Origin: Treponema vincentii
GTDB lineage: Bacteria; Spirochaetota; Spirochaetia; Treponematales; Treponemataceae
Reading direction: 5' to 3'
NCBI RefSeq assembly: GCF_018336815.1
Contig: NZ_CP050497.1
Coordinates: 2,170,001-2,234,000, forward strand
Length of the DNA stretch: 64,000 nucleotides
This document shows, in pieces, positions 1 to 64,000 of this stretch; the stretch's first letter is position 1; every line of letters begins with the position of its first letter. A program made the translations under genes and the position numbers. Below the pieces are notes generated by a model. That model did not search any database, was not told the DNA's origin, and was given only the letters and a program-made list of their open reading frames with translations.

Positions 1-2280
1 ATCCTGCGGTGCGGCTTTTTCGTCGGCAGTTTTGCTGTCTGCGCCTTCTTTTTCGTCGGGGTCTTTTTGATTCGGATACTTGATACGGGAATGATAATAC
101 CCTGCAAGCGTCGTTACAAATGATTCTTGGATAATGCGCAATTCCCGCAGCGTTAAGTCGCAGTTATCAAGCTGTCCCGATTCCATTTTCGCCTTAACGA
201 GCTTTGCAATAAATTTTTCCAGCCGCGGAACCGACGGATGATCTAACGTCCGGCAGGCGGCTTCGCTCACGTCGGCAAGCATGACCACGGCGGCCTCTTT
301 GGTGCGCGGCGGCTGCCCTGGATACGAAAAGTCCTTGGGGCTAACATTGGGATCGAGTTCTTTCGCCTTTGCATAAAAGTATTGCACCAGTGAATTACCG
401 TGATGCTGCCCGATAATATCGATAACTTCGCGGGGCAGCCGCATACTTTCCGCCTTCTCCACCCCGATTTTTACATGACTACGGATGATAGCCGCCGAAA
501 GCCGCGGGTTTAAATCCAAGTGCTTATTATACGAAGTTTGATTTTCGACAAAATACTCAGGGTTCGCCATTTTACCGATGTCGTGATAATACGCGCCGAC
601 CCGCGCCAACAGCGCGTCTGCCCCGATTTCGCGGCAGGCTGCTTCCGCCAATGTCGCAACCATCATCGTGTGGTTATAGGTGCCGGATGCCGCCAACAGC
701 ATCTGCTTCATCGTCGGGGAGTTAAGGTCGGAAAGCTCCATCAGGCGGAAGCAGGTCGGCGTATTCATCCGGTCTTCCAAAATGGGTAAAAAGCCGAGCA
801 CAAAGATACCGCTGATAAAGCCGTTTATCACCGAGCCGAGCAGCACAAAAACGAAGTCGCTGTATGAATCGGGAAACACTGAACAAAGCACAAAGGTAAT
901 AATCGGATGGATGAGCGCAAGCTGACAGGCAGTCTTAATTAAATCCATTCGCCGCCCAGTCAAATTCATCAGCGATACGGACAACAAGCCGGAGAACAGC
1001 GCAAAAAGCGCCGGTTCAAGTTTAAAACCGGTTGCCGTCAGTACAATCAGCATAATAAGGAATACCATCCGTATCGCAATCCGTGTGGAAATAAGCGTCA
1101 CTACCAGCATAGCCGTCAGCGCCGCCGGGATGAACGGGATAATATCGAGCGCCTGCACAAGGGATAGCGCTTTTGCCGTAAATAGAACGATAAGATACAC
1201 GGCAAGCGAAATCAGCAATAAAAAGACTTTTCGGCTTTCTTTTAATCGCTCCCCTACTGTCTGCGCCGAACACATAAAGACGCCGATTATATAGAGGCAG
1301 AGAATAAAAGCGGAAAGCCCCAAAAATTTACTGATGTCAAGATAATTTCCCGCATCGGAATAGGCTTGCAGCTGCCGGTAGTTTTCTGCGGTAATAATAA
1401 AGCCGCGTTTAATAATCTTTTGATTTTTTTGAATGGTAACGATTACCGGCTGAACCTGTTTAAGCGCTTCCTGCGCCCGCATTTCCGTTTCTTTTTCATC
1501 GTAAATAATGGTCGGCTGCAAAAACGGCCGAATGAGGGCTGCCGTTATGGCGGAGTCAAGACTTGCATTCAGCGAGCGTATTGCATTTTTGATATATGTA
1601 TCGAGATTGCCTTTTTTAATAACCGCACTCGTCTGAATATTGATGTACTCACGGTTATTTCCGCGTTGCACTAATAGCGTCATCTCCGTTTGATTAAACC
1701 CTTCGAGTCCTTTCTCGGGAAATTCTGCAATACCGACCGCCATAATTTGTTTGACGATTGCTTGAGCGGCGGCTAAAATAGTGTCAAATTGTCCTGACTT
1801 TTGCAATTTTTTCAAAACTTGGGCATCAAATAGCCCCGGATATTGTTCCTGCACACGTGCGTCAAAAATTGCTTCCGCATCATTATGCAACGCAAGCATA
1901 AACGAAACAAACTCATCGTATTTTTTGAGTGTTTCAGATACCAGTTCCGCGTCCTGCCTAAAAATAGGTGTAATCGTCTGCAATCGGGCAGCTTTTCTGA
2001 TCTCCGTCGCAGACTGATCCGTATAGGAAATGTTCCTGCCTGCAACGACATCGCGCTCGGCAACTCTTCCTACGGCAAATTCGTCAAGATTTAAGTAGGC
2101 AAGCCCTCCGCGGTCAAGCGTGGTAAACAGCATCGCTGCGATAACAACAAAAAAACTTACAATAAAGAGGATGGAAAAAACTTTTTCAGTTCGAAAACCG
2201 TCTATAATCTTGCGGAAAAAGCCCGCTACGGACGGCAATACTACAGCTTTCATATATCCGGAATTGTTTTCGTCTCTCAT
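1..2280 (-). CDS. 7TM-HD (HDIG) membrane phosphohydrolase, 3' end cut by window edge
   Basis: The protein starts MRDENNSGYMKAVV at 2280, preceded by a GGAG site about 7 bases upstream, and stays open to the left edge (760 codons). A membrane segment lies near residues 35-55, followed by an extracytoplasmic domain, a block of hydrophobic helices and a cytoplasmic HD domain with YYHDIGKMANPEYFVENQ (about residues 560-580). This is the 7TMR-HDED / 7TM-HD architecture of PgpH-type proteins, which in Listeria hydrolyse cyclic di-AMP; that activity is known for the family and only inferred here. The visible end is an acidic, Lys-rich linker, so few residues are probably missing. It follows phoH by 54 bases, as in many spirochaetes and Firmicutes. 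Confidence 0.9.
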   Translation of the reverse strand, partial: MRDENNSGYMKAVVLPSVAGFFRKIIDGFRTEKVFSILFIVSFFVVIAAMLFTTLDRGGLAYLNLDEFAVGRVAERDVVAGRNISYTDQSATEIRKAARLQTITPIFRQDAELVSETLKKYDEFVSFMLALHNDAEAIFDARVQEQYPGLFDAQVLKKLQKSGQFDTILAAAQAIVKQIMAVGIAEFPEKGLEGFNQTEMTLLVQRGNNREYINIQTSAVIKKGNLDTYIKNAIRSLNASLDSAITAALIRPFLQPTIIYDEKETEMRAQEALKQVQPVIVTIQKNQKIIKRGFIITAENYRQLQAYSDAGNYLDISKFLGLSAFILCLYIIGVFMCSAQTVGERLKESRKVFLLLISLAVYLIVLFTAKALSLVQALDIIPFIPAALTAMLVVTLISTRIAIRMVFLIMLIVLTATGFKLEPALFALFSGLLSVSLMNLTGRRMDLIKTACQLALIHPIITFVLCSVFPDSYSDFVFVLLGSVINGFISGIFVLGFLPILEDRMNTPTCFRLMELSDLNSPTMKQMLLAASGTYNHTMMVATLAEAACREIGADALLARVGAYYHDIGKMANPEYFVENQTSYNKHLDLNPRLSAAIIRSHVKIGVEKAESMRLPREVIDIIGQHHGNSLVQYFYAKAKELDPNVSPKDFSYPGQPPRTKEAAVVMLADVSEAACRTLDHPSVPRLEKFIAKLVKAKMESGQLDNCDLTLRELRIIQESFVTTLAGYYHSRIKYPNQKDPDEKEGADSKTADEKAAPQD

Positions 2281-2334
2281 TCGGTGACTCCGCTATAATC
2301 TGCAAGAGTTGAGTTATCTTTTACATTTACGGTG

Positions 2335-3273
2335 TTATTGTTTTTCATACGCATTAATAATCTTTTGTACCAACGAATGACGGACTACTTCATCTGCAGA
2401 AAATTCAACGATTCCAATTCCATCGATGGTACGGATTAAAGAGACGGCATGGACAAGCCCCGATTCGGATCTTCCGCGGATATCCGACTGGGACGGGTCT
2501 CCGGTAATAATTAGCTTTGAACCTTCGCCCATCCGCGTTAAAAACATCTTCATCTGTTCTTTTGTCGTATTCTGCGCTTCATCCAAAATCACAACGGCAT
2601 TGTGCAGTGTCCGCCCGCGCATATAGGCAAGCGGCGCTACTTCGATGGTATTAGACTCTTCCATACTGCGCAGCACATCGGCAGGCAGCAGCGTTTCCAT
2701 AATATCGAACAGCGGACGCAGATAGGGATTAATTTTCTGGACAAGATCACCGGGCAAAAATCCGAGGCTTTCACCCGCTTCCACCACCGGGCGGGTTAAA
2801 ATCAGCTTACGTACCTTATGGGACAGCAACATTTTTAACGCAAGCGCCACCGCAATATAGGTTTTCCCCGTACCGGCAGGACCGAGTCCGAACGTTATAT
2901 CGTTTGCATAGATGGAGTCTATCAGCGAGGCCTGCTTTCTATTCTTGGGATAGACTGATTTTATGCCGCGCGGAATATGAATACACTGCGGGCAGAAGGC
3001 CCCTCCTTGCGGCACGCTATTGGCAACACAGGAAGCAATAAAATCGGCAGAACCTTCCGACGTAATTTCGGGACTTTTCAAAAGAGTGTCGATGAGTTTT
3101 TGGAACCTATTGCAAACCGCTTGATCGGACGTTACAACCGTTACCTCGTTTCCCCGGCAGATAACGGGAACGCCCAAATAGGTTTCAAAAACCTGTAAAT
3201 TCTCATCATTTGCGCCGCATAAAGAAGACAGCACCGTTTGATCTTCCAATACGATTGTATATGAGGTATCCAA
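2335..3273 (-). CDS. phoH: PhoH-like ATPase
   Basis: PhoH/YbeZ family P-loop ATPase, a cytoplasmic RNA-associated protein usually paired with the endoribonuclease YbeY. Visible motifs are Walker A GPAGTGKT (about residues 131-138), TRPVVEAGESLGFLPGD, and Walker B with VILDEAQN, then the TGDPSQ sensor. An N-terminal domain of about 110 residues holds a CPQC pair. The frame is open up to a TTG at 3297, but AAAGGAG lies inside that stretch just ahead of the TTG at 3273, so I take 3273 as the start (312 residues). It sits between the cytidylate-kinase-like gene and the 7TM-HD gene on the same strand, likely one operon. Confidence 0.93.
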   Translation of the reverse strand: MDTSYTIVLEDQTVLSSLCGANDENLQVFETYLGVPVICRGNEVTVVTSDQAVCNRFQKLIDTLLKSPEITSEGSADFIASCVANSVPQGGAFCPQCIHIPRGIKSVYPKNRKQASLIDSIYANDITFGLGPAGTGKTYIAVALALKMLLSHKVRKLILTRPVVEAGESLGFLPGDLVQKINPYLRPLFDIMETLLPADVLRSMEESNTIEVAPLAYMRGRTLHNAVVILDEAQNTTKEQMKMFLTRMGEGSKLIITGDPSQSDIRGRSESGLVHAVSLIRTIDGIGIVEFSADEVVRHSLVQKIINAYEKQ

Positions 3274-3415
3274 AAACACTCCTTTAGCGATAACCAAAAT
3301 AGAACAAAATAAGTCTACAATGAAGATAGGGGATAGTCAAGAAGTTTCAGAGGAAGGCAACTGCTTAAAATATTTCCGATACGGTTGCCCTGATATCCTA
3401 TACAACCGCATTCGG

Positions 3416-4237
3416 TTACGGATAGGGCTTATATTCGTTAACTATGCTGATCTGTGTAGACACCGAACGCCCCTGCGCCAAATTTTCGGCTATTTTAAGC
3501 GCTCTGTCGATACATGCAACGGAATCCGCAACTCCGTGCAGCACAATCTGCGTATCGGAAACTTCCGCATCCAAAAAATAAATCGGAAGCTCTTCTTTAA
3601 ACGCAATCACATTAACAATCCGCTGCCCTAATAACAGTTCCGAAATACGTTTGAGCCCTTCCTGTTCTTCCGCCGGTGAAATAGCTTCCTTACATGCGTG
3701 CGTAATAATACTTGCGGCAAGCGGCGCCGTAGCGAAATCGGTATTAATAACGAGTCGATAGTGAGTAGGATCCTCCGGTTTCATATCAAAAAAGCATTTG
3801 TGAAAGCCTTCGCGATTGGCATCGCTTTCCGCCATCAAAGCGCGCGCTCTTTTTTCCGACCAATCGAACTCTTTCATCAACCGCGCAATTCGGATATCAT
3901 CGGAAGCGACCAGCCGTACCGCATAACAGCCGGGGATGCCGCGCAATAGCGCAAAGCCGCCGCGCCCGATAAAAATGCTATTTCCTTTCAGTGCATATCC
4001 GTACACGATCTCCCGTAAATAATCAAAATAGGAGTCGCGGTTGCGAGAAAGCGATGCCCAAAACCCTGGTTTTCGCTCGTCATAATGCGCAAGGCTCTCT
4101 TTAGAAATTCCCTTGCCAATCAGATCTTTCTCGAGGTCTTTTTTATCGATAAACTCGTAGCCGAGCGATTTCGCCAGTTCTAACGCCGTTTCATCGCCGT
4201 AAGAAGCTATTTGCCGTGAAATTGTGATAATTGCCAT
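3416..4237 (-). CDS. cytidylate kinase-like family protein
   Basis: A 273-residue protein starting MAIITISRQIASYGDE. The first ~190 residues match the Cytidylate_kin2 family: the ITISRQ..SYGDETA phosphate-binding start, FIGRGG, and a lid region with WSEKRARALM. Such proteins resemble nucleoside monophosphate kinases but their true substrate is mostly untested. The classical GxxGxGK P-loop is replaced by the SRQ..SYGDE form usual for this subfamily. The last ~80 residues form an extra small domain (VNVIAFKEELPIYFLDAEVSD onwards, split here only for description) with a BON-like alternation of strands and helices; that part is a guess. It is the first gene of the cmk-like, phoH, 7TM-HD group. 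Confidence 0.82.
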   Translation of the reverse strand: MAIITISRQIASYGDETALELAKSLGYEFIDKKDLEKDLIGKGISKESLAHYDERKPGFWASLSRNRDSYFDYLREIVYGYALKGNSIFIGRGGFALLRGIPGCYAVRLVASDDIRIARLMKEFDWSEKRARALMAESDANREGFHKCFFDMKPEDPTHYRLVINTDFATAPLAASIITHACKEAISPAEEQEGLKRISELLLGQRIVNVIAFKEELPIYFLDAEVSDTQIVLHGVADSVACIDRALKIAENLAQGRSVSTQISIVNEYKPYP

Positions 4238-4300
4238 AAAGCCTCCTCTTCTATAGAATAAGGCTAAATACTCATTATGTCAAAGGAAGGTTGTACTTTT

Positions 4301-4867
4301 ATGCAAAAAAATCCTCGTCTTTCATGGAAACCCGTTTCTACAAAAGAAATATGTACCACACGGGTATTTTCCGTCAACGAAATTACCAGTATTTCGCCCG
4401 ACAACGAAACAAAGACGTTTTCTACATTGTCCGCGCCGGAATGGGTTATCGTTATTCCTCGCATTACCGATGCGAACGGTCGGCATTATTTTTTAATGGT
4501 AGAGCAGTGGCGGCACGGTTCGGCACAGCTATCGATCGAATTTCCCGGCGGCGTGGTCGACGAAGGAGAAACGCCGGAACAAGCGGCGCGGCGAGAGCTG
4601 CTTGAAGAAACGGGAAAAACGGAACACAACTTAACATTGCTCGGCGAGGTATACCCCAACCCTGCGATTATGGGAAATAAAAGCCATATCTATTTTGCAG
4701 ATTGTGAATCGAATACGCAGGCGCAGCATCTTGATGAAGATGAGTTTTTAGAAGCCGAGGCGGTTCCTGTCGATGAGGTATTGAATAAGATGGGAACGGC
4801 CCCTTACGACCATGCGCTTATGTGTACCGCGCTCTTTTTTTATTTACGAATGCATCCTTGCCGATGA
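4301..4867 (+). CDS. NUDIX hydrolase, ADP-ribose pyrophosphatase type
   Basis: A 188-residue cytoplasmic NUDIX hydrolase. The Nudix box is complete: GGVVDEGETP followed by EQAARRELLEETG, with the metal-binding REx2EE residues intact. PNPAIMGNKSHIYF after the box fits ADP-sugar pyrophosphatases, which split ADP-ribose to AMP and ribose-5-phosphate; exact substrate unproven. The frame opens at ATG 4277, but AAGGAAGG at 4283-4290 lies ten bases ahead of ATG 4301, so 4301 is preferred. It is alone on the plus strand, divergent from the kinase-like gene and convergent with the LysM gene. Confidence 0.88.
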   Translation: MQKNPRLSWKPVSTKEICTTRVFSVNEITSISPDNETKTFSTLSAPEWVIVIPRITDANGRHYFLMVEQWRHGSAQLSIEFPGGVVDEGETPEQAARRELLEETGKTEHNLTLLGEVYPNPAIMGNKSHIYFADCESNTQAQHLDEDEFLEAEAVPVDEVLNKMGTAPYDHALMCTALFFYLRMHPCR

Positions 4868-4883
4868 TGAGCAGGGATATAAA

Positions 4884-4917
4884 AAAACCTCTAAAAACGG
4901 TGGTTTTTAGAGGTTTT
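4884..4917. terminator. bidirectional rho-independent terminator
   Basis: A perfect 14-bp inverted repeat (arms 4884-4897 and 4904-4917, loop CGGTGG) sits between the convergent NUDIX and LysM genes. Each arm ends in a run of A or T, so both strands give a stem followed by U residues. Confidence 0.9.
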
Positions 4918-4924
4918 CATCAGA

Positions 4925-5647
4925 TTATTTTTTACTTTTTGCCGGTGGTAATTTTTCGTAGGTTACCGCAGGATCGTACATACCGCTGCGTTTTTCGCCG
5001 CGGAGACTCGGAATTGTTAAAATAATTCCGGGTTCAACCCAGTCGGGATTATTGGGATCGGGCAATTTCTCTTTATTCGCTTCATACAGCTTCCGCCACA
5101 GATACGGATTATCATAAATCGCCTTATCCTTTGCGATATTCCACAGGCAATCCCGTTCGCCGCGCCATGTGCGGATACGGTATTGAGCCGGCAGGGTTGC
5201 AAATGAAGATTCATCGCCGGTAACAACGGCAAGCGCATCTAAAACTTTTTTCGCACAGACAACCGCGACGTCAAAGTCTTTATTTTCAAATGCGGTATTT
5301 CCTGCCTGCAGCGCTTCGGTTGCCGTCTTAAATGCCTCGGGGTATTTCTCTTCGGCCTTGTTGTTTTTTGCCCATGTATAGCGAGTACGTGCTCTATTCA
5401 TTGCTTGTTCAGCTTCAACGCGGGCAAGCATATATTGAATATAATCGGCCGATTTTTGAGCGTTCTCTTCGGCAAGCCGTGAATACTCTATAGAAGCGTC
5501 ATAATCGCCTTCGCTATATGCCCGCTGTGCCAATTCGGAATAAGCGCGGCTTTTTCGCTGATATTCGTTATTATCGTACGATACGGCAAACAAAAAGACC
5601 GTCCCTACTAAAAAGAATACGGTACAGAGAATAGCTGTTTTTTTCAT
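4925..5647 (-). CDS. LysM-type secreted protein with helical repeat region
   Basis: A 240-residue protein with an N-terminal signal (MKKTAILCTVFFLVGTVFLFA) and no lipobox. Residues ~25-150 are Glu/Ala/Lys-rich helices with a TPR-like pattern (SELAQRAYSEGDYDASIEYSRLAEE and similar). The C-terminal part has the LysM-like order RGERDCLWNIAKDKAIYDN, LWRKLYEANKEKLPDPN, and a GIILTIPS close, which suggests peptidoglycan binding. It starts three bases after the stop of the upstream lipoprotein, with the site GGGAGG just before the ATG, so the two are co-translated. Probably an envelope-organising protein; precise role unknown. Confidence 0.8.
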   Translation of the reverse strand: MKKTAILCTVFFLVGTVFLFAVSYDNNEYQRKSRAYSELAQRAYSEGDYDASIEYSRLAEENAQKSADYIQYMLARVEAEQAMNRARTRYTWAKNNKAEEKYPEAFKTATEALQAGNTAFENKDFDVAVVCAKKVLDALAVVTGDESSFATLPAQYRIRTWRGERDCLWNIAKDKAIYDNPYLWRKLYEANKEKLPDPNNPDWVEPGIILTIPSLRGEKRSGMYDPAVTYEKLPPAKSKK

Positions 5648-5650
5648 GGG

Positions 5651-6613
5651 TTACCTCCCGTTACCGGATGGCGTTGCATTGCCGGTATTTGTAGAACGCT
5701 GTAATTCGTCAAGGTTAACCGGCTCTTCGGAAAAACCTTCCGCATTTTCCGGCAACGGCGCTTCGCGGTCAGCTTCTTTTGCAAGCTTGCTGCTGGCTTC
5801 CTGACGAGCTTTTGCCCGTTCCATTGCATCACTTGCCTGTGCCCGTTTAACTTTTACCTTTTCGTATATATCGTCAAACTCATCGGCAGCAGTCATATAC
5901 CCCATATATGCTTGTTCGTACTTCTTATTGCCTGCTGCAATACCTGCATGGCGGTAACGGTTTACTGTCTTTTCATAGGCGTCTTTCATAGCTGCAGCAG
6001 CTTTCACAGAATCGGCACGTTCACGCGCTTCATCAGCTTTCTTTTTTGCATCGTTCATCATCGAAGCAAACCCTGCCTCTTTTACCGTTTCATAGTAATT
6101 CAGCGCCTGCTCGGAGAGTTCAAAGGCTTTTGCAGGATCCGATTCATATAATCCGGATATCTGTGCGGACAGGTCTTCGGCTTTTTTATAGCTTTCCGCA
6201 TCATAGGACGACAAATCATTTTTGTCGATCTTCGCCTTTAACTCGGCAATCTTCATTTGATTGATCAGCGTTCGATATTGCGTAATAGCCCTTTGAGCCT
6301 TTTCCTGCGCTGCTGCAAAATTATTTGCTTCATAGCCGCTTCTCGCTTCGGCAGCCGTATCGTCGGCCGATTTAAATTGCGCAGGATAAGCCGTATCCGC
6401 TTTTGCCTTAACCGCTTCGGCACGAACCTTTGCCATCTCATTCAGTAAACGAGCAATTTTCTCCTGTTCTTCATTTTTCTCCGGCTCAACAGGTTTTACC
6501 GGCTCAGGCTTCGGCTCCGGTTTTGGTTCGGGCTGGGATTTACAGGCTCCAAAACCGAACAACAGAACAGAAACACAGAGAATATAAAACAATGTTTTCA
6601 GTGTTTTATTCAT
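5651..6613 (-). CDS. Pro/Glu-rich lipoprotein with long coiled-coil
   Basis: A 320-residue lipoprotein: MNKTLKTLFYILCVSVLLF followed by GFGAC gives a spirochaete-type lipobox with Cys about residue 24. A short PEPKPEPKPEPVKPVEPEK spacer follows, and then Ala/Lys/Glu-rich helices to the end (coiled coil or TPR-like). The start at 6613 is set by GGAGG five bases upstream; the longer frame to 6652 has no such support. It forms a two-gene operon with the LysM protein. The proline-rich spacer followed by helices looks like a periplasmic scaffold; function not known. Confidence 0.8.
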   Translation of the reverse strand: MNKTLKTLFYILCVSVLLFGFGACKSQPEPKPEPKPEPVKPVEPEKNEEQEKIARLLNEMAKVRAEAVKAKADTAYPAQFKSADDTAAEARSGYEANNFAAAQEKAQRAITQYRTLINQMKIAELKAKIDKNDLSSYDAESYKKAEDLSAQISGLYESDPAKAFELSEQALNYYETVKEAGFASMMNDAKKKADEARERADSVKAAAAMKDAYEKTVNRYRHAGIAAGNKKYEQAYMGYMTAADEFDDIYEKVKVKRAQASDAMERAKARQEASSKLAKEADREAPLPENAEGFSEEPVNLDELQRSTNTGNATPSGNGR

Positions 6614-6725
6614 TATGACCTCCATTTCTAAACGGATATTCAGACATCCCAAAAACTCATAGAGTTCTTAAAGAAGTTTGTCTCGTGCGAAAGTTTTCCG
6701 CATATTAAATAGGTTACTATAGAAC

Positions 6726-7130
6726 TTAATCATGTTCAAGACGCTGACAATCAGGGCAAATTCCAAAAAAATCAAACCGATGTGAATCAATGCGGTAGCC
6801 GCTGAGTTCCGCAGCCTTTTGATTGCAATGTTCATCGGACGGCATAAAAGCATCTTCTACCTTGCCGCATCGGGTACAGATGACGTGATTGTGAGCGCTC
6901 ATATCCGCATCAAAATGAGCAAAGGTACCGTCAACATTGATAACCTTGATTCGTTTTTGCTCGGCAAGAATATTTAAATTGCGATAAACAGTTCCCTGAC
7001 TCAGATGCGGAAAATCCTTCCGAAGCTGTTCATACAGCCATGCTGCCGTAGGATGCGTGCGAGTAGAACATAAAAGATTGAACAGTGCCTCCCGCTGTTT
7101 TGAATGCTTGTATGACACAGCTTTTTTCAT
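6726..7130 (-). CDS. Fur-family regulator, PerR-like
   Basis: A 134-residue Fur/PerR protein. An N-terminal winged helix (residues ~1-80: KHSKQREALFNLL, TVYRNLNILAEQ) is followed by the metal and dimer domain with HFDADMSAHNHVIC and two CxxC motifs (CTRC, CPDC) that would hold the structural zinc. Loss of a Glu/His-rich Fur tail and the DADMSAHNH motif favour PerR over iron-sensing Fur, but this is a judgment from motifs only. Start ATG 7130 has GAGGAGG upstream. A palindrome that may be its own operator lies at 7163-7177. Confidence 0.87.
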   Translation of the reverse strand: MKKAVSYKHSKQREALFNLLCSTRTHPTAAWLYEQLRKDFPHLSQGTVYRNLNILAEQKRIKVINVDGTFAHFDADMSAHNHVICTRCGKVEDAFMPSDEHCNQKAAELSGYRIDSHRFDFFGICPDCQRLEHD

Positions 7131-7162
7131 ATATACCTCCTCGTATCAAAGCACAATATCTA

Positions 7163-7177
7163 AATTCATAATGAATA
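7163..7177. promoter_or_regulatory. candidate Fur/PerR operator
   Basis: ATTCAT and ATGAAT are arranged as an exact 6-1-6 inverted repeat (7164-7176) about 35 bases upstream of the Fur-family start codon. The layout matches the 7-1-7 / 6-1-6 boxes of the PerR and Fur families, which often autoregulate. No other palindrome of this kind was seen in the 270 bp gap, which otherwise holds nothing I can name. Confidence 0.5.
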
Positions 7178-7345
7178 CTACAATTTTAAAAGCAACGCTG
7201 TCAATATTAAGCCGTCTGTTAGAAAAGAAGGCGCTATGTAAGGTTTTTAGCGATTCCCATGATATGCTTACAGCGCTCATTCCCGACATACACGGATGCA
7301 TATCGGGAAAAAGACATTACAGGTTTATTGAAAACACAGATGGTT

Positions 7346-7940
7346 TTATTTTTTTACTTCCGTGTTCGGTTCAAATGCATGTGCATGCAAAAATTCTACC
7401 GATTTAGGGATTTCTACTTCTTTGATGTTGTTCTTCAAAAAAAGCATACATATTGATTTTCTTCACCGATGCAGGAATTTTTACCGCCGTCAGCTCATTC
7501 TTGTAGAAGGATGAAGTATCAATCAGCTCCAGTGTTTCAGGCAAATGGAGTTCCGTCAATGCATTTAATGCAAAGGCGCTCGGCTCAATCTTTGTTTCCT
7601 TACCGCCGAAGGTAACTTCTTTAAGCCCATTCCGGTAAAACGCAAAGCCCTCGATGTCCTTCAACGCGCTCGGCAGTTTAACCGAAGTTAATTTGCACAC
7701 GCCGAATGCATCATAGCCGATGCTCTCTACCGTGTCGGGAATAACAACGGAGGTTAAACCCCTGCGGTAAAACGCATTGTCTCCAATCCGCGTAATAGGA
7801 GTTCCGTCGGGCGCTGTTGCGGGAATAATCATATCGGTAAGTCCTTGCGTCTTTACCTTATCTTTTCCCTTCTGCGTCATGCCCTTTAATTCTGCGCCTT
7901 TAAAAATAAAATCATCATTTTCCCATACGTTTTCACTCAT
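7346..7940 (-). pseudogene. BspA-like LRR protein, frameshifted near the 3' end
   Basis: A leucine-rich-repeat (LRR_5, BspA-like) protein without signal peptide: repeats such as LTSVVIPDTVESIGYDAF and LTELHLPETLELIDTSSF. The reading frame stops at 7404 with FEEQHQRSRNP, which is not LRR-like. Removing one base from the A7 run at 7437-7443 (plus strand) restores KNNIKEVEIPKSVEFLHAHAF and a stop at 7346, so the intact gene would be about 197 residues. It begins 12 bases after hgdB with a strong GGGGG site and is probably transcribed with the hydroxyglutarate operon. It may be a sequencing error, a true mutation or a slippage switch. Confidence 0.75.
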
Positions 7941-7952
7941 ACTGCTACCCCC

Positions 7953-9101
7953 TTACATCCGATTAAGCTGTACAATCTCGTTGAATGTTTCGAGCTGCGT
8001 TTTTACCTGCCCAAAGTCCGACATCTGCTGATCATATCCGACTTTTACCAATGGAATCTTTGCCGCGCTGAACGCCTGTTTTAGCGAAGGATATTCCATC
8101 TCTTCCGTGTCGTCGAAGTTCATCATAAAGAGCAAGCATCCGTCCGCCTTGTTATCCTTTGCCAGTTTTACAACGTAGGCAGGACGCTTCGTAAGGTCGG
8201 GGTCGTAGAGGAGCGGGTCTTCATCCATGCGGGCAAATTGATCGGCAAGCGCCATCATCGGATCGTCGATGGAGAGATCGATATCAACCTTCAACGCGCG
8301 GGATTCATGCGCAACGTCATCGGCGACAATACAGACTTTGTAGTCGTCAAAGACTTGCAGCAAGCCGGGGTTATCGGTAATAACACCGCTGGTAACCACC
8401 CGAACGCCGTCCCATTTTTCTTCCGGCAAGGCTTCGAGTAAAGAGTTCAGCTTTTTGAGCAGCTCGGTATGTTCATCTTTCAGCATAAAGTATGAGCTTT
8501 TCAGCACATAACAGCGGTCGGAAGCCTTTATACTCTGCGGATGAGCCGCGGCGAGCTTGATAAACCGGCGCTTTTCAGCCCTGTTTTCGTTATACACTTT
8601 GAACGCTTTCTTTAAGTTCTCATCGGTTACTTTAACACCGCAGATTTTTTCCAGCTCTTCCTTCGCCTTGGTAAAGATACGCGCATTGTACTTCTTGCCG
8701 AAGTCCTCTTTGCGATGCTGACCATGATTGAGGAAGATCATCGGGATTTTCCGTCCGGCGCTCACCTTGTAGTTCTGAGAAAGCGGACGAAGGGTATCAT
8801 CCAGCGTTGTCAGCATTGAGGCGGAAAGTCCGTCGAGAGTACCGTCCAAGGCCATTTCCAAACAGCGCAATGCCAACGAGTAATAGAATGTCGGGAAGTA
8901 TTCCTTTGCCCGCTCGATGGGACCTTGACCGCCCCATACACCGAACGGCGCAATACCTGCCGCATAGACAATCTCTTCGGGTGCATAGTACGGGAAAATA
9001 CCGACGGCTTTTTTCCCTGCCGCAAGGTATTTATCCAGCTGCTTCCGCGGATTGTTCGCCAAATATTTAAATTGTTCCAATAAATCTTTGATTGTTTCCA
9101 T
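7953..9101 (-). CDS. hgdB: (R)-2-hydroxyglutaryl-CoA dehydratase, beta subunit
   Basis: A 382-residue HgdB/FldC-family protein (A. fermentans HgdB is about 379). With HgdA it forms the iron-sulfur component D that removes water from 2-hydroxyglutaryl-CoA to give glutaconyl-CoA by a ketyl-radical mechanism. Family landmarks are GIFPYYAPEEIVYAAGIAPFG near the N-terminus, ADDVAHESRALKVDID in the middle, and DGCLLFMMNFDDTEE with KVGYDQQMSD near the C-terminus. It begins 11 bases after hgdA and is followed by the LRR gene. Assignment to hydroxyglutaryl-CoA rather than another 2-hydroxyacyl-CoA rests on the neighbouring gct, gcd and hgdH genes. Confidence 0.92.
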   Translation of the reverse strand: METIKDLLEQFKYLANNPRKQLDKYLAAGKKAVGIFPYYAPEEIVYAAGIAPFGVWGGQGPIERAKEYFPTFYYSLALRCLEMALDGTLDGLSASMLTTLDDTLRPLSQNYKVSAGRKIPMIFLNHGQHRKEDFGKKYNARIFTKAKEELEKICGVKVTDENLKKAFKVYNENRAEKRRFIKLAAAHPQSIKASDRCYVLKSSYFMLKDEHTELLKKLNSLLEALPEEKWDGVRVVTSGVITDNPGLLQVFDDYKVCIVADDVAHESRALKVDIDLSIDDPMMALADQFARMDEDPLLYDPDLTKRPAYVVKLAKDNKADGCLLFMMNFDDTEEMEYPSLKQAFSAAKIPLVKVGYDQQMSDFGQVKTQLETFNEIVQLNRM

Positions 9102-9112
9102 ACTGTCCTCCC

Positions 9113-10438
9113 CTACTCCAGCGTCGGCTTCGACCAGTCGGTCTCTTTGGTGTTCTTAAAGTTGGTATAGACGTCCTCGCCCTTTGCTTTCTTTTCCTGC
9201 TTGCGCTCGTCCATAATTTCTACCAAGCCCTGTACACGTGTTTTATACTGTTCCGTAGAGAAGTTTCGCTCGTCAGCCTGATCACCGTCAAAGTGAACAA
9301 CAGGGATACCGAGGTCTTCCTTCCAACGCCGCTCAATTTCGGGCATCGCACCGCTCCACGGCTTGCAGCTGCGGTTGTAGTTGACCAAGGCGCCGCTGAT
9401 ACCGTTTTCTTTTGCCATGGTCTCGCGCCATTCAACACCGGTTTCGATACAGACGGAGCACGGCGCCTTGCAGTACGCAGCGGCCATTTCACGGATATTC
9501 TCATAACGGAAGCCGAATGCCGGAGCGTATACGACAGCGGTTACGTTGACACCGCTGTCCTTTAAGGGGTCAAACAAGGGGCGGAGCGCCGGCCAGCACG
9601 GAATACCTTCAAACAAGATACGGTGCTCTTCGGGATATTCCCACGTAGAGGTGTTTTCTTTTACGGATTGTTCAAATTCCTGTGCCAGCAGTTCAAATCC
9701 GACAGCAGCGTCTTCTTCGCAGCGGGCGGCAACAATGTCTGCCATGTGGTTAAACAGGTCAAACCCGCTTAACGGAGACGGCTTGTATGACATAAATGAA
9801 CAGGATTTCAGCCATGCCGCTGCGGTTCTATTTGCACGCGCACAAGCATCCTCGAATTTCTTTTCGTCGAATTTCTTTCCGGTCAATTGTTCCAGCTGCT
9901 TGATGGCATAGTCAAACTGGCCAAGTAGATAATCCACTTTTTCTTCGGGTACATCCACCGTATTGGAGAACGGAATGTCTACCATGATGAGCGGGATATT
10001 ATGCATACGCGCAATATTCTCGTACCATTTTGTCATCATATTGCAGATATTATTGCAGCACAGCAAAAAATCGGGCTGCGGCATTCTGCGCGAATCGGTC
10101 GGCTCTCCTGCGGCATAGGCAAGACTGATGCGTGCATAACCGCAGATATCGTTATCGTATCCCATATCCTCCGCAGCTTGGCAGAGGCGCAATCCGTCTT
10201 TCTTTGCAGCTGTCGACGCCGCATGGTTTTCGGGATACACAACATTAAGATCAAAAGCTTTCGCTAATTCAATTGGAAATTTAGAAGAACTCCATCCGAC
10301 TAATTCACCGCGCCGTTTTGCCTCCCATGCATTTGCATAGACCTTATCTACGACATCGCGTAAAAGAGCGGCAGCAGGCTTATGCCCTTCAATCGGCCGC
10401 GGCGTTTTGTTGGGTAACTTTTCCATCTTTTGGGCCAT
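9113..10438 (-). CDS. hgdA: (R)-2-hydroxyglutaryl-CoA dehydratase, alpha subunit
   Basis: A 441-residue HgdA-type subunit of component D, partner of HgdB. It holds the family segments GELVGWSSSKFPIELAKAF, PDFLLCCNNICNMMTKWYE and CIETGVEWRETMAKENGISG, with cysteines placed to hold the [4Fe-4S] cluster; GALVNYNRSCKPWSG is also typical. The start ATG 10438 has GGAGG seven bases upstream. It lies between hgdC and hgdB as in other hydroxyglutarate fermenters. Slightly shorter than the A. fermentans subunit. Confidence 0.93.
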   Translation of the reverse strand: MAQKMEKLPNKTPRPIEGHKPAAALLRDVVDKVYANAWEAKRRGELVGWSSSKFPIELAKAFDLNVVYPENHAASTAAKKDGLRLCQAAEDMGYDNDICGYARISLAYAAGEPTDSRRMPQPDFLLCCNNICNMMTKWYENIARMHNIPLIMVDIPFSNTVDVPEEKVDYLLGQFDYAIKQLEQLTGKKFDEKKFEDACARANRTAAAWLKSCSFMSYKPSPLSGFDLFNHMADIVAARCEEDAAVGFELLAQEFEQSVKENTSTWEYPEEHRILFEGIPCWPALRPLFDPLKDSGVNVTAVVYAPAFGFRYENIREMAAAYCKAPCSVCIETGVEWRETMAKENGISGALVNYNRSCKPWSGAMPEIERRWKEDLGIPVVHFDGDQADERNFSTEQYKTRVQGLVEIMDERKQEKKAKGEDVYTNFKNTKETDWSKPTLE

Positions 10439-10463
10439 TTGTTTCCTCCTATGTCCTCAAGGT

Positions 10464-10498
10464 CATCTTTAAAAAACAGGCTTGTTCTTTAAAAGATG
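10464..10498 (-). other. stem-loop between hgdC and hgdA
   Basis: CATCTTTAAA (10464-10473) pairs with TTTAAAAGATG (10488-10498) in the 103-base gap between hgdC and hgdA. On the minus strand it lies about 25 bases ahead of the hgdA start and has no clear U tract after it, so it is more likely an mRNA stability or processing stem than a full terminator. Confidence 0.45.
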
Positions 10499-10541
10499 CC
10501 ATTCAGGTCTGCACCGGCCTTGCATTTACCGGCGTAGAACC

Positions 10542-11339
10542 TTACTTATTTCCCGCTTGTTGACACTTTTGATATGCAAACAGAGCGGCTCCAATTGCGC
10601 CATTTAACTGGCAATATTCACTCGTGTGAATTTTAAACCCTATATTTTTTTCCATTGCCCGAACCATTCCTTTATTCAGGGCAACTCCTCCGGTCATTAC
10701 AACATCATCTTGAATACCGACACGCTTAGCCAAACTGCCGACGCGGCTCGCTATTGCCGTGTGGATTCCTTTTACGATATCGGGAATTTTCGCACCGCTC
10801 GCCAATTGAGAGATAACCTCCGATTCGGCAAACACGGTACAGGTTGAGCTGATTGTCAACTCTTTGGTGGACTGCTCGTCAAGTTTCTCGAGGTCTTCCA
10901 AGTTGATTTCCAGAACCTTCGCGATAACATCGAGGAAGCGTCCCGTACCGGCAGCGCACTTATCGTTCATAACAAAGTTTTCGAGCATACCGTTATCGCT
11001 AAGTTTTAAGGCCTTAGAATCCTGCCCGCCGATATCGATAATAGTGCGTACATGCGGGAACAAGAAATAGGCGCCTTTGGCATGGCAGGACAGCTCCGAC
11101 ATCTGCGCCGGTACTTCCTTTAACGAATTACGTCCATAGCCGGTTGCAATAGCTCCGTCAAGCTGCTCCATCGAGGTAAACCCGAGTTGATCCAGCGTCT
11201 GCTTCATCACCCGTGCCGGTCCGCTGGTTCCCGTTCCCACCGGAACAACAGCCGTTGCGACGATTTCCTTTCCGTCCTTGATAATAACACACTTGGAAGC
11301 TGTAGAACCGACGTCTACGCCCATAGTAAATATACTCAT
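10542..11339 (-). CDS. hgdC: 2-hydroxyglutaryl-CoA dehydratase activator (component A)
   Basis: A 265-residue ASKHA-fold ATPase that hands one high-energy electron to component D at the cost of ATP. Visible are the phosphate loop GVDVGSTASKCV, a second phosphate motif IIDIGGQDSKAL, and the adenosine motif VVMTGGVALNKG. Two cysteines, C128 in NDKCAAGTGRFLD and C167 in STCTVF, match the pair that holds the bridging [4Fe-4S] cluster in the homodimer. The length equals that of the A. fermentans enzyme. It lies between gltS and hgdA. Confidence 0.95.
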   Translation of the reverse strand: MSIFTMGVDVGSTASKCVIIKDGKEIVATAVVPVGTGTSGPARVMKQTLDQLGFTSMEQLDGAIATGYGRNSLKEVPAQMSELSCHAKGAYFLFPHVRTIIDIGGQDSKALKLSDNGMLENFVMNDKCAAGTGRFLDVIAKVLEINLEDLEKLDEQSTKELTISSTCTVFAESEVISQLASGAKIPDIVKGIHTAIASRVGSLAKRVGIQDDVVMTGGVALNKGMVRAMEKNIGFKIHTSEYCQLNGAIGAALFAYQKCQQAGNK

Positions 11340-11430
11340 AACGATGTACTGCTCCCTTGCCGATAAAATTTTCAGGTAACCGCTTTTCAGTCAGCAGTTA
11401 CCGTTATATGCAGCAAAAACTGCTTGCTTC

Positions 11431-12681
11431 TCAAAGTCCAAGCATGTGCTTTGCCAAATCCAAGAACTTTGTGATAATAATGGCATTGGTAATATTGCTG
11501 ATAAAGCCGCCGATAACCGGCACGACAAAGAATGCTAACTTGGAATAGCGGTACTTGCGGCATACTGTCTGCATCGTCGTCATCGAAACGGGCACAGCGC
11601 CTAAACCGAATCCGATATGACCAACCGCCATCACCGCTGCATCGTAGTTTCTGCCTAATAAATTGAATGTCAGGAAATAGCAGAAAAGTACAATCAGCAC
11701 AACTTGTACGAGCAGCAATACCACCAGTGCGGTGCCTAAGCCGGCAAGCTGCCAAAGTTTCATAGAAATAATGGACATCGAAACAAACAAGGCTAACGAG
11801 AATTCACCGACGATATCGAATGCATCATACAATACGTTGTGCTTTGAAGGATTGCTTTTTGAAGTTAAATCCAACAAAAGACGCATGGCAATGCCGCCGA
11901 ACATACAGCATACGTGAATGGGGAAGTTGATCTTAAAATACTTCAAGATTAAGAATAAAACTTGTCCGATACCGCACGCAATACAGAGCATAAACACTGC
12001 CTGCAGCACATTGGATTTATCTACCAAAGCGCCCGCAGTACCGCCTGAGTTTTCAGCCTGCAATTCTGCAGCTTCCATTTTTCCATCCAACTCGGGATTT
12101 TCAAGATGGAAGCGTTTAACCATAAAGTTACCGAACGGCCCGCCAATAATACAGCCTGAAATCAAGCCGAACGTAGCTGCGGCAATTGCAACTTCCATAG
12201 CCGCAGTTGCACCTGCTTCTACGGCAATCGGCGCAAACGAAGCGGCATTTCCGTGTCCGCCGGTCATCGGGATACTACCCGTCATCATCGAAATGAGCGG
12301 ACTGATATGAAAGAGGCTTCCCACCGAAATAGCAGCAGCATTTTGCAAAGTTGCAAGCAAGGCTGCCAATACGGTAAAGATAATTACGAGTTTACCGCCT
12401 TTTTTCAGCAGCGCCAAACTCGCCGCGGCGCCGCTTGCGGCAAAGAATAAACAATAGAACAGCTGATTGACCGTTTTATAATCAAAATTCAATTCAAAAA
12501 CATTGACCGAATAGAGCAATAACGAAAGGAGCGCAAATAAGGTACCGCCCACAACAGAAGCGGGTAAACAATATTTTTTGAGAACCGGAATTTTATTGCG
12601 CAAAAACTCTCCCACATAGATTGCAATAACTGCAACCATAAGCGTTTCAAACATACCTAACTTTAGAACAATTCTTTCCAT
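11431..12681 (-). CDS. gltS: sodium/glutamate symporter (first copy)
   Basis: A 416-residue GltS-family carrier with about ten membrane helices. The family signature GSIPMTGGHGNAASFAPIA and the C-terminal HIGFGLGAVPVSM segment are both present. It would import glutamate with Na+ at the inner membrane. The start has GGAG ten bases upstream. It lies in the hydroxyglutarate operon between gcdA and hgdC, which ties it to fuel uptake. A second GltS is coded at 18815-20026; the two clearly differ in sequence (for example this one has a long polar loop with EAAELQAENSGGTAGAL) and so may differ in affinity. Confidence 0.92.
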   Translation of the reverse strand: MERIVLKLGMFETLMVAVIAIYVGEFLRNKIPVLKKYCLPASVVGGTLFALLSLLLYSVNVFELNFDYKTVNQLFYCLFFAASGAAASLALLKKGGKLVIIFTVLAALLATLQNAAAISVGSLFHISPLISMMTGSIPMTGGHGNAASFAPIAVEAGATAAMEVAIAAATFGLISGCIIGGPFGNFMVKRFHLENPELDGKMEAAELQAENSGGTAGALVDKSNVLQAVFMLCIACGIGQVLFLILKYFKINFPIHVCCMFGGIAMRLLLDLTSKSNPSKHNVLYDAFDIVGEFSLALFVSMSIISMKLWQLAGLGTALVVLLLVQVVLIVLFCYFLTFNLLGRNYDAAVMAVGHIGFGLGAVPVSMTTMQTVCRKYRYSKLAFFVVPVIGGFISNITNAIIITKFLDLAKHMLGL

Positions 12682-12709
12682 AAACTGATAACTCCGAATA
12701 ATACATTTT

Positions 12710-12748
12710 GGGGATGTCGCAAAAGCCTATTGCTTTTTCGTCATCCCC
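12710..12748 (-). other. stem-loop between gcdA and gltS
   Basis: GGGGATG (12710-12716) pairs with CATCCCC (12742-12748); the inner bases CG, AAAAGC and GCTTTT also pair. On the transcribed strand no U run follows, so I read it as an intercistronic processing or partial-termination stem. Confidence 0.55.
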
Positions 12749-12756
12749 GTTTTCCC

Positions 12757-14514
12757 TTATTTCTTTACAAAGGTATTGTATTCTCTAATTGCCCGCGGTA
12801 ACAGCATTTGATGGAATGCGCATATCGCTTTCGGGTTCTGATATACCGAGTTCACAAAGGCGATCATATACGCCCGTATATCATACAAGCTCACGATTTC
12901 GTCAACCATACCGGTTTTGGCGCAATACTGCGGAACGGACTTTTCCTTATACTCATTGATCAGTTTATTCATCTTTTCAATGGTAGGCGTTAAATCCTTT
13001 CCTGCATCTTTATCTTTTACCAAACGACGGCAATACATCGCAGTTGCAGCGGTTTCTCCGTTCATTACGTTGATTTCGGTTGCCGCAGTCCCCAGCGAGA
13101 ACGCATTGGTATCGTTACCCTGAGGCCCGCCCAATACATAGTGAGCCGCAGCGGTACCCTTGCGCAACGTAACTTCCATCTGCGGAATATTGGAATTCTG
13201 GATGGAGTAGATAAGCGACTGACCTAAGCCCAACAGTTCCGCACGTTCCGCATCGTTGCCGACATCGATACCGGTAGTATCCTGCAGCCAGATAATCGGG
13301 ATTTTATCGCGTGCGCAGAGCGTTACGAACTCATTCATCTTCATAAGTCCCTGCCGGTAGAGCTTACCGCCGATACCGACCGCGCCTTGCTTGTATTCGG
13401 GATATTTCAGCAGCAATCCTTGGAAGTTCGCCACAACACCGACTAACAGTCCGTCCACCTTCGCAAGTCCGGTTACCATTTCGGGACCGTAGCCTTTTTT
13501 ATACTCGCTAAATTCGCTGTTATCTACCAACCGGCCGATAATATCGTAGATATTGTATATCTTTTTCTGGTTCATCGGCAAAATAGAATACAGATCGTTC
13601 GGGTCGAGCGCCGGTTCCCGCGGTTCGTCTACGCGGAAAAACTCCAAGTTATATGCGGGCAGGTAGTCCATGTACTTTCTGATACCGTCCAATACGCCGA
13701 TTTCGTCGCTGTACACCTCGCGGAAAAAGCCTGTTTCGTTATAGTGAATGGAAACCGTTCCCGGTACATCGACGCCCTTGGATTTTTTGCTTGCTTCGAT
13801 AATCTGCTCGGCGCCCTCTTCGTCGATATAGCCTTTCGGGTTCATACCGCCGACGATACCGGCGCCGCCCACTGCCATATTCGCTTTTTCATGCGCAATC
13901 AGGATGGTCGGGCTGATACTGTGGTAGCCGCCGCCCGCCGGATTCGTTCCATAGATACCGACGATGACGGGAACACCGAGCTGCTGCAGCTCTACGTTCC
14001 GATAGAACGGAGTACCTCCACCGCGCCGGTTGGCATAGACTTTTTCCTGCTCGTCAAGCTTAACACCGCTACAGTTTAATACATAGACCAACGGAATGCG
14101 CAGACACTTCGCCGTGTCGGAAGCCCGCAGTAAGTTTTCCGCTTGCCCGGGAACCCACGCACCGACAATCTTCTTGTTATCGGACGCAACGATGACTGCC
14201 CATTTTCCGTTAATTCGCCCCAAGCCTTTGACAATACCGGTCGCGGTTTCAAAGTCCTGCGGATTATAGAGGCTGTTTAAAGGGCACCACGTACCTTCGT
14301 CAATCAGATCGGCAACCCGCTGCAGCGCGGTCATCTGACCTTTTTCGTTGATAGCCTCCGTCGGCGTTCCCGCTTCGTGGATTTCATCTATCAGCTTACC
14401 GATTTCCTCTTCAACGTCTTTAATCAGCTTCTCATTTTCTTCATCAATATGTGCCAACTCTTTTCCAACTTGTTCCATATTTTGGAAATAGCATGGCATC
14501 GAATAATCACCCAT
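12757..14514 (-). CDS. gcdA: glutaconyl-CoA decarboxylase, carboxyltransferase alpha subunit
   Basis: A 585-residue carboxyltransferase that moves CO2 from glutaconyl-CoA to the biotin of GcdC, releasing crotonyl-CoA. MGDYSMPCYFQNMEQVGKEL matches the A. fermentans GcdA start, and the length is nearly the same (587). Both acyl-CoA carboxyltransferase halves are visible: RRGGGTPFYRNVELQQLGVP with NPAGGGYHSISPT in the first, and WLQDTTGIDVGNDAERAEL with GTAAAHYVLGGPQGND in the second. The frame stays open to 14559, but the GGAGGA site at 14521-14526 places the start at 14514. A long palindrome fills the gap to gctB. Confidence 0.95.
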   Translation of the reverse strand: MGDYSMPCYFQNMEQVGKELAHIDEENEKLIKDVEEEIGKLIDEIHEAGTPTEAINEKGQMTALQRVADLIDEGTWCPLNSLYNPQDFETATGIVKGLGRINGKWAVIVASDNKKIVGAWVPGQAENLLRASDTAKCLRIPLVYVLNCSGVKLDEQEKVYANRRGGGTPFYRNVELQQLGVPVIVGIYGTNPAGGGYHSISPTILIAHEKANMAVGGAGIVGGMNPKGYIDEEGAEQIIEASKKSKGVDVPGTVSIHYNETGFFREVYSDEIGVLDGIRKYMDYLPAYNLEFFRVDEPREPALDPNDLYSILPMNQKKIYNIYDIIGRLVDNSEFSEYKKGYGPEMVTGLAKVDGLLVGVVANFQGLLLKYPEYKQGAVGIGGKLYRQGLMKMNEFVTLCARDKIPIIWLQDTTGIDVGNDAERAELLGLGQSLIYSIQNSNIPQMEVTLRKGTAAAHYVLGGPQGNDTNAFSLGTAATEINVMNGETAATAMYCRRLVKDKDAGKDLTPTIEKMNKLINEYKEKSVPQYCAKTGMVDEIVSLYDIRAYMIAFVNSVYQNPKAICAFHQMLLPRAIREYNTFVKK

Positions 14515-14577
14515 ATTTATTCCTCCGGTTACGGCTCCTCCCGCAAGCACAAAACTCACGGGAAAAACTCTTTTCTA

Positions 14578-14603
14578 TGCGAAATTTTATCAAAAATTTC
14601 GCA
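14578..14603. other. 11-bp stem-loop ahead of gcdA
   Basis: TGCGAAATTTT (14578-14588) and AAAATTTCGCA (14593-14603) form a perfect stem with a 4-base loop, between the long palindrome and gcdA. A similar AAAATTTC stem precedes the related repeat at 45313, so it seems to belong to the repeat unit. Confidence 0.6.
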
Positions 14604-14622
14604 TATCTCTTCTAGCAGATGG

Positions 14623-14885
14623 GTAAACGCATCAGGCAGAGTAGATTAAAACCGCAGAATACTTGTGGCGGTGCCGTCTAAAACAATCCTTTCCGTCAGC
14701 CTTTTGAAAATAACGGTACCGGCTACAAGGCGCGAACAAAAATAAAGCGGAGACGTACTTATTGTACGTTGAGCATTTATTTTTGTGCAGCAACGCCGTA
14801 AACGGTATGCATATTTTCAAAAGGAAAGGTTGAACGGCCTCCTTATATTCTGCGGGGCTGCTAAAAAATAGCCTGATGCGTTTAC
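14623..14885. repeat. 263-bp long imperfect palindrome inside the operon
   Basis: The gap between gctB and gcdA is almost entirely one nested inverted repeat. Outer arms GTAAACGCATCAGGC (14623-14637) and GCCTGATGCGTTTAC (14871-14885) match exactly; CCGCAGAATA pairs with TATTCTGCGG further in, then CCTTTTGAAAATA with TATTTTCAAAAGG, ACAAAAATAAA with TTTATTTTTGT, and ACGTAC with GTACGT around an apex at 14759-14763. Related, shorter copies lie at 45313-45497, and relics at 25520-25577 (outer arms only) and 28126-28187. No ORF of note is inside it. It is either a non-coding mobile repeat (MITE-like) or an mRNA structure. Confidence 0.85.
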
Positions 14886-14898
14886 TCTACCCTGCTAC

Positions 14899-15696
14899 TT
14901 ACTCCTCTACGGGAACTTTGATAAATGCCTGTCCGGGATCGATTTCCTCACGGATCATCTTAATGACGTCTTCGCTCGGCGCTTCCAGCAGAACAGCCTT
15001 GGAAACATCGAGGTCAAAACCGGTATTTTCCAGTACGTCTTCGGGGGAAGAAGTCGGGTAATATCCGGCAAGGTACATCCGCTTGGTCTTGTCGTCAAAC
15101 TTGAGGATACCGCGGTCGGTAACAACGGCAATCGGGCCTCTGTTTCCCGGAAGACCGAGCTTTTCACGGCCACCTGCGCCATCTCCCCATCCGGCGCTGG
15201 TGATGTAGTCGATTTTGTCGATAAAGCGGCGTTTTTCATGCTGCATCATAATGACGGTGTTTGAATAGGTTGCAATACCGTTTGCCCCGCCGGATCCGGT
15301 AAAACGGGTTTTGGGGTTATGGTAGTCGCCGATACAGGTTGAGTTTACGTTCCCGAAAGGGTCAATCTGAGCGCCGCCGATAAAGGCAATCATGCGGTCG
15401 TTATCGTTGAGCCACTCGTTTGCTTCAAACCCGATAAAGCGGACGTTCGGCCATTGCACGCCGCAGTGAGCCATCAGCCGGTTATCACCGACGCTGCGCG
15501 GTACTTCAATCGGCGCGCAGTCCATCAAACCGCTTTCCACAATCAGCTTGCAATTCGGAGCAAAGATCCGCTTTGCCAACGACGCCCCGATTAAAGGAAG
15601 ACCGGTACCTACAATAACGATTTGACCGTCTTTAATGGTCTTCGCGATTGTAATCGCCTGCATTTCTTTATTGGTATAATTTTTATAATTTGCCAT
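14899..15696 (-). CDS. gctB: glutaconate CoA-transferase, subunit B
   Basis: A 265-residue beta subunit of the class I CoA-transferase that moves CoA from acetyl- or glutaconyl-CoA to (R)-2-hydroxyglutarate. The catalytic glutamate is visible as E54 in KLIVESGLMDCAPIE, the same number as in A. fermentans. Also typical are GGAQIDPFGNVNSTCIGDY and the glycine-rich FTGSGGANGIA oxyanion region. The length matches the family. It starts one base after the gctA stop, so the two subunits are translationally linked. Confidence 0.95.
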   Translation of the reverse strand: MANYKNYTNKEMQAITIAKTIKDGQIVIVGTGLPLIGASLAKRIFAPNCKLIVESGLMDCAPIEVPRSVGDNRLMAHCGVQWPNVRFIGFEANEWLNDNDRMIAFIGGAQIDPFGNVNSTCIGDYHNPKTRFTGSGGANGIATYSNTVIMMQHEKRRFIDKIDYITSAGWGDGAGGREKLGLPGNRGPIAVVTDRGILKFDDKTKRMYLAGYYPTSSPEDVLENTGFDLDVSKAVLLEAPSEDVIKMIREEIDPGQAFIKVPVEE

Positions 15697-15697
15697 C

Positions 15698-16663
15698 TTA
15701 CTTATCCTCCTTTACCAGCTTTGCCGCATAGCCGAAGCCCGGTACAACTTTCAGTTTTGCCAATCTGCTTGCACCCAATTTATCGATATACTCGTCGTGA
15801 TCTTTTACGCCGTATACCCATTCCTGTAAGAAAGCCTTAAAATCTTCCTCGGTTTTGGTAATGCTGTCGTACATTTTAAAGAAGTTTGCATCGTAATCAT
15901 AATAGTTATAGCACTGAGCAGGATGAGCGCCGTAGGGAGTATGAACAACGGCATCGACACAGAATTCGGGAATTGAGTTCTTGCTTGGCTCTATTCTCAT
16001 TTCTTCTTCGGTTACGAGCTCCTCGCAGGTTACGATACATTTCTTTGCAGCGATTGCAATATCGACATCGTGGAATTCGTCACCTTCTATTGAACAGGTC
16101 CCATTAACAGAAGCCTTCTGCACGTGGATGATTGCGGTATCCAAGCGCGGCACCGGTACGGCGACAACTTTCTCACCGGGATTGAAGGGGTTCTCTACCT
16201 CTACCAACTTATCATTGGGGAGACGCGGGTCTTTTGCACGCTCTTCTTTACTGATACCCCATTTGTTTACCAAGTCGGTACCCTGCATCAGCCGTACCGG
16301 AAGATACGGAAGGCCGAGAGAAGAGGCATGGAGCATCAGCATCAGCACATCCTGCGAATAGTCTTCCAACAGCATTTTCTTGTTTTTTTCGATTTCGTTG
16401 CGGAAGCGGCGCGCTACATTCGTATAGCCGGAGTTTGCAATATAGCAGTTAATAAAGGCCTTTACCCTTCCTTCACCGATCAGCATATCCCAGTCGCCGC
16501 CTGCAGGACCGGAATACCCGATAAAATCACCCAAACCTTGACGCAAAATCTCGTTCACCGCTGCATAAGGCTTGCGGTTTGTCGTAAAACCGCCGAAACA
16601 AAGCACATCGCCCGATTTTACGTACGTTTTGATTGCATCATGCAATGACATAACCTTACTCAT
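15698..16663 (-). CDS. gctA: glutaconate CoA-transferase, subunit A
   Basis: A 321-residue alpha subunit, partner of GctB. It starts MSKVMSLHDAIKTYVKSGD and contains CFGGFTTNRKPYAAVNEIL and SGPAGGDWDMLIGEGRVKAF, all close to the A. fermentans subunit. The frame extends upstream to 16717, but GGAAGGAG ahead of ATG 16663 and homology set the start. The locus order is gcdB, gctA, gctB, gcdA. Confidence 0.95.
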   Translation of the reverse strand: MSKVMSLHDAIKTYVKSGDVLCFGGFTTNRKPYAAVNEILRQGLGDFIGYSGPAGGDWDMLIGEGRVKAFINCYIANSGYTNVARRFRNEIEKNKKMLLEDYSQDVLMLMLHASSLGLPYLPVRLMQGTDLVNKWGISKEERAKDPRLPNDKLVEVENPFNPGEKVVAVPVPRLDTAIIHVQKASVNGTCSIEGDEFHDVDIAIAAKKCIVTCEELVTEEEMRIEPSKNSIPEFCVDAVVHTPYGAHPAQCYNYYDYDANFFKMYDSITKTEEDFKAFLQEWVYGVKDHDEYIDKLGASRLAKLKVVPGFGYAAKLVKEDK

Positions 16664-16735
16664 AATACATCTCCTTCCAACTATAATTATTGTAGAAAGA
16701 GGGAACGCCGATAACATCGGTATTCCCTCTGCATA

Positions 16736-17878
16736 TTACTTGCCGAAAATCAGCATAAAATAACCGGCTGCAACCGCTGAGCCGATAACACCGGCCACAT
16801 TCGGTCCCATTGCGTGCATTAACAGAAAGTTCGTCGGATTTTCGGACGCACCGACCGTTTGCGAAACACGCGCAGCCATCGGTACTGCCGAAACGCCGGC
16901 GGAACCGATTAACGGGTTGATTTTACCGCCGGTAATAACATACAAGAGCTTTCCGAGCAAAATACCGCCGACGGTAGACATACAGAACGCAAACAATCCC
17001 ATAAAGATAATGGAGATGGTTTGCACTCGCAGGAACAGTTCTCCGTTGGCAGTAGCGCCGACCGTAACACCGAGCATAATCGTAACGATGTTGATCAAAG
17101 CGTTTTGCGCCGTATCGGATAAGCGCTGCACAACGCCGGATTCTCTAAAGATATTGCCTAACATCAGCATACCAAGCAACGGTGCAACCGACGGCAGCAA
17201 CAGCGCAGTAAACAGAACCGTTCCGATGGGGAATACGATTTTTTCGGTCTTGCTCACTTTCCGGAGCTGCTTCATCTTAACCGCCCGTTCTTTTTTAGTG
17301 GTTAACAGCTTCATAATCGGCGGCTGAATCATCGGAATCAGCGCCATATACGAATACGCTGCAACGGCAATCGGCGCCAACAGTTCAGGAGCCAAGTTAT
17401 TCGCGATATAAATAGAAGTAGGCCCGTCGGCTCCGCCGATGATGGCAATTGCAGCAGCCTGCTTCGCCGTAAAAATCGGTAAAGCGCTGGCAGTCATAAA
17501 GGTGATATAGATACCGAACTGCGCCGCCGCTCCGAGCAATAAACTAATCGGGTTTGCAATAAGCGGCCCGAAATCGGTCATTGCGCCTATTCCCATGAAG
17601 ATTAAGCACGGGAAGAGATTGCTTTTGATACCGCTATAGATAATCCGCAGTACACCGGATGTATACCAAGGATCCGCTTCCTTCATCAAATCCGCTAACG
17701 GTAAATTCGTCAAAAACATACCGAAAGCAATCGGCAACAGCAGCAACGGTTCGAACTGTTTGACGATGGCTAAATAAATTAAAACGAACGAGATGACAAA
17801 CATCACGAGCTGCTGCCATGTCAACGCGGCAAAGCCCGATTGTTGCATCATCGTCTCTACGACCTTAATAAATTCCAT
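16736..17878 (-). CDS. gcdB: Na+-pumping carboxybiotin decarboxylase, beta subunit
   Basis: A 380-residue membrane protein of the OadB/MmdB/GcdB family with about 10-11 helices. It decarboxylates carboxybiotin and exports Na+. Family signatures are [30 protein letters not shown] (the conserved Asp used in Na+ transport lies in GGADGPT) and [12 protein letters not shown] near the C-terminus. It begins 10 bases after gcdC. It provides the only energy-conserving step seen in this pathway: a sodium gradient that the two GltS carriers could use. Confidence 0.95.
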
Positions 17879-17888
17879 GCGATGCCCC

Positions 17889-18296
17889 TTATTTAACCTC
17901 TACCAGTACGGTATCCGTATCCACGGCATCTCCTTTCTTTACCCGGACGGCAGCTACGGAACCGGCAACTTCGGACACGATTTCGGTTTCCATCTTCATA
18001 GCTTCCAAAATAATGACAACCTGACCGACGGAAACAGCATCGCCTTCCTTAACCTTTACATCAAGAACGGTACCGGGCATCGGGCTAACTATGGTTCCTG
18101 CTCCACCCGAAGCAGCGGGAGCGGCAGGCGCCGGAGCCGCGGGCTGGGGAGCTGCAACAGGCTGTGCAGCAGGAGCAGCTTGAACAGGGCGCGATACCCG
18201 TTCCGGCGGTCTTCTTGACAATGAGGAAGTTCCTCCGCCTACTCTTTCCACTTCAACTTCATATTTTTCACCATTTACGGTAACTACATAGTTCAT
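17889..18296 (-). CDS. gcdC: glutaconyl-CoA decarboxylase biotin carrier subunit
   Basis: A 135-residue biotin carrier. It has an N-terminal [20 protein letters not shown] segment, an Ala/Pro linker (residues ~38-68), and a lipoyl/biotinyl domain with EAMKMETEI, so the biotin is expected on K101. The start is set by AAGGAG eight bases before ATG 18296; the longer frame to 18305 is not supported. The linker is a flexible arm that lets biotin shuttle between GcdA and GcdB. Confidence 0.95.
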
Positions 18297-18319
18297 ACTA
18301 CACACTCCTTTTCTATGAT

Positions 18320-18634
18320 CTATAATTTCTTAATATTCGTAATTACGAATGAATTTAAAGGCTCGTGCCTTTCTTCGCTGATAGCGGCCGCAATAACGGC
18401 AACTTTTACCGCTTCGGCACCCGCTGCAGGTTTTGCATTTACGGCAGCAGATGCAGCCGCCGGTGCAGGGGCAGCTTGAGCTTTGGCCGGTAAGTTTTTC
18501 TCTAAGCCTGATATAATCTTCGAAACGATTGTAACATAAATCGCCAAGAATATCAGAGATAAAAACACAATGCCAAGCCCAAGCAAAGATGACAACAAGC
18601 TTGTAACAAAGCTTATGTACTCTGTTGTAATCAT
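18320..18634 (-). CDS. gcdD: OadG/GcdD-type small decarboxylase subunit
   Basis: A 104-residue protein with a single membrane helix (FVTSLLSSLLGLGIVFLSLIF and on to about residue 40), then an Ala/Pro-rich segment and a charged C-terminal tail ending VITNIKKL. This is the OadG/GcdD design: a small subunit that anchors and assembles the decarboxylase. It begins with GGAGG upstream of ATG 18634 and precedes gcdC by 23 bases. A second ATG four bases upstream is out of frame. Confidence 0.85.
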   Translation of the reverse strand: MITTEYISFVTSLLSSLLGLGIVFLSLIFLAIYVTIVSKIISGLEKNLPAKAQAAPAPAAASAAVNAKPAAGAEAVKVAVIAAAISEERHEPLNSFVITNIKKL

Positions 18635-18700
18635 TCATACCTCCTATAAGGAATAAATAGCTTGAAAAAGCATCCTGAATAATAGCTCTATCATAATACG

Positions 18701-18737
18701 AAAAGTGCTTTACTGTCGAGACAGCAAAGCACTTTTT
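18701..18737. terminator. stem-loop terminator upstream of gcdD
   Basis: AAAAGTGCTTT (18701-18711) pairs with AAAGCACTTTT (18726-18736), with ACTGTC/GACAG extending the stem inward. T residues follow on both strands. It separates the gltS copy at 18815 from gcdD and may give partial termination between hgdH-gltS and the gcd-gct-hgd genes. Confidence 0.75.
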
Positions 18738-18757
18738 AGCCGTTTTTAGATAGTGAA

Positions 18758-18791
18758 CATCTCTAAAAACTCGGTTAGACTTTTAGAGATG
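18758..18791 (-). terminator. stem-loop downstream of second gltS
   Basis: CATCTCTAAAA (18758-18768) and TTTTAGAGATG (18781-18791) form a perfect 11-bp stem 24 bases after the gltS stop codon. It probably ends or attenuates the hgdH-gltS transcript. Confidence 0.65.
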
Positions 18792-18814
18792 CCCGAAATG
18801 CGTTTGATTCAAAA

Positions 18815-20026
18815 TTATCCGACAAAAATACTGGTAAATGTCTGAATAACAATCGCATTGATAAAGTCGATAAACAGCGAACCGACGAGCGGAACCGCTA
18901 AGAATGCCTTTGTGGAGAAACCGTTTACCGAGGTAAAAGCTTCCATGTTAGCGATAGCGTTCGGGGTAGCGCCCATACCGAAACCGCAGTGACCGGTTGC
19001 GATAACTGCCGCATCGTAATCCCGCCCCATGATGTTGAAGGTAACAAAGTACGCAAACAAGCCCATAACAACCGTCTGCACCAGAAGAATTACAACAAGC
19101 GGAATTGCCAAATCCGCCAATTCCCACAACTTCATCGACATCAATGCAATAGCCAAGAAGAAAGAAAGACATACACTTCCGATAATACCGATTTCATCGA
19201 TAGGCGTCTTGCTTTCAGTCTTATCGACAACATTACGCATAATTGCGGCAATAAGCATCGGAATAAGGTATGCCGGCAAAGATAATCCCGCTTTTTTAAT
19301 AAGCGGCGTGATAAGACCGCCGACACCCATCGCAATACCGATCATCGCAGCTGCTTTAAAAAAGCTTTTTTCAGACATAGTACCTTTCTGAGCAAGTGTT
19401 TCATCTTTTTCAGCCTGTTCTTGAGTAGCTTTCTGAGCATCGCCTTCTTTACACACTAAGTTATGTTTATCCTTTAAGCGCTTCGCAATCGGGCCGCCGA
19501 TAACACACCCTGCAACCAAACCGTACGTTGCCGAAGCAATTGCAACAACCGTAGCGCCCGAAACCCCACGCTCTTCCAGATAGGGGCCAAAAGCGCCGGA
19601 AGTTCCGTGTCCGCCGGTCAGCGGGATGGAACCTGCCGCCAAACCGATACCGGGATTAAGTCCGAATACCTTTGCCAAAGCAACACCGACACCGTCTTGA
19701 ATAATAACAAGAATAACCGCAGCAATTAAAAACAGGATAACGCCGATACCGCCCTTTTTCAATGCTGAAACACTTGCTAAGAATCCGATTGTAGTAAAGA
19801 ACACAACCATGAAGAAATTCTTTAAGTTCCCGTCAAATGTAAATGAGAACAGTCCCATATTATGACCTATCAACATTACAATTGAAAACAGTGTTCCTCC
19901 GATAACCGGCGCAGGAATGTAGTACTTCTGCAAAACCCCGACTTTAGCTTTGATACCGCTTCCCAATAAGTACAGTACAATCGCCAGTCCCAACGTTAGA
20001 TACATATCAAACGTAAATGTAGCCAT
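18815..20026 (-). CDS. gltS: sodium/glutamate symporter (second copy)
   Basis: A 403-residue GltS carrier with about ten helices and the family marks AGSIPLTGGHGTSGAFGPYLEE (split for the eye: GGHGTSGAFGPY) and ATGHCGFGMGATPNAI. A charged cytoplasmic loop (KEGDAQKATQEQAEKDETLAQK) divides the two halves. It follows hgdH by 54 bases. With the copy at 11431 it makes two glutamate importers flanking the fermentation genes. Confidence 0.92.
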   Translation of the reverse strand: MATFTFDMYLTLGLAIVLYLLGSGIKAKVGVLQKYYIPAPVIGGTLFSIVMLIGHNMGLFSFTFDGNLKNFFMVVFFTTIGFLASVSALKKGGIGVILFLIAAVILVIIQDGVGVALAKVFGLNPGIGLAAGSIPLTGGHGTSGAFGPYLEERGVSGATVVAIASATYGLVAGCVIGGPIAKRLKDKHNLVCKEGDAQKATQEQAEKDETLAQKGTMSEKSFFKAAAMIGIAMGVGGLITPLIKKAGLSLPAYLIPMLIAAIMRNVVDKTESKTPIDEIGIIGSVCLSFFLAIALMSMKLWELADLAIPLVVILLVQTVVMGLFAYFVTFNIMGRDYDAAVIATGHCGFGMGATPNAIANMEAFTSVNGFSTKAFLAVPLVGSLFIDFINAIVIQTFTSIFVG

Positions 20027-20080
20027 CTTTTATTACCTCCTCATACAAGATGCATTTACTGTTGCACACTATTTAAATTA

Positions 20081-21076
20081 TTATTGGATTTTATTCTTAC
20101 AATCTCCGGTTTCAATATATTCCTTTATATTATCGAAGGTTGTTTCAATCATATTCAATGCAGCCTCATCGGTATAGGAACCGACGTGCGGGGTAATAAT
20201 GACTTTCGGATACATATTGACCAGCTTTTCAAACGCAGGAACGGGCAAGGTCTTACCCTTAAAATCCTTAAAGAAAATTTCAACCTCGTTTTCCAAGGTA
20301 TCGATACCCGCACCGTAAAGTTTTCCGCTTTCCAATGCTTCAACCAACGCATCGGTATCGACAAGCTCTCCGCGTCCCGTATTGATGAGGATGGCATTAT
20401 CCTTCATCTTTGCAATTGATTCTTTGGTGATAATCTTACCGTTTTCTTTGATATACGGTGCATGAAGCGTGACAATATCGGATTTTGCCAGTACCTCATC
20501 CATCGACATTTGCGTTACGATGTCTTCCACACCGGTCTTCGGGAAAATATCAAATCCGATAACTTTTGCGCCTAAACCCTTAAACAGTCTGGCAGCCGTC
20601 ATACCGATTCGTCCCAATCCGAGCACACCGACCGTACAATTCCGCACTTCGCGCGAGAACATCTGCTTATCGACGATAAAGTTCTTATCTTTTGTTTTAT
20701 TTCCGGTATAGGTAACGTTGCGCAACAGCGTCATCGCTAACGTCAATGCCAACTCGGCAATCGCATTCGGAGAATAGAACGGCACATAAGCCATTTTAAA
20801 ACCTAATTCTTTTGCATACGGTATATCGATATGATTAACGCCTACCGTTCGGGTCAGTACATATTTAACGCCGAGTTCTTTATAAATATCCAGCCGCTCT
20901 TTCGTTGCAAAGCAGTTTCCGCGCAATACGACAACGTCATGTCCCGCTGCTTTTCTTGCGGTTGCCTCATCGGTGAGATATTCGGGAATTAAGGTCATTT
21001 CGTACCCGAATTTCTTATTTACCGCTTTAAAGATAGGGATTTCGACATCACGCACTCCGTAAAAAATAATTTTCAT
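20081..21076 (-). CDS. hgdH: (R)-2-hydroxyglutarate dehydrogenase
   Basis: A 331-residue D-2-hydroxyacid dehydrogenase, the same length as A. fermentans HgdH. It reduces 2-oxoglutarate to (R)-2-hydroxyglutarate with NADH. The Rossmann motif is [17 protein letters not shown], the catalytic Arg/Glu/His set lies in [14 protein letters not shown], the Glu region near residue ~262, and [12 protein letters not shown]. The start [16 protein letters not shown] and end TGDCKNKIQ closely follow HgdH rather than D-lactate dehydrogenase, and context supports that. It has its own sigma-70-like promoter. Confidence 0.92.
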
Positions 21077-21102
21077 GTTACAGTGCCTCCTTATACCGTT
21101 TA

Positions 21103-21131
21103 ATCTTACAACGCCTCTAGTGCATTGTCAA
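21103..21131 (-). promoter_or_regulatory. sigma-70-type promoter of hgdH
   Basis: Read on the minus strand, TTGACA (21126-21131) and TAAGAT (21103-21108) are separated by exactly 17 bases, about 27 bases ahead of the hgdH start. AAGGAGG follows before the ATG. The AT-rich tract just upstream (21130-21160) resembles an UP element. Confidence 0.8.
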
Positions 21132-21316
21132 GAAAAAAATTATTTTTTTATTTTTTTACGGAGAACCGCATCACGCATATTTTTAGCGCTTATCATGATT
21201 ATCGCCGTAGCAGGGAAGCATAGACAGTAATAAGCGAAAAGACTAAAATGCACTTATTGCGGTTGAATTACATAGAAGCTAAATTACACCCATGTTTGAA
21301 AAGGAGCATTACCTTT

Positions 21317-23416
21317 ATGAAAAAAGTTCCGAAACGGTTTCCAATCCGCTATAAACTCATTCTTATTTTCGGTCTTTTGGTAGTAGTCGCCGGCATTACT
21401 GAAGCAACGCTTGCCATTCACATTGCGCGCAAAGCCGTAACGGAAAAGGTCGAAAGGCATTTAACGGACAAAGCCGTCGATGTTGCGAATATCATCGATG
21501 GAAGAATTAAGGCGCTCTATCAATTCCTGAGCGGCATTGCGCGTATGCCTTTTTTAACCGATCCTGCATATTCGTATCAGGAACGAGTAGCGCTTTTACA
21601 AAAAGAAGCTGAAGCAAACAGTAAAATCATTGAACTGGATGTAACCGATCCCGACGGTACATTCTATTATGTCGGCAATACCGTTCAGGTAAGCGACAGA
21701 GTCTGGTTTCAAACAGCCCTGTCGGGAACTCCCTTTATTTCGGAACCGTATAGAGAGCGGGCGAGAGGAACGCTTGTCATCACACTTGCAGTTCCAATCT
21801 TCGACGAAAACCATCATGTGCACAGTGTCCTTTCAGCCGATGTCAGCGGATTACTGCTTTCAAAAAATATCGAAGATATTGCCGTCGGTAAAAGCGGCTT
21901 CTGTTACATTATCGGTTTAACGGGAACTACTATTGCAGATAGGGATGAATCTCTGGTTGAAAAGCTTTTTAATGCTTCCGAGTCAGGAGCAACCGATTCG
22001 ACTTTGACAAGCCTCGGAGCATTCGAGCAGATTGCGTTAAAAGCGCAAACACCTGCTATCGGACATTATGAATATAAAGGCATTTCAAAGATAGCCTCGT
22101 ATGCAAAAAGCAACCTATCAGGTTGGACGATTGTTATTAATGCTCCCTATCATGAATTTATGGGAACGGTCAATTCGATGAGTATCACAATGATGATTAT
22201 CGGCATTTGTATATTTATCTCGGCTCTTCTCATCGTTTATTTTATCGCCCTTAAACTGGTAAAACCTATTCAGGCAACGGTATACGCATTAAAAGATATT
22301 TCGCAGGGTGAAGGCAATTTAGCGGTCAGATTACCGGTTACGGGAAACGATGAAGTAACCGATTTGTCCGAGTATTTTAACCAAACCATTGAGAAGATCG
22401 GACATACGATAAAATCCATCGGAACAAGCAGCGCCGAAATGGAAGCCATCGGTAATAAACTTGCAAATGATATGGTACAAACAGCCGACGCAGTGAATAA
22501 AATCAGCGCCAATATCGAAGGCGTAAAACGGCAGGCATTAAGCCAAGCCGCAAGTGTTACCGAAACGGCAGCAACCGTCGAAGAAATTGTCCGCACTATT
22601 AAGCAGCTTAACACCAGTATCCAAACACAAGCGGCAAGTGTCGCACAGTCCTCATCGTCGATTGAACAAATGGTCGCGAATATAGCCTCTATTACCGGTA
22701 TACTCGAAAAAACAAACGGAGCGGTAAAAAGCCTTGCAACCGCAACAGATGACGGTAAGGCAACGCTCGTAACCTCAAATACCGTAACGCAAAAAATAGC
22801 TGAAGAATCCGGCTCTCTGATGGAAGCCTCGAGTGTTATTCAGCATATTGCATCCCAAACAAACTTGCTTGCAATGAACGCTGCCATCGAAGCGGCTCAT
22901 GCAGGCGAGGCAGGAAAAGGGTTCGCTGTTGTCGCAGACGAAATCCGTAAGTTAGCGGAAGATTCCGCCATGCAAGGAAAGGCCATAACGACAACGCTTA
23001 AAACACTCAGCGGAGAAATCGAAACGCTTTCCACATCTTCCCAAACCGTAGAAGAAAAATTCAATACGATATTTAACTTAGCGGAACAAGTGAAAGATAT
23101 GAGCAATAGCCTAACCCATGCAATGCGCGAACAAGAAAACGGCAGTAAGGAAGTATTAACGGCTATTAAGAACATCAATACGGTAACGATAGAAGTACAG
23201 GCAGGCTCCGAAGAGATGCTGAAAGGCGGGGAAAGCGTTGGAGAAGAGATGCAAAAGCTGGATGAGCTTACCCGCATCATTACCGATGGCATGAATGAAA
23301 TGGCGATAGGGGCGGCGCAGATCAATAACGCCGTTCAAGAAGTCAATAACATAACGCAGCAAAATAAGCGAAGCATCGAAAATTTAACGGATGAAGTCGG
23401 CAAGTTTAAAGTCTAG
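21317..23416 (+). CDS. methyl-accepting chemotaxis protein with dCache sensor
   Basis: A 699-residue chemoreceptor. TM1 is near residues 12-35, an extracytoplasmic dCache-type ligand domain spans ~36-285 ([22 protein letters not shown] and [16 protein letters not shown] are typical), TM2 ~290-315, HAMP follows, and the signalling hairpin tip is [20 protein letters not shown] then [17 protein letters not shown]. No CheB/CheR tether is visible. The frame opens at 21248, but AAGGAG at 21301-21306 points to ATG 21317. It diverges from hgdH; sensing of amino acids would fit but cannot be read from the sequence. Confidence 0.92.
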
Positions 23417-23437
23417 CCGACTGTAGAGGATAAAATT

Positions 23438-24304
23438 ATGAAAGCATTTCGTAAATTGATTATCGTTACACTGATTCTACTTGCGTGTGCGGCAGCGGTG
23501 TTCTTTTTCGGATGGACGCAATTCTCCGTTCCGGCAGGAAAATACGGCGTTATGCTGTCAAAGTCCGGCGGATACTATCCTCAAGCGATTATGCCCGGAA
23601 ACTTTACATGGCGATGGGAGCGGATTGTTCCCACAAATGCACAGATACTGGTATTCGACCTTACGCCGCGGCATGTCAATTATACCGCAGACGGTTCGCT
23701 CCCGTCGGCAGACCGATACGCCAAAGTATTGAATACAAAAGATGATTTTTCTTGGGGCTTCGGCATGGATGCCCTCGTTACACTGAAGCCTGAAAAGCTG
23801 GTACCAATTGTAGAAAAAAATACGATTCAAACGCAAGAAGCGCTTGAATCGTATATCGACTCGCATATACGCGCGGCGTTGCAGACAATTATGTACCGGT
23901 ATGTTTCGGAATTGATTGATAATCCTTATGAATATCAGCAAGTAAAAACCGATTATCATGCGCTTTCGGAAAAGCTCAAAGATGAACTTACTAAGGCAAC
24001 CGGGCAAGACTTCTCCGTAGAAGCCGTTACGTTAACAAAACTCGCTATCCCCGACATCCACACCTATAAGATTGCGGAACAGGCATATAACACGTATGAA
24101 CAACAGCGCGAAATGCTGTTAGCGGAAACCGCAGCAAAAGAAGCGCAATACGCAGCTTCGGAGCAATTCCAGATAGACCGGCTGACAAAGTGGGGAGACT
24201 TTTTAGCAAAATACCCGCACATCATCGAATTGATTGCCGTTGCCCAGCAGGATTCCAAAGCGGCGCTCAACGTTTTAAAATCATTGGAAAAGAAACAGGA
24301 ATGA
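23438..24304 (+). CDS. SPFH/Band 7-like membrane protein
   Basis: A 288-residue protein with one N-terminal membrane helix (residues ~7-26) and an SPFH-like domain: FSVPAGKYGVMLSKSGGYYP near the start, repeated beta strands, then a long helix (IAEQAYNTYEQQREMLLAETAAKEAQYAA) near the C-terminus. SPFH proteins scaffold membrane microdomains or protease complexes. It begins 21 bases after the chemoreceptor and may share its transcript. The assignment rests on domain layout, with moderate certainty. Confidence 0.68.
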   Translation: MKAFRKLIIVTLILLACAAAVFFFGWTQFSVPAGKYGVMLSKSGGYYPQAIMPGNFTWRWERIVPTNAQILVFDLTPRHVNYTADGSLPSADRYAKVLNTKDDFSWGFGMDALVTLKPEKLVPIVEKNTIQTQEALESYIDSHIRAALQTIMYRYVSELIDNPYEYQQVKTDYHALSEKLKDELTKATGQDFSVEAVTLTKLAIPDIHTYKIAEQAYNTYEQQREMLLAETAAKEAQYAASEQFQIDRLTKWGDFLAKYPHIIELIAVAQQDSKAALNVLKSLEKKQE

Positions 24305-24329
24305 TTACTAATTTGTAACTCCGCATTAT

Positions 24330-24415
24330 AGCTCCTTGTTTACTATCAGACTGCCATTCGGCACGTCATATCAATCTTCTGGGCGGATACTTCCGCTTGG
24401 GATTAACAAGGAGCT
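24330..24415 (+). promoter_or_regulatory. inverted repeat that could mask the msrAB ribosome site
   Basis: AGCTCCTTGTT (24330-24340) is exactly complementary to AACAAGGAGCT (24405-24415), which contains the AAGGAG site for msrAB. A smaller stem (GCGGA/TCCGC, 24383-24396) lies in the loop. If both are on one transcript, the stem would hide the ribosome site. Confidence 0.55.
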
Positions 24416-24425
24416 GAAAAGCACG

Positions 24426-25511
24426 ATGATCATTCATAAACATATTCATTTAGCGGCGCCGCTCTGCATTGCCTTGGCTCTCTCCAGCTGTGTAAAAGTG
24501 CAGGCAGGAGAAAGACATAAACCGCAGAACGGAAACAAGAACGGAGAAGCAGCTATGGTAACGGCAGGAAATGTAAAAGAGATTTATTTGGCAGGGGGCT
24601 GCTTTTGGGGTGTGGAAGGATACTTCCGCCGGATTGCAGGCGTTGTTGAGACCGATACGGGATATGCGAACGGCGCCACCGATACAACCGATTATCAGCA
24701 CATACACGGCACCGATCATGCTGAAACTGTCAAAATAACCTACAATACCGGTGTTATCGCGCTCGAAGAACTATTGGAACACTATTTCCGCATTATCGAC
24801 CCGCTTTCCGTAAATAAGCAGGGGAATGACGTCGGCAGGCAATACCGCACCGGCATCTACTACACAGATAAGAAAGACCTGCCGGTTATTCAGGCTTTTT
24901 TAAAGCGGATGCAGGCAAAGTATTCCCGCCCGATTGCGGTAGAAACGGAACCGCTGCGGAACTTTGTATTGGCGGAAGACTATCATCAAGACTACCTTGA
25001 AAAAAATCCGAACGGATACTGCCATATCAATTTAAACCTTGCATCCGTCCCCCTGCATGATGAAGCACAGTTCAAAATACCGGATGCAAAGCAGATTAAG
25101 GAACGGCTGACTCCGCTGCAATACAGTGTAACACAGGAAAAAGCAACCGAACGTCCCTTTACCAGTGAATATGACAAGTTTGAAGGAAAGGGTATTTACG
25201 TTGATGTTGTTACGGGAAAACCGCTTTTTTCTTCGAGCGATAAATATGATGCAGGCTGCGGATGGCCGAGCTTTACCAAGCCGATTACCTCGCAGGCAGT
25301 CGATTTTACGCCCGATGGCAGCCACGGTATGAATAGAGTTGAAGTTACCTCAAAAACCGGCGGCGCGCATTTAGGCCATGTCTTTGACGACGGTCCGCAG
25401 GATAAAACAGGCTTGCGCTATTGCATCAATGGGGCTTCGCTGCGGTTTATTCCCTACGAAGAAATGGATGCCGCCGGCTACGGAGACTATAAGCAATACG
25501 TAACCGACTAA
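24426..25511 (+). CDS. msrAB: methionine sulfoxide reductase MsrA-MsrB fusion lipoprotein
   Basis: A 361-residue fusion that repairs both S- and R-methionine sulfoxide. The N-terminus has a signal with a lipobox-like LALSSC (C22), so it is likely tethered outside the inner membrane. MsrA has GGCFWG with catalytic C59 and the [17 protein letters not shown] region; MsrB (from residue ~235) has AGCGWPSF and GLRYCING with its catalytic Cys, then ASLRFIP. A second ATG at residue 44 also has a GGAG ahead of it, so a cytosolic form is possible. A 100-bp piece of its MsrA region is copied at 26791-26892. Confidence 0.92.
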
Positions 25512-25519
25512 GGATGAAG

Positions 25520-25577
25520 GTAATCGCATCAGAGTTTTTTCTTCTACGGAATTGATTTACTCCTCTGATGCGATTAC
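25520..25577. terminator. 15-bp stem downstream of msrAB, repeat-family arms
   Basis: GTAATCGCATCAGAG (25520-25534) and CTCTGATGCGATTAC (25563-25577) are perfect inverted copies and stand 8 bases after the msrAB stop, so they probably terminate it. The arm core CGCATCAGA is shared with the palindromes at 14623 and 45347. Confidence 0.7.
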
Positions 25578-25745
25578 TTTGGCTACTATCTTAATTATTG
25601 TTTCTTCTTTGTACTCATCACGCCAAACGCTATTGTGTCCGGCAGCAGCGCCCCAAGATGCGCTAAAAAACCTACTTTCAAAAAATTTCCTTTGCTCTTT
25701 ATTCGACATACTACTTCTCCTTTGAACGTTGTCGTGTATTTTCAC

Positions 25746-25846
25746 CGCCGCAGGGCTACCGCTCGTTACCTCTGTTACGGCGCCTACGGTTACCCGCTGC
25801 GGTTTATTAAACCTGTTCGGAAACTTCCGTTTCTGAACAGGTTACC
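25746..25846. repeat. two adjacent palindromic repeats
   Basis: CCGCAGGGCTACCG at about 25753 pairs imperfectly with CGGTTACCCGCTGCGG at about 25787-25803; next to it AACCTGTTC and GAACAGGTT (25811-25846 region) form a second stem with an inner GGAAAC/GTTTCT pairing. They are REP-like and sit in a stretch of broken genes. The region 25578-25745 before them holds nothing I can name. Confidence 0.55.
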
Positions 25847-26001
25847 TTGAAATGCGATGTTCTCGTCTTTTCATCAAACGAACTTCCAATCAGCACAATT
25901 TTCTTCTCGTCAGTCTTGTACTTCGCGGCGTAGTTTTTCTCTTTTATCTGGTTGAGGGCATCTTCTGCACTGCTGTTGCTGAAGCGCTTAAACTCGAAGA
26001 T
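25807..26001 (-). pseudogene. C-terminal fragment of a PD-(D/E)XK nuclease-like protein
   Basis: The frame encodes VFIFEFKRFSNSSAEDALNQ and KNYAAKYKTDEKKIVLIG, then SFDEKTRTSHFKV. This is the C-terminal pattern of the AAA-ATPase/PD-(D/E)XK (PDDEXK_9, DUF1703) family common in oral anaerobes, including an EFK catalytic strand. The N-terminal ATPase part is absent; upstream lies an unrelated terminator and gene fragment. The 3' end runs into a palindromic repeat that supplies the last residues. Confidence 0.65.
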
Positions 26002-26029
26002 AAAAACGGTACACGGATGTACCGTTTTT
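26002..26029 (-). terminator. terminator of the truncated DUF1566-like gene
   Basis: AAAAACGGTAC (26002-26012) and GTACCGTTTTT (26019-26029) form an 11-bp stem with a 6-base loop directly after the stop codon of the fragment at 26031. Confidence 0.75.
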
Positions 26030-26030
26030 A

Positions 26031-26474
26031 TTAAAAGCTTGCCAGACAACAAACCCGACCACTGTTAAACTTGGCACTGCCTCCCACGTGGTCATTCGGG
26101 AAATTCATTCTCCATACGTCAACATTGCTGCCGGAACTCTGCGACGACGACCAATAGTCTACAAGACCGAGTTCCAAACCGGCATAGGAAACGTTAAGAC
26201 TGCGTATCTTTGTAAAGCTTTCATTGATTGCACCTTTGTTCTTGCACGCCTCGCATAGCTCGGCGATGCTCGGCATGTACCAGTTAAAAGTCTTTCTGCC
26301 AAGCCACTCAGCATACGTTTTGTTATAGGTATTTACCCAGTGGAACGCCGGATAATTCGTTGCTGCATCCGCAGTTCCTTTAGGATCTTGTTTTTTAATA
26401 TACTCCCAGTTATCGCTGTTGCCCGTGTCTCCGGTAAAGGTTGCTGTTGAGGCAGCGCCGCTGCCTGCTGCGCA
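26031..26474 (-). pseudogene. 5'-truncated DUF1566/FGE-like surface protein fragment
   Basis: The minus-strand frame is open from 26474 (in-frame stop just upstream at 26475-26477) and reads AASTATFTGDTGNSDNWEYI, TNYPAFHWVNTYNKTYAEWL, KTFNWYMPSIAELCEACKN, then DYWSSSQSSGS and GRVCCLASF. The WYMPS..EL and YWSSSQ motifs belong to the DUF1566 (Lcl C-terminal) / formylglycine-enzyme-like family often found in treponemal lipoproteins. The N-terminal part with a signal peptide is missing, so it is a remnant. Confidence 0.7.
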
Positions 26475-26790
26475 TTACGGTAGAGGACAGGACATAATGA
26501 GAAAAGATAATGCTGTGTGTAAAAAGTAGATAAAAAACTATCTAAAGAGTATTCGAGCTGTGAGCTGTGAAATTATGCCGTCAAATGCAGGTATATCAAG
26601 CCTTTTGCGCAGGTTTTTCTTTGCAGGAGACTGTGCTTTGGGGTGAGGCGGTTGGTACTGCGGAAGTGCAATTCTACAGCTCGGCATATCTACAATTATA
26701 GGGTGGAAAGCGTGAAAATGCAGATCGCATTGCAAATAGGCGGTGCAGATACTTTTCCAGTAAATGTACGTCCGTATACATTATAAGACA
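26475..26790. other. gene-free stretch
   Basis: No convincing gene in either strand. A 65-codon minus-strand frame (26538-26735) has no ribosome site and no family-like pattern. The stretch lies between two gene fragments and looks like decayed sequence. Confidence 0.5.
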
Positions 26791-26892
26791 TTGAAACCGA
26801 TACCGGATATGCGAACGGCGCCACCGATACAACCGATTATCAGCACATACACGGCACCGATCATGCTGAAACCGTCAAGCTAACCTGCAATA
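26791..26892 (+). repeat. duplicated fragment of msrA
   Basis: About 100 bases here repeat 24646-24747 of msrAB almost perfectly (for example GGATATGCGAACGGCGCC and CACGGCACCGATCATGC occur in both). Only a few substitutions separate the copies. It carries no start or stop of its own and overlaps the 3' end of the lipoprotein gene on the other strand. Confidence 0.92.
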
Positions 26893-27488
26893 ATTTTTAA
26901 CTTTAAGCTTACGGCATCTTTTTTTGTTGAGCGCTCGGCTACGACAAATACTGCATCATAAAAGCCTTGATAGCTTTCAGGATGATCCTGCAGATCGGCG
27001 AGCTTATCAAGCTCAGCTGTATCCTGTAGTTTAGTATATACACCGGCTTCATATTCCAATGTATAGGTAATTGCTTGTTGTACCGGCAGTTTTCTTATCT
27101 CCTCCTCGGGGAAATACACATTAAGTCCGAACCAATCACTTTTTGCTTCTGCCTCTTCTCTTTTTAAGCTGCCGCCGTCCCATGTAAGAGTAAGCTTGTA
27201 AGGCATTTTTATAACAGCACTCCATTTATTATTACGGAAAGTTGCCGGAAACATTGCAACAAAACACAATCCCTTATGTTTAATATTTTTAGGCAATGTA
27301 AAAGTTCCTTGCACCTTGTCGGCGTTTTTAAAGTTAAAATCTTTTTCAGCATACACCCATGAAAACTCGTTTTTAAAACGGGCATTTTTTACCGTATATG
27401 GCCAACGGCAAGCACTAAAGGTCAGCACGCACAGCGCCGTAAGTACTACACAGCTTTTGCGGTGCAATAATTTTACTATTTTTTCCAT
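26880..27488 (-). CDS. lipoprotein of unknown function
   Basis: A 202-residue lipoprotein: MEKIVKLLHRKSCVVLTALC then VLTFSAC gives the lipobox. The mature part is beta-rich (GTFTLPKNIKHKGLCFVAMF, LTLTWDGGSLKREEAEAK). Start ATG 27488 has GGAGG seven bases upstream; an upstream in-frame ATG (27503) overlaps that site. The last codons and the stop lie inside the duplicated msrA fragment, so the original C-terminus may have been replaced. I do not recognise the family. Confidence 0.7.
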   Translation of the reverse strand: MEKIVKLLHRKSCVVLTALCVLTFSACRWPYTVKNARFKNEFSWVYAEKDFNFKNADKVQGTFTLPKNIKHKGLCFVAMFPATFRNNKWSAVIKMPYKLTLTWDGGSLKREEAEAKSDWFGLNVYFPEEEIRKLPVQQAITYTLEYEAGVYTKLQDTAELDKLADLQDHPESYQGFYDAVFVVAERSTKKDAVSLKLKIIAG

Positions 27489-27607
27489 CAGGGTAACCTC
27501 CATATATTCTTTAAAAGCTCTCTATAGCAGCCTGAATGTCTAATCTAAGGAGTTCCTTAGTATTTCACTACTATAGCATTACCTGTTTTATAACGCAATA
27601 GGATGTC

Positions 27608-28078
27608 CTATCCTTCGGCGATATCGCAAAAAGCGGCGGCGCAGATTTCTTGCAAATCTGCAGGGGCAATACAGAGCATGTGCCCCCGTTCCCCGGCACT
27701 CACATAGATACGGTCATACAGCTGTGCGGTTTCATCGATAAATGTAGGAAAATGCTTTTTCATGCCGAGCGGGGAACAGCCGCCGCGGATGTAGCCCGTT
27801 GTTTTTTGCAGCGCCTCGAGTTTAAGCGGTGTTATCTTTTTACCGGTTATATTCCGTACCTTTTTCAAACTGACTTCCGAAGGCGCCGGTACGCAAAAAA
27901 CAAAAATATCATTGTCTTCGCTTATCATCACAATCGTTTTAAAGAGCATATCGGGTTCGATGTGTAACTTCTGTGCAGCAGACACCGCATCCAAATGTTC
28001 CTCATCCCACGCATATTCGACGCTGCTATAAGAAACACCTGCCGCCTCCAAAAGGCGCATTGCATTCGTCTTTTTCAT
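27608..28078 (-). CDS. ybaK: Cys-tRNA(Pro)/Cys-tRNA(Cys) deacylase, YbaK/EbsC type
   Basis: A 156-residue trans-editing deacylase that clears mischarged tRNA. Family marks are FKTIVMISEDNDIFVFCVPA, EVSLKKVRN, GYIRGGCSPLGMKKHFPTFID and ERGHMLCIAPADL. The conserved Lys of the active site lies in MLFKTIV. No clear ribosome site precedes ATG 28078; the sequence just upstream carries a relic of the palindromic repeat family. Confidence 0.9.
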   Translation of the reverse strand: MKKTNAMRLLEAAGVSYSSVEYAWDEEHLDAVSAAQKLHIEPDMLFKTIVMISEDNDIFVFCVPAPSEVSLKKVRNITGKKITPLKLEALQKTTGYIRGGCSPLGMKKHFPTFIDETAQLYDRIYVSAGERGHMLCIAPADLQEICAAAFCDIAEG

Positions 28079-28125
28079 TACTTAAAGCCTGTCCGTATTA
28101 ATATTCAAGGCAATCACATTGGCAA

Positions 28126-28187
28126 CTCCGGTTGAACAGCCCCTTTATTTTGCGGGGATATTCAATAAAGTATCCGGTGCGGTTACC
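28126..28187. repeat. relic of the 14623/45347 palindrome family
   Basis: GGTTGAAC, then CCTTTATTTTGCGGGG, and TATCCGGTGCGGTTAC line up in order with GGTTGAAC, CTTATATTCTGCGGGG and TAGCCTGATGCGTTTAC of the long palindrome (right arm). Only this half is recognisable here, in the gap between glgA and ybaK. Confidence 0.6.
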
Positions 28188-28192
28188 CAAGC

Positions 28193-29671
28193 TTAATGCT
28201 TATTGAAAACCTTATTTCCGACAGCTTCTTGATATACCGCGAGATACTGCTTTGCAGAGGTATCCCACGTAAAATCTTTCGCCATACCGCGCTTTCGCAT
28301 TTTAACGATGTGCTCGGGGTTTTTAAACCACGCATTTACCGCCCAATTAACGGTATTATAAATACTTTCGGGCGTAAGTAGATTCAGCACAAAACCGGTG
28401 CCGTCTCCTGTTTGCTCATCATAGTTTTCTACCGTATCGGCAAGTCCGCCGGTATTGCGTACAACCGGTAATGTTCCGTATAGCAGCGAATACATCTGAT
28501 TAAGCCCGCACGGTTCATATCGCGACGGCATCAAAAAGAAATCGCTGCCCGCTTCTATTAAATGGCTCAATTTGTCATCATAGCCGATATAAACCCGCAA
28601 ATTCGGCAGCCGTTTTGAAAGCGCCAATAATTCATCTTCGCACCATCGATCACCGGCGCCCAGCACAATCAGTTGTAAATTGATATCGGTACATATTTTG
28701 AATGCCGCACCGTACGATGGTCCGAATAATTCCGCAATTCCTTTTTGATCGGTCAACCGTGTTATCATACCGAACACCGGAACTTTTTCATCCTGTGGGA
28801 GTCCCATATATTTTTGCAAGGCTTCTTTATTCTTCGCTTTTTTCGCAAGAGAACGGGCAGTATAATTGAAGGGGATCTGTTTATCCGTTTTAGGATTCCA
28901 TACAGAAGTGTCAACGCCGTTTAAGATACCGGTTAAAGCATCCTTGCGGAAACGAAGAATACCGTCCATTCGGAAACCGTATTCAGCGCTTTGTATTTCC
29001 TGTGCGTAAGTCGGAGAAACGGTTGTCAGCCGGTCGGCAGATAACAAGCCGGCTTTTAAGAAATTCATTCTATCCCAGTCCTCAAAACCGGCAGAATAAA
29101 AATATCCCCAATCGAGTCCCGTATCCACATAACTCGCTTTATTGTAAATTCCCTGATAGCCGATATTATGCACGGTAAAAACACTTGCAGTCCCTTGAAA
29201 ATCGAGATACTGCGTGTTAAATTTTAACAGCACGGGCACCAGCGCTGTCTGCCAATCGTGCGCGTGCATCAGATCGGGAATCCAATGCTGCTTTCTGCAA
29301 AGTTGAAAGGCTGCATGGCTCAATATCGAAAACCGCTTGGGGTTATCATTAAAGTCAGGTTCAAAAAGAGAACCGTACAACCCGTCGCGGCCGAAACTTT
29401 CTTCATGATCAATAAAATATATCGGTATATCGGAATTGGGGAGTGTCGATTCAAATACTTCCGTCCAATATTCTCTATTGCCGATAGACACTCCCATTGC
29501 GCCGGGAATAGGCGTTAAAGTTTTTTTATCAATTCTATAATAACGCGGCATAACAATTCTAACATCATGCCCAAGTTTTTTTAATGCGTAGGATAAGGCA
29601 GATACGACATCGGCTAAGCCGCCTGTTTTTGCAAAAGGAACCGCTTCACTGGTTATCATTAATATCCGCAT
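28193..29671 (-). CDS. glgA: glycogen synthase (ADP-glucose)
   Basis: A 492-residue GT5 glycogen synthase that extends alpha-1,4-glucan from ADP-glucose in the cytoplasm. The N-terminal MITSEAVPFAKTGGLADV carries the KTGGL motif for ADP-glucose; HAHDWQTALVP, FTVHNIGYQG, and the C-terminal PSRYEPCGLNQMYSLLYGT and RNTGGLADTV are all present. Length is normal for the family. ATG 29671 has AAGGAGGG upstream. It is a single-gene unit; no other glycogen gene is visible. Confidence 0.96.
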   Translation of the reverse strand: MRILMITSEAVPFAKTGGLADVVSALSYALKKLGHDVRIVMPRYYRIDKKTLTPIPGAMGVSIGNREYWTEVFESTLPNSDIPIYFIDHEESFGRDGLYGSLFEPDFNDNPKRFSILSHAAFQLCRKQHWIPDLMHAHDWQTALVPVLLKFNTQYLDFQGTASVFTVHNIGYQGIYNKASYVDTGLDWGYFYSAGFEDWDRMNFLKAGLLSADRLTTVSPTYAQEIQSAEYGFRMDGILRFRKDALTGILNGVDTSVWNPKTDKQIPFNYTARSLAKKAKNKEALQKYMGLPQDEKVPVFGMITRLTDQKGIAELFGPSYGAAFKICTDINLQLIVLGAGDRWCEDELLALSKRLPNLRVYIGYDDKLSHLIEAGSDFFLMPSRYEPCGLNQMYSLLYGTLPVVRNTGGLADTVENYDEQTGDGTGFVLNLLTPESIYNTVNWAVNAWFKNPEHIVKMRKRGMAKDFTWDTSAKQYLAVYQEAVGNKVFNKH

Positions 29672-29792
29672 GGTAATACCCTCCTTGGTAAATTATAACA
29701 CGGGTAATCGAATTATAAAAGAGTCAACTCAACCTTCTTTTTTCACCAAACCGAATAAACCGCAAACAGCCCTGAAAGAAAATTATAAAATC

Positions 29793-29828
29793 TTATATTT
29801 TACTTTAAGCCGTTAAAGTAAAATATAA
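29793..29828. promoter_or_regulatory. perfect 16-bp palindrome, likely HicB operator
   Basis: TTATATTTTACTTTAA (29793-29808) and TTAAAGTAAAATATAA (29813-29828) are exact inverted copies with a GCCG spacer, ending 19 bases before the hicA start. HicB antitoxins bind such palindromes to repress their own operon. Confidence 0.7.
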
Positions 29829-29847
29829 CTTGTTTTTTGTACGGGAT

Positions 29848-30054
29848 ATGGCTATGATAAAAAACCAACCAAACGGCATACGTCTGCAAGAAGCTGATAA
29901 GGTGCTTATGGCTATAGGCTATCGACTTGACAGACAAAAAGTTTCTCACCGGCAATATATCAATACTGTTGGAAATGTGATTACAATAAAAGCTGATAAT
30001 GTATTGAAAGCGTGCTATATAAAAGATATTTTAAAGCGTGTACAAGAGGCATAA
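29848..30054 (+). CDS. hicA: HicA-type mRNA interferase toxin
   Basis: A 68-residue HicA toxin (dsRBD-like fold). The core ADKVLMAIGYRLDRQKVSHRQY carries the catalytic histidine in the SHRQY motif, followed by IKADNVLKACYIKDILKRV. I place the start at ATG 29848; ATG 29854 and an upstream TTG (29830) are alternatives since none has a strong ribosome site. It is followed by hicB with one base between stop and start. The palindrome upstream is probably bound by HicB. Confidence 0.78.
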   Translation: MAMIKNQPNGIRLQEADKVLMAIGYRLDRQKVSHRQYINTVGNVITIKADNVLKACYIKDILKRVQEA

Positions 30055-30055
30055 A

Positions 30056-30397
30056 ATGGATATAAAAGACTACTTAAATTTACCGTATTCGATTGTTATA
30101 AAAAAGCTATCCGACGAAAGCGGCGAATATTATTATGCTTCCGTTCAGGAACTGGACGGTTGTCGGAGTACCGGCGATTCTTTTGAAGAGGCGTATCGAA
30201 ATATTTACGAAGCGATGGAAGGATGGATTGAAACGAAACTCGAAAACGGCTTTGAAGTTCCAAAACCGGTTGATGAAATGAATTATAGCGGTAAGTTTGT
30301 ACTTCGTATTCCAAAGTCTTTACATAAAAAACTGGCATTACAGGCAGCACAAGAAGGTGTATCGCTCAATCAATATGCAGTGTATAAACTTTCGTAG
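30056..30397 (+). CDS. hicB: HicB-type antitoxin
   Basis: A 113-residue antitoxin. The N-terminal part folds like a degraded RNase H domain (YYYASVQELDGCRSTGDSFEE and AYRNIYEAMEGWIETKLENG), and the C-terminus has a ribbon-helix-helix (GKFVLRIPKSLHKKLALQAA, GVSLNQYAVYKLS) for DNA binding. It would neutralise HicA and repress the pair. It ends nine bases before the end of the convergent helicase gene. Confidence 0.9.
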   Translation: MDIKDYLNLPYSIVIKKLSDESGEYYYASVQELDGCRSTGDSFEEAYRNIYEAMEGWIETKLENGFEVPKPVDEMNYSGKFVLRIPKSLHKKLALQAAQEGVSLNQYAVYKLS

Positions 30398-30406
30398 ACA
30401 CTGACA

Positions 30407-32650
30407 TTACAGCTCTCCCGCATTCTCCTTCCATCCCAGCACCCGCTGCTTCATTCCGGTGATATCCAGTACCCCTAAGGCAAATCCTTTGCGCACCAGC
30501 TCAGCCGGGACATATTCGTCGTATTTGTCAAAGATGGGAACTTCCCTTTCGTACACAAGCTCCAGCGGATCAAAGTTTTGTGCGGCTTCTTCGGCAATAA
30601 TGCGATAGAATTCTTGTGCGCTTACCTGCATGGTGAACTGTAGGTAGTACGGTCGGGACGGACTCAAGCCTTTGAGTCCAAGCCGTGCACCGCAGCGGAG
30701 CTTGAGAAAACGTTCCAACGCAAGAAAGGCATAGCTGCCCAGCTGAGGAAAGAGCGCCCACATAGAGCCGCCGAGGGAAATGAGCGGGTGACTGTCCATC
30801 CCTGCCTTGTGAAATGTATTCCGCGCTTCCTGCAACCGGCACACGGCATGGCGCATCAGGTACGGATAGCTTTTCCGTTCGGCAAGGACAGTATGCACCC
30901 GTTCCAAGATACGGGTGTGTATATCGCCTGCCACATCACCGAAATACGCAGGGATATTCCCTTTTACCAGCGTACAGTATACCTCGCGGCGCTGGTGATC
31001 CACCTCGTCCACTGCCCACACTCTGCCTGCAATGGCTATCTTCTCGCCCGCAGGCGGCGGTTTGACGATTGTTCCCAGCTCTTCGGAACCGGAACGCACC
31101 GTGTACTCGATATTTTCTTGGAACACTGCGTAAAACTTATAATTGTTGACAACCCGCTCTCCTGTAATCCCGACAATCAGCCCGCCGTTTTCCGTGCGGT
31201 TGATATGATCAATAGTGATAAGGTGCCGGAGCAAGGTACGGAAGTCCTCCTGACTGATGCGGCGGAATACCGAAAGGGTCAGTACTTTGGATGCAAGCTC
31301 CGCCGGTGTCATCTCACCTGAGGATGCAAGCGTGCTCATGGTCTGGTGATAGAGCAGGGAAAACGGCAGCTTTTCCGTGCGCGGCGGTTCTACAAAGCGC
31401 TCTTCGATGTAAAGCTGGACGAGCGCAATCCCTTGAATAAGATACCACGGAATCATCTCCGGAAGCATTGCCCGCGCTTCGGGATGATCTTCCCGCATAA
31501 CAAACCACATTTCCGAAGGAGTGCCGCGCCGTCCGGTACGCCCCATACGCTGTAAAAAACCGGAAACGGTAAACGGTGCATCAATCTGGAATGCCCGCTC
31601 CAGCCTCCCGATATCAATCCCCAGCTCCAGTGTAGCCGTAGCACACACACTGATAAGCGAGTCGTCATCCTTCATTTCTTCTTCCGCACTTTCGCGGTAC
31701 GAAGCGGAAAGGTTGCCGTGGTGAATTAAAAAGCGGTCGGGTTCGTGGTTAACTTCACAGTATTGCCGGAGGTGCTGGCATACGGATTCGCACTCCTCGC
31801 GGGAATTGGTAAACACGAGACATTTTCTGCCGCGGGTATGCTCAAAGATATAGCCCATCCCCGGGTCTGCGGCCTTGGGGGCAGTATCCGTCGCGGCTTC
31901 TACGGTAAGCGCCTCTACTGTGATGGGCTTGCCTTCGTCAGCTTGAGGTCCCGTGTTGAAGAAGTGTTCCATCGAAAGCCGCCACACTTCTTTGCCGCCG
32001 TCGCATTTGGGGATAACCGTTTCTCTCCCGCTGCCTGCAGCAAGAAAGGCGCCCGCCTCTTTAGGGTTACCGAGTGTGGCGGAAAGACCGACCCGTCGGG
32101 GATTACAGCCCGCAGTCCGGCAGAGCCGTTCGATCAGGCAAAAGGTTTGCCCGCCGCGGTCGGCACGCAGCAGGGAGTGGACTTCATCAATGACGATAAA
32201 GCGTAGGTCGTGGAACAAAGAGGGTATTTCGCTCTGCTTGGTGATCATCAGCGCTTCAAGGGATTCCGGGGTGATCTGCAAAATCCCCGCCGGTTTACGG
32301 AGCAGCTTCCGCTTTTGGCTCTGCGGCGCATCACCATGCCACCGCGTTACGGCGATTCCCGCTTCTTCGCAGAGCTCATTCAGCCGTCCAAACTGATCGT
32401 TGATGAGCGCCTTGAGCGGAGCGATATACAACACCCCCACCGAGGCGGACGGCTCTTCGTACAAGAGACTCAAGATAGGAAAGAACGCCGCTTCGGTTTT
32501 GCCGGAAGCGGTGGATGCCGTTAAAAGCACATTCTTATCGGTATTGAAAAGAGCATCGCCCGCCGCATTCTGCACCGCACGAAGCGCCTGCCAACCGGAG
32601 CGGTAAATATAATCCTGTATAAAAGGGGCGTATTGATTAAAAATGTCCAT
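30407..32650 (-). CDS. brxHI: DEAD/DEAH helicase, Lhr/BrxHI-type
   Basis: A 747-residue superfamily 2 helicase. Motif I is LTASTASGKTEAA (about residue 50), Ia IAPLKALINDQFGRL, II VIDEVHSLL, III LSATLG, VI FLQRMGRTGRRGTP, followed by a ~350-residue C-terminal extension with an Lhr-like winged-helix region. This form accompanies BrxD-type ATPases in BREX type 2 and in TerB-containing defence clusters. In this island the partner brxD lies 2.9 kb upstream on the same strand, separated by toxin-antitoxin cargo. A ribosome site AAGGA precedes ATG 32650. Role in phage defence is inferred from family and context. Confidence 0.85.
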   Translation of the reverse strand: MDIFNQYAPFIQDYIYRSGWQALRAVQNAAGDALFNTDKNVLLTASTASGKTEAAFFPILSLLYEEPSASVGVLYIAPLKALINDQFGRLNELCEEAGIAVTRWHGDAPQSQKRKLLRKPAGILQITPESLEALMITKQSEIPSLFHDLRFIVIDEVHSLLRADRGGQTFCLIERLCRTAGCNPRRVGLSATLGNPKEAGAFLAAGSGRETVIPKCDGGKEVWRLSMEHFFNTGPQADEGKPITVEALTVEAATDTAPKAADPGMGYIFEHTRGRKCLVFTNSREECESVCQHLRQYCEVNHEPDRFLIHHGNLSASYRESAEEEMKDDDSLISVCATATLELGIDIGRLERAFQIDAPFTVSGFLQRMGRTGRRGTPSEMWFVMREDHPEARAMLPEMIPWYLIQGIALVQLYIEERFVEPPRTEKLPFSLLYHQTMSTLASSGEMTPAELASKVLTLSVFRRISQEDFRTLLRHLITIDHINRTENGGLIVGITGERVVNNYKFYAVFQENIEYTVRSGSEELGTIVKPPPAGEKIAIAGRVWAVDEVDHQRREVYCTLVKGNIPAYFGDVAGDIHTRILERVHTVLAERKSYPYLMRHAVCRLQEARNTFHKAGMDSHPLISLGGSMWALFPQLGSYAFLALERFLKLRCGARLGLKGLSPSRPYYLQFTMQVSAQEFYRIIAEEAAQNFDPLELVYEREVPIFDKYDEYVPAELVRKGFALGVLDITGMKQRVLGWKENAGEL

Positions 32651-32708
32651 CGCAAAATCCTTAGTACCGGAGCGTCTACTGCCTGAGTGTGAGAGACCTG
32701 TATTTCAA

Positions 32709-32969
32709 TTAATCTTCGTAATGTCCGCGACAGGAAAGGATTTCTAAAGTATTTTTACTCACTCGGTACACAAGCCTGTTCACGTCATCAATACGGCGGC
32801 TCCAAAACCCGCTCAATTCGCCCTTTAGAGGCTCCGGTTTACCTATACCGTCAAAGCTTCCTCGTTCAATATCTTTAAGCAGCATATTGATACGCTTTAT
32901 TGTTTTTTTATCTTGTAGTTGCCAATATTCATAATCTTCCCAAGCTTCATCAAACCATATTTTTTTCAT
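32709..32969 (-). CDS. yoeB: YoeB-type ribosome-dependent toxin
   Basis: An 86-residue Txe/YoeB toxin. Typical are WEDYEYWQLQDKKTIKRINMLL, GKPEPLKGELSGFWSRRIDD and the C-terminal RLVYRV...ILSCRGHYED with the catalytic Glu/Arg/His/Tyr set. It overlaps the upstream antitoxin by four bases (ATGA). YoeB usually pairs with YefM; here the partner is of the DinJ/RelB type. Confidence 0.92.
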   Translation of the reverse strand: MKKIWFDEAWEDYEYWQLQDKKTIKRINMLLKDIERGSFDGIGKPEPLKGELSGFWSRRIDDVNRLVYRVSKNTLEILSCRGHYED

Positions 32970-33226
32970 TCATATGCCTCGATAAGCTCATGCTCTACGC
33001 CTTTCCCGGCATTCAGAGCCTCAATGCCGCGGCGTAAATGAGCCATGTTGCTTTCACTGTAGAACGGATCCGTTGCTATTTCAAACGGTATTTTTTGTTT
33101 CCTGACCGCCGTTTTTGCAAATACACAAAATGCTGCTGTCATAGTCATTCCAATCTCGGAACAGAAAGCTTCAAACTGCTTTTTTAAGTCCTCGTCTATA
33201 CGGATATTTATGTTTGTCTGTGCCAT
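32966..33226 (-). CDS. RelB/DinJ-family antitoxin
   Basis: An 86-residue antitoxin with the N-terminal ribbon-helix-helix NINIRIDEDLKKQFEAFCSE and MTMTAAFCVFAKTAV, then a C-terminal toxin-binding tail (PFYSESNMAHLRRGIEALNAG). The start at 33226 is set by AGGGAG upstream; the longer frame to 33277 is not. It overlaps yoeB by four bases. Confidence 0.9.
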   Translation of the reverse strand: MAQTNINIRIDEDLKKQFEAFCSEIGMTMTAAFCVFAKTAVRKQKIPFEIATDPFYSESNMAHLRRGIEALNAGKGVEHELIEAYE

Positions 33227-33264
33227 AATAATAACTCCCTTTATATTTATTGTAGGTATATTTA

Positions 33265-33579
33265 TTGATGATGTCAATATTTTTTAAATTTAGAGATATC
33301 ATACCGGAAGTTTTGTTGAGTTTGTACTACCGGTTATTCGTGCGAGGGTTTAATACCCCGATGCTCGCGTCGGGGTTGTTGATTAAAACTGATGACGGAC
33401 GCGATCTTCCGATTATGACGATGGGTCCGATTTGTATTGCGCCGGAACTAAAGCGGCATGGACAAAGTAATACAACGGTTTTGAAATTGGAAGAAAGAAA
33501 TAAGCAGGATGAAGATTCCTTCGCGTCATTTTGTAATGTGTATAAACTTTTTGAAGAGATTGAAAAGCTGAAGGAATAG
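33265..33579 (+). pseudogene. mosaic remnant of a GNAT acetyltransferase carrying a repeat insert
   Basis: The frame looks continuous but is a patchwork. Residues ~39-70 (LIKTDDGRDLPIMTMGPICI, APELKRHG) match the acetyl-CoA-binding strand of GNAT enzymes, with the expected GxGxxL loop missing. The preceding FVRGFNTPMLASGL is encoded by a 46-bp copy of the palindromic repeat at 33339-33384, and the last ~35 residues resemble nothing. I read this as decayed sequence that stays open by chance. Confidence 0.6.
33339..33384 (+). repeat. short copy of the CGTGCGGAGG repeat
   Basis: CGTGCGAGGGTTTAATACCC, then a CCCGATGC / GCGTCGGGG stem and TTGTTGATT. It is preceded by ATT and ends in ATT, as in the 113-bp copy at 56787. 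The repeat adds about 15 in-frame codons to the GNAT remnant. Confidence 0.8.
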
Positions 33580-33608
33580 GTATATCTCTATTCGGGGACT
33601 TTCATATA

Positions 33609-33800
33609 CTATCTATAACTAAGATCATTGACCATTCCTTTAAAATCTATAAGGGGTAGTTCTAAGGAGCGAGCATAATCGCAAAGTTTACTGTCCCCGG
33701 AAATAAGGAGATCGCATTCTTTTGCCATAAGAAGTACAATGGAATCTGTTATGCCAAGATCATAGAATGCGTAGTGCCGGATAGAAGTTACATTTTCCGG
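33609..33800 (-). pseudogene. C-terminal fragment of a PIN-domain (VapC-like) toxin
   Basis: The minus strand reads TSIRHYAFYDLGITDSIVLL, MAKECDLLISGDSKLCDYAR and SLELPLIDFKGMVNDLSYR before a stop at 33609. The GITDS, LISGDSKL and PLIDF segments are the last strands of a PIN nuclease. There is no start; at about 33797 the sequence switches to the 5' part of a lipoprotein gene in another frame. Confidence 0.7.
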
Positions 33801-33903
33801 TTCCCTGACATTGCGTACAAGTTACTTCTCTTACTCCGCAACTTGCAAATCCAACTAACAATGCCATACATACTAACATTATAACTAAGATTTTTCTTCT
33901 CAT
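33760..33903 (-). pseudogene. 5' fragment of a Cys-rich lipoprotein
   Basis: A 47-codon frame with GGAGA six bases upstream of ATG 33903: MRRKILVIMLVCMALLVGFA then SC (lipobox), then VTCTQCQGTGKC, a DnaJ-like zinc-ribbon start. It then runs into the PIN-domain remnant out of frame and stops at 33760. The expression signals and lipobox are intact, the body is lost. Confidence 0.6.
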
Positions 33904-33953
33904 TTAAAATCTCCTATCAATTGATTTTCGATCAACTTATCCATGGGCATGTA

Positions 33954-34433
33954 TTAATATACTACAAGGTATTTATCTTCATCTAAATACAATTCATCAA
34001 ACGCTTTAGCTGTCCATTCAGATGGATCAGACAAGCTCTCAACTTTTGAATTAACCTTGTATTTCTTATTACCTGGTATATTTGCTATATATCCTCTTTC
34101 TCCTGGATTGATACGTACATAAGAATAATATGATGTAACATCCTCATTATCAATCTCTTTTACATACCAAAAAGTTATAGCAGAATTAGTACTGGCATTT
34201 CTTAAGTAAACCGTATATGTAGGAGAACTACTATCTTCACCACCGTTTTGCTGTCCACCGTTGTTACCGCCGTTGCCGCCGCCGTTTTGCTGTCCACCGT
34301 TGTTACCGCCGTTTTGCTGTTGAGTACTTTGCGGGCTATTTTGCTTTACAGGTTGGTAACACGCTGTAAAAGCTAAAATACAGCACAGCATAGTAATGCT
34401 TGACGCAATACGAATACGCAATAAATTTTTCAT
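33954..34433 (-). CDS. lipoprotein with Gly/Asn/Gln repeat region
   Basis: A 159-residue lipoprotein with lipobox CILAFTAC. Residues ~35-70 are a low-complexity stretch (QQNGGNNGGQQNGG, NGGNNGGQQNGGED) encoded by near-identical 27-bp DNA repeats at about 34240-34320. The folded part (PTYTVYLRNASTNSAITFWY, GERGYIANIPGNKKYKV) is a small beta domain of unknown type. AAGGAG precedes ATG 34433, and a clean promoter lies at 34468-34496. Lies inside the defence island between brxD and brxHI. Confidence 0.75.
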   Translation of the reverse strand: MKNLLRIRIASSITMLCCILAFTACYQPVKQNSPQSTQQQNGGNNGGQQNGGGNGGNNGGQQNGGEDSSSPTYTVYLRNASTNSAITFWYVKEIDNEDVTSYYSYVRINPGERGYIANIPGNKKYKVNSKVESLSDPSEWTAKAFDELYLDEDKYLVVY

Positions 34434-34467
34434 AAAAACTCCTTTTCATTAAGTATATGTTGTAATA

Positions 34468-34496
34468 ATTTTACATACTATATTAGGTATTGTCAA
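34468..34496 (-). promoter_or_regulatory. sigma-70-type promoter of the repeat lipoprotein
   Basis: On the minus strand TTGACA (34491-34496), 17 bases, TAAAAT (34468-34473), about 35 bases before the lipoprotein start. Confidence 0.75.
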
Positions 34497-34543
34497 TACT
34501 TGATTTATTTGACTGCATACAATATTTCATAAAGAATTAAATA

Positions 34544-34822
34544 ATGGATGTACAAGAATTGGAATTATATGTCTGTCGGCGCCTCAGACAGGAACGAGAG
34601 CGTCTCGGCTATTCGCAGATGACGCTTGCGTATGAATCGGGAGTCTCGCAGAATATGATTACCTACATCGAAACGGGAAAACGGACTCCGACTTTAAATA
34701 CACTGCTAAAATTATGTACCGCAATGAAAATCGATCCGTCTATTTTATTTCCACAGAACGCTATTCTGTCGAAGGATGAAGCTAAAAAGACGATTATCAA
34801 CTTAATTGAATTGTATCTGTAA
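34544..34822 (+). CDS. XRE-family helix-turn-helix regulator
   Basis: A 92-residue DNA-binding protein of the lambda-repressor/XRE type: LRQERERLGYSQMTLAYESG, VSQNMITYIETGKRTPTLNT, LLKLCTAMKIDPSILF. There is no extra effector domain. It is the only plus-strand gene between hicB and ggt and may control neighbouring island genes. It has a weak ribosome site. Confidence 0.85.
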   Translation: MDVQELELYVCRRLRQERERLGYSQMTLAYESGVSQNMITYIETGKRTPTLNTLLKLCTAMKIDPSILFPQNAILSKDEAKKTIINLIELYL

Positions 34823-34919
34823 AACTTAAAAGTTTGATGCCCAAAATTGATATGAGTGCCGTGTGCAAAAAGAGCAGGCACTATTCTTTTACTCACTAAA
34901 AGAACATACGAGCATTATT

Positions 34920-35258
34920 TTATTCGATCATCAACTGTATGTTTTGAACGACAGAATCAATTTCTTCAGCGGCTGCTTTTTCTATGAAATGACAGTTTCG
35001 TTGTTTCCAGTCAAGACTTTTTATTTGATCACTCAATATACATCCGCTGATTGAATGCCCATTCAGCACAATTTCAAAAGGGTACCCTTTTATATGGCTT
35101 GTAATCGGACAGATCAAAGCAAGTCCGATTTTTTGATTATATTGTTTATGAGAAATACAAATTGCAGGGCGTCGGCCTTTTTGCTCATGCCCTATCTGCG
35201 GATCAAAATCGAGCCAGACTAGATCGCCTTTTTCAGGGACATAATTTGAATTTACCAT
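34920..35258 (-). CDS. mazF: MazF/PemK-type endoribonuclease toxin
   Basis: A 112-residue toxin with the family start VPEKGDLVWLDFDPQIGHEQ, KGRRPAICISHKQYN, ICPITSHIKGYPFEIVL and DQIKSLDWKQRN. The catalytic Arg and Thr/Ser positions are present. It overlaps mazE by seven bases. Confidence 0.93.
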   Translation of the reverse strand: MVNSNYVPEKGDLVWLDFDPQIGHEQKGRRPAICISHKQYNQKIGLALICPITSHIKGYPFEIVLNGHSISGCILSDQIKSLDWKQRNCHFIEKAAAEEIDSVVQNIQLMIE

Positions 35259-35485
35259 GCTTCTTTTCCAGCTGCATATCCTGTAGAAATTTCCGAATGT
35301 ATATTCTCTTCATTTACTAGCGCAAGCATAGCATCAAGAGATTTTTTTTGAGGAAGAATAATGATCTTTTCCTTTTCCATAATCACTTCAACGGTACTGC
35401 CGTTTTTTATATCATTATCTTTTGCCCAAAACGAAGGGATTCTCAAACCTAAACTATTACCCCATTTCTGAACTACAGCCTGCAT
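35252..35485 (-). CDS. mazE: MazE-type antitoxin
   Basis: A 77-residue SpoVT-AbrB protein: VVQKWGNSLGLRIPSFWAKD, IKNGSTVEVIMEKEKIIILP, then an acidic tail that would bind MazF. GGAGG precedes ATG 35485. Confidence 0.93.
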   Translation of the reverse strand: MQAVVQKWGNSLGLRIPSFWAKDNDIKNGSTVEVIMEKEKIIILPQKKSLDAMLALVNEENIHSEISTGYAAGKEAW

Positions 35486-35507
35486 ACCAGTACCTCCGCA
35501 TAGTCAG

Positions 35508-35535
35508 TGTATACAATGTATAGACCGGTTGTCAA
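35508..35535 (-). promoter_or_regulatory. mazEF promoter with overlapping TGTATACA operator
   Basis: Minus strand: TTGACA (35530-35535), 16 bases, TATACA (35508-35513). TGTATACA, a perfect palindrome, overlaps the -10 and a second GTATAC lies at about 35552, matching the habit of MazE to bind its own promoter. Confidence 0.65.
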
Positions 35536-35573
35536 GCAAGAGTATACATGAAAAAGGAATTATGTAGTTCACC

Positions 35574-36905
35574 TTAAATCGTAAACTCGGCATAGTTTTC
35601 ATCGGTGGTGTCCGATACCGCATCAGACTTTGCATACGAAAATGTATCGGAGTTTAGTAACTCGATAATGCTCATTCCCGGATTTTGGTACAAAATATCC
35701 AGCAGCTCGATAAAATCCCGGATTACTTCGCGCGGGGTGATATGTACATCGGCACCGATCCGCTCATATTCAATTTTGATAAACCCAGCCAAATCGTTCG
35801 TGGTGATTTTCTGTTCATAGCCATAGAGTCCGGCGTGCATCGCGGCGAGTTTTTCACAGAGGATCAGCATTTCTTCCGCAGTAATCGGGTCAAGTCTGAT
35901 TACCGGCGCAAGTAAGTCCCGTGCACCGGGCTTGGAAAACTTCCCCTCTGCAAGCCGGGAGCGGAGTGCCTCGTAGCTGTACACACCGCGCCGCTTATCC
36001 TCTATTGCCTGCGGTGTTGCCCCCATGATAATACCGAGGTATTTTGCCTTTCCTTGTAAGGTGTCGTTGTACATGGTGAGGAGTTTTTCGTAATTGTACT
36101 GGCGCGTGATTGAGTTGGGAACTTTATAAATATTGACGAGTTCGTCGATCATAATCATCATGCCGGAGTAGCCCGCCAGCCGAAAAAATGTTGCAAAGAG
36201 CTTGAGATACTCGTACCAGTCATCATCTGTGATAATGATATTGACACCGAGTTCTTCCTTTGCTTCGCGCTTGAGGGCATATTCACCCCGGAACCACCGC
36301 ACTACTTTTGCTTTCGTTTCATCATCGCTCTTGAGGTAGGCATGATAATAGGCTGAAAGTAATTGCGCAAACTCAAAACCGTGTACCAGCTCGCTCACCG
36401 AAGCGGTTACGGCATAAATCTTTTGATCGACACGCGCAGTCAGCGCCGGGTCTCCGGGTTGCAGCCCGCTTTCTTGCAAAGCTTCATTTTGCACGGTGCT
36501 GATCCACCGCTCCAATATCAGCGTGAGTGCACCGCCCTCCGGTTTTGTCTTTGTGGAAAGATTCCCGATCAGCTCGCGATAAGTTGCCAGCCCCTGCCCC
36601 CGCGTTCCTTGCAGTCTCCGCTCCGGGGACAGGTCTGCATCCGCAACAATGAACCCGCGATCCATCACATAATTTCGGATAGCTTGCAGTAAAAAACTCT
36701 TTCCCGCTCCATACCGTCCGACAATAAACCGGAACGAAGCGCCGCCTTCGGAGATAATATCAACATCATGCAGCAAGGCTTGAATTTCATTTTTCCTTCC
36801 GACGGTAATATAGGGCAGCCCGATACGGGGCACAACACCGCCTTTTAAAGAATGTAATACTGTCTGCGCAATCCGCTTAGGAACTTTTCTTTCTGCTTCG
36901 TTCAT
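35574..36905 (-). CDS. brxD: BrxD-type P-loop ATPase (DUF2791)
   Basis: A 443-residue ATP-binding protein. Walker A is GRYGAGKS (residues 63-70), Walker B is MMIMIDELVNIYK, with IGLPYITVGRKNEIQALL at the N-terminus and LGIIMGATPQAIEDKRRGVY further on. This is the DUF2791/BrxD family, found in BREX type 2 next to brxHI and, in other bacteria, next to TerB-N proteins. Here it lies between the type IIG gene and mazE. Its helicase partner is downstream, past about 2.9 kb of cargo. Function in phage restriction is inferred. Confidence 0.87.
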   Translation of the reverse strand: MNEAERKVPKRIAQTVLHSLKGGVVPRIGLPYITVGRKNEIQALLHDVDIISEGGASFRFIVGRYGAGKSFLLQAIRNYVMDRGFIVADADLSPERRLQGTRGQGLATYRELIGNLSTKTKPEGGALTLILERWISTVQNEALQESGLQPGDPALTARVDQKIYAVTASVSELVHGFEFAQLLSAYYHAYLKSDDETKAKVVRWFRGEYALKREAKEELGVNIIITDDDWYEYLKLFATFFRLAGYSGMMIMIDELVNIYKVPNSITRQYNYEKLLTMYNDTLQGKAKYLGIIMGATPQAIEDKRRGVYSYEALRSRLAEGKFSKPGARDLLAPVIRLDPITAEEMLILCEKLAAMHAGLYGYEQKITTNDLAGFIKIEYERIGADVHITPREVIRDFIELLDILYQNPGMSIIELLNSDTFSYAKSDAVSDTTDENYAEFTI

Positions 36906-36929
36906 GTTGTTTCCTTTTTCAAGTATCTT

Positions 36930-39842
36930 TTATCTATCTTTCATATTGATTCTATTGCGAACAGATTCTATTAACAATGAATAAACCATTTCAAGTATAT
37001 TTGTATTAATTCCAAAGGATTGTAATATAATTTTATCAAAATGAATCCTATCTTCTTTTTTTATTTCTTCAAAGATTGTTCCAACCTCTCTTTTTTCTAT
37101 AGCTTTAAAAGCATTTATAATTTCTGTTTTTTGTTTTTCATCTAATAATTCAGGATTTAATGCACGAAGATTTTTTAGATATGTTGCATTTAAATCCAAA
37201 GCACCTAAATTACGGGAGGTTCCTCTCATTTCTAGAGTTAAATAAGTTATTGCAGAATTCAGTAAAGCTGTAATTAATTCGGTAGCAAATATATCATTCG
37301 TTCTCATTGCTATCAATCGTTGGTCGATAACAAACGGTACTTTAGAATAGGTGAAGAAAAATCGTTGATACGGATTAATAGCTGTTATAACATTAGCAGT
37401 TTTTGGCTGTAAGGAATACCAATAAGGCTTATGACCTGCATTTGCTTCAGAAATAGTTTTGCTTTCATTTTTGTTAGGCCTATCTTTAAATTTATCAATC
37501 CATTTTTTTGTGCCTTCTTTTAAATTCTTATAATCTTCATTGCAGACAAAGAGATAATTCGAAAAAATATTTTGGAAAAGCATAGAAGACAATTCTGTCG
37601 GAGACTTTATCATTGGGATTAAAAATCGGGATTCAATTTTTATTTCTATTTTCTTTTTTTCTTCTATTATAAACATTTTATTCCAACCGGTTCGTTCTCC
37701 TCTAATAACTTCAAAGATACTTGGAAAGTATTTAACCAAATATTTATCAAAGGGATGGAAAAGATTGGATGAAATAAAAAATTCGGACCAGTTTGTTTGT
37801 TTGTCAATAGAATCGACAAGAGTCTTTTTTGAAATAATACTGACAGAAAAATTATCAGTTTTGTTAACATATAAATCTGAAAAGAATTCGTTTTGTTTCC
37901 ACTTGATATTTTTACTGTCATTACAAGTATCAATATCTGCATAGAAATCTTCAATTTTTTGAATTTGCTCTTGTGTACTTTTTTTATTAAAGAATTCAGA
38001 GAGTTTAAAGTTTATTGTTACAAATTTTGTAGACTCATCATTTACAACTTTTTCCAAAACAAAATATATTGTGGCTACCTGTGAATCAGTAAACCAATGT
38101 TCAGCTTTACTCTGTATAATATATTTTATATGAAAATTATCTAATAAAAACTTTTTAAATTGAAATCCATATTCTTTTCCTAGCCATGCGTTTGAGGTAA
38201 TTGCCGAAAGGATACCGCCATCTTTTAAGAAAGTGATCGAATTATATATACAATAAGTAAAATAGTCTGATCGCTCATTTATTTTAAATGCTCCATTTTT
38301 AAAGAAAGCTTGTTGCTTTTCTTGAAAAAGTTTTCTAAAGTGCTTCGTTAAAATTTCATTAGGGATGTCTTCTTGTTGAATAAAGGGAAAATTGCTTGCT
38401 ATTCCATCAAAGAGAGGTATTTTAACGGAAATATGTTCGATATAATTCTGTGAATCAGGAAAAATAATTTCTTTTCCGACTTCTAAATTAAAATAATCAT
38501 TTCTTATTATTCTTGGGAAATTATCAGTTTTTGTTACATCTTGTTTATATAGATTTATAACTGATAGAATCGCCGGAAAATGAGATATATCATTCCCCCA
38601 AATATGACTTAATAAAATCGAATGATTATCAATGCCGTAAAAATTTAAAATTTTATAAAAAGAATTTAAAAGACTGCCTGTCCCACAAGTAGGATCAAAC
38701 AAAAAAGCTGAATTTGTTTTTACAGTAGGGAACGAAACTAAATGTGCTAAAATTTCCGGTGTAAAATATTGTCCAAACTTTTGTTTTTCATTTTTAGGCA
38801 CTAAGTTTTCAAGGATATTTCCAATTACTTCTGTCGGTAAGATTTTAAAATCAAATTCTGTTAATACCGAAATTAAGCCAAATAAGGCTTTTTCAGTTAT
38901 ATCAGAATATTCTATAAAATCAGTAAAATAAGGTTGAAATATTGCTTGGTAATCTATTTTTTGTGCTCTTTCAAAATAACTATTAAGGATTAATTTTAAA
39001 TTATGTGTTTTTTCAATTTTTACCCTTTGAAGCTCTCCGCTTAAATTTTCACATAATGTAAGATAAAATAGAATTTTTCCTACCAAGTTATAAAAAGTAA
39101 ACTTTGCGAGTACTTGTTCAGGAACAATATGTTCAGCCCTTTTTGATGAAGATGATAGTATTTTTAATGTAGAACTTTCATATATTTTCCATTTATTAAA
39201 ATTTGATCGAAATAAGGTATTTATATTTTTTTCATTTTCAATACTCGACTGAAATTGCGGAATTATGATGCTAGCCGTATCCTGGATTGCTTTAACGATA
39301 TTTCTTGTGATGTTTATTGCCGGTTTTAATTTTCCTTCTGTATAAAGATGTTCTAAATCATGCAAAATATTATAAGCTCGTTGTTTCAATAACGGCTCAT
39401 TTTTAACAAAATTAATAGGGTCTGATAAATCTTCGCGACTTGAAATCGTTGCTTCCTTGGGATATTCTTTTATTCTTACAAGAGTATCAATTGTGTATTC
39501 AGCTGTATTTATTCCCCATATTACAGCTTGCATTCCATTCCATGTAACAAAAGATTCTGCTCTTATTTTTTTTGCTTTTTCTAATGCATTATTAAGCATT
39601 TCATAATCATCAACAGGAGTGTCAGGAAATTTTAACTCCCACCCATTAAAAATGACACCGGAAATTTTGTCGGTAAATAGCAATATATCCGGAAATTTGG
39701 TCTTTCCTGATTCCATTTTAATGCCGGTATCATTGGTTGCATCTTGGAAGATAGTAACTTTCTTTTCTATTGCAGATTTTAACCAACTAATTAATTGTCC
39801 TGCCCAGTCTCGTTCATTTCTTTTTACTGATGTACCGGCCAT
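36930..39842 (-). CDS. type IIG-like restriction endonuclease/N6-adenine methyltransferase
   Basis: A 970-residue fusion. The first ~100 residues hold a nuclease-type pattern: P51-D52 in KFPDILLF and E69-L-K71 in GWELKFPD. The methyltransferase core has motif I FDPTCGTGSLLNSFY (about residue 382) and motif IV as SNFPFI (about 482) in place of NPPF/Y. The C-terminal third resembles a target-recognition domain. DNA here is clearly more AT-rich than the flanking terB and brxD genes, which suggests recent entry. It starts one base after the beta-class methyltransferase stop. Confidence 0.83.
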   Translation of the reverse strand: MAGTSVKRNERDWAGQLISWLKSAIEKKVTIFQDATNDTGIKMESGKTKFPDILLFTDKISGVIFNGWELKFPDTPVDDYEMLNNALEKAKKIRAESFVTWNGMQAVIWGINTAEYTIDTLVRIKEYPKEATISSREDLSDPINFVKNEPLLKQRAYNILHDLEHLYTEGKLKPAINITRNIVKAIQDTASIIIPQFQSSIENEKNINTLFRSNFNKWKIYESSTLKILSSSSKRAEHIVPEQVLAKFTFYNLVGKILFYLTLCENLSGELQRVKIEKTHNLKLILNSYFERAQKIDYQAIFQPYFTDFIEYSDITEKALFGLISVLTEFDFKILPTEVIGNILENLVPKNEKQKFGQYFTPEILAHLVSFPTVKTNSAFLFDPTCGTGSLLNSFYKILNFYGIDNHSILLSHIWGNDISHFPAILSVINLYKQDVTKTDNFPRIIRNDYFNLEVGKEIIFPDSQNYIEHISVKIPLFDGIASNFPFIQQEDIPNEILTKHFRKLFQEKQQAFFKNGAFKINERSDYFTYCIYNSITFLKDGGILSAITSNAWLGKEYGFQFKKFLLDNFHIKYIIQSKAEHWFTDSQVATIYFVLEKVVNDESTKFVTINFKLSEFFNKKSTQEQIQKIEDFYADIDTCNDSKNIKWKQNEFFSDLYVNKTDNFSVSIISKKTLVDSIDKQTNWSEFFISSNLFHPFDKYLVKYFPSIFEVIRGERTGWNKMFIIEEKKKIEIKIESRFLIPMIKSPTELSSMLFQNIFSNYLFVCNEDYKNLKEGTKKWIDKFKDRPNKNESKTISEANAGHKPYWYSLQPKTANVITAINPYQRFFFTYSKVPFVIDQRLIAMRTNDIFATELITALLNSAITYLTLEMRGTSRNLGALDLNATYLKNLRALNPELLDEKQKTEIINAFKAIEKREVGTIFEEIKKEDRIHFDKIILQSFGINTNILEMVYSLLIESVRNRINMKDR

Positions 39843-39843
39843 T

Positions 39844-40926
39844 TTATTGTAATGCTACCATTAAATTGGATTCTTCATCGAAATCTTTATTTTTGAAAAC
39901 TTTTGCTAATCTTTTATTGCATACTTCTATGTAATCAATAGCTTGTACTTTGTGCAAAAGGGCATTTTCGTTTTTCTCAATTCCTATAAAATGCCGATTT
40001 TCCATTGCTGCAGCAACAAGGAAGCTGCCGCTACCGCATGCATTATCTAAAATAATATCGCCGGGATTACTGTAGGTACGAATTAAATAACGGCCTAAAG
40101 AAATGGGTTTTTGAGTCGGATGATATACAGCACCTTCGGCTTCAGCTGTTTTAAAGTAAACAAAATCTTCACGGTCTGATGTATCATCATAAAAGACAAC
40201 ATCGTTCGGATAGCGCATACCGTTACTTTGAACATGTCTCGGTTTAAAATCACCGTAACTACCTGTACATTGGTTTTTACGAATACCTTTATCGTAACTT
40301 TCACCTTTTATCATTTGAGGATTATATGTCGGTTGTTTTTTATAAAACACACAAATATCTTCATGTTTTCTAAGCGGTTGTTTTTTTGCATTTAAAAAGT
40401 TTGTTGATTTTGATTTAATCCAAACAATAGTATATTTGAACCAACTCTCATTACTTAAAATTAATTTTGCGGTGAACAATCCTTGTGCTGTTAATACTAT
40501 AGCCCCATTGTCTTTTATAATGCGCGTATATTCAGCCCACAATTTTTTTAAATCAATAACAGAGTCCCATTTATTTTGTGTTGTTCCATACGGTAAATCA
40601 CATAATATCATGTCAATTGATTTATCCGGAATATATCGCATTAAGTCAAGACAGTCACCTTGTAATACTTTGTCTTTTAATTCAGATATGTCCCTTGTAA
40701 AAAGATTTCTCGTTTTATATTCTGCTCTTGGTTCATTTAATTCCAAAAGAACATTATTAAGATCTTCGACCTTGTACCGGCGATAATTATTATATGGATT
40801 TCTGACAGCTTTTAATTTTCCTGTTTTGTCCCAATTTCTTAATGTTGTGGGAGACATATTTAAATATTTTGCAGCTTCTTTTGTTGTTAAGAATTCCGAA
40901 TACTTCACATTATCATTATCAGACAT
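39844..40926 (-). CDS. beta-class DNA methyltransferase with N-terminal MerR-like HTH
   Basis: A 360-residue protein. Residues ~8-55 are a MerR/excisionase-like helix-turn-helix (LTTKEAAKYLNMSPTTLRNW). The methyltransferase part has motif IV CDLPYGTTQNKWD (about residue 110) before motif I DNACGSGSFLVAAAM (about 293), the order of beta-class N6-adenine or N4-cytosine enzymes. GAGAGGTGA sets ATG 40926; the frame is open to 40962. It shares the AT-rich composition of the type IIG gene and is probably its companion methylase. Confidence 0.87.
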   Translation of the reverse strand: MSDNDNVKYSEFLTTKEAAKYLNMSPTTLRNWDKTGKLKAVRNPYNNYRRYKVEDLNNVLLELNEPRAEYKTRNLFTRDISELKDKVLQGDCLDLMRYIPDKSIDMILCDLPYGTTQNKWDSVIDLKKLWAEYTRIIKDNGAIVLTAQGLFTAKLILSNESWFKYTIVWIKSKSTNFLNAKKQPLRKHEDICVFYKKQPTYNPQMIKGESYDKGIRKNQCTGSYGDFKPRHVQSNGMRYPNDVVFYDDTSDREDFVYFKTAEAEGAVYHPTQKPISLGRYLIRTYSNPGDIILDNACGSGSFLVAAAMENRHFIGIEKNENALLHKVQAIDYIEVCNKRLAKVFKNKDFDEESNLMVALQ

Positions 40927-40965
40927 GGTCTCACCTCTCAAAACATTATAAAACCTTATCAAAGG

Positions 40966-42844
40966 CTACACTTTATAGAGACTATTGTCAATACAGTAAT
41001 TAGGGTAGTCCTCCCCTATCGCACTAGCTACATCTCCCCGATAATCTTCCACAAGGGTAATCGTTTCTCCGTCGCATTCCACGACCGTATCGCCGATAAG
41101 ATCAAACAAGGCCTCGTTGATAGCATCGGCGATAACGCTCGGCATTCCATGCTGTGCGGTAATCAATTCCTGTACCGGCTCCCCGCGGAGCAGCATCTGC
41201 AACAGCTGTATCTGCATACCGTCTAACAAACCATCTAACGGAACGGACACTCCGGACGGAACGGATTGTACGAATGCTGAATCCGACGGCACTGCTGCGG
41301 ACGGCATAGATGCGGTCGATGGAACGGCCGCGGGAATCGGTATAGATGCAGCGTCCGGTATAGCATCTCCGTCATATTCGGGAGTACCGGTGTGCTTTGA
41401 GTTTTCCGTCTGTTTGGACGCAGCCTCCGGCGAGCCCATCGTCTCTTCCTCGGTTAACAGGCTGTCTTGAGTTTCAAGCGCATCCTTTCTGATTTTATCC
41501 AGGCCTGAAAAGTCAATCGAGATCTTAGGACGCGCCGCCTCGAGTTTTGCCTGTGCATCCGCTGCGATAACCGCCTCTATATAAGGTATCGCCCACGCTT
41601 CCTCTTTCCTCTCTTTAAGCGGGCGTCCTGTTTTTAAATACAAACGGAAGCGCCGATCAGCTTCATGTAAAAGTTCCGTTATGTGCTGTTGTCCGTCATA
41701 CCATTTGTGATAGCCATATTCATGCCATATATTGTTTTGAAAGCTGTACTTCCGGCATGAGTTCAATTCATAAATTACAGTCTCCCGTTTTCCTCTTCTG
41801 TAATAGAGCGTATTGTTGAGCGGATTCCAGTACCGTGAATACTGTATCCCAAAGCAGAGTTCAAAAAGATCCTTTTCACCCTGACGATATTGTGCCGATG
41901 CGAGCCTCCACACTGCTGCAAAAAGGTAGATTCCTGTTTCTTTATCCTTTTGTATTACAATCGATGAATCGGGGGTTCTCCCGCTGAACAGGCAGAGTGC
42001 GTTAAATATCTCCTTATCGCTGTATTTTTCCGGATTACGTAGAATTTCAATATTGGAATCTCGTTCCAACATTTGACGGGCAGCATATCGGTATGCTATT
42101 TCAGTATCCAGTCCGTTTACCACAGCAAAGTCAAACATCCACTGCTGAATATTATACCGTATATATCCGGTGCTTAATCCTGAATCGATATAGCTTTCTT
42201 TAAACTCTTGTATTTTGTGGAAGCTTTCTTCCGCGGATACCGCTCCTATTCCATTAAACAGCTCAGATAGGTACATCAAAACAAAGGCGTCGCAATTTTT
42301 CTGATAGTTTCCCTTCCGCAATTCAGTTCGCCATGTAAAATACCCGCGTAGCTGAGCTAATGATAAATTATGGTAGGATGGCCAATACTCGTATATTTCT
42401 CCAGTCCAAGGAGCATTATCTTCATAGTTCTCCATGAATTTTCCTTGCACATAGAAGTTTTTGCACTGCTGTCTAAAAGAACCGTCCCCATATTGATAGA
42501 GATTCTTCATTCTACGAATTTGCTCCGGAACATACTTTTTCGACCTTGACGCTGCTCTTTTTGAAATTTTATCCGGTGCTGTTTTTTTGCCGAGAGACAG
42601 CGCTATTCTCCGTCGTTATGTTTTGCCGTACCGTTGTATCATCATTCGGTGTTCTTATTGCAAGCGTTTGACCGGCAAAAAGCGGTGCATCTTGGTACTG
42701 TGCTTGCCCCGTATTGCTGTTATCGAGAATCACGGTGAAGCCGCTTTTTTCAGTGGGGATGCTCTGTTCATCGTAGCTATCTAGTGTATCCATTATTTCC
42801 TGCAATGTTATATAAAAATCCTTTTTGGGCAATACCTCTTGCAA
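40966..42844 (-). pseudogene. TerB-N/TerB-C domain protein, frameshifted near the N-terminus
   Basis: Frame one runs 42844-42569 (QEVLPKKDFYITLQEIMDTL onward) and stops after RQKNSTG; frame two carries the remaining 514+ residues to 40966. Dropping one base from the 7-base tract at 42582-42588 joins them as RQKTAPDKISKRAASRSKKY and gives about 625 residues. The large part has TerB-N features (YGDGSFRQQCKNFY, SYHNLSLAQLRGYFTWRTE) and ends in a TerB-C domain (ISIDFSGLDKIRKDALETQD, DAINEALFDLIGDTVVECDG). ATG 42510 has no ribosome site, which supports the join. A start at 42793 (AGGAAATA ahead of ATG) is also possible. Predicted core of a phage-defence system with brxD and brxHI. Confidence 0.8.
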
Positions 42845-42854
42845 TTTACATTTC

Positions 42855-42906
42855 CGTATACAATTTATACTTTACCTTGACAAAATAAGAGTCTTTATCA
42901 TAATGT
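42855..42906. promoter_or_regulatory. overlapping divergent promoters, terB and ggt
   Basis: Minus strand: TTGTCA (42878-42883), 17 bases, TATACG (42855-42860), pointing to the defence genes. Plus strand: TTGACA (42877-42882), 18 bases, TAATGT (42901-42906), pointing to ggt. The two -35 boxes share the same bases, so polymerase could serve only one side at a time. Confidence 0.65.
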
Positions 42907-42949
42907 AAATTGGCTTTTGCCGAAAAATAACGTTTTAGGAGGATCCGCA

Positions 42950-44698
42950 ATGAAACAACTGAAATTTTTACGATTATTCACATGCGCATCGACTTTGGCT
43001 GCGATGATGCTGGTGTCATGTACCAGTACGCCGCAAGGAGAATCTGCTCAGTCTGCAGAGAATTGGAAGCCGTATGATAAAAACGGTGAGATGATTAGAA
43101 CCGATAGAAATGCGACCGGTAAAATCGGTGTTGTGTCTACCAGTAAAGTTGAAGCAAGCAGGATAGGGGCGGAAATTTTAAGAAAAGGCGGCAACGCGAT
43201 CGATGCTGCTGTTGCAGCAGGTTTTGCACTGGGAGTTGTTGAACCGAACTCTTCAGGTTTAGGCGGCGGCGGATTCATGTTAATCAGAATCGCAAAAACC
43301 GGAGAAACTGTTTTTATCGACTTTAGAGAGCGTGCTCCGCAAAAGTCGTCACCCGAGATGTGGAAGGTGGGTAAAGACGGAAAGGTTGTAGGTAATCAGA
43401 AATTGGAAGGCGGAAAAGCCGCTGCGGTTCCGGGCGAAGTTGCCGGTCTTTTGTATGCACTGGAAAACTACGGAACTATGTCGCGGGAACAGGTTATTCG
43501 TCCTGCTGCTAATCTTGCAAAAAACGGATTCTATGTAACCCCAACTTTATCAAACGATATGAAGTCTCAGTTTGATAAATTGGAAAAATATCCTGAATCG
43601 GCAAAGGTCTTTTTGAACAAAGAAGGACTGCCCTACGAAGTAGACGATCTTTTTACTAACCCCGATATGGCAAAAACCTTGGATATTATCATCAAGAACG
43701 GAAAAGACGGATTCTACAAAGGCGAAGTTGCTGAGGCTATTGTAAAGACGCTCAATAAGTATGACGGGCTGTATACAATGGAAGATTTGGCGAATTACAA
43801 ACCCTTGATACGACAGCCGGTAAAGGGAACCTACCGCGGTTATGAAATTATTTCTTCACCGTCTCCCAGCTCAGGCGGCGCCATCGTTATCGAAATTCTC
43901 AATATTTTGGAAAACTTCGATGTCGGCTCGTTAAAAGTGAACTCACCCGAATATCTGCACTTATTCTCCGAAGCATATAAACTTGCGTATGCGGATAGAG
44001 CGAAGTACATGGGCGACAGCGACTATACGCCGGTTCCGATGAAGGGCTTTGTATCTAAAAAATATGCAAAAGAAATTGCAAAGGATATAGACCTCAAAGT
44101 ATCGCACGAAAGCAAAGCCCATGACCCGTGGCTCTATGAATCCGAAGATACTACTCACTATTCCATCGCTGATAAAGAGGGCAACATGGTTGCAATCACC
44201 AAAACCGTCAACGGTCTGTTCGGAAACAGTGTGGTAGTAGACGGCTATGGCTTTGTGATGAATAACGAAATGGATGACTTTGTACTCGGTGCAGGACATC
44301 CCAATTCGGTAGCGCCCAACAAAACACCGCTGAGCTCCATGTCTCCGACTATCGTGTTAAAAGACGGCAAGCCCTTTATGGTATTGGGTTCACCGGGAGC
44401 GACAAAAATTATCAGCACGGTATCGCAGGTTATCAGTAGAGTAATCGACCACAAGATGGGTATGCAGGAAGCAATCGACACCCCGCGCTTATGGGACAAT
44501 ACATCCAACAAGATCAATGTAGAAACCCGTATTTCCGACGAAACGATCAAGCAACTTGAAGCAATGGGACACAAAGTAAACAAGACTTCCGAATGGGATA
44601 GAGGTATGGGTTCTGTGCAGGGCGTACTGTATAAATCGAATGGAACGCTTGAAGGCGGCGCCGATCCCAGAAGAGACGGCAAAGCGTTAGGTTTATAA
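42950..44698 (+). CDS. ggt: gamma-glutamyltransferase/hydrolase lipoprotein
   Basis: A 582-residue Ntn-hydrolase with a lipobox (MMLVSC). The proenzyme is cut before the nucleophile Thr in EDTTHYSIADKEGNMVAIT (about residue 401). Other marks are GGNAIDAAVAAGFALGVVEP, GLGGGGFMLIR, FIDFRERAP, and AMGHKV near the end. The family splits or transfers gamma-glutamyl bonds, including those in poly-gamma-glutamate (CapD is a relative). AGGAGG precedes ATG 42950. It leads a plus-strand cluster with pgsB, pgsC and pgsW. Confidence 0.93.
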   Translation: MKQLKFLRLFTCASTLAAMMLVSCTSTPQGESAQSAENWKPYDKNGEMIRTDRNATGKIGVVSTSKVEASRIGAEILRKGGNAIDAAVAAGFALGVVEPNSSGLGGGGFMLIRIAKTGETVFIDFRERAPQKSSPEMWKVGKDGKVVGNQKLEGGKAAAVPGEVAGLLYALENYGTMSREQVIRPAANLAKNGFYVTPTLSNDMKSQFDKLEKYPESAKVFLNKEGLPYEVDDLFTNPDMAKTLDIIIKNGKDGFYKGEVAEAIVKTLNKYDGLYTMEDLANYKPLIRQPVKGTYRGYEIISSPSPSSGGAIVIEILNILENFDVGSLKVNSPEYLHLFSEAYKLAYADRAKYMGDSDYTPVPMKGFVSKKYAKEIAKDIDLKVSHESKAHDPWLYESEDTTHYSIADKEGNMVAITKTVNGLFGNSVVVDGYGFVMNNEMDDFVLGAGHPNSVAPNKTPLSSMSPTIVLKDGKPFMVLGSPGATKIISTVSQVISRVIDHKMGMQEAIDTPRLWDNTSNKINVETRISDETIKQLEAMGHKVNKTSEWDRGMGSVQGVLYKSNGTLEGGADPRRDGKALGL

Positions 44699-44725
44699 TC
44701 GGTCAATTCTGAGGAGATAAAACAG

Positions 44726-45259
44726 ATGAAGAAGTTAGTTATTACGATAGTATTTTTATTGTCGGCATTAGCACTTTTTGCGGCTCAATTTGAAAAACCG
44801 GCAACGCTGACATCGATTGGACAAAGCGCCGATGTACAGATGGTAAAAGCCTTGTTAAAAAAGGCAGGGATTGAAGCAAAGTTTGATGCATTGATCACCG
44901 ATGTCGGCTTAAAGGACGAAAAAACACTGATCCTTGCAATCGGCGGCAGCTCTAAGGGATTGGGAGCAGCCGGAATAAAGGCGGAAGATGAGCTTGCCCG
45001 TGCAGAAAAGCTGATTAAAGCAGCAAAAGCAAAAAGCATTAAAATTATTGGGCTACACATCGGCGGAGAAGCGCGGAGAGGAGAACTTTCCGACAAGTTT
45101 GTAAAAGTAGCGGCTCCCTATTGCGATTATTTAATCGTTGTAAATGATGGAAATAAAGACGGACTTTTTACTAAAACAGCCGCCGAAAAAAAGATTTCGC
45201 TGGAGACTGTTCCTAAAATTACGAATACCGTTGAACCTTTAAAAAAGCTGTTTCAGTAA
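44726..45259 (+). CDS. DUF6305-type secreted protein
   Basis: A 177-residue protein with a signal peptide (MKKLVITIVFLLSALALFA) and a Rossmann-like body: repeated strands and glycine turns (LILAIGGSSKGLGAAGIK, IKIIGLHIGGEARRGELS, CDYLIVVNDGNKDG). I recognise it as the DUF6305 family; no function is known. It begins 27 bases after ggt and ends in a strong terminator. It may be the binding component for the permease that follows, a guess from context. Confidence 0.72.
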   Translation: MKKLVITIVFLLSALALFAAQFEKPATLTSIGQSADVQMVKALLKKAGIEAKFDALITDVGLKDEKTLILAIGGSSKGLGAAGIKAEDELARAEKLIKAAKAKSIKIIGLHIGGEARRGELSDKFVKVAAPYCDYLIVVNDGNKDGLFTKTAAEKKISLETVPKITNTVEPLKKLFQ

Positions 45260-45268
45260 TATCTAAAG

Positions 45269-45308
45269 GGCAACCGTATCAGAAATTGTTCAAACGGTTG
45301 CCTTTTTT
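45269..45308 (+). terminator. rho-independent terminator after DUF6305
   Basis: GGCAACCGT (45269-45277) and ACGGTTGCC (45294-45302) form a 9-bp stem followed by six T residues. Confidence 0.88.
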
Positions 45309-45312
45309 GTAC

Positions 45313-45497
45313 GGAATTCTTTTCAAAATTTCCGCACATCTTAGTTTCGAAGGAGATCAATCGCTTCAGACGAATAGATAAAAATCGCAGAATAAGGAGA
45401 TTGGACACCCATTTGAGCTGCGCAGCAGCGAAACTCTGGGTGGACAGTTTCCTTATTCTGCGGGGTATTAAAAAAACACTCTGATGCGATTGATCTA
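45313..45497. repeat. second copy of the palindromic intergenic element
   Basis: It begins with an AAAATTTCCG stem (45313-45336) as ahead of the 14623 copy. Then GATCAATCGC.TCAGA pairs with TCTGATGCGATTGATC at the other end, and CGCAGAATAAGGA with TCCTTATTCTGCG inside. The order and motifs match the 14578-14885 element, but the middle is much shorter. It fills the gap between the terminator and the DctM gene. Confidence 0.8.
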
Positions 45498-45509
45498 TAG
45501 AGGTATACT

Positions 45510-46781
45510 ATGTCAATTGAATTGATATTATTTTTAGCAATGATTGCAGTTTTTGCAATCTCCTGCTTCACATTCAAACTACCGGTAAGCTTAGCGATGG
45601 TACTCGCATCGATAACGGGTACATTAATTGCCGGTAAAGGTATCCCAATCCGGCATTTGGTTGAAGGAATGTTCGGCTACTTGGATACGATTTTGGTTAT
45701 TGCAACCGCTATGATCTTTATGAAGGTTATTCAGGAAATCGGTACACTAAATGCACTCAGCGCTACCATTATTAAACGCTTTCATAAAACACCATGGCTA
45801 CTTTTAATCCTGCTTATGTTTATTTCGATGTTCCCCGGTATGATAACCGGTTCTTCCACCGCCTCGGTACTGACCGCAGGAAGTATTGTGGCTCCGATCC
45901 TGATGTACATCGGCATTCCCATGGTTGAAACCGCTACAATCATTGCACTGGGCGGCTTATGCGGTATGATTGCTCCTCCGATTAATATCCCTGCAATGAT
46001 CATCGGCGGCGGTATTGATATGCCTTATGTCGGCTTTACCATTCCCCTTCTGCTTTTAACCGTGCCGGTTGCAATTTTTTCCGTTTTGTTCTTAGGTTTA
46101 AAACATGTAAAAAAAATCGACTACGATGGTATAAAAAACAAGATAGATTTTTCTGCTATTAACGAGTACGGCTTTAGATTGTATCTTCCGATTCTTCTTG
46201 CATTGTTCCTGATGACTATGGATAAGGTACTACCGAATGTCTTTGGACTGGGAATGCCGCTCATCTTTATGATCAGCGCAGTTGTCGGCGCCTTTTGCGG
46301 TAAGAAAATCAATTTCTTTACGGTGTCAAAAAATGCAATCAGCGAAAGTTTACCCGTTATGGGCATATTGATGGGCGTCGGTATGTTTATCCAAACTATC
46401 ACCCTCACCGGCGTGCGAGGCTTCATTGTAGTAAACAGTCTCAGTCTGCCACCGTCGCTGGTCTACATTGCAATGGCAATCACGATACCTTTGTTCGGCG
46501 CCGTTTCTTCATTTGGCGCCTCCTCTGTGTTGGGTGTTCCGTTCCTCATGGTATTCTTGGCAAAAAATCAAATCATTACCGGATCTGCAATATCGTTTAT
46601 CGCAGCATTGGGTGATTTAATGCCGCCGACAGCGCTTGCCGGTATTTTTGCCGCGCAAATTGTCGGCATGAAGAACTACACGCCGGTGTTAAAGAAGTCG
46701 CTTATTCCTGCGTTAGTCATTATCATTTATTCTATTGTGATGATTATCTTCTCAAAAGAATTGGGCGCACTAATTTATTAA
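45510..46781 (+). CDS. DctM-like (TRAP large subunit type) permease
   Basis: A 423-residue membrane protein with about 12 helices. GMITGSSTASVLTAGSIVAP and GGLCGMIAPPINIPAMIIGG in the first half mirror GAVSSFGASSVLGVPF and AALGDLMPPTALAGIF in the second, the inverted-repeat layout of DctM/IT-superfamily carriers. No DctP or DctQ gene of ordinary type is adjacent; DUF6305 and the 48-residue membrane protein take those places. Substrate unknown; glutamate or gamma-glutamyl peptides would fit the locus. Confidence 0.85.
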   Translation: MSIELILFLAMIAVFAISCFTFKLPVSLAMVLASITGTLIAGKGIPIRHLVEGMFGYLDTILVIATAMIFMKVIQEIGTLNALSATIIKRFHKTPWLLLILLMFISMFPGMITGSSTASVLTAGSIVAPILMYIGIPMVETATIIALGGLCGMIAPPINIPAMIIGGGIDMPYVGFTIPLLLLTVPVAIFSVLFLGLKHVKKIDYDGIKNKIDFSAINEYGFRLYLPILLALFLMTMDKVLPNVFGLGMPLIFMISAVVGAFCGKKINFFTVSKNAISESLPVMGILMGVGMFIQTITLTGVRGFIVVNSLSLPPSLVYIAMAITIPLFGAVSSFGASSVLGVPFLMVFLAKNQIITGSAISFIAALGDLMPPTALAGIFAAQIVGMKNYTPVLKKSLIPALVIIIYSIVMIIFSKELGALIY

Positions 46782-46792
46782 AGGAAAAAACT

Positions 46793-46939
46793 ATGATGAT
46801 GTATATCTATTTAGCTCTGCTGTTATATGTTTTGATAATGGTGGTTGCCAATATATTGACGGAAAAAAGTATAACAAAGCAGTTAAATGCTGCACTTGTC
46901 ATTATTCCGTTAATTCTGAGAATTTTATTTATAAAATAA
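46793..46939 (+). CDS. 48-residue membrane protein
   Basis: MMMYIYLALLLYVLIMVVAN begins a short protein with two hydrophobic segments (residues ~4-20 and ~32-47) separated by a polar turn (ILTEKSITKQ). AAAGGA lies upstream. It sits 11 bases after the permease and 12 before the peptidase-like gene, so it is clearly within the operon. Possible small transporter subunit; no family recognised. Confidence 0.6.
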   Translation: MMMYIYLALLLYVLIMVVANILTEKSITKQLNAALVIIPLILRILFIK

Positions 46940-46951
46940 TGAGGGGAAACG

Positions 46952-48082
46952 ATGAAAGGAACTAAAACCACCGGTATTATTATGATCGTCCTCGCGCTGG
47001 TTATTGCTTTTTTTGCAGGGCGCGAATTTCTGAAAACACGGGAATTGGAACCGATTGTAAAAGGTGAAGGCGTTACCTCCATGCAACGCTTGAGCGACTA
47101 TCTTCCGGCGTTAAAGGGAACACGAGGCGATAGCGATGTCTATGTGCTGCAGGGCGCGGAACCCGGAGGCAGCGTACTGGTTTTGGGGAATACGCACCCG
47201 AACGAACCATCCAGTTTTTTAACAACCGTACTGCTTATCGAAAACTTAAAAGTAGATAAGGGTACCGTGTATATACTCCCGCGGGCAAACGCAAGTGCGC
47301 TTTCTCATAACGACCCGCAGGAAGGCTCTCCGCAGCGGTATACCATTAAGACCCCCTACGGTGAACGCTGGTTCCGGTTTGGTTCCCGTGCGACAAACCC
47401 GCTGGATCAATGGCCGGATCCGGATGTGTATATCCATGCAGCATCAGGGCAAAAGCTTTCAGGGAACGAAACACGCAATTTAAACCGGGCATATCCGGGG
47501 AGACCCGACGGAACCTTTACGGAAAAAGTCGCATTCGCCATCACTGAAATGATAAAGAAAAACGACATCAATATGACGATTGACTTGCACGAGGCATCGC
47601 CTGAATATCCGGTTATTAACGCAATTGTTGCGCATGAGCGGGCAATGGCTATCTCTTCGCAGGTTGTTATGAATATGGAGTTTGAAGATATTCAAATCGG
47701 GCTTGAACCTTCCCCTGCAACCCTGCACGGGCTTACGCATAGAGAGTTGGGGGATTATACCAACACGTATGCGGCGCTCATGGAAACAGCGAATGCTTCA
47801 CAGGGACGGCTCCGGGGCAAAACTGATGAAAATCTCGTACTTACCGGCAAAGACCCGATGTATGTAAAAGCACAAAAAATCGGTCGGCTGTTTGTTCCGT
47901 ATGATGAAAACGGACACCCTATAGAGGAACGTGTCGGGCGGCACTTAACCGGTGTCGTTCAGCACATTGAGGTTATGGGAGAAAATGAGCCGGAAAAAGA
48001 GATCATTCTGGGAGGGCTTCCCTCGTATGCAGATATCATGCAAAATGGCGTAGGAGCTTACTTAAAAGAAGTAAAAGAATAA
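46952..48082 (+). CDS. zinc carboxypeptidase/succinylglutamate desuccinylase-like protein
   Basis: A 376-residue protein anchored by one N-terminal helix (residues ~7-24). The zinc site is visible: HPNE in VLGNTHPNEPSS (HxxE) and the third ligand His in MTIDLHEASPEYP. This is the M14 / AstE-AspA fold, which cuts C-terminal or amide-linked acidic residues. In a pgs locus, a role in trimming poly-gamma-glutamate or gamma-glutamyl peptides is a fair inference. Confidence 0.8.
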   Translation: MKGTKTTGIIMIVLALVIAFFAGREFLKTRELEPIVKGEGVTSMQRLSDYLPALKGTRGDSDVYVLQGAEPGGSVLVLGNTHPNEPSSFLTTVLLIENLKVDKGTVYILPRANASALSHNDPQEGSPQRYTIKTPYGERWFRFGSRATNPLDQWPDPDVYIHAASGQKLSGNETRNLNRAYPGRPDGTFTEKVAFAITEMIKKNDINMTIDLHEASPEYPVINAIVAHERAMAISSQVVMNMEFEDIQIGLEPSPATLHGLTHRELGDYTNTYAALMETANASQGRLRGKTDENLVLTGKDPMYVKAQKIGRLFVPYDENGHPIEERVGRHLTGVVQHIEVMGENEPEKEIILGGLPSYADIMQNGVGAYLKEVKE

Positions 48083-48116
48083 CCGGCTGTTTTATGCAAG
48101 GATAGAGGTATAGCTT

Positions 48117-49259
48117 TTGATTATCATCATATTATCATTACTCTATATTCTCTATCTTTGCGTTGAATACCGGTATCTCAAATATCATAGAAAAAAAATA
48201 CAATATGTTATTCATATAAACGGTACTCGCGGGAAGTCAACTGTTTGCCGTTTGCTTGATGCTGGTTTGCGATCCGGAGGGTATAGGGTATTTACAAAAA
48301 CGACCGGTACATCGCCGCGGGTTATCGATGTGAATCGCATTGAGAAGGAAATTAACCGGCAAGGGAAAGCCAATATCCGCGAACAGATAAAAGCCGTCCA
48401 CTGGGCTGCCCGGCAAAAAGCGGATATCCTAATCGTAGAATGTATGGCGGTAAAACCGGAGCTGCAACGTATCTGCGAACAGCGCATCCTTACTGCCGAC
48501 ATTACCGCTATCACCAATGTTCGGGAAGATCATTTGGATGAAATGGGGAAAAGTCTCGACAGTATTGCACACGCACTATCCAACACAATTCCTACGGAGG
48601 CGGCATTCTTTACTGCGGATGCTGCCTACTTTCCTTTTTTTCAGAAGGTGTGTGCGGCACGGCATACGCAGGCTGTTTTGAGTGATGCCCCGCTGGAGCA
48701 CTACCGCGAAGTCGATTTTCCTGAGAACGTTGCCTTGGCGCTTGCAATATGCCGATTCCTTCATGTTGATACCGCAAAAGCATTTACTGCAATGAAAACA
48801 TATTACAAGGACCCGGGTAGCTTAAAAGTGCTATCGTATTGCAACGCAAAAGACCACACGCTTTTTTTTATCAATACCTTAGCGGCTAATGACCCGGTTT
48901 CAACTAACATCATATTGGATAATTGTATGGCGCAATCCTATTGGCAGCATAAAAAGTATTTACTCATTAATAATAGAGCAGACCGGCTAACTCGTCTGGA
49001 GCAATACGTACATTTTACGGTAACGCATCAACAACGCTTTGACATCATTCTTATTTCCGGAGAAAATAAGGAATTGTTTTACAAACATTTGATACGGCAG
49101 CATGTAGACCGTGCAAAAATAATTATGCTGACAGACGAAGCCTATTTTGATACGCTAGACTGCAACGCCGTGATATTTGCGGCAGGAAATATTTGCAAAT
49201 CGGGAAAGCGGCTCGTGGACTATTTTGAAAGCAAAGGAACGGTCATCCATGATACATGA
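48117..49259 (+). CDS. pgsB: poly-gamma-glutamate synthase PgsB
   Basis: A 380-residue Mur-ligase-like amide ligase. A membrane helix (residues 1-18) precedes the ATP site INGTRGKST (N35-T42); TGTSPRVID, ADILIVECMAVKPELQ and NVREDHLDEMG are the PgsB/CapB signatures. It joins glutamate through gamma-amide bonds at the membrane with PgsC. The start is TTG 48117. It overlaps pgsC by 11 bases. Confidence 0.95.
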   Translation: MIIIILSLLYILYLCVEYRYLKYHRKKIQYVIHINGTRGKSTVCRLLDAGLRSGGYRVFTKTTGTSPRVIDVNRIEKEINRQGKANIREQIKAVHWAARQKADILIVECMAVKPELQRICEQRILTADITAITNVREDHLDEMGKSLDSIAHALSNTIPTEAAFFTADAAYFPFFQKVCAARHTQAVLSDAPLEHYREVDFPENVALALAICRFLHVDTAKAFTAMKTYYKDPGSLKVLSYCNAKDHTLFFINTLAANDPVSTNIILDNCMAQSYWQHKKYLLINNRADRLTRLEQYVHFTVTHQQRFDIILISGENKELFYKHLIRQHVDRAKIIMLTDEAYFDTLDCNAVIFAAGNICKSGKRLVDYFESKGTVIHDT

Positions 49260-49707
49260 GATACTGACACTCGGGGTTATTGTCAGCATTGCTTTTTACG
49301 AACTCACCGAAATTTCACCCGGCGGACTTATCGTTCCGGCATACTTTGCGCTGTATTTGGATGCCCCTCTTAAACTGATCATAACGGTCTTTATCAGTTT
49401 GCTCACCGTTGCGGTTTTAAAAATACTTTCCCGCTCTACTATTCTGTACGGTCGACGACGATTTGCTGTTTGTATTATGCTGAGCTTTTTAATAAAAATG
49501 ATTTTGCAGTATGGCAATGTCCATCTACTCCATGTCCATGAACTTTACTTTTTGAATGTACACAGCATCGGAACTATTATCCCCGGTATTTTAGCGCAGG
49601 AAGTAGATCGGAACGGTGCGGTGCGCACGCTTGCAGCGCTTATCATTGTCGCTATTGTGATAAAAGCATTGTATGAGCTGGTAGCTGCGGTAGGTATCGG
49701 CTTATGA
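49249..49707 (+). CDS. pgsC: poly-gamma-glutamate synthase PgsC
   Basis: A 152-residue membrane protein with four or five helices. YELTEISPGGLIVPAYFALY and YGRRRFAVCIMLSFLIKMIL match PgsC/CapC, the membrane partner of PgsB. ATG 49249 lies inside the end of pgsB, and the stop overlaps pgsW by four bases, so the three are translationally coupled. Confidence 0.94.
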   Translation: MIHEILTLGVIVSIAFYELTEISPGGLIVPAYFALYLDAPLKLIITVFISLLTVAVLKILSRSTILYGRRRFAVCIMLSFLIKMILQYGNVHLLHVHELYFLNVHSIGTIIPGILAQEVDRNGAVRTLAALIIVAIVIKALYELVAAVGIGL

Positions 49708-50804
49708 AATTACATTTGACCTATACTGCGAAAAATTGCGCACTGGTGCTTCTGGCAGCACTTTTTTTAGTGCTCTACTATTACGTAAAACCGCACAGCC
49801 TCACTGTTAAGCATCCGGCATATTCTGAAATGACAGCCGCAGCAAAAAAGATGAAGCAGGCGCAACAAGCTGTTCGGCAGGAGATGAGCCGAAGAGGTAT
49901 CGAAATAGATACAACGGTTGATAGACTGGATAGCGGGCTTATCGGTTTGGAGTGGAGCGGTATTACGACAACGCTCGGTAATGTGGAAAGCAAACGGACA
50001 ACTGTTAATCCCGATTTTGCAGCGCTGCTCGTAAAGCTCTTTCAAGAGGCCGGCTTGCAGAAGGGTGACACTATTGCCGCTAATTGCTCCAGCTCTTTTC
50101 CGGCGCTTAACCTCGCCTTTATTGTAGCGACAGATGCTATGGGATTACAACCCGTTATGGTAACGTCGATAGGTTCATCAATGTACGGCGGCAATAGAGA
50201 AGATTTTACCTACCTTGATATGGAGCAGTACCTCTATGAGCAAAAGATTATAGCGCATAAAACAATCGCCTATTCGCTCGGCGGTGTAAAAGATGTGGGA
50301 CAGGAATTTGAACCGGAGATTATCGGGCGCATACAAAAACGATTGAACAGTTACGGCTTACAGTTCTTGTATGGGACGGATTTAGAAAAAAATATTGAAA
50401 ACCGTTACGCATTTTATACGGCAACTGCATACACTCCTATAAAAGCCTTCATCAATATCGGCGGAAATCTGCTTTCAGTAGGCGAATATAACGACAGCAT
50501 CACAACGGAAACAGTACGGCTGTCGGCTTCAACCCCAATAAAAACAGGCTTAGTAGGAAAATTTTTGCAGAGCGGTACACCGGTATTTTATCTACTCAAT
50601 ATAAAAAGCATTGCCCGCTATTATCAGCTCCCAGTCGATCCTATCACACTGCCGGAGATCGGCACTGCACCGATATATTATTACCGTACTGTGCAGCATA
50701 TATGGAATTATGTGATACTCGGTCTGTTTCTCGTTGCCCTCTATCTTATAACCGGCTGCCATAATTTGTTTTTTTACGAAATTAAAAATATAACTGATTT
50801 TTAG
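49704..50804 (+). CDS. pgsW: poly-gamma-glutamate system protein PgsW
   Basis: A 366-residue protein with a membrane helix at each end (residues ~10-28 and ~340-358). DRLDSGLIGLEWSGITTTLG, FQEAGLQKGDTIAANCSSSF and GGNLLSVGEYND are typical of the PgsW-like proteins found with pgsBC in Fusobacterium and spirochaetes. PgsA/CapA, the usual export protein, is not in the window, and PgsW may stand in for it. Confidence 0.88.
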   Translation: MKLHLTYTAKNCALVLLAALFLVLYYYVKPHSLTVKHPAYSEMTAAAKKMKQAQQAVRQEMSRRGIEIDTTVDRLDSGLIGLEWSGITTTLGNVESKRTTVNPDFAALLVKLFQEAGLQKGDTIAANCSSSFPALNLAFIVATDAMGLQPVMVTSIGSSMYGGNREDFTYLDMEQYLYEQKIIAHKTIAYSLGGVKDVGQEFEPEIIGRIQKRLNSYGLQFLYGTDLEKNIENRYAFYTATAYTPIKAFINIGGNLLSVGEYNDSITTETVRLSASTPIKTGLVGKFLQSGTPVFYLLNIKSIARYYQLPVDPITLPEIGTAPIYYYRTVQHIWNYVILGLFLVALYLITGCHNLFFYEIKNITDF

Positions 50805-50833
50805 AGATCCCCAATAGTGTAAAATATTTTTTC

Positions 50834-50862
50834 TTGACTTAAACGGCAGTTTGCCTTATATA
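50834..50862 (+). promoter_or_regulatory. flavodoxin promoter
   Basis: TTGACT (50834-50839), 17 bases, TATATA (50857-50862), about 70 bases before the flavodoxin start. Confidence 0.7.
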
Positions 50863-50933
50863 TTCAGAGGACGGTATCTTTGAAAATTTGTTCAACTTTT
50901 GAGGATACTTTTAATCTTTACGAGGAGGGTATG

Positions 50934-51407
50934 ATGGCAAAGAAATTAGTGGCATTTTTTAGCGCTTCGGGAGTAACGGCTCAAGCTGCGCGGATATTGG
51001 CAGAGGCTGCGGGTGCGGATGTGCACGAGATAAAACCGGCTATTCCGTATACAAAGGCGGATTTGGATTGGATGGATAAAAAATCACGCAGTAGTGTAGA
51101 GATGGCTGATAAATCTTCCCGCCCTGCGATTGTGGATGATGATGCACATATCGCTGACTATGATGTGATTTTTGTCGGCTTTCCGATTTGGTGGTATATT
51201 GCGCCGACGATTATCAATACCTTTCTTGAACGATATGATTTTAGCGGTAAAAAAATCGTGCTGTTTGCGACATCGGGCGGGAGTAGTTTTGGGAAGGCGG
51301 TCACCAACTTGCAGCCGAGTGCACCGAATGCAAAAATCGTGGAAGGCAAACTATTGAACGGACGGCTGAACAAGGCTTCCCTTGCCGAATGGGCTGCACA
51401 GTTTTAA
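50934..51407 (+). CDS. flavodoxin
   Basis: A 157-residue flavodoxin of the FMN-reductase-like subgroup. [20 protein letters not shown] is the phosphate loop, [20 protein letters not shown] the flavin-stacking loop with Trp, and [17 protein letters not shown] the third loop. GAGGAGGG upstream supports ATG 50934. Single gene with its own promoter. It carries electrons in the cytosol or reduces quinone-like substrates; partner unknown. Confidence 0.88.
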
Positions 51408-51530
51408 CGTATACATTATTCAATGTAAGAAACTCTTATAGAGGATATGTGCGATACAGTACAATAAACTCGTTATGCTTGTCTGGTCATCGGTCATAGC
51501 GGGTCGGTTTACGATAAGGTAAAATAAAAT

Positions 51531-52409
51531 ATGGATAAAATTTTTCAACAGGATTTAACCAAAGAAGAAAAAGTCGGCGGCATTTTTATTGTAAAGCTCT
51601 TGTTTAAAGCGCCGGTAACAATGCCGGCTCGAGAGCAGATGGAAGCGGTGATGCAAAAGCGCTTGGGAGATGCCGAATGTTTTTCGTACGATTCTGATAC
51701 TGCCGTAGCGCAGTTTGCCGCCACACGATATCGGGCTGAATTTAAGGATGGGACGTATCCGCCTATGCTGATGATTGCTCCCGCCGCCTTTGACGGAAAT
51801 ACCATTGACGATTTTACCAAAAGCCAGATGTGGGACTGCGGAGACGATAAAGATGCCATTTTGTCCGAATGCCGATATGCACTCATCGGTACCGATATGT
51901 TGGCGGCGGCACTTCCCGCATCGGAGCGTGCAGCACTCGATATGGATTTTACAGAGGCGCTGGTCGAGCTTTTTCCTGACTGCACTGCCGTTTATTTTGA
52001 AAATTCGGGAAAACTTTTTACTGCAGAAACTATCCGCAACCATACGCTTCCCCGTGAAAACCGTTTTATTCAATTTGCCGTGAACGTCCGCTTTTTTACT
52101 ATTCAAGGCGGCGAAGATATGCTTGTCGATACGCTCGGCATGAGCTTGTTGTTCTTGCCCGACATACAATATCATTTTCATGGACTTGATCCGAACCTGA
52201 TGGTAAATCATGCATACAACACCGCGTTGTATCTTTTAATAAATGATAACCCCATAGAAACCGGCGACACCATTGGCGGCATACCGGACGGTTCTGCACC
52301 GCCTGAACGATGGATATGCCGCTACGAAGAATCGCTTATCCAGCCGGTGCGCGAAGTTCTCGATATAGATACCGGCGCCTATGCTGCGGGTAACAGACAG
52401 TATGAATAA
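51531..52409 (+). CDS. DUF4261 protein
   Basis: A 292-residue protein with the DUF4261 end (ENRFIQFAVNVRFFTIQGGE, LGMSLLFLPDIQYHFHGLDP, NPIETGDTIGGIPDGS). The family has no known role but often lies near variable surface or toxin-immunity genes. A decayed second copy lies at 56727-57261. It overlaps the next small ORF by eight bases. Confidence 0.8.
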   Translation: MDKIFQQDLTKEEKVGGIFIVKLLFKAPVTMPAREQMEAVMQKRLGDAECFSYDSDTAVAQFAATRYRAEFKDGTYPPMLMIAPAAFDGNTIDDFTKSQMWDCGDDKDAILSECRYALIGTDMLAAALPASERAALDMDFTEALVELFPDCTAVYFENSGKLFTAETIRNHTLPRENRFIQFAVNVRFFTIQGGEDMLVDTLGMSLLFLPDIQYHFHGLDPNLMVNHAYNTALYLLINDNPIETGDTIGGIPDGSAPPERWICRYEESLIQPVREVLDIDTGAYAAGNRQYE

Positions 52410-52650
52410 AGAAGTCGAATATCAAGTATTTATTCGGAATTATTTTAATTTCGGTACTGCCTTTTCATTCTCCTTTTTTGATCTTCCCGAAAATTATAAT
52501 TTTTCAGATATTACCGAAGTGATAAATCACAGCTACATAGATAGTAGCGGCAAAATACAAAATTACCGAAAGACCGGATTAAAAAATTTTTCGGGTGCAA
52601 AAATCTATAGAGAAAAAGATTATTTCAATTGTTACTTAAAGGGACTTTAA
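52402..52650 (+). CDS. small protein of unknown function
   Basis: An 82-residue frame starting MNKEVEYQVFIRNYFNFGTA, overlapping the DUF4261 stop. No recognised domain. The same ATGAATAA overlap is kept in the decayed DUF4261 copy, so a following ORF may be an old companion. Confidence 0.5.
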   Translation: MNKEVEYQVFIRNYFNFGTAFSFSFFDLPENYNFSDITEVINHSYIDSSGKIQNYRKTGLKNFSGAKIYREKDYFNCYLKGL

Positions 52651-52691
52651 ATATATAAACATAGTCTCCCGTGAAGTTGTTGCATATGTAA

Positions 52692-52794
52692 TATACACCC
52701 TTTAGGGTATACTGTCAAAAGAAGAGCGCTGAAATATACCCTATCGGGTGTATAATCGTTTTTAAAATAAGTATCTATACCCGATAGGGTGTAG
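52692..52794. promoter_or_regulatory. three near-identical palindromic operators without a regulator
   Basis: TATACACCC.TTTA.GGGTATA (52692-52711), ATATACCC.TATC.GGGTGTATA (52734-52754) and CTATACCC.GATA.GGGTGTAG (52775-52794) share the form TACCC-n4-GGGT(G)TA. The third abuts TTGACA (52795-52800). The layout looks like an autoregulated toxin-antitoxin (HipB-like) control region, but no such gene follows. The rest of 52651-52986 is otherwise gene-free. Confidence 0.6.
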
Positions 52795-52895
52795 TTGACA
52801 GATAATCAGTATCACTTAGATAAGATTTATAATTCTGATGATTGGGATAATCAGTTTAAAGTATAGAATCCTTATGTGGCGGTATTTTGTCGTTT

Positions 52896-52925
52896 ATTCG
52901 TGCAGAGCGTTTTTAATACTCCTGC
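52896..52925 (+). repeat. partial CGTGCGGAGG-type repeat
   Basis: ATTCGTGCAGAGCG.TTTTTAATACTCC matches the left end of the repeat at 56787 and 33339 with several changes. Only the left part is present. Confidence 0.5.
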
Positions 52926-52930
52926 TCCTG

Positions 52931-52963
52931 CCGATGGTAAAAACTAATTGTTTTTGCCATCGG
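52931..52963 (-). terminator. terminator of the ZinT-like gene
   Basis: CCGATGGTAAAAA (52931-52943) and TTTTTGCCATCGG (52951-52963) form a 13-bp stem with one G-U pair, 24 bases after the stop. Confidence 0.7.
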
Positions 52964-52986
52964 TAAGACAACTCCGTTTTAACTAA

Positions 52987-54192
52987 TTAATGTATAGACC
53001 CTTTTAAAAAGCTCCGGCAGCTATCAAGGACATGCTGCACCATCTCTTCTTCAGATACATCAGCACGTATACAGGTAGGTGCGTTCTTCATTTTTGCGGC
53101 TTCTTCGACGGAAGTCCCGTACCAGAAATGCATGTGAGGCGGGACAGCGTGGGGAATGGTAATTGCGAAATGAGCCAACTTACCTTTAAATGCAGGATCA
53201 GTAGCGGAAAATGCACGATATGCCGGATGTGCGGCATGTGCACTATCTTGTATATATGAACTGCGGCTGACTTCTTTATCACCTTTCCATACGATAATCT
53301 CATTTTTACCATTTCCTGCAACAAATTCAATATGAGTAAAATCATTGGCGGTACCGAATGCCTTGTACACCAGTGCCATAATATCTTCTTTTGTATAATC
53401 ACCGCCCTTCGGATTTTGTCCGGCAAATTCTTTAATCAATTGCGTGTAAACATTTTGAATAGCAGGGCGCGGATCTTCGCAAACGGTAACTGAATTTACC
53501 CATTTGCCATTATACAACGCAAGCGGTTCTTTGGGTAATTTTTCTGCTGCCACTGTATTGATAACAGCCGTAAACTGTTTAAGTACCTCTTCTTTTGAAA
53601 GATTTGCTTCTACAAAAGGCGCTCGCTTCAAAGGATCCCCATGTACCAGCGATCGAATTCCCCATTTACCGAAGCGGGCATCAAATGATTTTATTCCGGT
53701 TTTTTTATCAACTTGAGGAGCCGTAACAACAAAATAGCGCAAATTCTTTAATTCTTGAATTGGTTTTACCGCTTCAAATGTGAGCCAATTGCGAGTCGAA
53801 TCTTCAACCATAGGGCGTGTACCTTTAAAGGTATATTCACACAAAACCTCTTTCTCAGAACCGTCGGCAGTACGTACAGTAAACGCTACCGTATTTGAAC
53901 CGTCAAAAACAGCTTTTATCACGGGCGCCGCCACCGCATAATGTACTGCTGCTTTTAATCCGCCTTCACTATAGTACGGCATTGCAGCAGCATTTTTAGC
54001 GTATACATCCTGCAAAACAGCATCATCTTCAAAACGGCTGAGGGGCTGCCATGAACCTTTCATAACAGCAAGTTCTGAAGCTGCTGCAGTATCCGATACT
54101 GCGGTAGCAGGAACACTGGCACAACCTGCAAGCAGGCACACCGACAACAGAGCAGCCCCTATAGCTGCCTGTAAACACTTTTTAGATGTCAT
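52987..54192 (-). CDS. lipoprotein with tandem ZinT-like domains
   Basis: A 401-residue lipoprotein (lipobox LLAGC). Two similar halves: LAVMKGSWQPLSRFEDDAVL to VLKQFTAVIN, and LALYNGKWVNSVTVCEDPRP to the end. Each begins GxW and ends with a (K/R)W/HF strand, a short His-rich turn (HMHFWYG) and an acidic EE-M/VLDS helix, similar to ZinT/YodA zinc-binding domains. If right, it is an extracytoplasmic zinc scavenger. The first half has lost the HxHFxYG motif. GGAGG sets ATG 54192. Moderate confidence. Confidence 0.55.
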   Translation of the reverse strand: MTSKKCLQAAIGAALLSVCLLAGCASVPATAVSDTAAASELAVMKGSWQPLSRFEDDAVLQDVYAKNAAAMPYYSEGGLKAAVHYAVAAPVIKAVFDGSNTVAFTVRTADGSEKEVLCEYTFKGTRPMVEDSTRNWLTFEAVKPIQELKNLRYFVVTAPQVDKKTGIKSFDARFGKWGIRSLVHGDPLKRAPFVEANLSKEEVLKQFTAVINTVAAEKLPKEPLALYNGKWVNSVTVCEDPRPAIQNVYTQLIKEFAGQNPKGGDYTKEDIMALVYKAFGTANDFTHIEFVAGNGKNEIIVWKGDKEVSRSSYIQDSAHAAHPAYRAFSATDPAFKGKLAHFAITIPHAVPPHMHFWYGTSVEEAAKMKNAPTCIRADVSEEEMVQHVLDSCRSFLKGSIH

Positions 54193-54442
54193 AAAACCTC
54201 CATAAAATACAAGGGTAGGGATAGTGGCGCAAACAATCAAAAATGTCAATGGTATTGTTTTCACTTAAAAATGATCAAAATTGCGAATCCAAGAATTTAA
54301 CGGATTCTGAAAAGATTGTTAATCATGGCTTTGATAAAAAAACATCTTTTAGAAATATGTAATGGATCGGGCGGAGTTTAAGAAGAAATCGCTATAAAAA
54401 CTTTTTACTCGTTTTCAGCAATATCCCATAGTGTATTAAAAT
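54193..54442. other. intergenic stretch upstream of marR
   Basis: Holds the start region of the minus-strand lipoprotein gene and a small GAATCC/GGATTC stem. I see no gene. The marR control region follows. Confidence 0.5.
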
Positions 54443-54508
54443 ATTTAGTTGCTAAAACATATTGACATCGACTGCATTTTAATATATTTTTATTTTAGTG
54501 GCTAAAAT
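54443..54508 (+). promoter_or_regulatory. marR promoter with two TTTAG-n3-CTAAA operators
   Basis: TTTAG.TTG.CTAAA (54444-54456) and ATTTTAG.TGG.CTAAAAT (54492-54508, perfect) flank TTGACA (54462-54467) and TATTTT (54485-54490, 17 bases apart). The upstream site would cover -35, the other lies just past the -10, as for self-repressing MarR proteins. Confidence 0.75.
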
Positions 54509-54523
54509 AAAAAGGACAATGCA

Positions 54524-54988
54524 ATGAATGATGTAGAAAATCTCATAAAACGGACGGTAAAAATTCAGTATAAAATAAACGCTAATGATAAAAGACCGAG
54601 GACTTTCGGTACACAGCATACTTTGTACCAAAGTGAAATTCATTTTATAGAAGCGATAGGTTTGGATGGCGGACACAGCGCTTCCGAGCTTTCGGAAAAA
54701 CTCGGGATTACAAATGGTGCTGTAACGCAAGTCGCCGATAAGCTGATCAAGAAAAAATTGATAGAAAAATATAAAAAAGCGGATAACAAAAAAACCGTTT
54801 ATTTTAAGCTGACGAAAGAAGGAATCATTGCGTATAACAATCACGAAAAATTTCACGCTGGTTTTAACGAGAAACTTGCAGCGTATTTAAATTCACTTTC
54901 AAAAAAAGAATTTGGCGCAATTGCTCGTTTAGCGGAATTGGTAGATAACAATATTCCCGATTTAAGCTCAAATGAAGGCTTATTTTAG
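54524..54988 (+). CDS. MarR-family transcription regulator
   Basis: A 154-residue winged-helix regulator: LYQSEIHFIEAIGLDGGHSA, SELSEKLGITNGAVTQVADK, LIKKKLIEKYKKADNKKTVY. AAAGGA precedes ATG 54524. Probably represses itself and the EFR1/flavodoxin genes downstream. The stop codon lies inside a 60-bp sequence repeated 163 bp further on. Confidence 0.9.
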   Translation: MNDVENLIKRTVKIQYKINANDKRPRTFGTQHTLYQSEIHFIEAIGLDGGHSASELSEKLGITNGAVTQVADKLIKKKLIEKYKKADNKKTVYFKLTKEGIIAYNNHEKFHAGFNEKLAAYLNSLSKKEFGAIARLAELVDNNIPDLSSNEGLF

Positions 54989-55290
54989 ACAATGCAGTTG
55001 GCATTATCTAAAAACGCTGCGAGTTTGCGCAAGCGAAAACATCGCCTATTGATTGCACTTTTTCATTTCGTTGCAAAAGTGCGGCAATTCGCCAATCCTC
55101 GCTTTTTGATAAAGGCTGCGGTTGTCGAATTTATAGGACGGCTTATTTTAGACAATGCAGTTGGCATTGTCTAAAAACGCTGCGAGTTTGCGTAAGCGCA
55201 AACTCGCGGATTATATGTGCGCGTTCCGCGCACGAATGCAACAGTCTCCAAAATTGATATTTTGTTCGACTGTTGCATTTTAAGGAAGGT
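54977..55290. repeat. direct repeat and stacked stem-loops between marR and EFR1 gene
   Basis: GGCTTATTTTAGACAATGCA followed by GTTGGCATT, TCTAAAAACGCTGCGAG occurs at 54977 and again at 55140. Stems: TTTTAGACAATGC/GGCATTGTCTAAAA, GCGAGTTTGCG/CGCAAACTCGC (55181-55206), GTGCGCG/CGCGCAC, and TGCAACAGTC/GACTGTTGCA (55237-55279). No gene lies here. The first copy includes the marR stop. Confidence 0.8.
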
Positions 55291-55311
55291 TTATTTTAAG
55301 GAGGATTTACT

Positions 55312-56229
55312 ATGAAAGCTGCTATCATTGTATTTAGTCCTTCGGGACACACATTAGCTGCTGCACGCATGATTCAGAGGAGTATCGAAGAGAAAGGCGG
55401 CATAACCGATATCGTAAATGTCACAAAAGACGACAGTCTATTGGCTGCCTCAAAATCGGAACGGCAAAATATATTGGAAAATCGCCTAAAAGAATTCGAC
55501 GTGCTTTTTGCGGGCGCTCCGGTATATGCAGGACATGCGGAAACTCATGTATTGCGCATCCTTGAAGCGCTGCCTGAATCGGATCAAAAGCGTTCAAAAA
55601 TTGCCGTTCCGTTTATCACGTACGGAGGTGCTCATTCATTTATTGCATTGGAAGAGATGGGGCGCGCATTAAAAAAGAAAAAATATGTGCCGGTTTTGGG
55701 AATAAAACTTGCCTCCTTTCATACACTGAGCAGATTTTTTCGTACCAAAATACTGGAGCACAAGCCCGGCGACGCGGAAGAATGTTTAATAGAGAAGGCC
55801 ATAAGTACTATTCTGGATTTATGTTTGCATACGGAACATATACAAGACAATAGCAGTTCTTTTGCGTATACCAAAGTCCCTATGCGTCTTATGCTGAACA
55901 TACTTTCGCAAGAAAAAATACATGCAAAGTTTAAAACCGTATCGATTATACGAGAAAACTGCCATGCATGTAAAAAATGTATTTCAGTGTGTCCTGTTAA
56001 TAATTTTATTTTTGAAGATGATAAGGTATCGATAAAAGATCAAAAAAATTGTATCTTATGCGGAGAGTGTTTTTATCATTGTAAAAGCAACGCAATCGAT
56101 TTTGCATATCGAACGGTTGCGCAAAAAAGATTAAATGATGGAAATATTATTTTGGAAAAAGATCTCTCGGCCGTATACCCTAAACGATACGGCTACATAA
56201 ATAATGAAGGAGAATTATGCTATGAGTAA
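55312..56229 (+). CDS. EFR1-family flavodoxin-ferredoxin protein
   Basis: A 305-residue fusion: an N-terminal flavodoxin-like half (IIVFSPSGHTLAAARMIQ, VLFAGAPVYAGHAETHVLRI) and C-terminal ferredoxin with CHACKKCISVCPVNN and CILCGECFYHCKSNA for two [4Fe-4S] clusters. It moves electrons within the cytosol. AAGGAGG precedes ATG 55312. It overlaps the next flavodoxin by eight bases. Confidence 0.9.
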   Translation: MKAAIIVFSPSGHTLAAARMIQRSIEEKGGITDIVNVTKDDSLLAASKSERQNILENRLKEFDVLFAGAPVYAGHAETHVLRILEALPESDQKRSKIAVPFITYGGAHSFIALEEMGRALKKKKYVPVLGIKLASFHTLSRFFRTKILEHKPGDAEECLIEKAISTILDLCLHTEHIQDNSSSFAYTKVPMRLMLNILSQEKIHAKFKTVSIIRENCHACKKCISVCPVNNFIFEDDKVSIKDQKNCILCGECFYHCKSNAIDFAYRTVAQKRLNDGNIILEKDLSAVYPKRYGYINNEGELCYE

Positions 56230-56680
56230 TGTATGCATTGTATACAGTTCAACACACCACGGGAACACTGAAAAAGTGCTGTATAAAATAAAAGAGAAGT
56301 ACCCCGAAACGGTTCTGATCAAAGCTGTCGATTTTAATTCCGATGATTTTAAGCGATATGATACGATCGGTTTTGCCTCCGGAATTTTTTACTTTAAATT
56401 TGCAAAACCGATTGATTCACTATTTGACCAAGCGCTTACGAGCGGCGTACAAAAGCTGTTTTTTATTTACACCGCTGGAGCTGTGAATGCAGGGTTTGAA
56501 AAAACGCTGCGTAAAAGAACCGAACAAAACGGAAAAATCTGCATGGGGATATTCGGCTGTAAAGGTTTCGATACCTTCGGCCCCTTAAAACTCATCGGCG
56601 GTTTAAACAAAGGTCGACCGAATGAAAACGATTTTAAAAATGCAATCGATTTTTTTGAGAAAAATATTATAAACGCGTAA
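56222..56680 (+). CDS. flavodoxin family protein
   Basis: A 152-residue flavodoxin-like protein: CIVYSSTHHGNTEKVLYKIK is the FMN phosphate loop, YDTIGFASGIFYFKFAKPID the second loop, IYTAGAVNAGFEKTL the third. It starts inside the end of the EFR1 gene, so the two are coupled and may pass electrons to each other. Confidence 0.88.
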   Translation: MSNVCIVYSSTHHGNTEKVLYKIKEKYPETVLIKAVDFNSDDFKRYDTIGFASGIFYFKFAKPIDSLFDQALTSGVQKLFFIYTAGAVNAGFEKTLRKRTEQNGKICMGIFGCKGFDTFGPLKLIGGLNKGRPNENDFKNAIDFFEKNIINA

Positions 56681-56726
56681 CATTTTTTTCATGCTTTCAA
56701 AAATAGAAGAGAAGGGTAGGCAAAAT

Positions 56727-57261
56727 ATGGATAAGATTTTTCAACAGGATTTAATCAAAGAAGAAAAAGTCGGCGGCATTTTTATTCGTGCGGAGGATTT
56801 AATACCCCGACGCTCTGCGTCGTAACAAAGGGTATTAAAGCCGACTGCAACCACCTTATGAGAACAACAACCTCGACGCTTGCGTCGGGGGTGTTGATTG
56901 TAAAGCTCTTGTTTAAAGCGCCGGTAACAATGCCGGCTCGAGAGCAGATGGAAGCAGTGATACAAAAGCGCTTGGAAAATGCCGAATGTTTTTCGTACGA
57001 TTCGGACACCGCTGTAGCACAGTTTGCCGCCACACGATTGATCCGAACCTGATGGTAAATTATGTGTATAACACCGCGTTCTATCTTTTAATAAATGCTG
57101 AGCCCATAGAAACCGGCGACACCATCGACGGCATACCGGATGGTTCAGCACAGCCTGAACGATGGATATGCCGCTACGAAGAATCGCTTATCAAGCCTGT
57201 GCGCGAAGTCCTTGATATAGACACCGGTGCCTATGCTGAGGGCAACAGACATTATGAATAA
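56727..57261 (+). pseudogene. decayed second copy of the DUF4261 gene
   Basis: It begins MDKIFQQDLIKEEKVGGIFI, almost identical to 51531. A 113-bp repeat is inserted after GGIFI and brings a stop; VKLLFKAPVTMPAREQMEAV then follows. After FAATR about 455 bp are missing (intact 51729-52185), and the frame is lost until NLMVNYVYNTAFYLLIN and the original C-terminus. The remaining parts are over 90% alike at DNA level by eye. Confidence 0.93.
56787..56899 (+). repeat. 113-bp inserted palindromic element with known empty site
   Basis: The intact DUF4261 copy reads GGCATTTTTATT|GTAAAGC (51580s); here the same bases are split by CGTGCGGAGG...GTGTTGATT. ATT stands at both ends, either a 3-bp target duplication or a chance match. 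Internal stems: TTTAATACCC/GGGTATTAAA enclosing CGACGC/GCGTCG, and CGACGC/GCGTCG again near the right end. It codes for nothing. Copies: 33339, 52896 (partial), 59776 (reverse). Confidence 0.9.
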
Positions 57262-57335
57262 GAAAAGAATTGAGGGGATTATTTTAAGCAATCCGCTAAC
57301 ACTAACTGCGCAAGTTTTTGACAGTTCCCTTGATT

Positions 57336-58253
57336 TTAATCTTCTTCAAAATAATCCGAATCGATTCGTTTTATTGTGTAAACATCTTGTGTGCTTACCC
57401 CAAGATTATTTTCTATCATTAATTCAGTTAATTGCTTTCCATCAAGTAGTATTATTTTTGCATCAATATCGGTAACATATTTTTTTGCTTCGTTTGTAAA
57501 TGTTGAAGTAGTAATAAATATTCCCTTTTTTGCTTTTTTTCCTAACAATGCCCCTGCAAACTTTTGTATTTCGGGGCGTCCGATAGTACCGCTATCCCAT
57601 TTTTTTGCTTGAATGTAAATAACATCAAGGCCTAACTTATCTTCTTTAATGATGCCATCAATTCCTTCATCGCCGGACTTTCCAACTACCGTGGCAGCTT
57701 CTTTGATTGAACCGCCGTATCCCATCTTAACCAATAAATCAATCACTAATTTTTCAAATTTTGAAGGGCTGATATTTTTAATTGTAGACAATAACTCATC
57801 TGCTAATTCGTTTTTTATACTGAGATAACCGCTTTCAAGCAATTCATGTGGAGTAATGCTTTGTTCAATATTATGTTCAATTTTATTATTTTCAGAATTA
57901 TCAGGCTCTTTTGTCGTCTGGAATTCATTAAAAGCATCATATTCTTTGAGCATTTTAGTATTGATAAATGCAGGCTCCTTTTGCAAGAGTTTCTTTCCTT
58001 CTTCCGATATGCGAAAATAACCTCTTTTAGTGGTTAATAATAAACCGGCTTTTGTTAAATATGTTCTTGCCCATCCAATTCTATTATTAACAACAAATGC
58101 TGAGCCGCTTGGGAGCAATTCTTGTTTTTCTTTCTCAGTTAACTTAAATTGATTTATCAATGCGTCAGTAGCTTCTCTAAATAAATGCTCTTTACCATCT
58201 TCTGCAATTTTCATAAGCGGTAGCATGCACTCTTCATACGTTGGAATTGCCAT
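57336..58253 (-). CDS. mrr: Mrr-type restriction endonuclease
   Basis: A 305-residue protein. The N-terminal winged-helix Mrr_N domain (PTYEECMLPLMKIAEDGKEH, RTYLTKAGLLLTTKRGYFRI) is followed by the Mrr catalytic domain: FEKLVIDLLVKMGYGG, SGDEGIDGII, IYIQAKKW (D..QxK) and IQKFAGALLGKKAKKGIFIT. Mrr cuts methylated foreign DNA. AGGAGG six bases upstream sets ATG 58253. Single gene, near other gene remnants. Confidence 0.93.
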   Translation of the reverse strand: MAIPTYEECMLPLMKIAEDGKEHLFREATDALINQFKLTEKEKQELLPSGSAFVVNNRIGWARTYLTKAGLLLTTKRGYFRISEEGKKLLQKEPAFINTKMLKEYDAFNEFQTTKEPDNSENNKIEHNIEQSITPHELLESGYLSIKNELADELLSTIKNISPSKFEKLVIDLLVKMGYGGSIKEAATVVGKSGDEGIDGIIKEDKLGLDVIYIQAKKWDSGTIGRPEIQKFAGALLGKKAKKGIFITTSTFTNEAKKYVTDIDAKIILLDGKQLTELMIENNLGVSTQDVYTIKRIDSDYFEED

Positions 58254-58465
58254 CATATCCCTCCTAATGTAATTGATATTAAGAAACGCTTTACGCTTGT
58301 TGCAGTGCATCCAACCAAGCTAAATAGTCCCTTGCGCTCTGCTCTACCTCTTTCCGTGCAGCTTCGCTATAGCCCGCGTTACTGTCTATGAGCATACCAT
58401 CAAAGATAAAAATGTTCTATACTGACGATAGGAAACCCTTAAGCTTATTTGCGATGGAGTGTGAT

Positions 58466-59632
58466 ATGCTGACTATCAATAAAGACGATATTGCAAGCGT
58501 AGATGAATTGCTATTGACGGCAGAAGAAAAAGCAAATCTCAAACTGCTGAACATAAGAGATGGGACACTAATCTCCGTAGTTGATAAAAAAAAGTTAGTA
58601 GTCAGTCTGGTTCTTCCCGATAGTGTTACTGAAATCGGCGAAGAAGTATTTTCCGGCTGTACCGGTTTAACACATGTTGTGATACCGAACAGCGTTACGA
58701 AAATCGGCGGTGGAGCTTTTAATGAGTGCAGTTCTTTAATAAGCGTAACAATACCCGACAGTATTACTGAAATTAGTTGGAAGATGTTTTTCTGCTGTAG
58801 TTCTTTAACACGTATTGAGCTTCCTGACAGTGTTACTAAGATTGACTGGTCGGCATTTAGCTGCTGCACTTCCCTCACAAACATTGTAATACCTGACTCT
58901 GTTATTGAAATTGGCTGGGAGGCGTTTATCTTATGTACTGCTTTAACACATGTTGTTATTCCAGCGCGTGTTACGGAGATTGGAGGGCGAGCTTTTGGGA
59001 GCTGCACCGGTTTAATAGATATTACCGTTGATAATGCAAATACGGTGTATTGCAGTGAAAATAATATCCTGTATACAAAGGACAAGACAACACTGATCGC
59101 TGCTGCTGCAGGTTTACAAGGCGGTATTATCATCCCTGATAGTGTGGCTGAGATTAATAGTGATGCATTTACCGACTGTAGTTTTGTAACAAGTGTTGCA
59201 ATACCGGTTAGTGTTACTGAAATCGGCAATCGAGCGTTTTCGGGCTGTACCGGCTTAACCGGCATTGTGATACCGGATAGCGTGACAAAAATACGAGAGG
59301 AGATTTTTCATAATTGTAGTTCGCTCACAAGTATTGTACTACCTCGCAGTATTACCGAAATTGGCGAAGAGGCTTTTTCCTGCTGTGCTTCTTTAACAAA
59401 GATTACTATACCTGACAGTGTTAGAGAGATTTGCTGGGCGGCATTTTACGGCTGTACCTCTTTAACAAGCGTTGTGATACCGAATAGCGTTACTGCCATT
59501 AGTGAGGATGCATTTACTGATATTAATCTTGATGCACATTTTATTGTTTCAAGTGAATCGGTAAAAAACTTGCTAAGAGATTGCGGCAGCGGTATACGCG
59601 ATGAGCAAATTATCGTTAAGCAGAAGTTGTAG
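58466..59632 (+). CDS. BspA-like leucine-rich-repeat protein, no signal peptide
   Basis: A 388-residue protein built almost wholly of LRR_5 repeats of about 23 residues (LTHVVIPNSVTKIGGGAFNE, LTSIVLPRSITEIGEEAFSC and so on, about 12 units) with a short break at NANTVYCSENNILYTKDKTT. BspA relatives bind host proteins, but this one shows no signal peptide, so its place is uncertain. GGAG six bases ahead of ATG 58466 sets the start; the frame extends to 58388. Confidence 0.85.
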   Translation: MLTINKDDIASVDELLLTAEEKANLKLLNIRDGTLISVVDKKKLVVSLVLPDSVTEIGEEVFSGCTGLTHVVIPNSVTKIGGGAFNECSSLISVTIPDSITEISWKMFFCCSSLTRIELPDSVTKIDWSAFSCCTSLTNIVIPDSVIEIGWEAFILCTALTHVVIPARVTEIGGRAFGSCTGLIDITVDNANTVYCSENNILYTKDKTTLIAAAAGLQGGIIIPDSVAEINSDAFTDCSFVTSVAIPVSVTEIGNRAFSGCTGLTGIVIPDSVTKIREEIFHNCSSLTSIVLPRSITEIGEEAFSCCASLTKITIPDSVREICWAAFYGCTSLTSVVIPNSVTAISEDAFTDINLDAHFIVSSESVKNLLRDCGSGIRDEQIIVKQKL

Positions 59633-59775
59633 CTTATTTGATAATTTGTAATGAGTGACAATAATGTTAAGGTCATTGTCTTTGATAATATCTTTTAATT
59701 TTGATACCGTATTATCATAACCCAATAAGTCTAACATTAATTAAGTTTGCATATTTAAACGGCTTAGAACTGATT

Positions 59776-59823
59776 GAAGAACAAACGCCGAGGAACGATG
59801 GGTATTGTCCCTCCGCACGAATC
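59776..59823 (-). repeat. reverse copy of the CGTGCGGAGG repeat
   Basis: Read on the minus strand: ATTCGTGCGGAGGGACAATA then CCCATCGTTCCTCGGCGTTT. It keeps the left end of the 56787 element and loses the perfect CGACGC stem. The rest of 59633-59903 holds nothing I can name. Confidence 0.65.
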
Positions 59824-59903
59824 ATTATTTGGTTGTTTTCTTTTTAGAGTTTTTCCTGCATTTTTCTTTCCTTACTGTGTTCTGACATAATTAAATTTCC
59901 TTT

Positions 59904-60387
59904 TTATGAATAAATTTCTTCAAAAGAATTCTGCCACGCCGCTCGCATTGAATCCCAATTTGTATGGCAGTTTTCTTCAATCATCCGTGCCGGTGATTTT
60001 TTTGCCCATGCAATAATTTGAGCTTCGTATTTTCCGAGCGGCATATCGGTTTTATACAGTGTTGAAAGTTTTTCGGGGATATCCTGAGAGTCAATACGGA
60101 AACGCGAAGCGAGAGAACCGTCTGCAGTGTAGATATAGGCATGAGGGATTCTGCGTTTTGTGCAAGAGCGTTCCGAAAAAACCGAAATTCTCATACGTTT
60201 CATCAAGAAAATAGTCCGCTGATTTATGACCGCGTTCCTTTGCCTGTTTGTAACGTACGAGGTTGCGCCATAAAAAAACAGTGTCGTCTTTTGTCATTAA
60301 TTTTTCTTTTATAAAATCATCATGCCTTTCCATAGCAGCCAAGTGGTGATAGATTTTTTCATCACGCAAATCATCTTCTTGATCCAT
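59904..60387 (-). pseudogene. frameshifted gene of unknown function
   Basis: Two overlapping frames make one protein if one base is removed from the A6 run at 60176-60181 (plus strand): DYFLDETYENFG joins FSERSCTKRRIPHAYIYTAD. The joined product would be 160 residues, mostly helical (LYKTDMPLGKYEAQIIAWAK, MRAAWQNSFEEIYS). I do not recognise the family. Confidence 0.6.
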
Positions 60388-60392
60388 ATTTT

Positions 60393-60860
60393 AAAGATTT
60401 TTCCAAAATTCTGCAGCTTCTTCAGGGGGTAATGTATTGTGCCATCCCCTTATTCCGCCATCTGCCGCTCTGCCCTTGTTATTTTCCGTCGCTTTTGTAC
60501 TCTTTCGGCCGGCTTTTCGGTTTTGGCAGAAAGTTGATGAAAAACTTCTCCATCTCCATCTGTACAGAGAATTTTTGTTACTTTCGGTGTTTCATCGATC
60601 CACTTGTCCGCCAGTTCTACGGCATTCCATTCCGCATGAGAGAAGGTATGACAATTTTACCCGTCGCTTCTTTGCTGCAGTTTTTCGCACTCAGTATTCG
60701 ATTGTAAACAGGTCGTCATTTTTCATTGTGTTTACTTATTTCGATATCTTTTTTCATTTTTTTTCCGTATTCAAAAAGGATCGAATCAAGATAATAGGCT
60801 ACATCTTCTTTGTTAAATTCTTTATTTCTAATGGGTTCAACGGTTATTGATTACAGAATG
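60393..60860 (-). pseudogene. remnants of two or three small genes
   Basis: Minus-strand frames in order: TVEPIRNKEFNKEDVAYYLD to KHNEK (stop near 60719), then an ATGA-overlapping frame MTTCLQSNTECEKLQQRSDG broken by TAA before CHTFSHAEWNAVELADKWID and ending RAERQMAE, and last WHNTLPPEEAAEFWKNL just before the next gene. The internal stop and tight spacing show a decayed operon. No domain recognised. Confidence 0.5.
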
Positions 60861-60935
60861 CAATACAGGCATACCGGTTTATCATTCCACCGGCCACTTT
60901 CTCCGTACGCCCCCCTGGTGCAAAAGCATTACCTG

Positions 60936-61829
60936 CTAAAACTCATCGGTGTATCCGGTTTTCCGTAGCTTTTGCTTTTCTTTTAAGCTTAAAGCAGAAC
61001 AACCGGAAAAGACTTTTTCGCCATAGCCTGTTTCGTAAGCTCCAACATAAGAACCCTTTTCAAGTTTTTCTACTCCAATGTTTACGGTCGTTAAACTGCT
61101 GCAATTCTTGAATGCAAAGTCGCCGATAGCCCGTATTCCTCTGCCGATCGTAACAGTTGTGAGGTTCGTACAGTCGGAAAATGCGTGATACCCTATGTTT
61201 TCTGTTCCATTCCCGATCATAACGGTCATGAGGTTTGTACAGCCGGAAAATGTTCTACTGCCTATAACTTTTATCCCATTTCCGATGGTAACGGTTTTCA
61301 AATTTTGACAACCGGCAAAGACTTCATATTCACCCTTGTCGCCTATTTTCTTTACACTGTCGGGTATTTCGATAGCTTCCAATCCGGAACTAGCAAAAGC
61401 GCCTGGACCGATTGTGCTTATTTCCTCCGGCAGGGTAAATTCTTTCAATGCAGTACAGCCCTCAAACATACGGGAGGGTATATATGTTAAGTTTTTCGGC
61501 AATACAACTTTTGTTAAAAATCCGCAGTATTGGCAGCATCCATGGATAGTCGTAACGGAATCCGGAAAAACAATAGAAACTATGTTTGTTTCTGAAAATG
61601 CCTCATAACCGATCTCAACTACCGGAAAATCTTCAATAACTGCGGGGATTACCACCTCCATCTCTGTGCCTTTGTATCTTTGAATGATAACACCGTCACA
61701 GGTTTCGTTTAAATCGTACTTAAAGTCAGTTGGAGGGTTTACTTTTTGCGCTTCCTGCGCCGTTGTTCCGGCAATGCTCACTAATGCAAACAAACACACC
61801 ATACTTACGACAGTAAAATACCTTTTCAT
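60936..61829 (-). CDS. secreted BspA-like leucine-rich-repeat protein
   Basis: A 297-residue protein with a signal peptide (MKRYFTVVSMVCLFALVSIA, cleavage after AGTTA-Q likely). LRR_5 repeats follow: VEIGYEAFSETNIVSIVFPD, LKTVTIGNGIKVIGSRTF, LTTVTIGRGIRAIGDFAF. It is secreted and may bind host or bacterial surfaces. GAGGAG six bases ahead sets ATG 61829. Confidence 0.88.
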   Translation of the reverse strand: MKRYFTVVSMVCLFALVSIAGTTAQEAQKVNPPTDFKYDLNETCDGVIIQRYKGTEMEVVIPAVIEDFPVVEIGYEAFSETNIVSIVFPDSVTTIHGCCQYCGFLTKVVLPKNLTYIPSRMFEGCTALKEFTLPEEISTIGPGAFASSGLEAIEIPDSVKKIGDKGEYEVFAGCQNLKTVTIGNGIKVIGSRTFSGCTNLMTVMIGNGTENIGYHAFSDCTNLTTVTIGRGIRAIGDFAFKNCSSLTTVNIGVEKLEKGSYVGAYETGYGEKVFSGCSALSLKEKQKLRKTGYTDEF

Positions 61830-61900
61830 AAAACACTCCTCTAAAAAATTATTTCGCAGCACCATCTATTTTCGTTTGCTTTTAAACCACAGTTTCATAT

Positions 61901-61918
61901 AAAGGCGCGAGCCTTTTT
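61901..61918. terminator. small stem-loop terminator
   Basis: AAAGGC and GCCTTT with a GCGA loop, then T residues on the plus strand. It lies between the minus-strand GIY-YIG-like gene and the LRR gene. Confidence 0.55.
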
Positions 61919-62011
61919 GTTATTCTTACTGTTTTCATTGTAAATATCCATTTTTTATTTTATCTTATTTTTACGGATTTATTTTATAATCTGCCACCGA
62001 CAAATGTTTTA

Positions 62012-62641
62012 TTACTTTGAGTTTGAACCTTTTTTCCCGAATAGAGGACACAGCATTTCTGAAAATGTATCTTCAATGAATTGAAGCTGAATTGGTAAAA
62101 TGTCCTCAGAAAACCGGAACACGGTGATTTTTATATTCGGGAATTCGTTCTTCCACCAAGAAGATAGATATAGGGCATAGGTACTTCCACTCTTTTTTTT
62201 AAAACTTCCAGAACGATTCGTACGGTTTAAACCTAAATGCAAAAACAATCTTTCATGCAAATTCCCTTTTTTGCTTCCAACGTAAAGAACTTTTGATTTA
62301 TTTGCATTGTTACTCAGGGGAAGATTAAACGGAAATCTATTTTCTTTTTTCTCTTTTTTCTTTTCGTCAAATATCTTTTTTATATCTTCAAGGCGTTCAC
62401 AGTCGCAGATTTCAAAGATGTAAATACAATTTTTTTCACCTGAGAAGTTCTTAATTCGCTCTATAAAATCATTTTTTAAAGATGCAGAAACGAGATATTC
62501 TGACTTGATAACAATCGGGTCATATACAAGATTACGATCACTATTCATGCCGGAAACTATAGTTTTTGTCGCATTGCATTTTTGGATAATATTATCCGAA
62601 TATTTATCATAATTTTTTTTAAGTTTTTCTAATAATTCCAT
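62012..62641 (-). CDS. GIY-YIG-like nuclease family protein
   Basis: A 209-residue protein. NCIYIFEICD and SKVLYVGSKKGNLHERLFLH lie in the spacing of the GIY-YIG motif pair (here IYIF...LYVGSKKGNLHER with the conserved Arg). A further ISQLQFIEDTF-like Glu segment (PIQLQFIEDTFSEMLCPLFG) supplies the metal-binding Glu. It may be a defence nuclease. No neighbour suggests a pathway. Confidence 0.6.
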   Translation of the reverse strand: MELLEKLKKNYDKYSDNIIQKCNATKTIVSGMNSDRNLVYDPIVIKSEYLVSASLKNDFIERIKNFSGEKNCIYIFEICDCERLEDIKKIFDEKKKEKKENRFPFNLPLSNNANKSKVLYVGSKKGNLHERLFLHLGLNRTNRSGSFKKKSGSTYALYLSSWWKNEFPNIKITVFRFSEDILPIQLQFIEDTFSEMLCPLFGKKGSNSK

Positions 62642-62772
62642 ATTTTTCTCTCCAAGGATTTTAGTCGTTTTTTAACGTTCCTATTTTCCTTCAATCGGCA
62701 CCACAAACCGACTTTTCGCTTCTATTATACCTCACCGCCCGTATATTCTTTTGGTCATTTTTCCTAAAAAGT

Positions 62773-62816
62773 TTGGGAATTTTTCCCAAGACATGGATAT
62801 CGGTTCGTGTTATACT
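62773..62816 (+). promoter_or_regulatory. promoter and palindrome of the two-component operon
   Basis: TTGGGAA (62773-62779) and TTCCCAA (62783-62789) form a perfect 7-3-7 palindrome. TATACT (62811-62816) is a good -10; AAGACA (62788-62793) 17 bases upstream is a weak -35 that touches the palindrome. A regulator bound there could replace or block the weak -35. Confidence 0.6.
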
Positions 62817-62862
62817 AGATATGGTCGATAGTTTCATTACCGAACAATTTTACTGGAAAATC

Positions 62863-63945
62863 ATGCTGCTAAGTCTTATTAAGAAAATTTTTAAAATCGA
62901 GTCGATATTTATCTACACCGCACTTGCAATCTTTTTTTGCACAATTTTTTTTAAGCGGGCAAGCAACAATCTTATTCAAAAACTCGACACGGAAATGTTA
63001 TTGCTTCAAATGGATCCGAAAAGCATAGTTGCCGGCAGTGATAGTGCTGACATTTTTTCAGGAAATCCTGTAGATTTTGAAGCAATTGCCCTTAAACTGA
63101 GATCAGACTACCAAGCTTTCACTTATTTTGATATGCCTCTAAAAAAAGAACTTGAAGCAATCATTCAAAACATTCAAAGCGGTAATCGTAACACGGATGC
63201 TATTATCAGTTTTCAAAATCACATTCATGAGATACAGACAAGGCTGAACCTCGGTTACGACTCTCTTTTATATAGCGCCCTTTTTCTGATTGCGATTGCA
63301 GCTTTTATAATCCTTGAAAAATTCTTTAAAAATTCAATGCAGCTCGAACAACTTAAAACAATGCAGACCGAACAGAGTAATTTCAGCCGCGACCTTCACG
63401 ACGGAGTTGCGCAGAATCTTGCCGCGCTCAATATCTATCTTGAAAAAGAAGATTTTTCAAAATCGAAATTTTACGCAAAACAAGCCCTAAACGAAATCCG
63501 TTATATGATAGGTTCCGGAAGTATTGAGTTTACGGAAGATTTTGAAAAAATTATACGCGAGATTTGCACTGCATTTGAAGTGAATTTCGGAATAAAAACA
63601 AATCTATATGTTGCAAGTCAGAAAATAGGTGCACTCAAAAATACGCAAAAGACACACCTTATCAGAATTTTGCAGGAGGCGTTGAGCAATGTTTCACGGC
63701 ATTCCGATGCGACACAAGTTGAAATAAAAATTGTGGACGGGATTGATGATTTCCGTTTTATCATCTGCGATAACGGAAAAGGTTTTGAAGAAACCGAGGT
63801 TGAAAACAGGAAGCTAAAAGCTGCCGTAAAGCATTACGGACTTACCAATATCAAAAAGCGTGCCCAACTGATAGACGGCAGTGCGGATTTTATAAATGAA
63901 GGAGGTTTTACCATTGCAATCACCGTTAAAGATTCTGTTCATTGA
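62863..63945 (+). CDS. NarL-type (HisKA_3) sensor histidine kinase
   Basis: A 360-residue kinase. Two membrane helices (residues ~12-30 and ~130-150) enclose a short sensor of about 100 residues. The phosphoacceptor box is FSRDLHDGVAQNLAALNIYL (His about 179), and the ATPase domain has EALSNVSRHSDATQVEIKI, DNGKGFE and GLTNIKKRAQLIDGSA. The frame runs up to 62773, but the promoter -10 at 62811 makes ATG 62863 the likely start, with weak GGA ahead; 62821 is possible. Confidence 0.87.
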   Translation: MLLSLIKKIFKIESIFIYTALAIFFCTIFFKRASNNLIQKLDTEMLLLQMDPKSIVAGSDSADIFSGNPVDFEAIALKLRSDYQAFTYFDMPLKKELEAIIQNIQSGNRNTDAIISFQNHIHEIQTRLNLGYDSLLYSALFLIAIAAFIILEKFFKNSMQLEQLKTMQTEQSNFSRDLHDGVAQNLAALNIYLEKEDFSKSKFYAKQALNEIRYMIGSGSIEFTEDFEKIIREICTAFEVNFGIKTNLYVASQKIGALKNTQKTHLIRILQEALSNVSRHSDATQVEIKIVDGIDDFRFIICDNGKGFEETEVENRKLKAAVKHYGLTNIKKRAQLIDGSADFINEGGFTIAITVKDSVH

Positions 63946-64000
63946 TGATCACACGGGTTTACGGGACGGAATGATTTTTATGCTGCAAAACAAAAATCCG
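63914..64000 (+). CDS. NarL-type response regulator, cut by window edge
   Basis: GGAGG at 63901-63905 precedes TTG 63914, which opens (M)QSPLKILFIDDHTGLRDGMI then FMLQNKNP to the edge. IDDH is the acidic pair of a receiver domain. It overlaps the kinase end by 32 bases in another frame, so the pair is coupled. Confidence 0.85.
   Translation, partial: MQSPLKILFIDDHTGLRDGMIFMLQNKNP

Follow-up and report, generated by a model that had tools for sequence, protein, structure and literature searches.

What kind of system is encoded where a TerB gene, a BrxD-like ATPase gene and a BrxHI-like helicase gene share one strand of the Treponema vincentii chromosome and are parted from one another by methylases and toxin-antitoxin pairs? 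The locus lies at positions 30,407 to 42,844 of the window, which is the whole 64,000-nucleotide stretch analysed. A preliminary description based on the sequence had named the genes, their order on one strand and their coordinates; all of the genes are present as described, on the minus strand, and agree with Pfam, NCBIfam and PADLOC matches. We propose that the locus is very probably a chromosomal sngA-sngB-sngC Shango operon into which cargo was brought at both gene joints, one segment at each.

Identity of the core genes

PADLOC profiles identify the three core genes as sngA, sngB and sngC of the known anti-phage system Shango. SngA (40966..42510, minus strand) matches PDLC03958 (E 2.4e-68, profile 81-525 of 528) and contains the TerB_N (6.8e-18) and TerB_C (2.3e-19) domains, both above the Pfam cut-off. 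The BrxD-like AAA+ ATPase SngB (35574..36905, minus strand) matches PDLC03959 (E 5.1e-190, profile 3-439 of 439) and has a BrxC_BrxD ATPase domain (5.5e-168). The Lhr/BrxHI-like helicase SngC (30407..32650, minus strand), of the DEAD/DEAH type, matches PDLC03960 (E 6.9e-280, profile 5-715 of 720) and encodes DEAD and Helicase_C domains. The matches to SngB and SngC are thus nearly full length and that to SngA begins at profile position 81. As in Shango, sngA, sngB and sngC lie together in that order on a single strand, within 12.4 kb; the window differs in that the operon is split by cargo at both joints. Anti-phage activity was demonstrated for Pseudomonas Shango, with 10-100-fold effects on plates, according to the available text of the report (PMC10250203). 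The mechanism is given as unknown in the available text of a 2026 review (PMC12926258), and our literature search found no published Shango mechanism. The proposal in the preliminary description that TerB, BrxD and BrxHI proteins form one system holds insofar as homologous loci keep the three together; that this system already carries the name Shango had been missed.

SngB and SngC are kin of BrxD and BrxHI of BREX type 2 (Pgl). However, the core genes score far higher with Shango than with BREX profiles (SngB 630 against 159 bits for BrxD, SngC 929 against 421 bits for BrxHI), and the BrxD equivalog model reached 160 bits against a cut-off of 350. Searched with PF08665 at E 0.1, the whole genome yielded no PglZ, in line with the absence of pglZ claimed earlier; the same search produced matches in 9 of 14 control genomes, three of them over the cut-off. 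We reject a BREX identity of the core because the genome lacks PglZ. Grouping of the helicase with housekeeping Lhr had been named earlier as a result that would speak against a single system. The PRK09751 model, which we take to represent Lhr, has a cut-off of 1496 bits and gave the helicase only 95, compared to 929 bits for the SngC profile, a result in favor of one system.

A conserved pair and a variable partner

The three core genes evolve differently. Purifying selection is indicated for sngB (dN/dS 0.041-0.085) and sngC (0.049-0.111); against G005 and the congener G004 the values for both genes are 0.044-0.085, and both are full length. Continued action of the system is consistent with these low ratios. 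The sngA core is mosaic and fast-evolving, with a dN/dS of 0.168-0.304. Mean pairwise identity across 83 loci was 43.9% for SngA, 80.3% for SngB and 79.6% for SngC. The predicted SngA structure has a mean pLDDT of 85.9, with low confidence at 362-423.

The window's sngA differs from other Shango loci in a 5' frame shift and in lacking the N-terminal domain of the 61-SngA alignment consensus. DNA alignment to L005 and L006 together with three-frame reading placed the 5' part of the gene at 42511..42844 (minus strand), out of frame with the rest at an A-run near 42582 whose length is unlike that of relatives. The small open reading frame at 42569-42844, overlooked as a shifted sngA 5' end in the preliminary description, is not a gene of its own because its DNA aligns to the 5' part of sngA in relatives and the frame is lost at the A-run. 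Relatives encode SngA proteins of 562-608 aa, and the final ~13 residues of the window's reading frame derive from the first insert. The frame shift may impair sngA, but both TerB domains are encoded downstream of it and are retained with a start at 42510.

Two cargo segments

The first insert (about 36916..41008, minus strand, with edges set by comparing the window with the L006 and L007 joint sequences) is a two-gene restriction-modification unit located at the sngB ribosome-binding site. Homology to L007 restarts at 36915, and the joint comparison with relatives shows that sngB and its ribosome-binding site were left intact. The first gene, M (39844..40926, minus strand), encodes a beta-class N6/N4 DNA methyltransferase (N6_N4_Mtase 1.3e-27) with a MerR-type HTH. 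Its start is probably the ATG 36 bases inside the listed TTG at 40962, judging from an RBS-like sequence. The second gene (36930..39842, minus strand) matches PDLC03606 (3.7e-118) and encodes a predicted type IIG enzyme, a fused nuclease-methylase. It retains the nuclease-like FPD...GWELK and the methylase SNFPF, and in an alignment with three relatives FPD...GWE-x-K and SN[FL]PF are shared by all four proteins. The insert is AT-rich, with a GC content of 0.286 for the IIG gene and 0.323 for M against 0.458, 0.493 and 0.548 for sngA, sngB and sngC, a gene-by-gene comparison that had been suggested as a check. The M-IIG unit stands alone on plasmids and in G137. On the Weissella and Pediococcus plasmids inspected, the IIG gene immediately follows M, three more plasmids gave adjacent matches, and M relatives adjoining IIG enzymes on plasmids are 60-64% identical. 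The window's M carries an extra N-terminal HTH domain, unlike the two plasmid relatives aligned.

The second insert (about 32654..35568, minus strand, edges likewise taken from relatives) is rich in toxin-antitoxin genes and parts sngB from sngC, whose listed reading frames are separated by 5 bp in L005 and L006. It contains mazE (35252..35485, minus strand; PF04014 1.1e-11) and mazF (34920..35258, minus strand; MazF model 134 bits, cut-off 120), followed by a glycine/asparagine-rich lipoprotein gene (33954..34433, minus strand; recognized from its translation, with a GRP match under the cut-off) and by gene remnants (33265..33903, no strand assigned). One stretch of these remnants, 33462-33579, shares 90% identity with the terminal part of an AbiP2-like RT remnant in G006. 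The second pair consists of dinJ/relB (32966..33277, minus strand; TIGR02384 59 bits, cut-off 46) and yoeB (32709..32969, minus strand; TIGR02116 105 bits, cut-off 52). The toxin-antitoxin genes have a GC content of 0.36-0.40, and a promoter-like site lies upstream of each pair. An XRE-type HTH gene on the opposite strand (34544..34822, plus strand; HTH_3 2.7e-12), added here to the earlier gene list, is the only cargo gene not co-directional with sngABC. Terminator-like sites on the sngABC strand occur only inside sngA or sngC; given this confinement and the co-directional cargo, read-through is plausible.

Recurrence among Shango loci

Relatives support the earlier view that the methylases form an inserted restriction unit and that the toxins are an added segment. 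In G004, the three genes adjoin and both cargo segments are missing, hence the insertion reading holds. G005 has contiguous sngB and sngC and lacks both the toxin segment and the methylases. The window's methylases are also missing from G006, where a type III pair precedes a detached sngC. Among 125 Shango loci, joints of at most 200 bp were found in 106/117 (A|B) and 112/117 (B|C) of the loci where the joint was visible, which places the helicase with the other two core genes as the preliminary description had expected. Members of the family do not always keep the three genes strictly adjacent: a joint exceeds 500 bp in 13 of the 125 loci, at least nine of the 13 from one order.

The component systems are already known, and restriction nesting recurs in a few other bacteria, a recurrence absent from the preliminary description. 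An EcoRI-type system is nested in Shango in L031 and an MmeI-type system in L093; we found no report in the literature of restriction systems nested in Shango. Defence-like, co-directional genes make up much of the joint cargo but not all of it. A comparable arrangement is the BREX operon of pEFER, in which the gene of the restriction enzyme BrxU lies between two defence core genes and, in the available text of the report, gives complementary protection (PMC8565348). The pEFER case differs in its host system and involves one type IV enzyme, whereas in the window Shango holds a type II pair of methylase and IIG enzyme as well as toxin-antitoxin pairs. Our best reading is of a Shango core whose joints are in some loci occupied by defence cargo.

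Possible origins and functions of the nested locus

Ordinary defence-island accretion might account for the same pattern, the joints being hit no more than other places in the island and nesting being functionally uninformative, and we give this explanation slightly less than an even chance. The rarity of wide joints and their concentration in one order fit it, as do the cargo of L095, which is not defence-like, a repeat element in the G005 joint and an IS after sngB in L150. The frequently defence-like and co-directional cargo speaks against it, as do restriction-enzyme matches in three nested loci compared to two flanks (L030, L085) despite far longer flanks, a count from queries biased to the nested types (the nested enzymes plus one plasmid IIG enzyme) and with MmeI missed by the gamma-class HMM. 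It is rather unlikely that insertions and the sngA frame shift inactivated Shango and left only the restriction unit and the toxin-antitoxin pairs at work. Decay is suggested by the frame shift, by the gene remnants in the second insert, by the detached sngC of G006 and by L150, where sngC was not found behind the IS, but the full-length sngB and sngC under purifying selection, TerB domains downstream of the shift and a preserved sngB ribosome-binding site argue for retention. An integrated BREX-like system, in which the BrxD/BrxHI-like pair would obtain its self-mark and its cutting arm from the nested methylase and IIG enzyme, in the role that PglX has in BREX type 2, appears highly improbable. 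The relatedness of SngB to BrxD and of SngC to BrxHI, spacings of 1-24 bp between listed reading frames from sngA through sngB and three further restriction types at Shango joints or adjoining sngC could be read in its favor. Yet the genome lacks PglZ, Shango joints are mostly tight and gene-free, the M-IIG pair occurs alone on plasmids and the type of nested enzyme changes between loci.

Comparison with relatives shows that the first insert, a unit found alone elsewhere, entered at the sngB ribosome-binding site. The available text of one study (PMC12839542) presents BrxD and BrxHI as a tightly linked dyad and proposes helicase loading. By analogy, SngB (AAA+, ORC/Cdc6-like) and SngC (Ski2/Lhr-like) might form a conserved DNA-acting pair, in which SngB would load or switch on SngC at invading DNA. 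SngA would be the variable partner, with a fast-evolving helical TerB-N core, a disordered linker and a possibly winged-helix-like TerB-C end, and probably senses infection or faces the phage. A second, separate layer would come from the nested enzymes, which would methylate the DNA of the host and cut DNA that is unmodified, and the toxin-antitoxin pairs may stabilize the island or provide a suicide backup. A more speculative idea, which we consider improbable, is that Shango joints are recurrent docking places where unrelated whole restriction systems are taken in sense because the layers cooperate. On this view the nested enzyme would give rise to cut or unmodified phage DNA, onto which SngB would load the SngC helicase at times set by the rapidly changing SngA.

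Set against a conserved ATPase-helicase pair, the mosaic and fast-evolving SngA stands out as the part of Shango most likely to meet the phage. Restriction systems of unrelated types, found in natural operons in the gaps between the same core genes, suggest which other layer of defence Shango tolerates or works with.

Identity of the core system

The window (G000:C1:2170001-2234000) belongs to a genome assembled as one contig of 2.71 Mb. The defence genes listed in the preliminary description lie where it placed them, all on the minus strand. Their three-gene core, described as a TerB-BrxD-BrxHI system, is real but already has a name. The core is identified as Shango because the PADLOC Shango profiles (SngA, E 2.4e-68; SngB, E 5.1e-190; SngC, E 6.9e-280) outscore those for BrxD (5.4e-47) and BrxHI (2.8e-126) on the same proteins. 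PglZ was described as missing, and none is found in the whole G000 genome. PMC10250203 describes Shango as an anti-phage system whose activity in Pseudomonas is modest. Directly past sngC, a HicA/HicB-like pair was recognized by eye in the translation (29830-30397, plus strand). On the other side of the island, gamma-glutamyltransferase-like and PgsB-like genes seen by eye (42917-49259) suggest a poly-gamma-glutamate locus.

Insertions at both gene boundaries

SngB occurs in 4/7 genomes of the genus. The contiguous order expected in other Treponema is present in the congener G004, where sngA, sngB and sngC are joined directly with no cargo, and for the last two genes in G005, where a 227-base repeat element separates sngA from sngB. 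Compared with both, the window carries 4.1 kb of extra DNA at the sngA/sngB boundary (A-B joint) and 2.9 kb at the sngB/sngC boundary (B-C joint). At the A-B joint of a third congener, G006, AGGAAACAACATG runs into sngB; in the window, the end of the type IIG gene is followed by an identical ribosome-binding site and start, which places the first insert at about 36916-41008. The window's sngA terminus comprises about 13 foreign residues from this insert. At the B-C joint, the match to G005 and G004 ends at 35569 and restarts at 32653. Base composition is consistent with insertion: GC is 0.286 in the type IIG gene, 0.323 in the methylase gene M and 0.36-0.40 in the toxin-antitoxin genes, compared with 0.458, 0.493 and 0.548 in sngA, sngB and sngC and 0.439 and 0.455 in the neighbours glgA and ggt. 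The cargo-free G004 order and the low GC of the cargo thus bear out the proposal that the methylases form an inserted restriction unit. The accumulation of toxins between ATPase and helicase was also correctly recognized, the 2.9 kb being absent from both congeners.

The 227-base element is an interspersed repeat with a copy in the window at 45267-45492; the G005 copy lies at 11189-11415 of its locus. With up to 40 candidates scored per genome, G000 yields 37 matches, four congeners yield 23-40 each and two others none.

The restriction unit and the toxin segment

The catalytic motifs of the restriction unit are conserved. Of 149 genomes sampled from the phylum, two, one of them G000, encode the type IIG enzyme; the M-IIG pair also occurs in G137, a member of this phylum. 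A tblastn search with the window enzyme retrieved relatives in 11 plasmid records at 23-28% identity. A methylase match of 63-64% identity adjoins in all five records with at least 98% query cover, and M lies directly 5' of IIG in both records viewed. Unlike two plasmid relatives aligned with it, the window's M bears an additional N-terminal HTH, which may serve self-regulation.

In the toxin-rich segment (about 32654-35568), mazEF and dinJ-yoeB are both intact and enclose a lipoprotein gene, an XRE protein gene on the opposite strand and gene remnants. In G006, sngB is directly followed 3' by a PIN-domain toxin and a MazE-like antitoxin, the latter match slightly under the cut-off, and further on by an AbiP2-like reverse transcriptase in truncated form. 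A stretch of 118 bases in the window is 90% identical to the end of this reverse-transcriptase remnant. The history of the B-C joint in the genus is thus layered and partly shared. The G006 sngC lies about 69 kb from sngAB in inverted orientation, with an OLD-like ATPase and a type III mod-res pair upstream and, seen by eye, a YoeB-like stub of the last 28 or so codons immediately 5'. The layout of the two G006 parts suggests a rearrangement via the B-C joint, and we infer that the type III pair was formerly nested in Shango.

Recurrent nesting at Shango joints

We sampled 126 loci, of which 125 were distinct after removing one duplicate, from the window, three congeners, draws from the family, phylum, class and order, five plasmid loci and genome contigs (best 80 of 580 confirmed relatives). 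Most joints are tight. Among 117 loci, the A-B joint is at most 200 bp in 106, holds the 227-base repeat in one and exceeds 500 bp in ten; the B-C joint (117 loci) is at most 200 bp in 112 and exceeds 500 bp in five. A joint above 500 bp occurs in 13/125 loci. All long A-B joints except that of the window (9/10) come from one order (25 genomes, 12 with SngB), and therefore represent few events. SngB was found in 676 plasmid records at E 1e-60, and the three genes are joined in 5/5 plasmid loci viewed. The Klebsiella operon is at least 80% covered by megablast in 605/652 records, with an IS beneath the match in 1 of 30 listed.

A restriction system lies between two Shango genes in 3/125 loci, each of another type, with G006 in addition. 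Besides the window, these are L031 (titled Bacteroidales MAG), with two N6_N4 methylases and an EcoRI-family endonuclease (PF02963, 5.3e-151) between sngB and sngC, and L093 (titled Spirochaetales MAG), with an uncharacterized 311-aa protein and an MmeI-type enzyme with five MmeI domains in the same position. The nested restriction cargo has lower GC than the Shango genes measured alongside. Near relatives lack the cargo: G004 (98.2% SngB identity) that of the window; L054 (92.1%), L034 and L038 that of L031; and L166 (98.9%) and L165 the B-C cargo of L093, though both have A-B cargo. In L093, the listed sngC ORF shares four bases with the end of the enzyme gene, whereas starting sngC at a later ATG would leave 14 between them. 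The 12-base GGAGTTCACGAT flanks the L093 cargo on both sides, once where sngB ends and once immediately ahead of sngC (11294-11332, 15560-15600), and is found a single time in L097, at its tight joint; the pair is a mark resembling a target duplication.

Further joint cargo includes DUF3791/DUF3990 pairs, PDDEXK_4 nucleases and AAA proteins matching PADLOC 'PDC' models, which we take to be defence candidates. Some cargo is at odds with a defence pattern: L095 carries two ordinary opposite-strand genes, L086 and L162 an opposite-strand KilA-N protein, and L150 an IS. Within one order, the A-B joint holds a PDDEXK_4 nuclease 5' of sngB in L164 (scanned) and in L166, L167 and L168 (look-alike translation); a Sel1-like protein takes this place in L093, L097 and L165. 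This is cargo turnover at one joint.

Divergence of SngA

Across the four genomes of the genus with SngB, dN/dS is 0.041-0.085 for sngB, 0.049-0.111 for sngC and 0.168-0.304 for sngA. Mean pairwise identity is 43.9% for SngA, 80.3% for SngB and 79.6% for SngC (3403 pairs from the 83 of 104 loci yielding all three proteins). Between G000 and G005, SngA identity reaches 86-98% over columns 121-180 and 421-600 but drops to 45-54% in between, a mosaic pattern; G004 and G005 share 91.6% overall. In a structure model from 61 sequences (mean pLDDT 85.9), a helical domain at the N-terminus is connected by a low-confidence linker (362-423) to a small C-terminal domain with weak resemblance to winged helices. 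A consensus built from 61 SngA proteins includes an additional N-terminal domain with kinship to PSPTO_3016 (2kfp, E 1.3e-12), whereas the window's sngA ORF lacks it. For SngA of L031-L110, the consensus of the aligned proteins shows this kinship (2kfp, 3h9x), and the N-terminus differs in the window's genus. In L067, a second, larger gene (4751-8029, 1092 aa) lies immediately upstream of sngA, and the SngA tblastn match runs into it. Upstream of 42510, the window's sngA goes out of frame at an A-run whose length is unlike that in G004 and G005. Phase variation, decay or sequencing error could each explain the shift.

Nested cargo in a known defence system

Embedded nucleases are frequent in BREX core loci according to PMC12839542, which makes no mention of Shango, and PMC8565348 places the BrxU gene between brxC and pglX in BREX. 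In the open-access literature searched, no description of restriction systems nested in Shango was found. The window locus is a known defence system, Shango, with nested, separable cargo. What is new is that unrelated restriction systems are found repeatedly nested at joints of the Shango operon, and we hypothesize that Shango may be coupled with its nested cargo.
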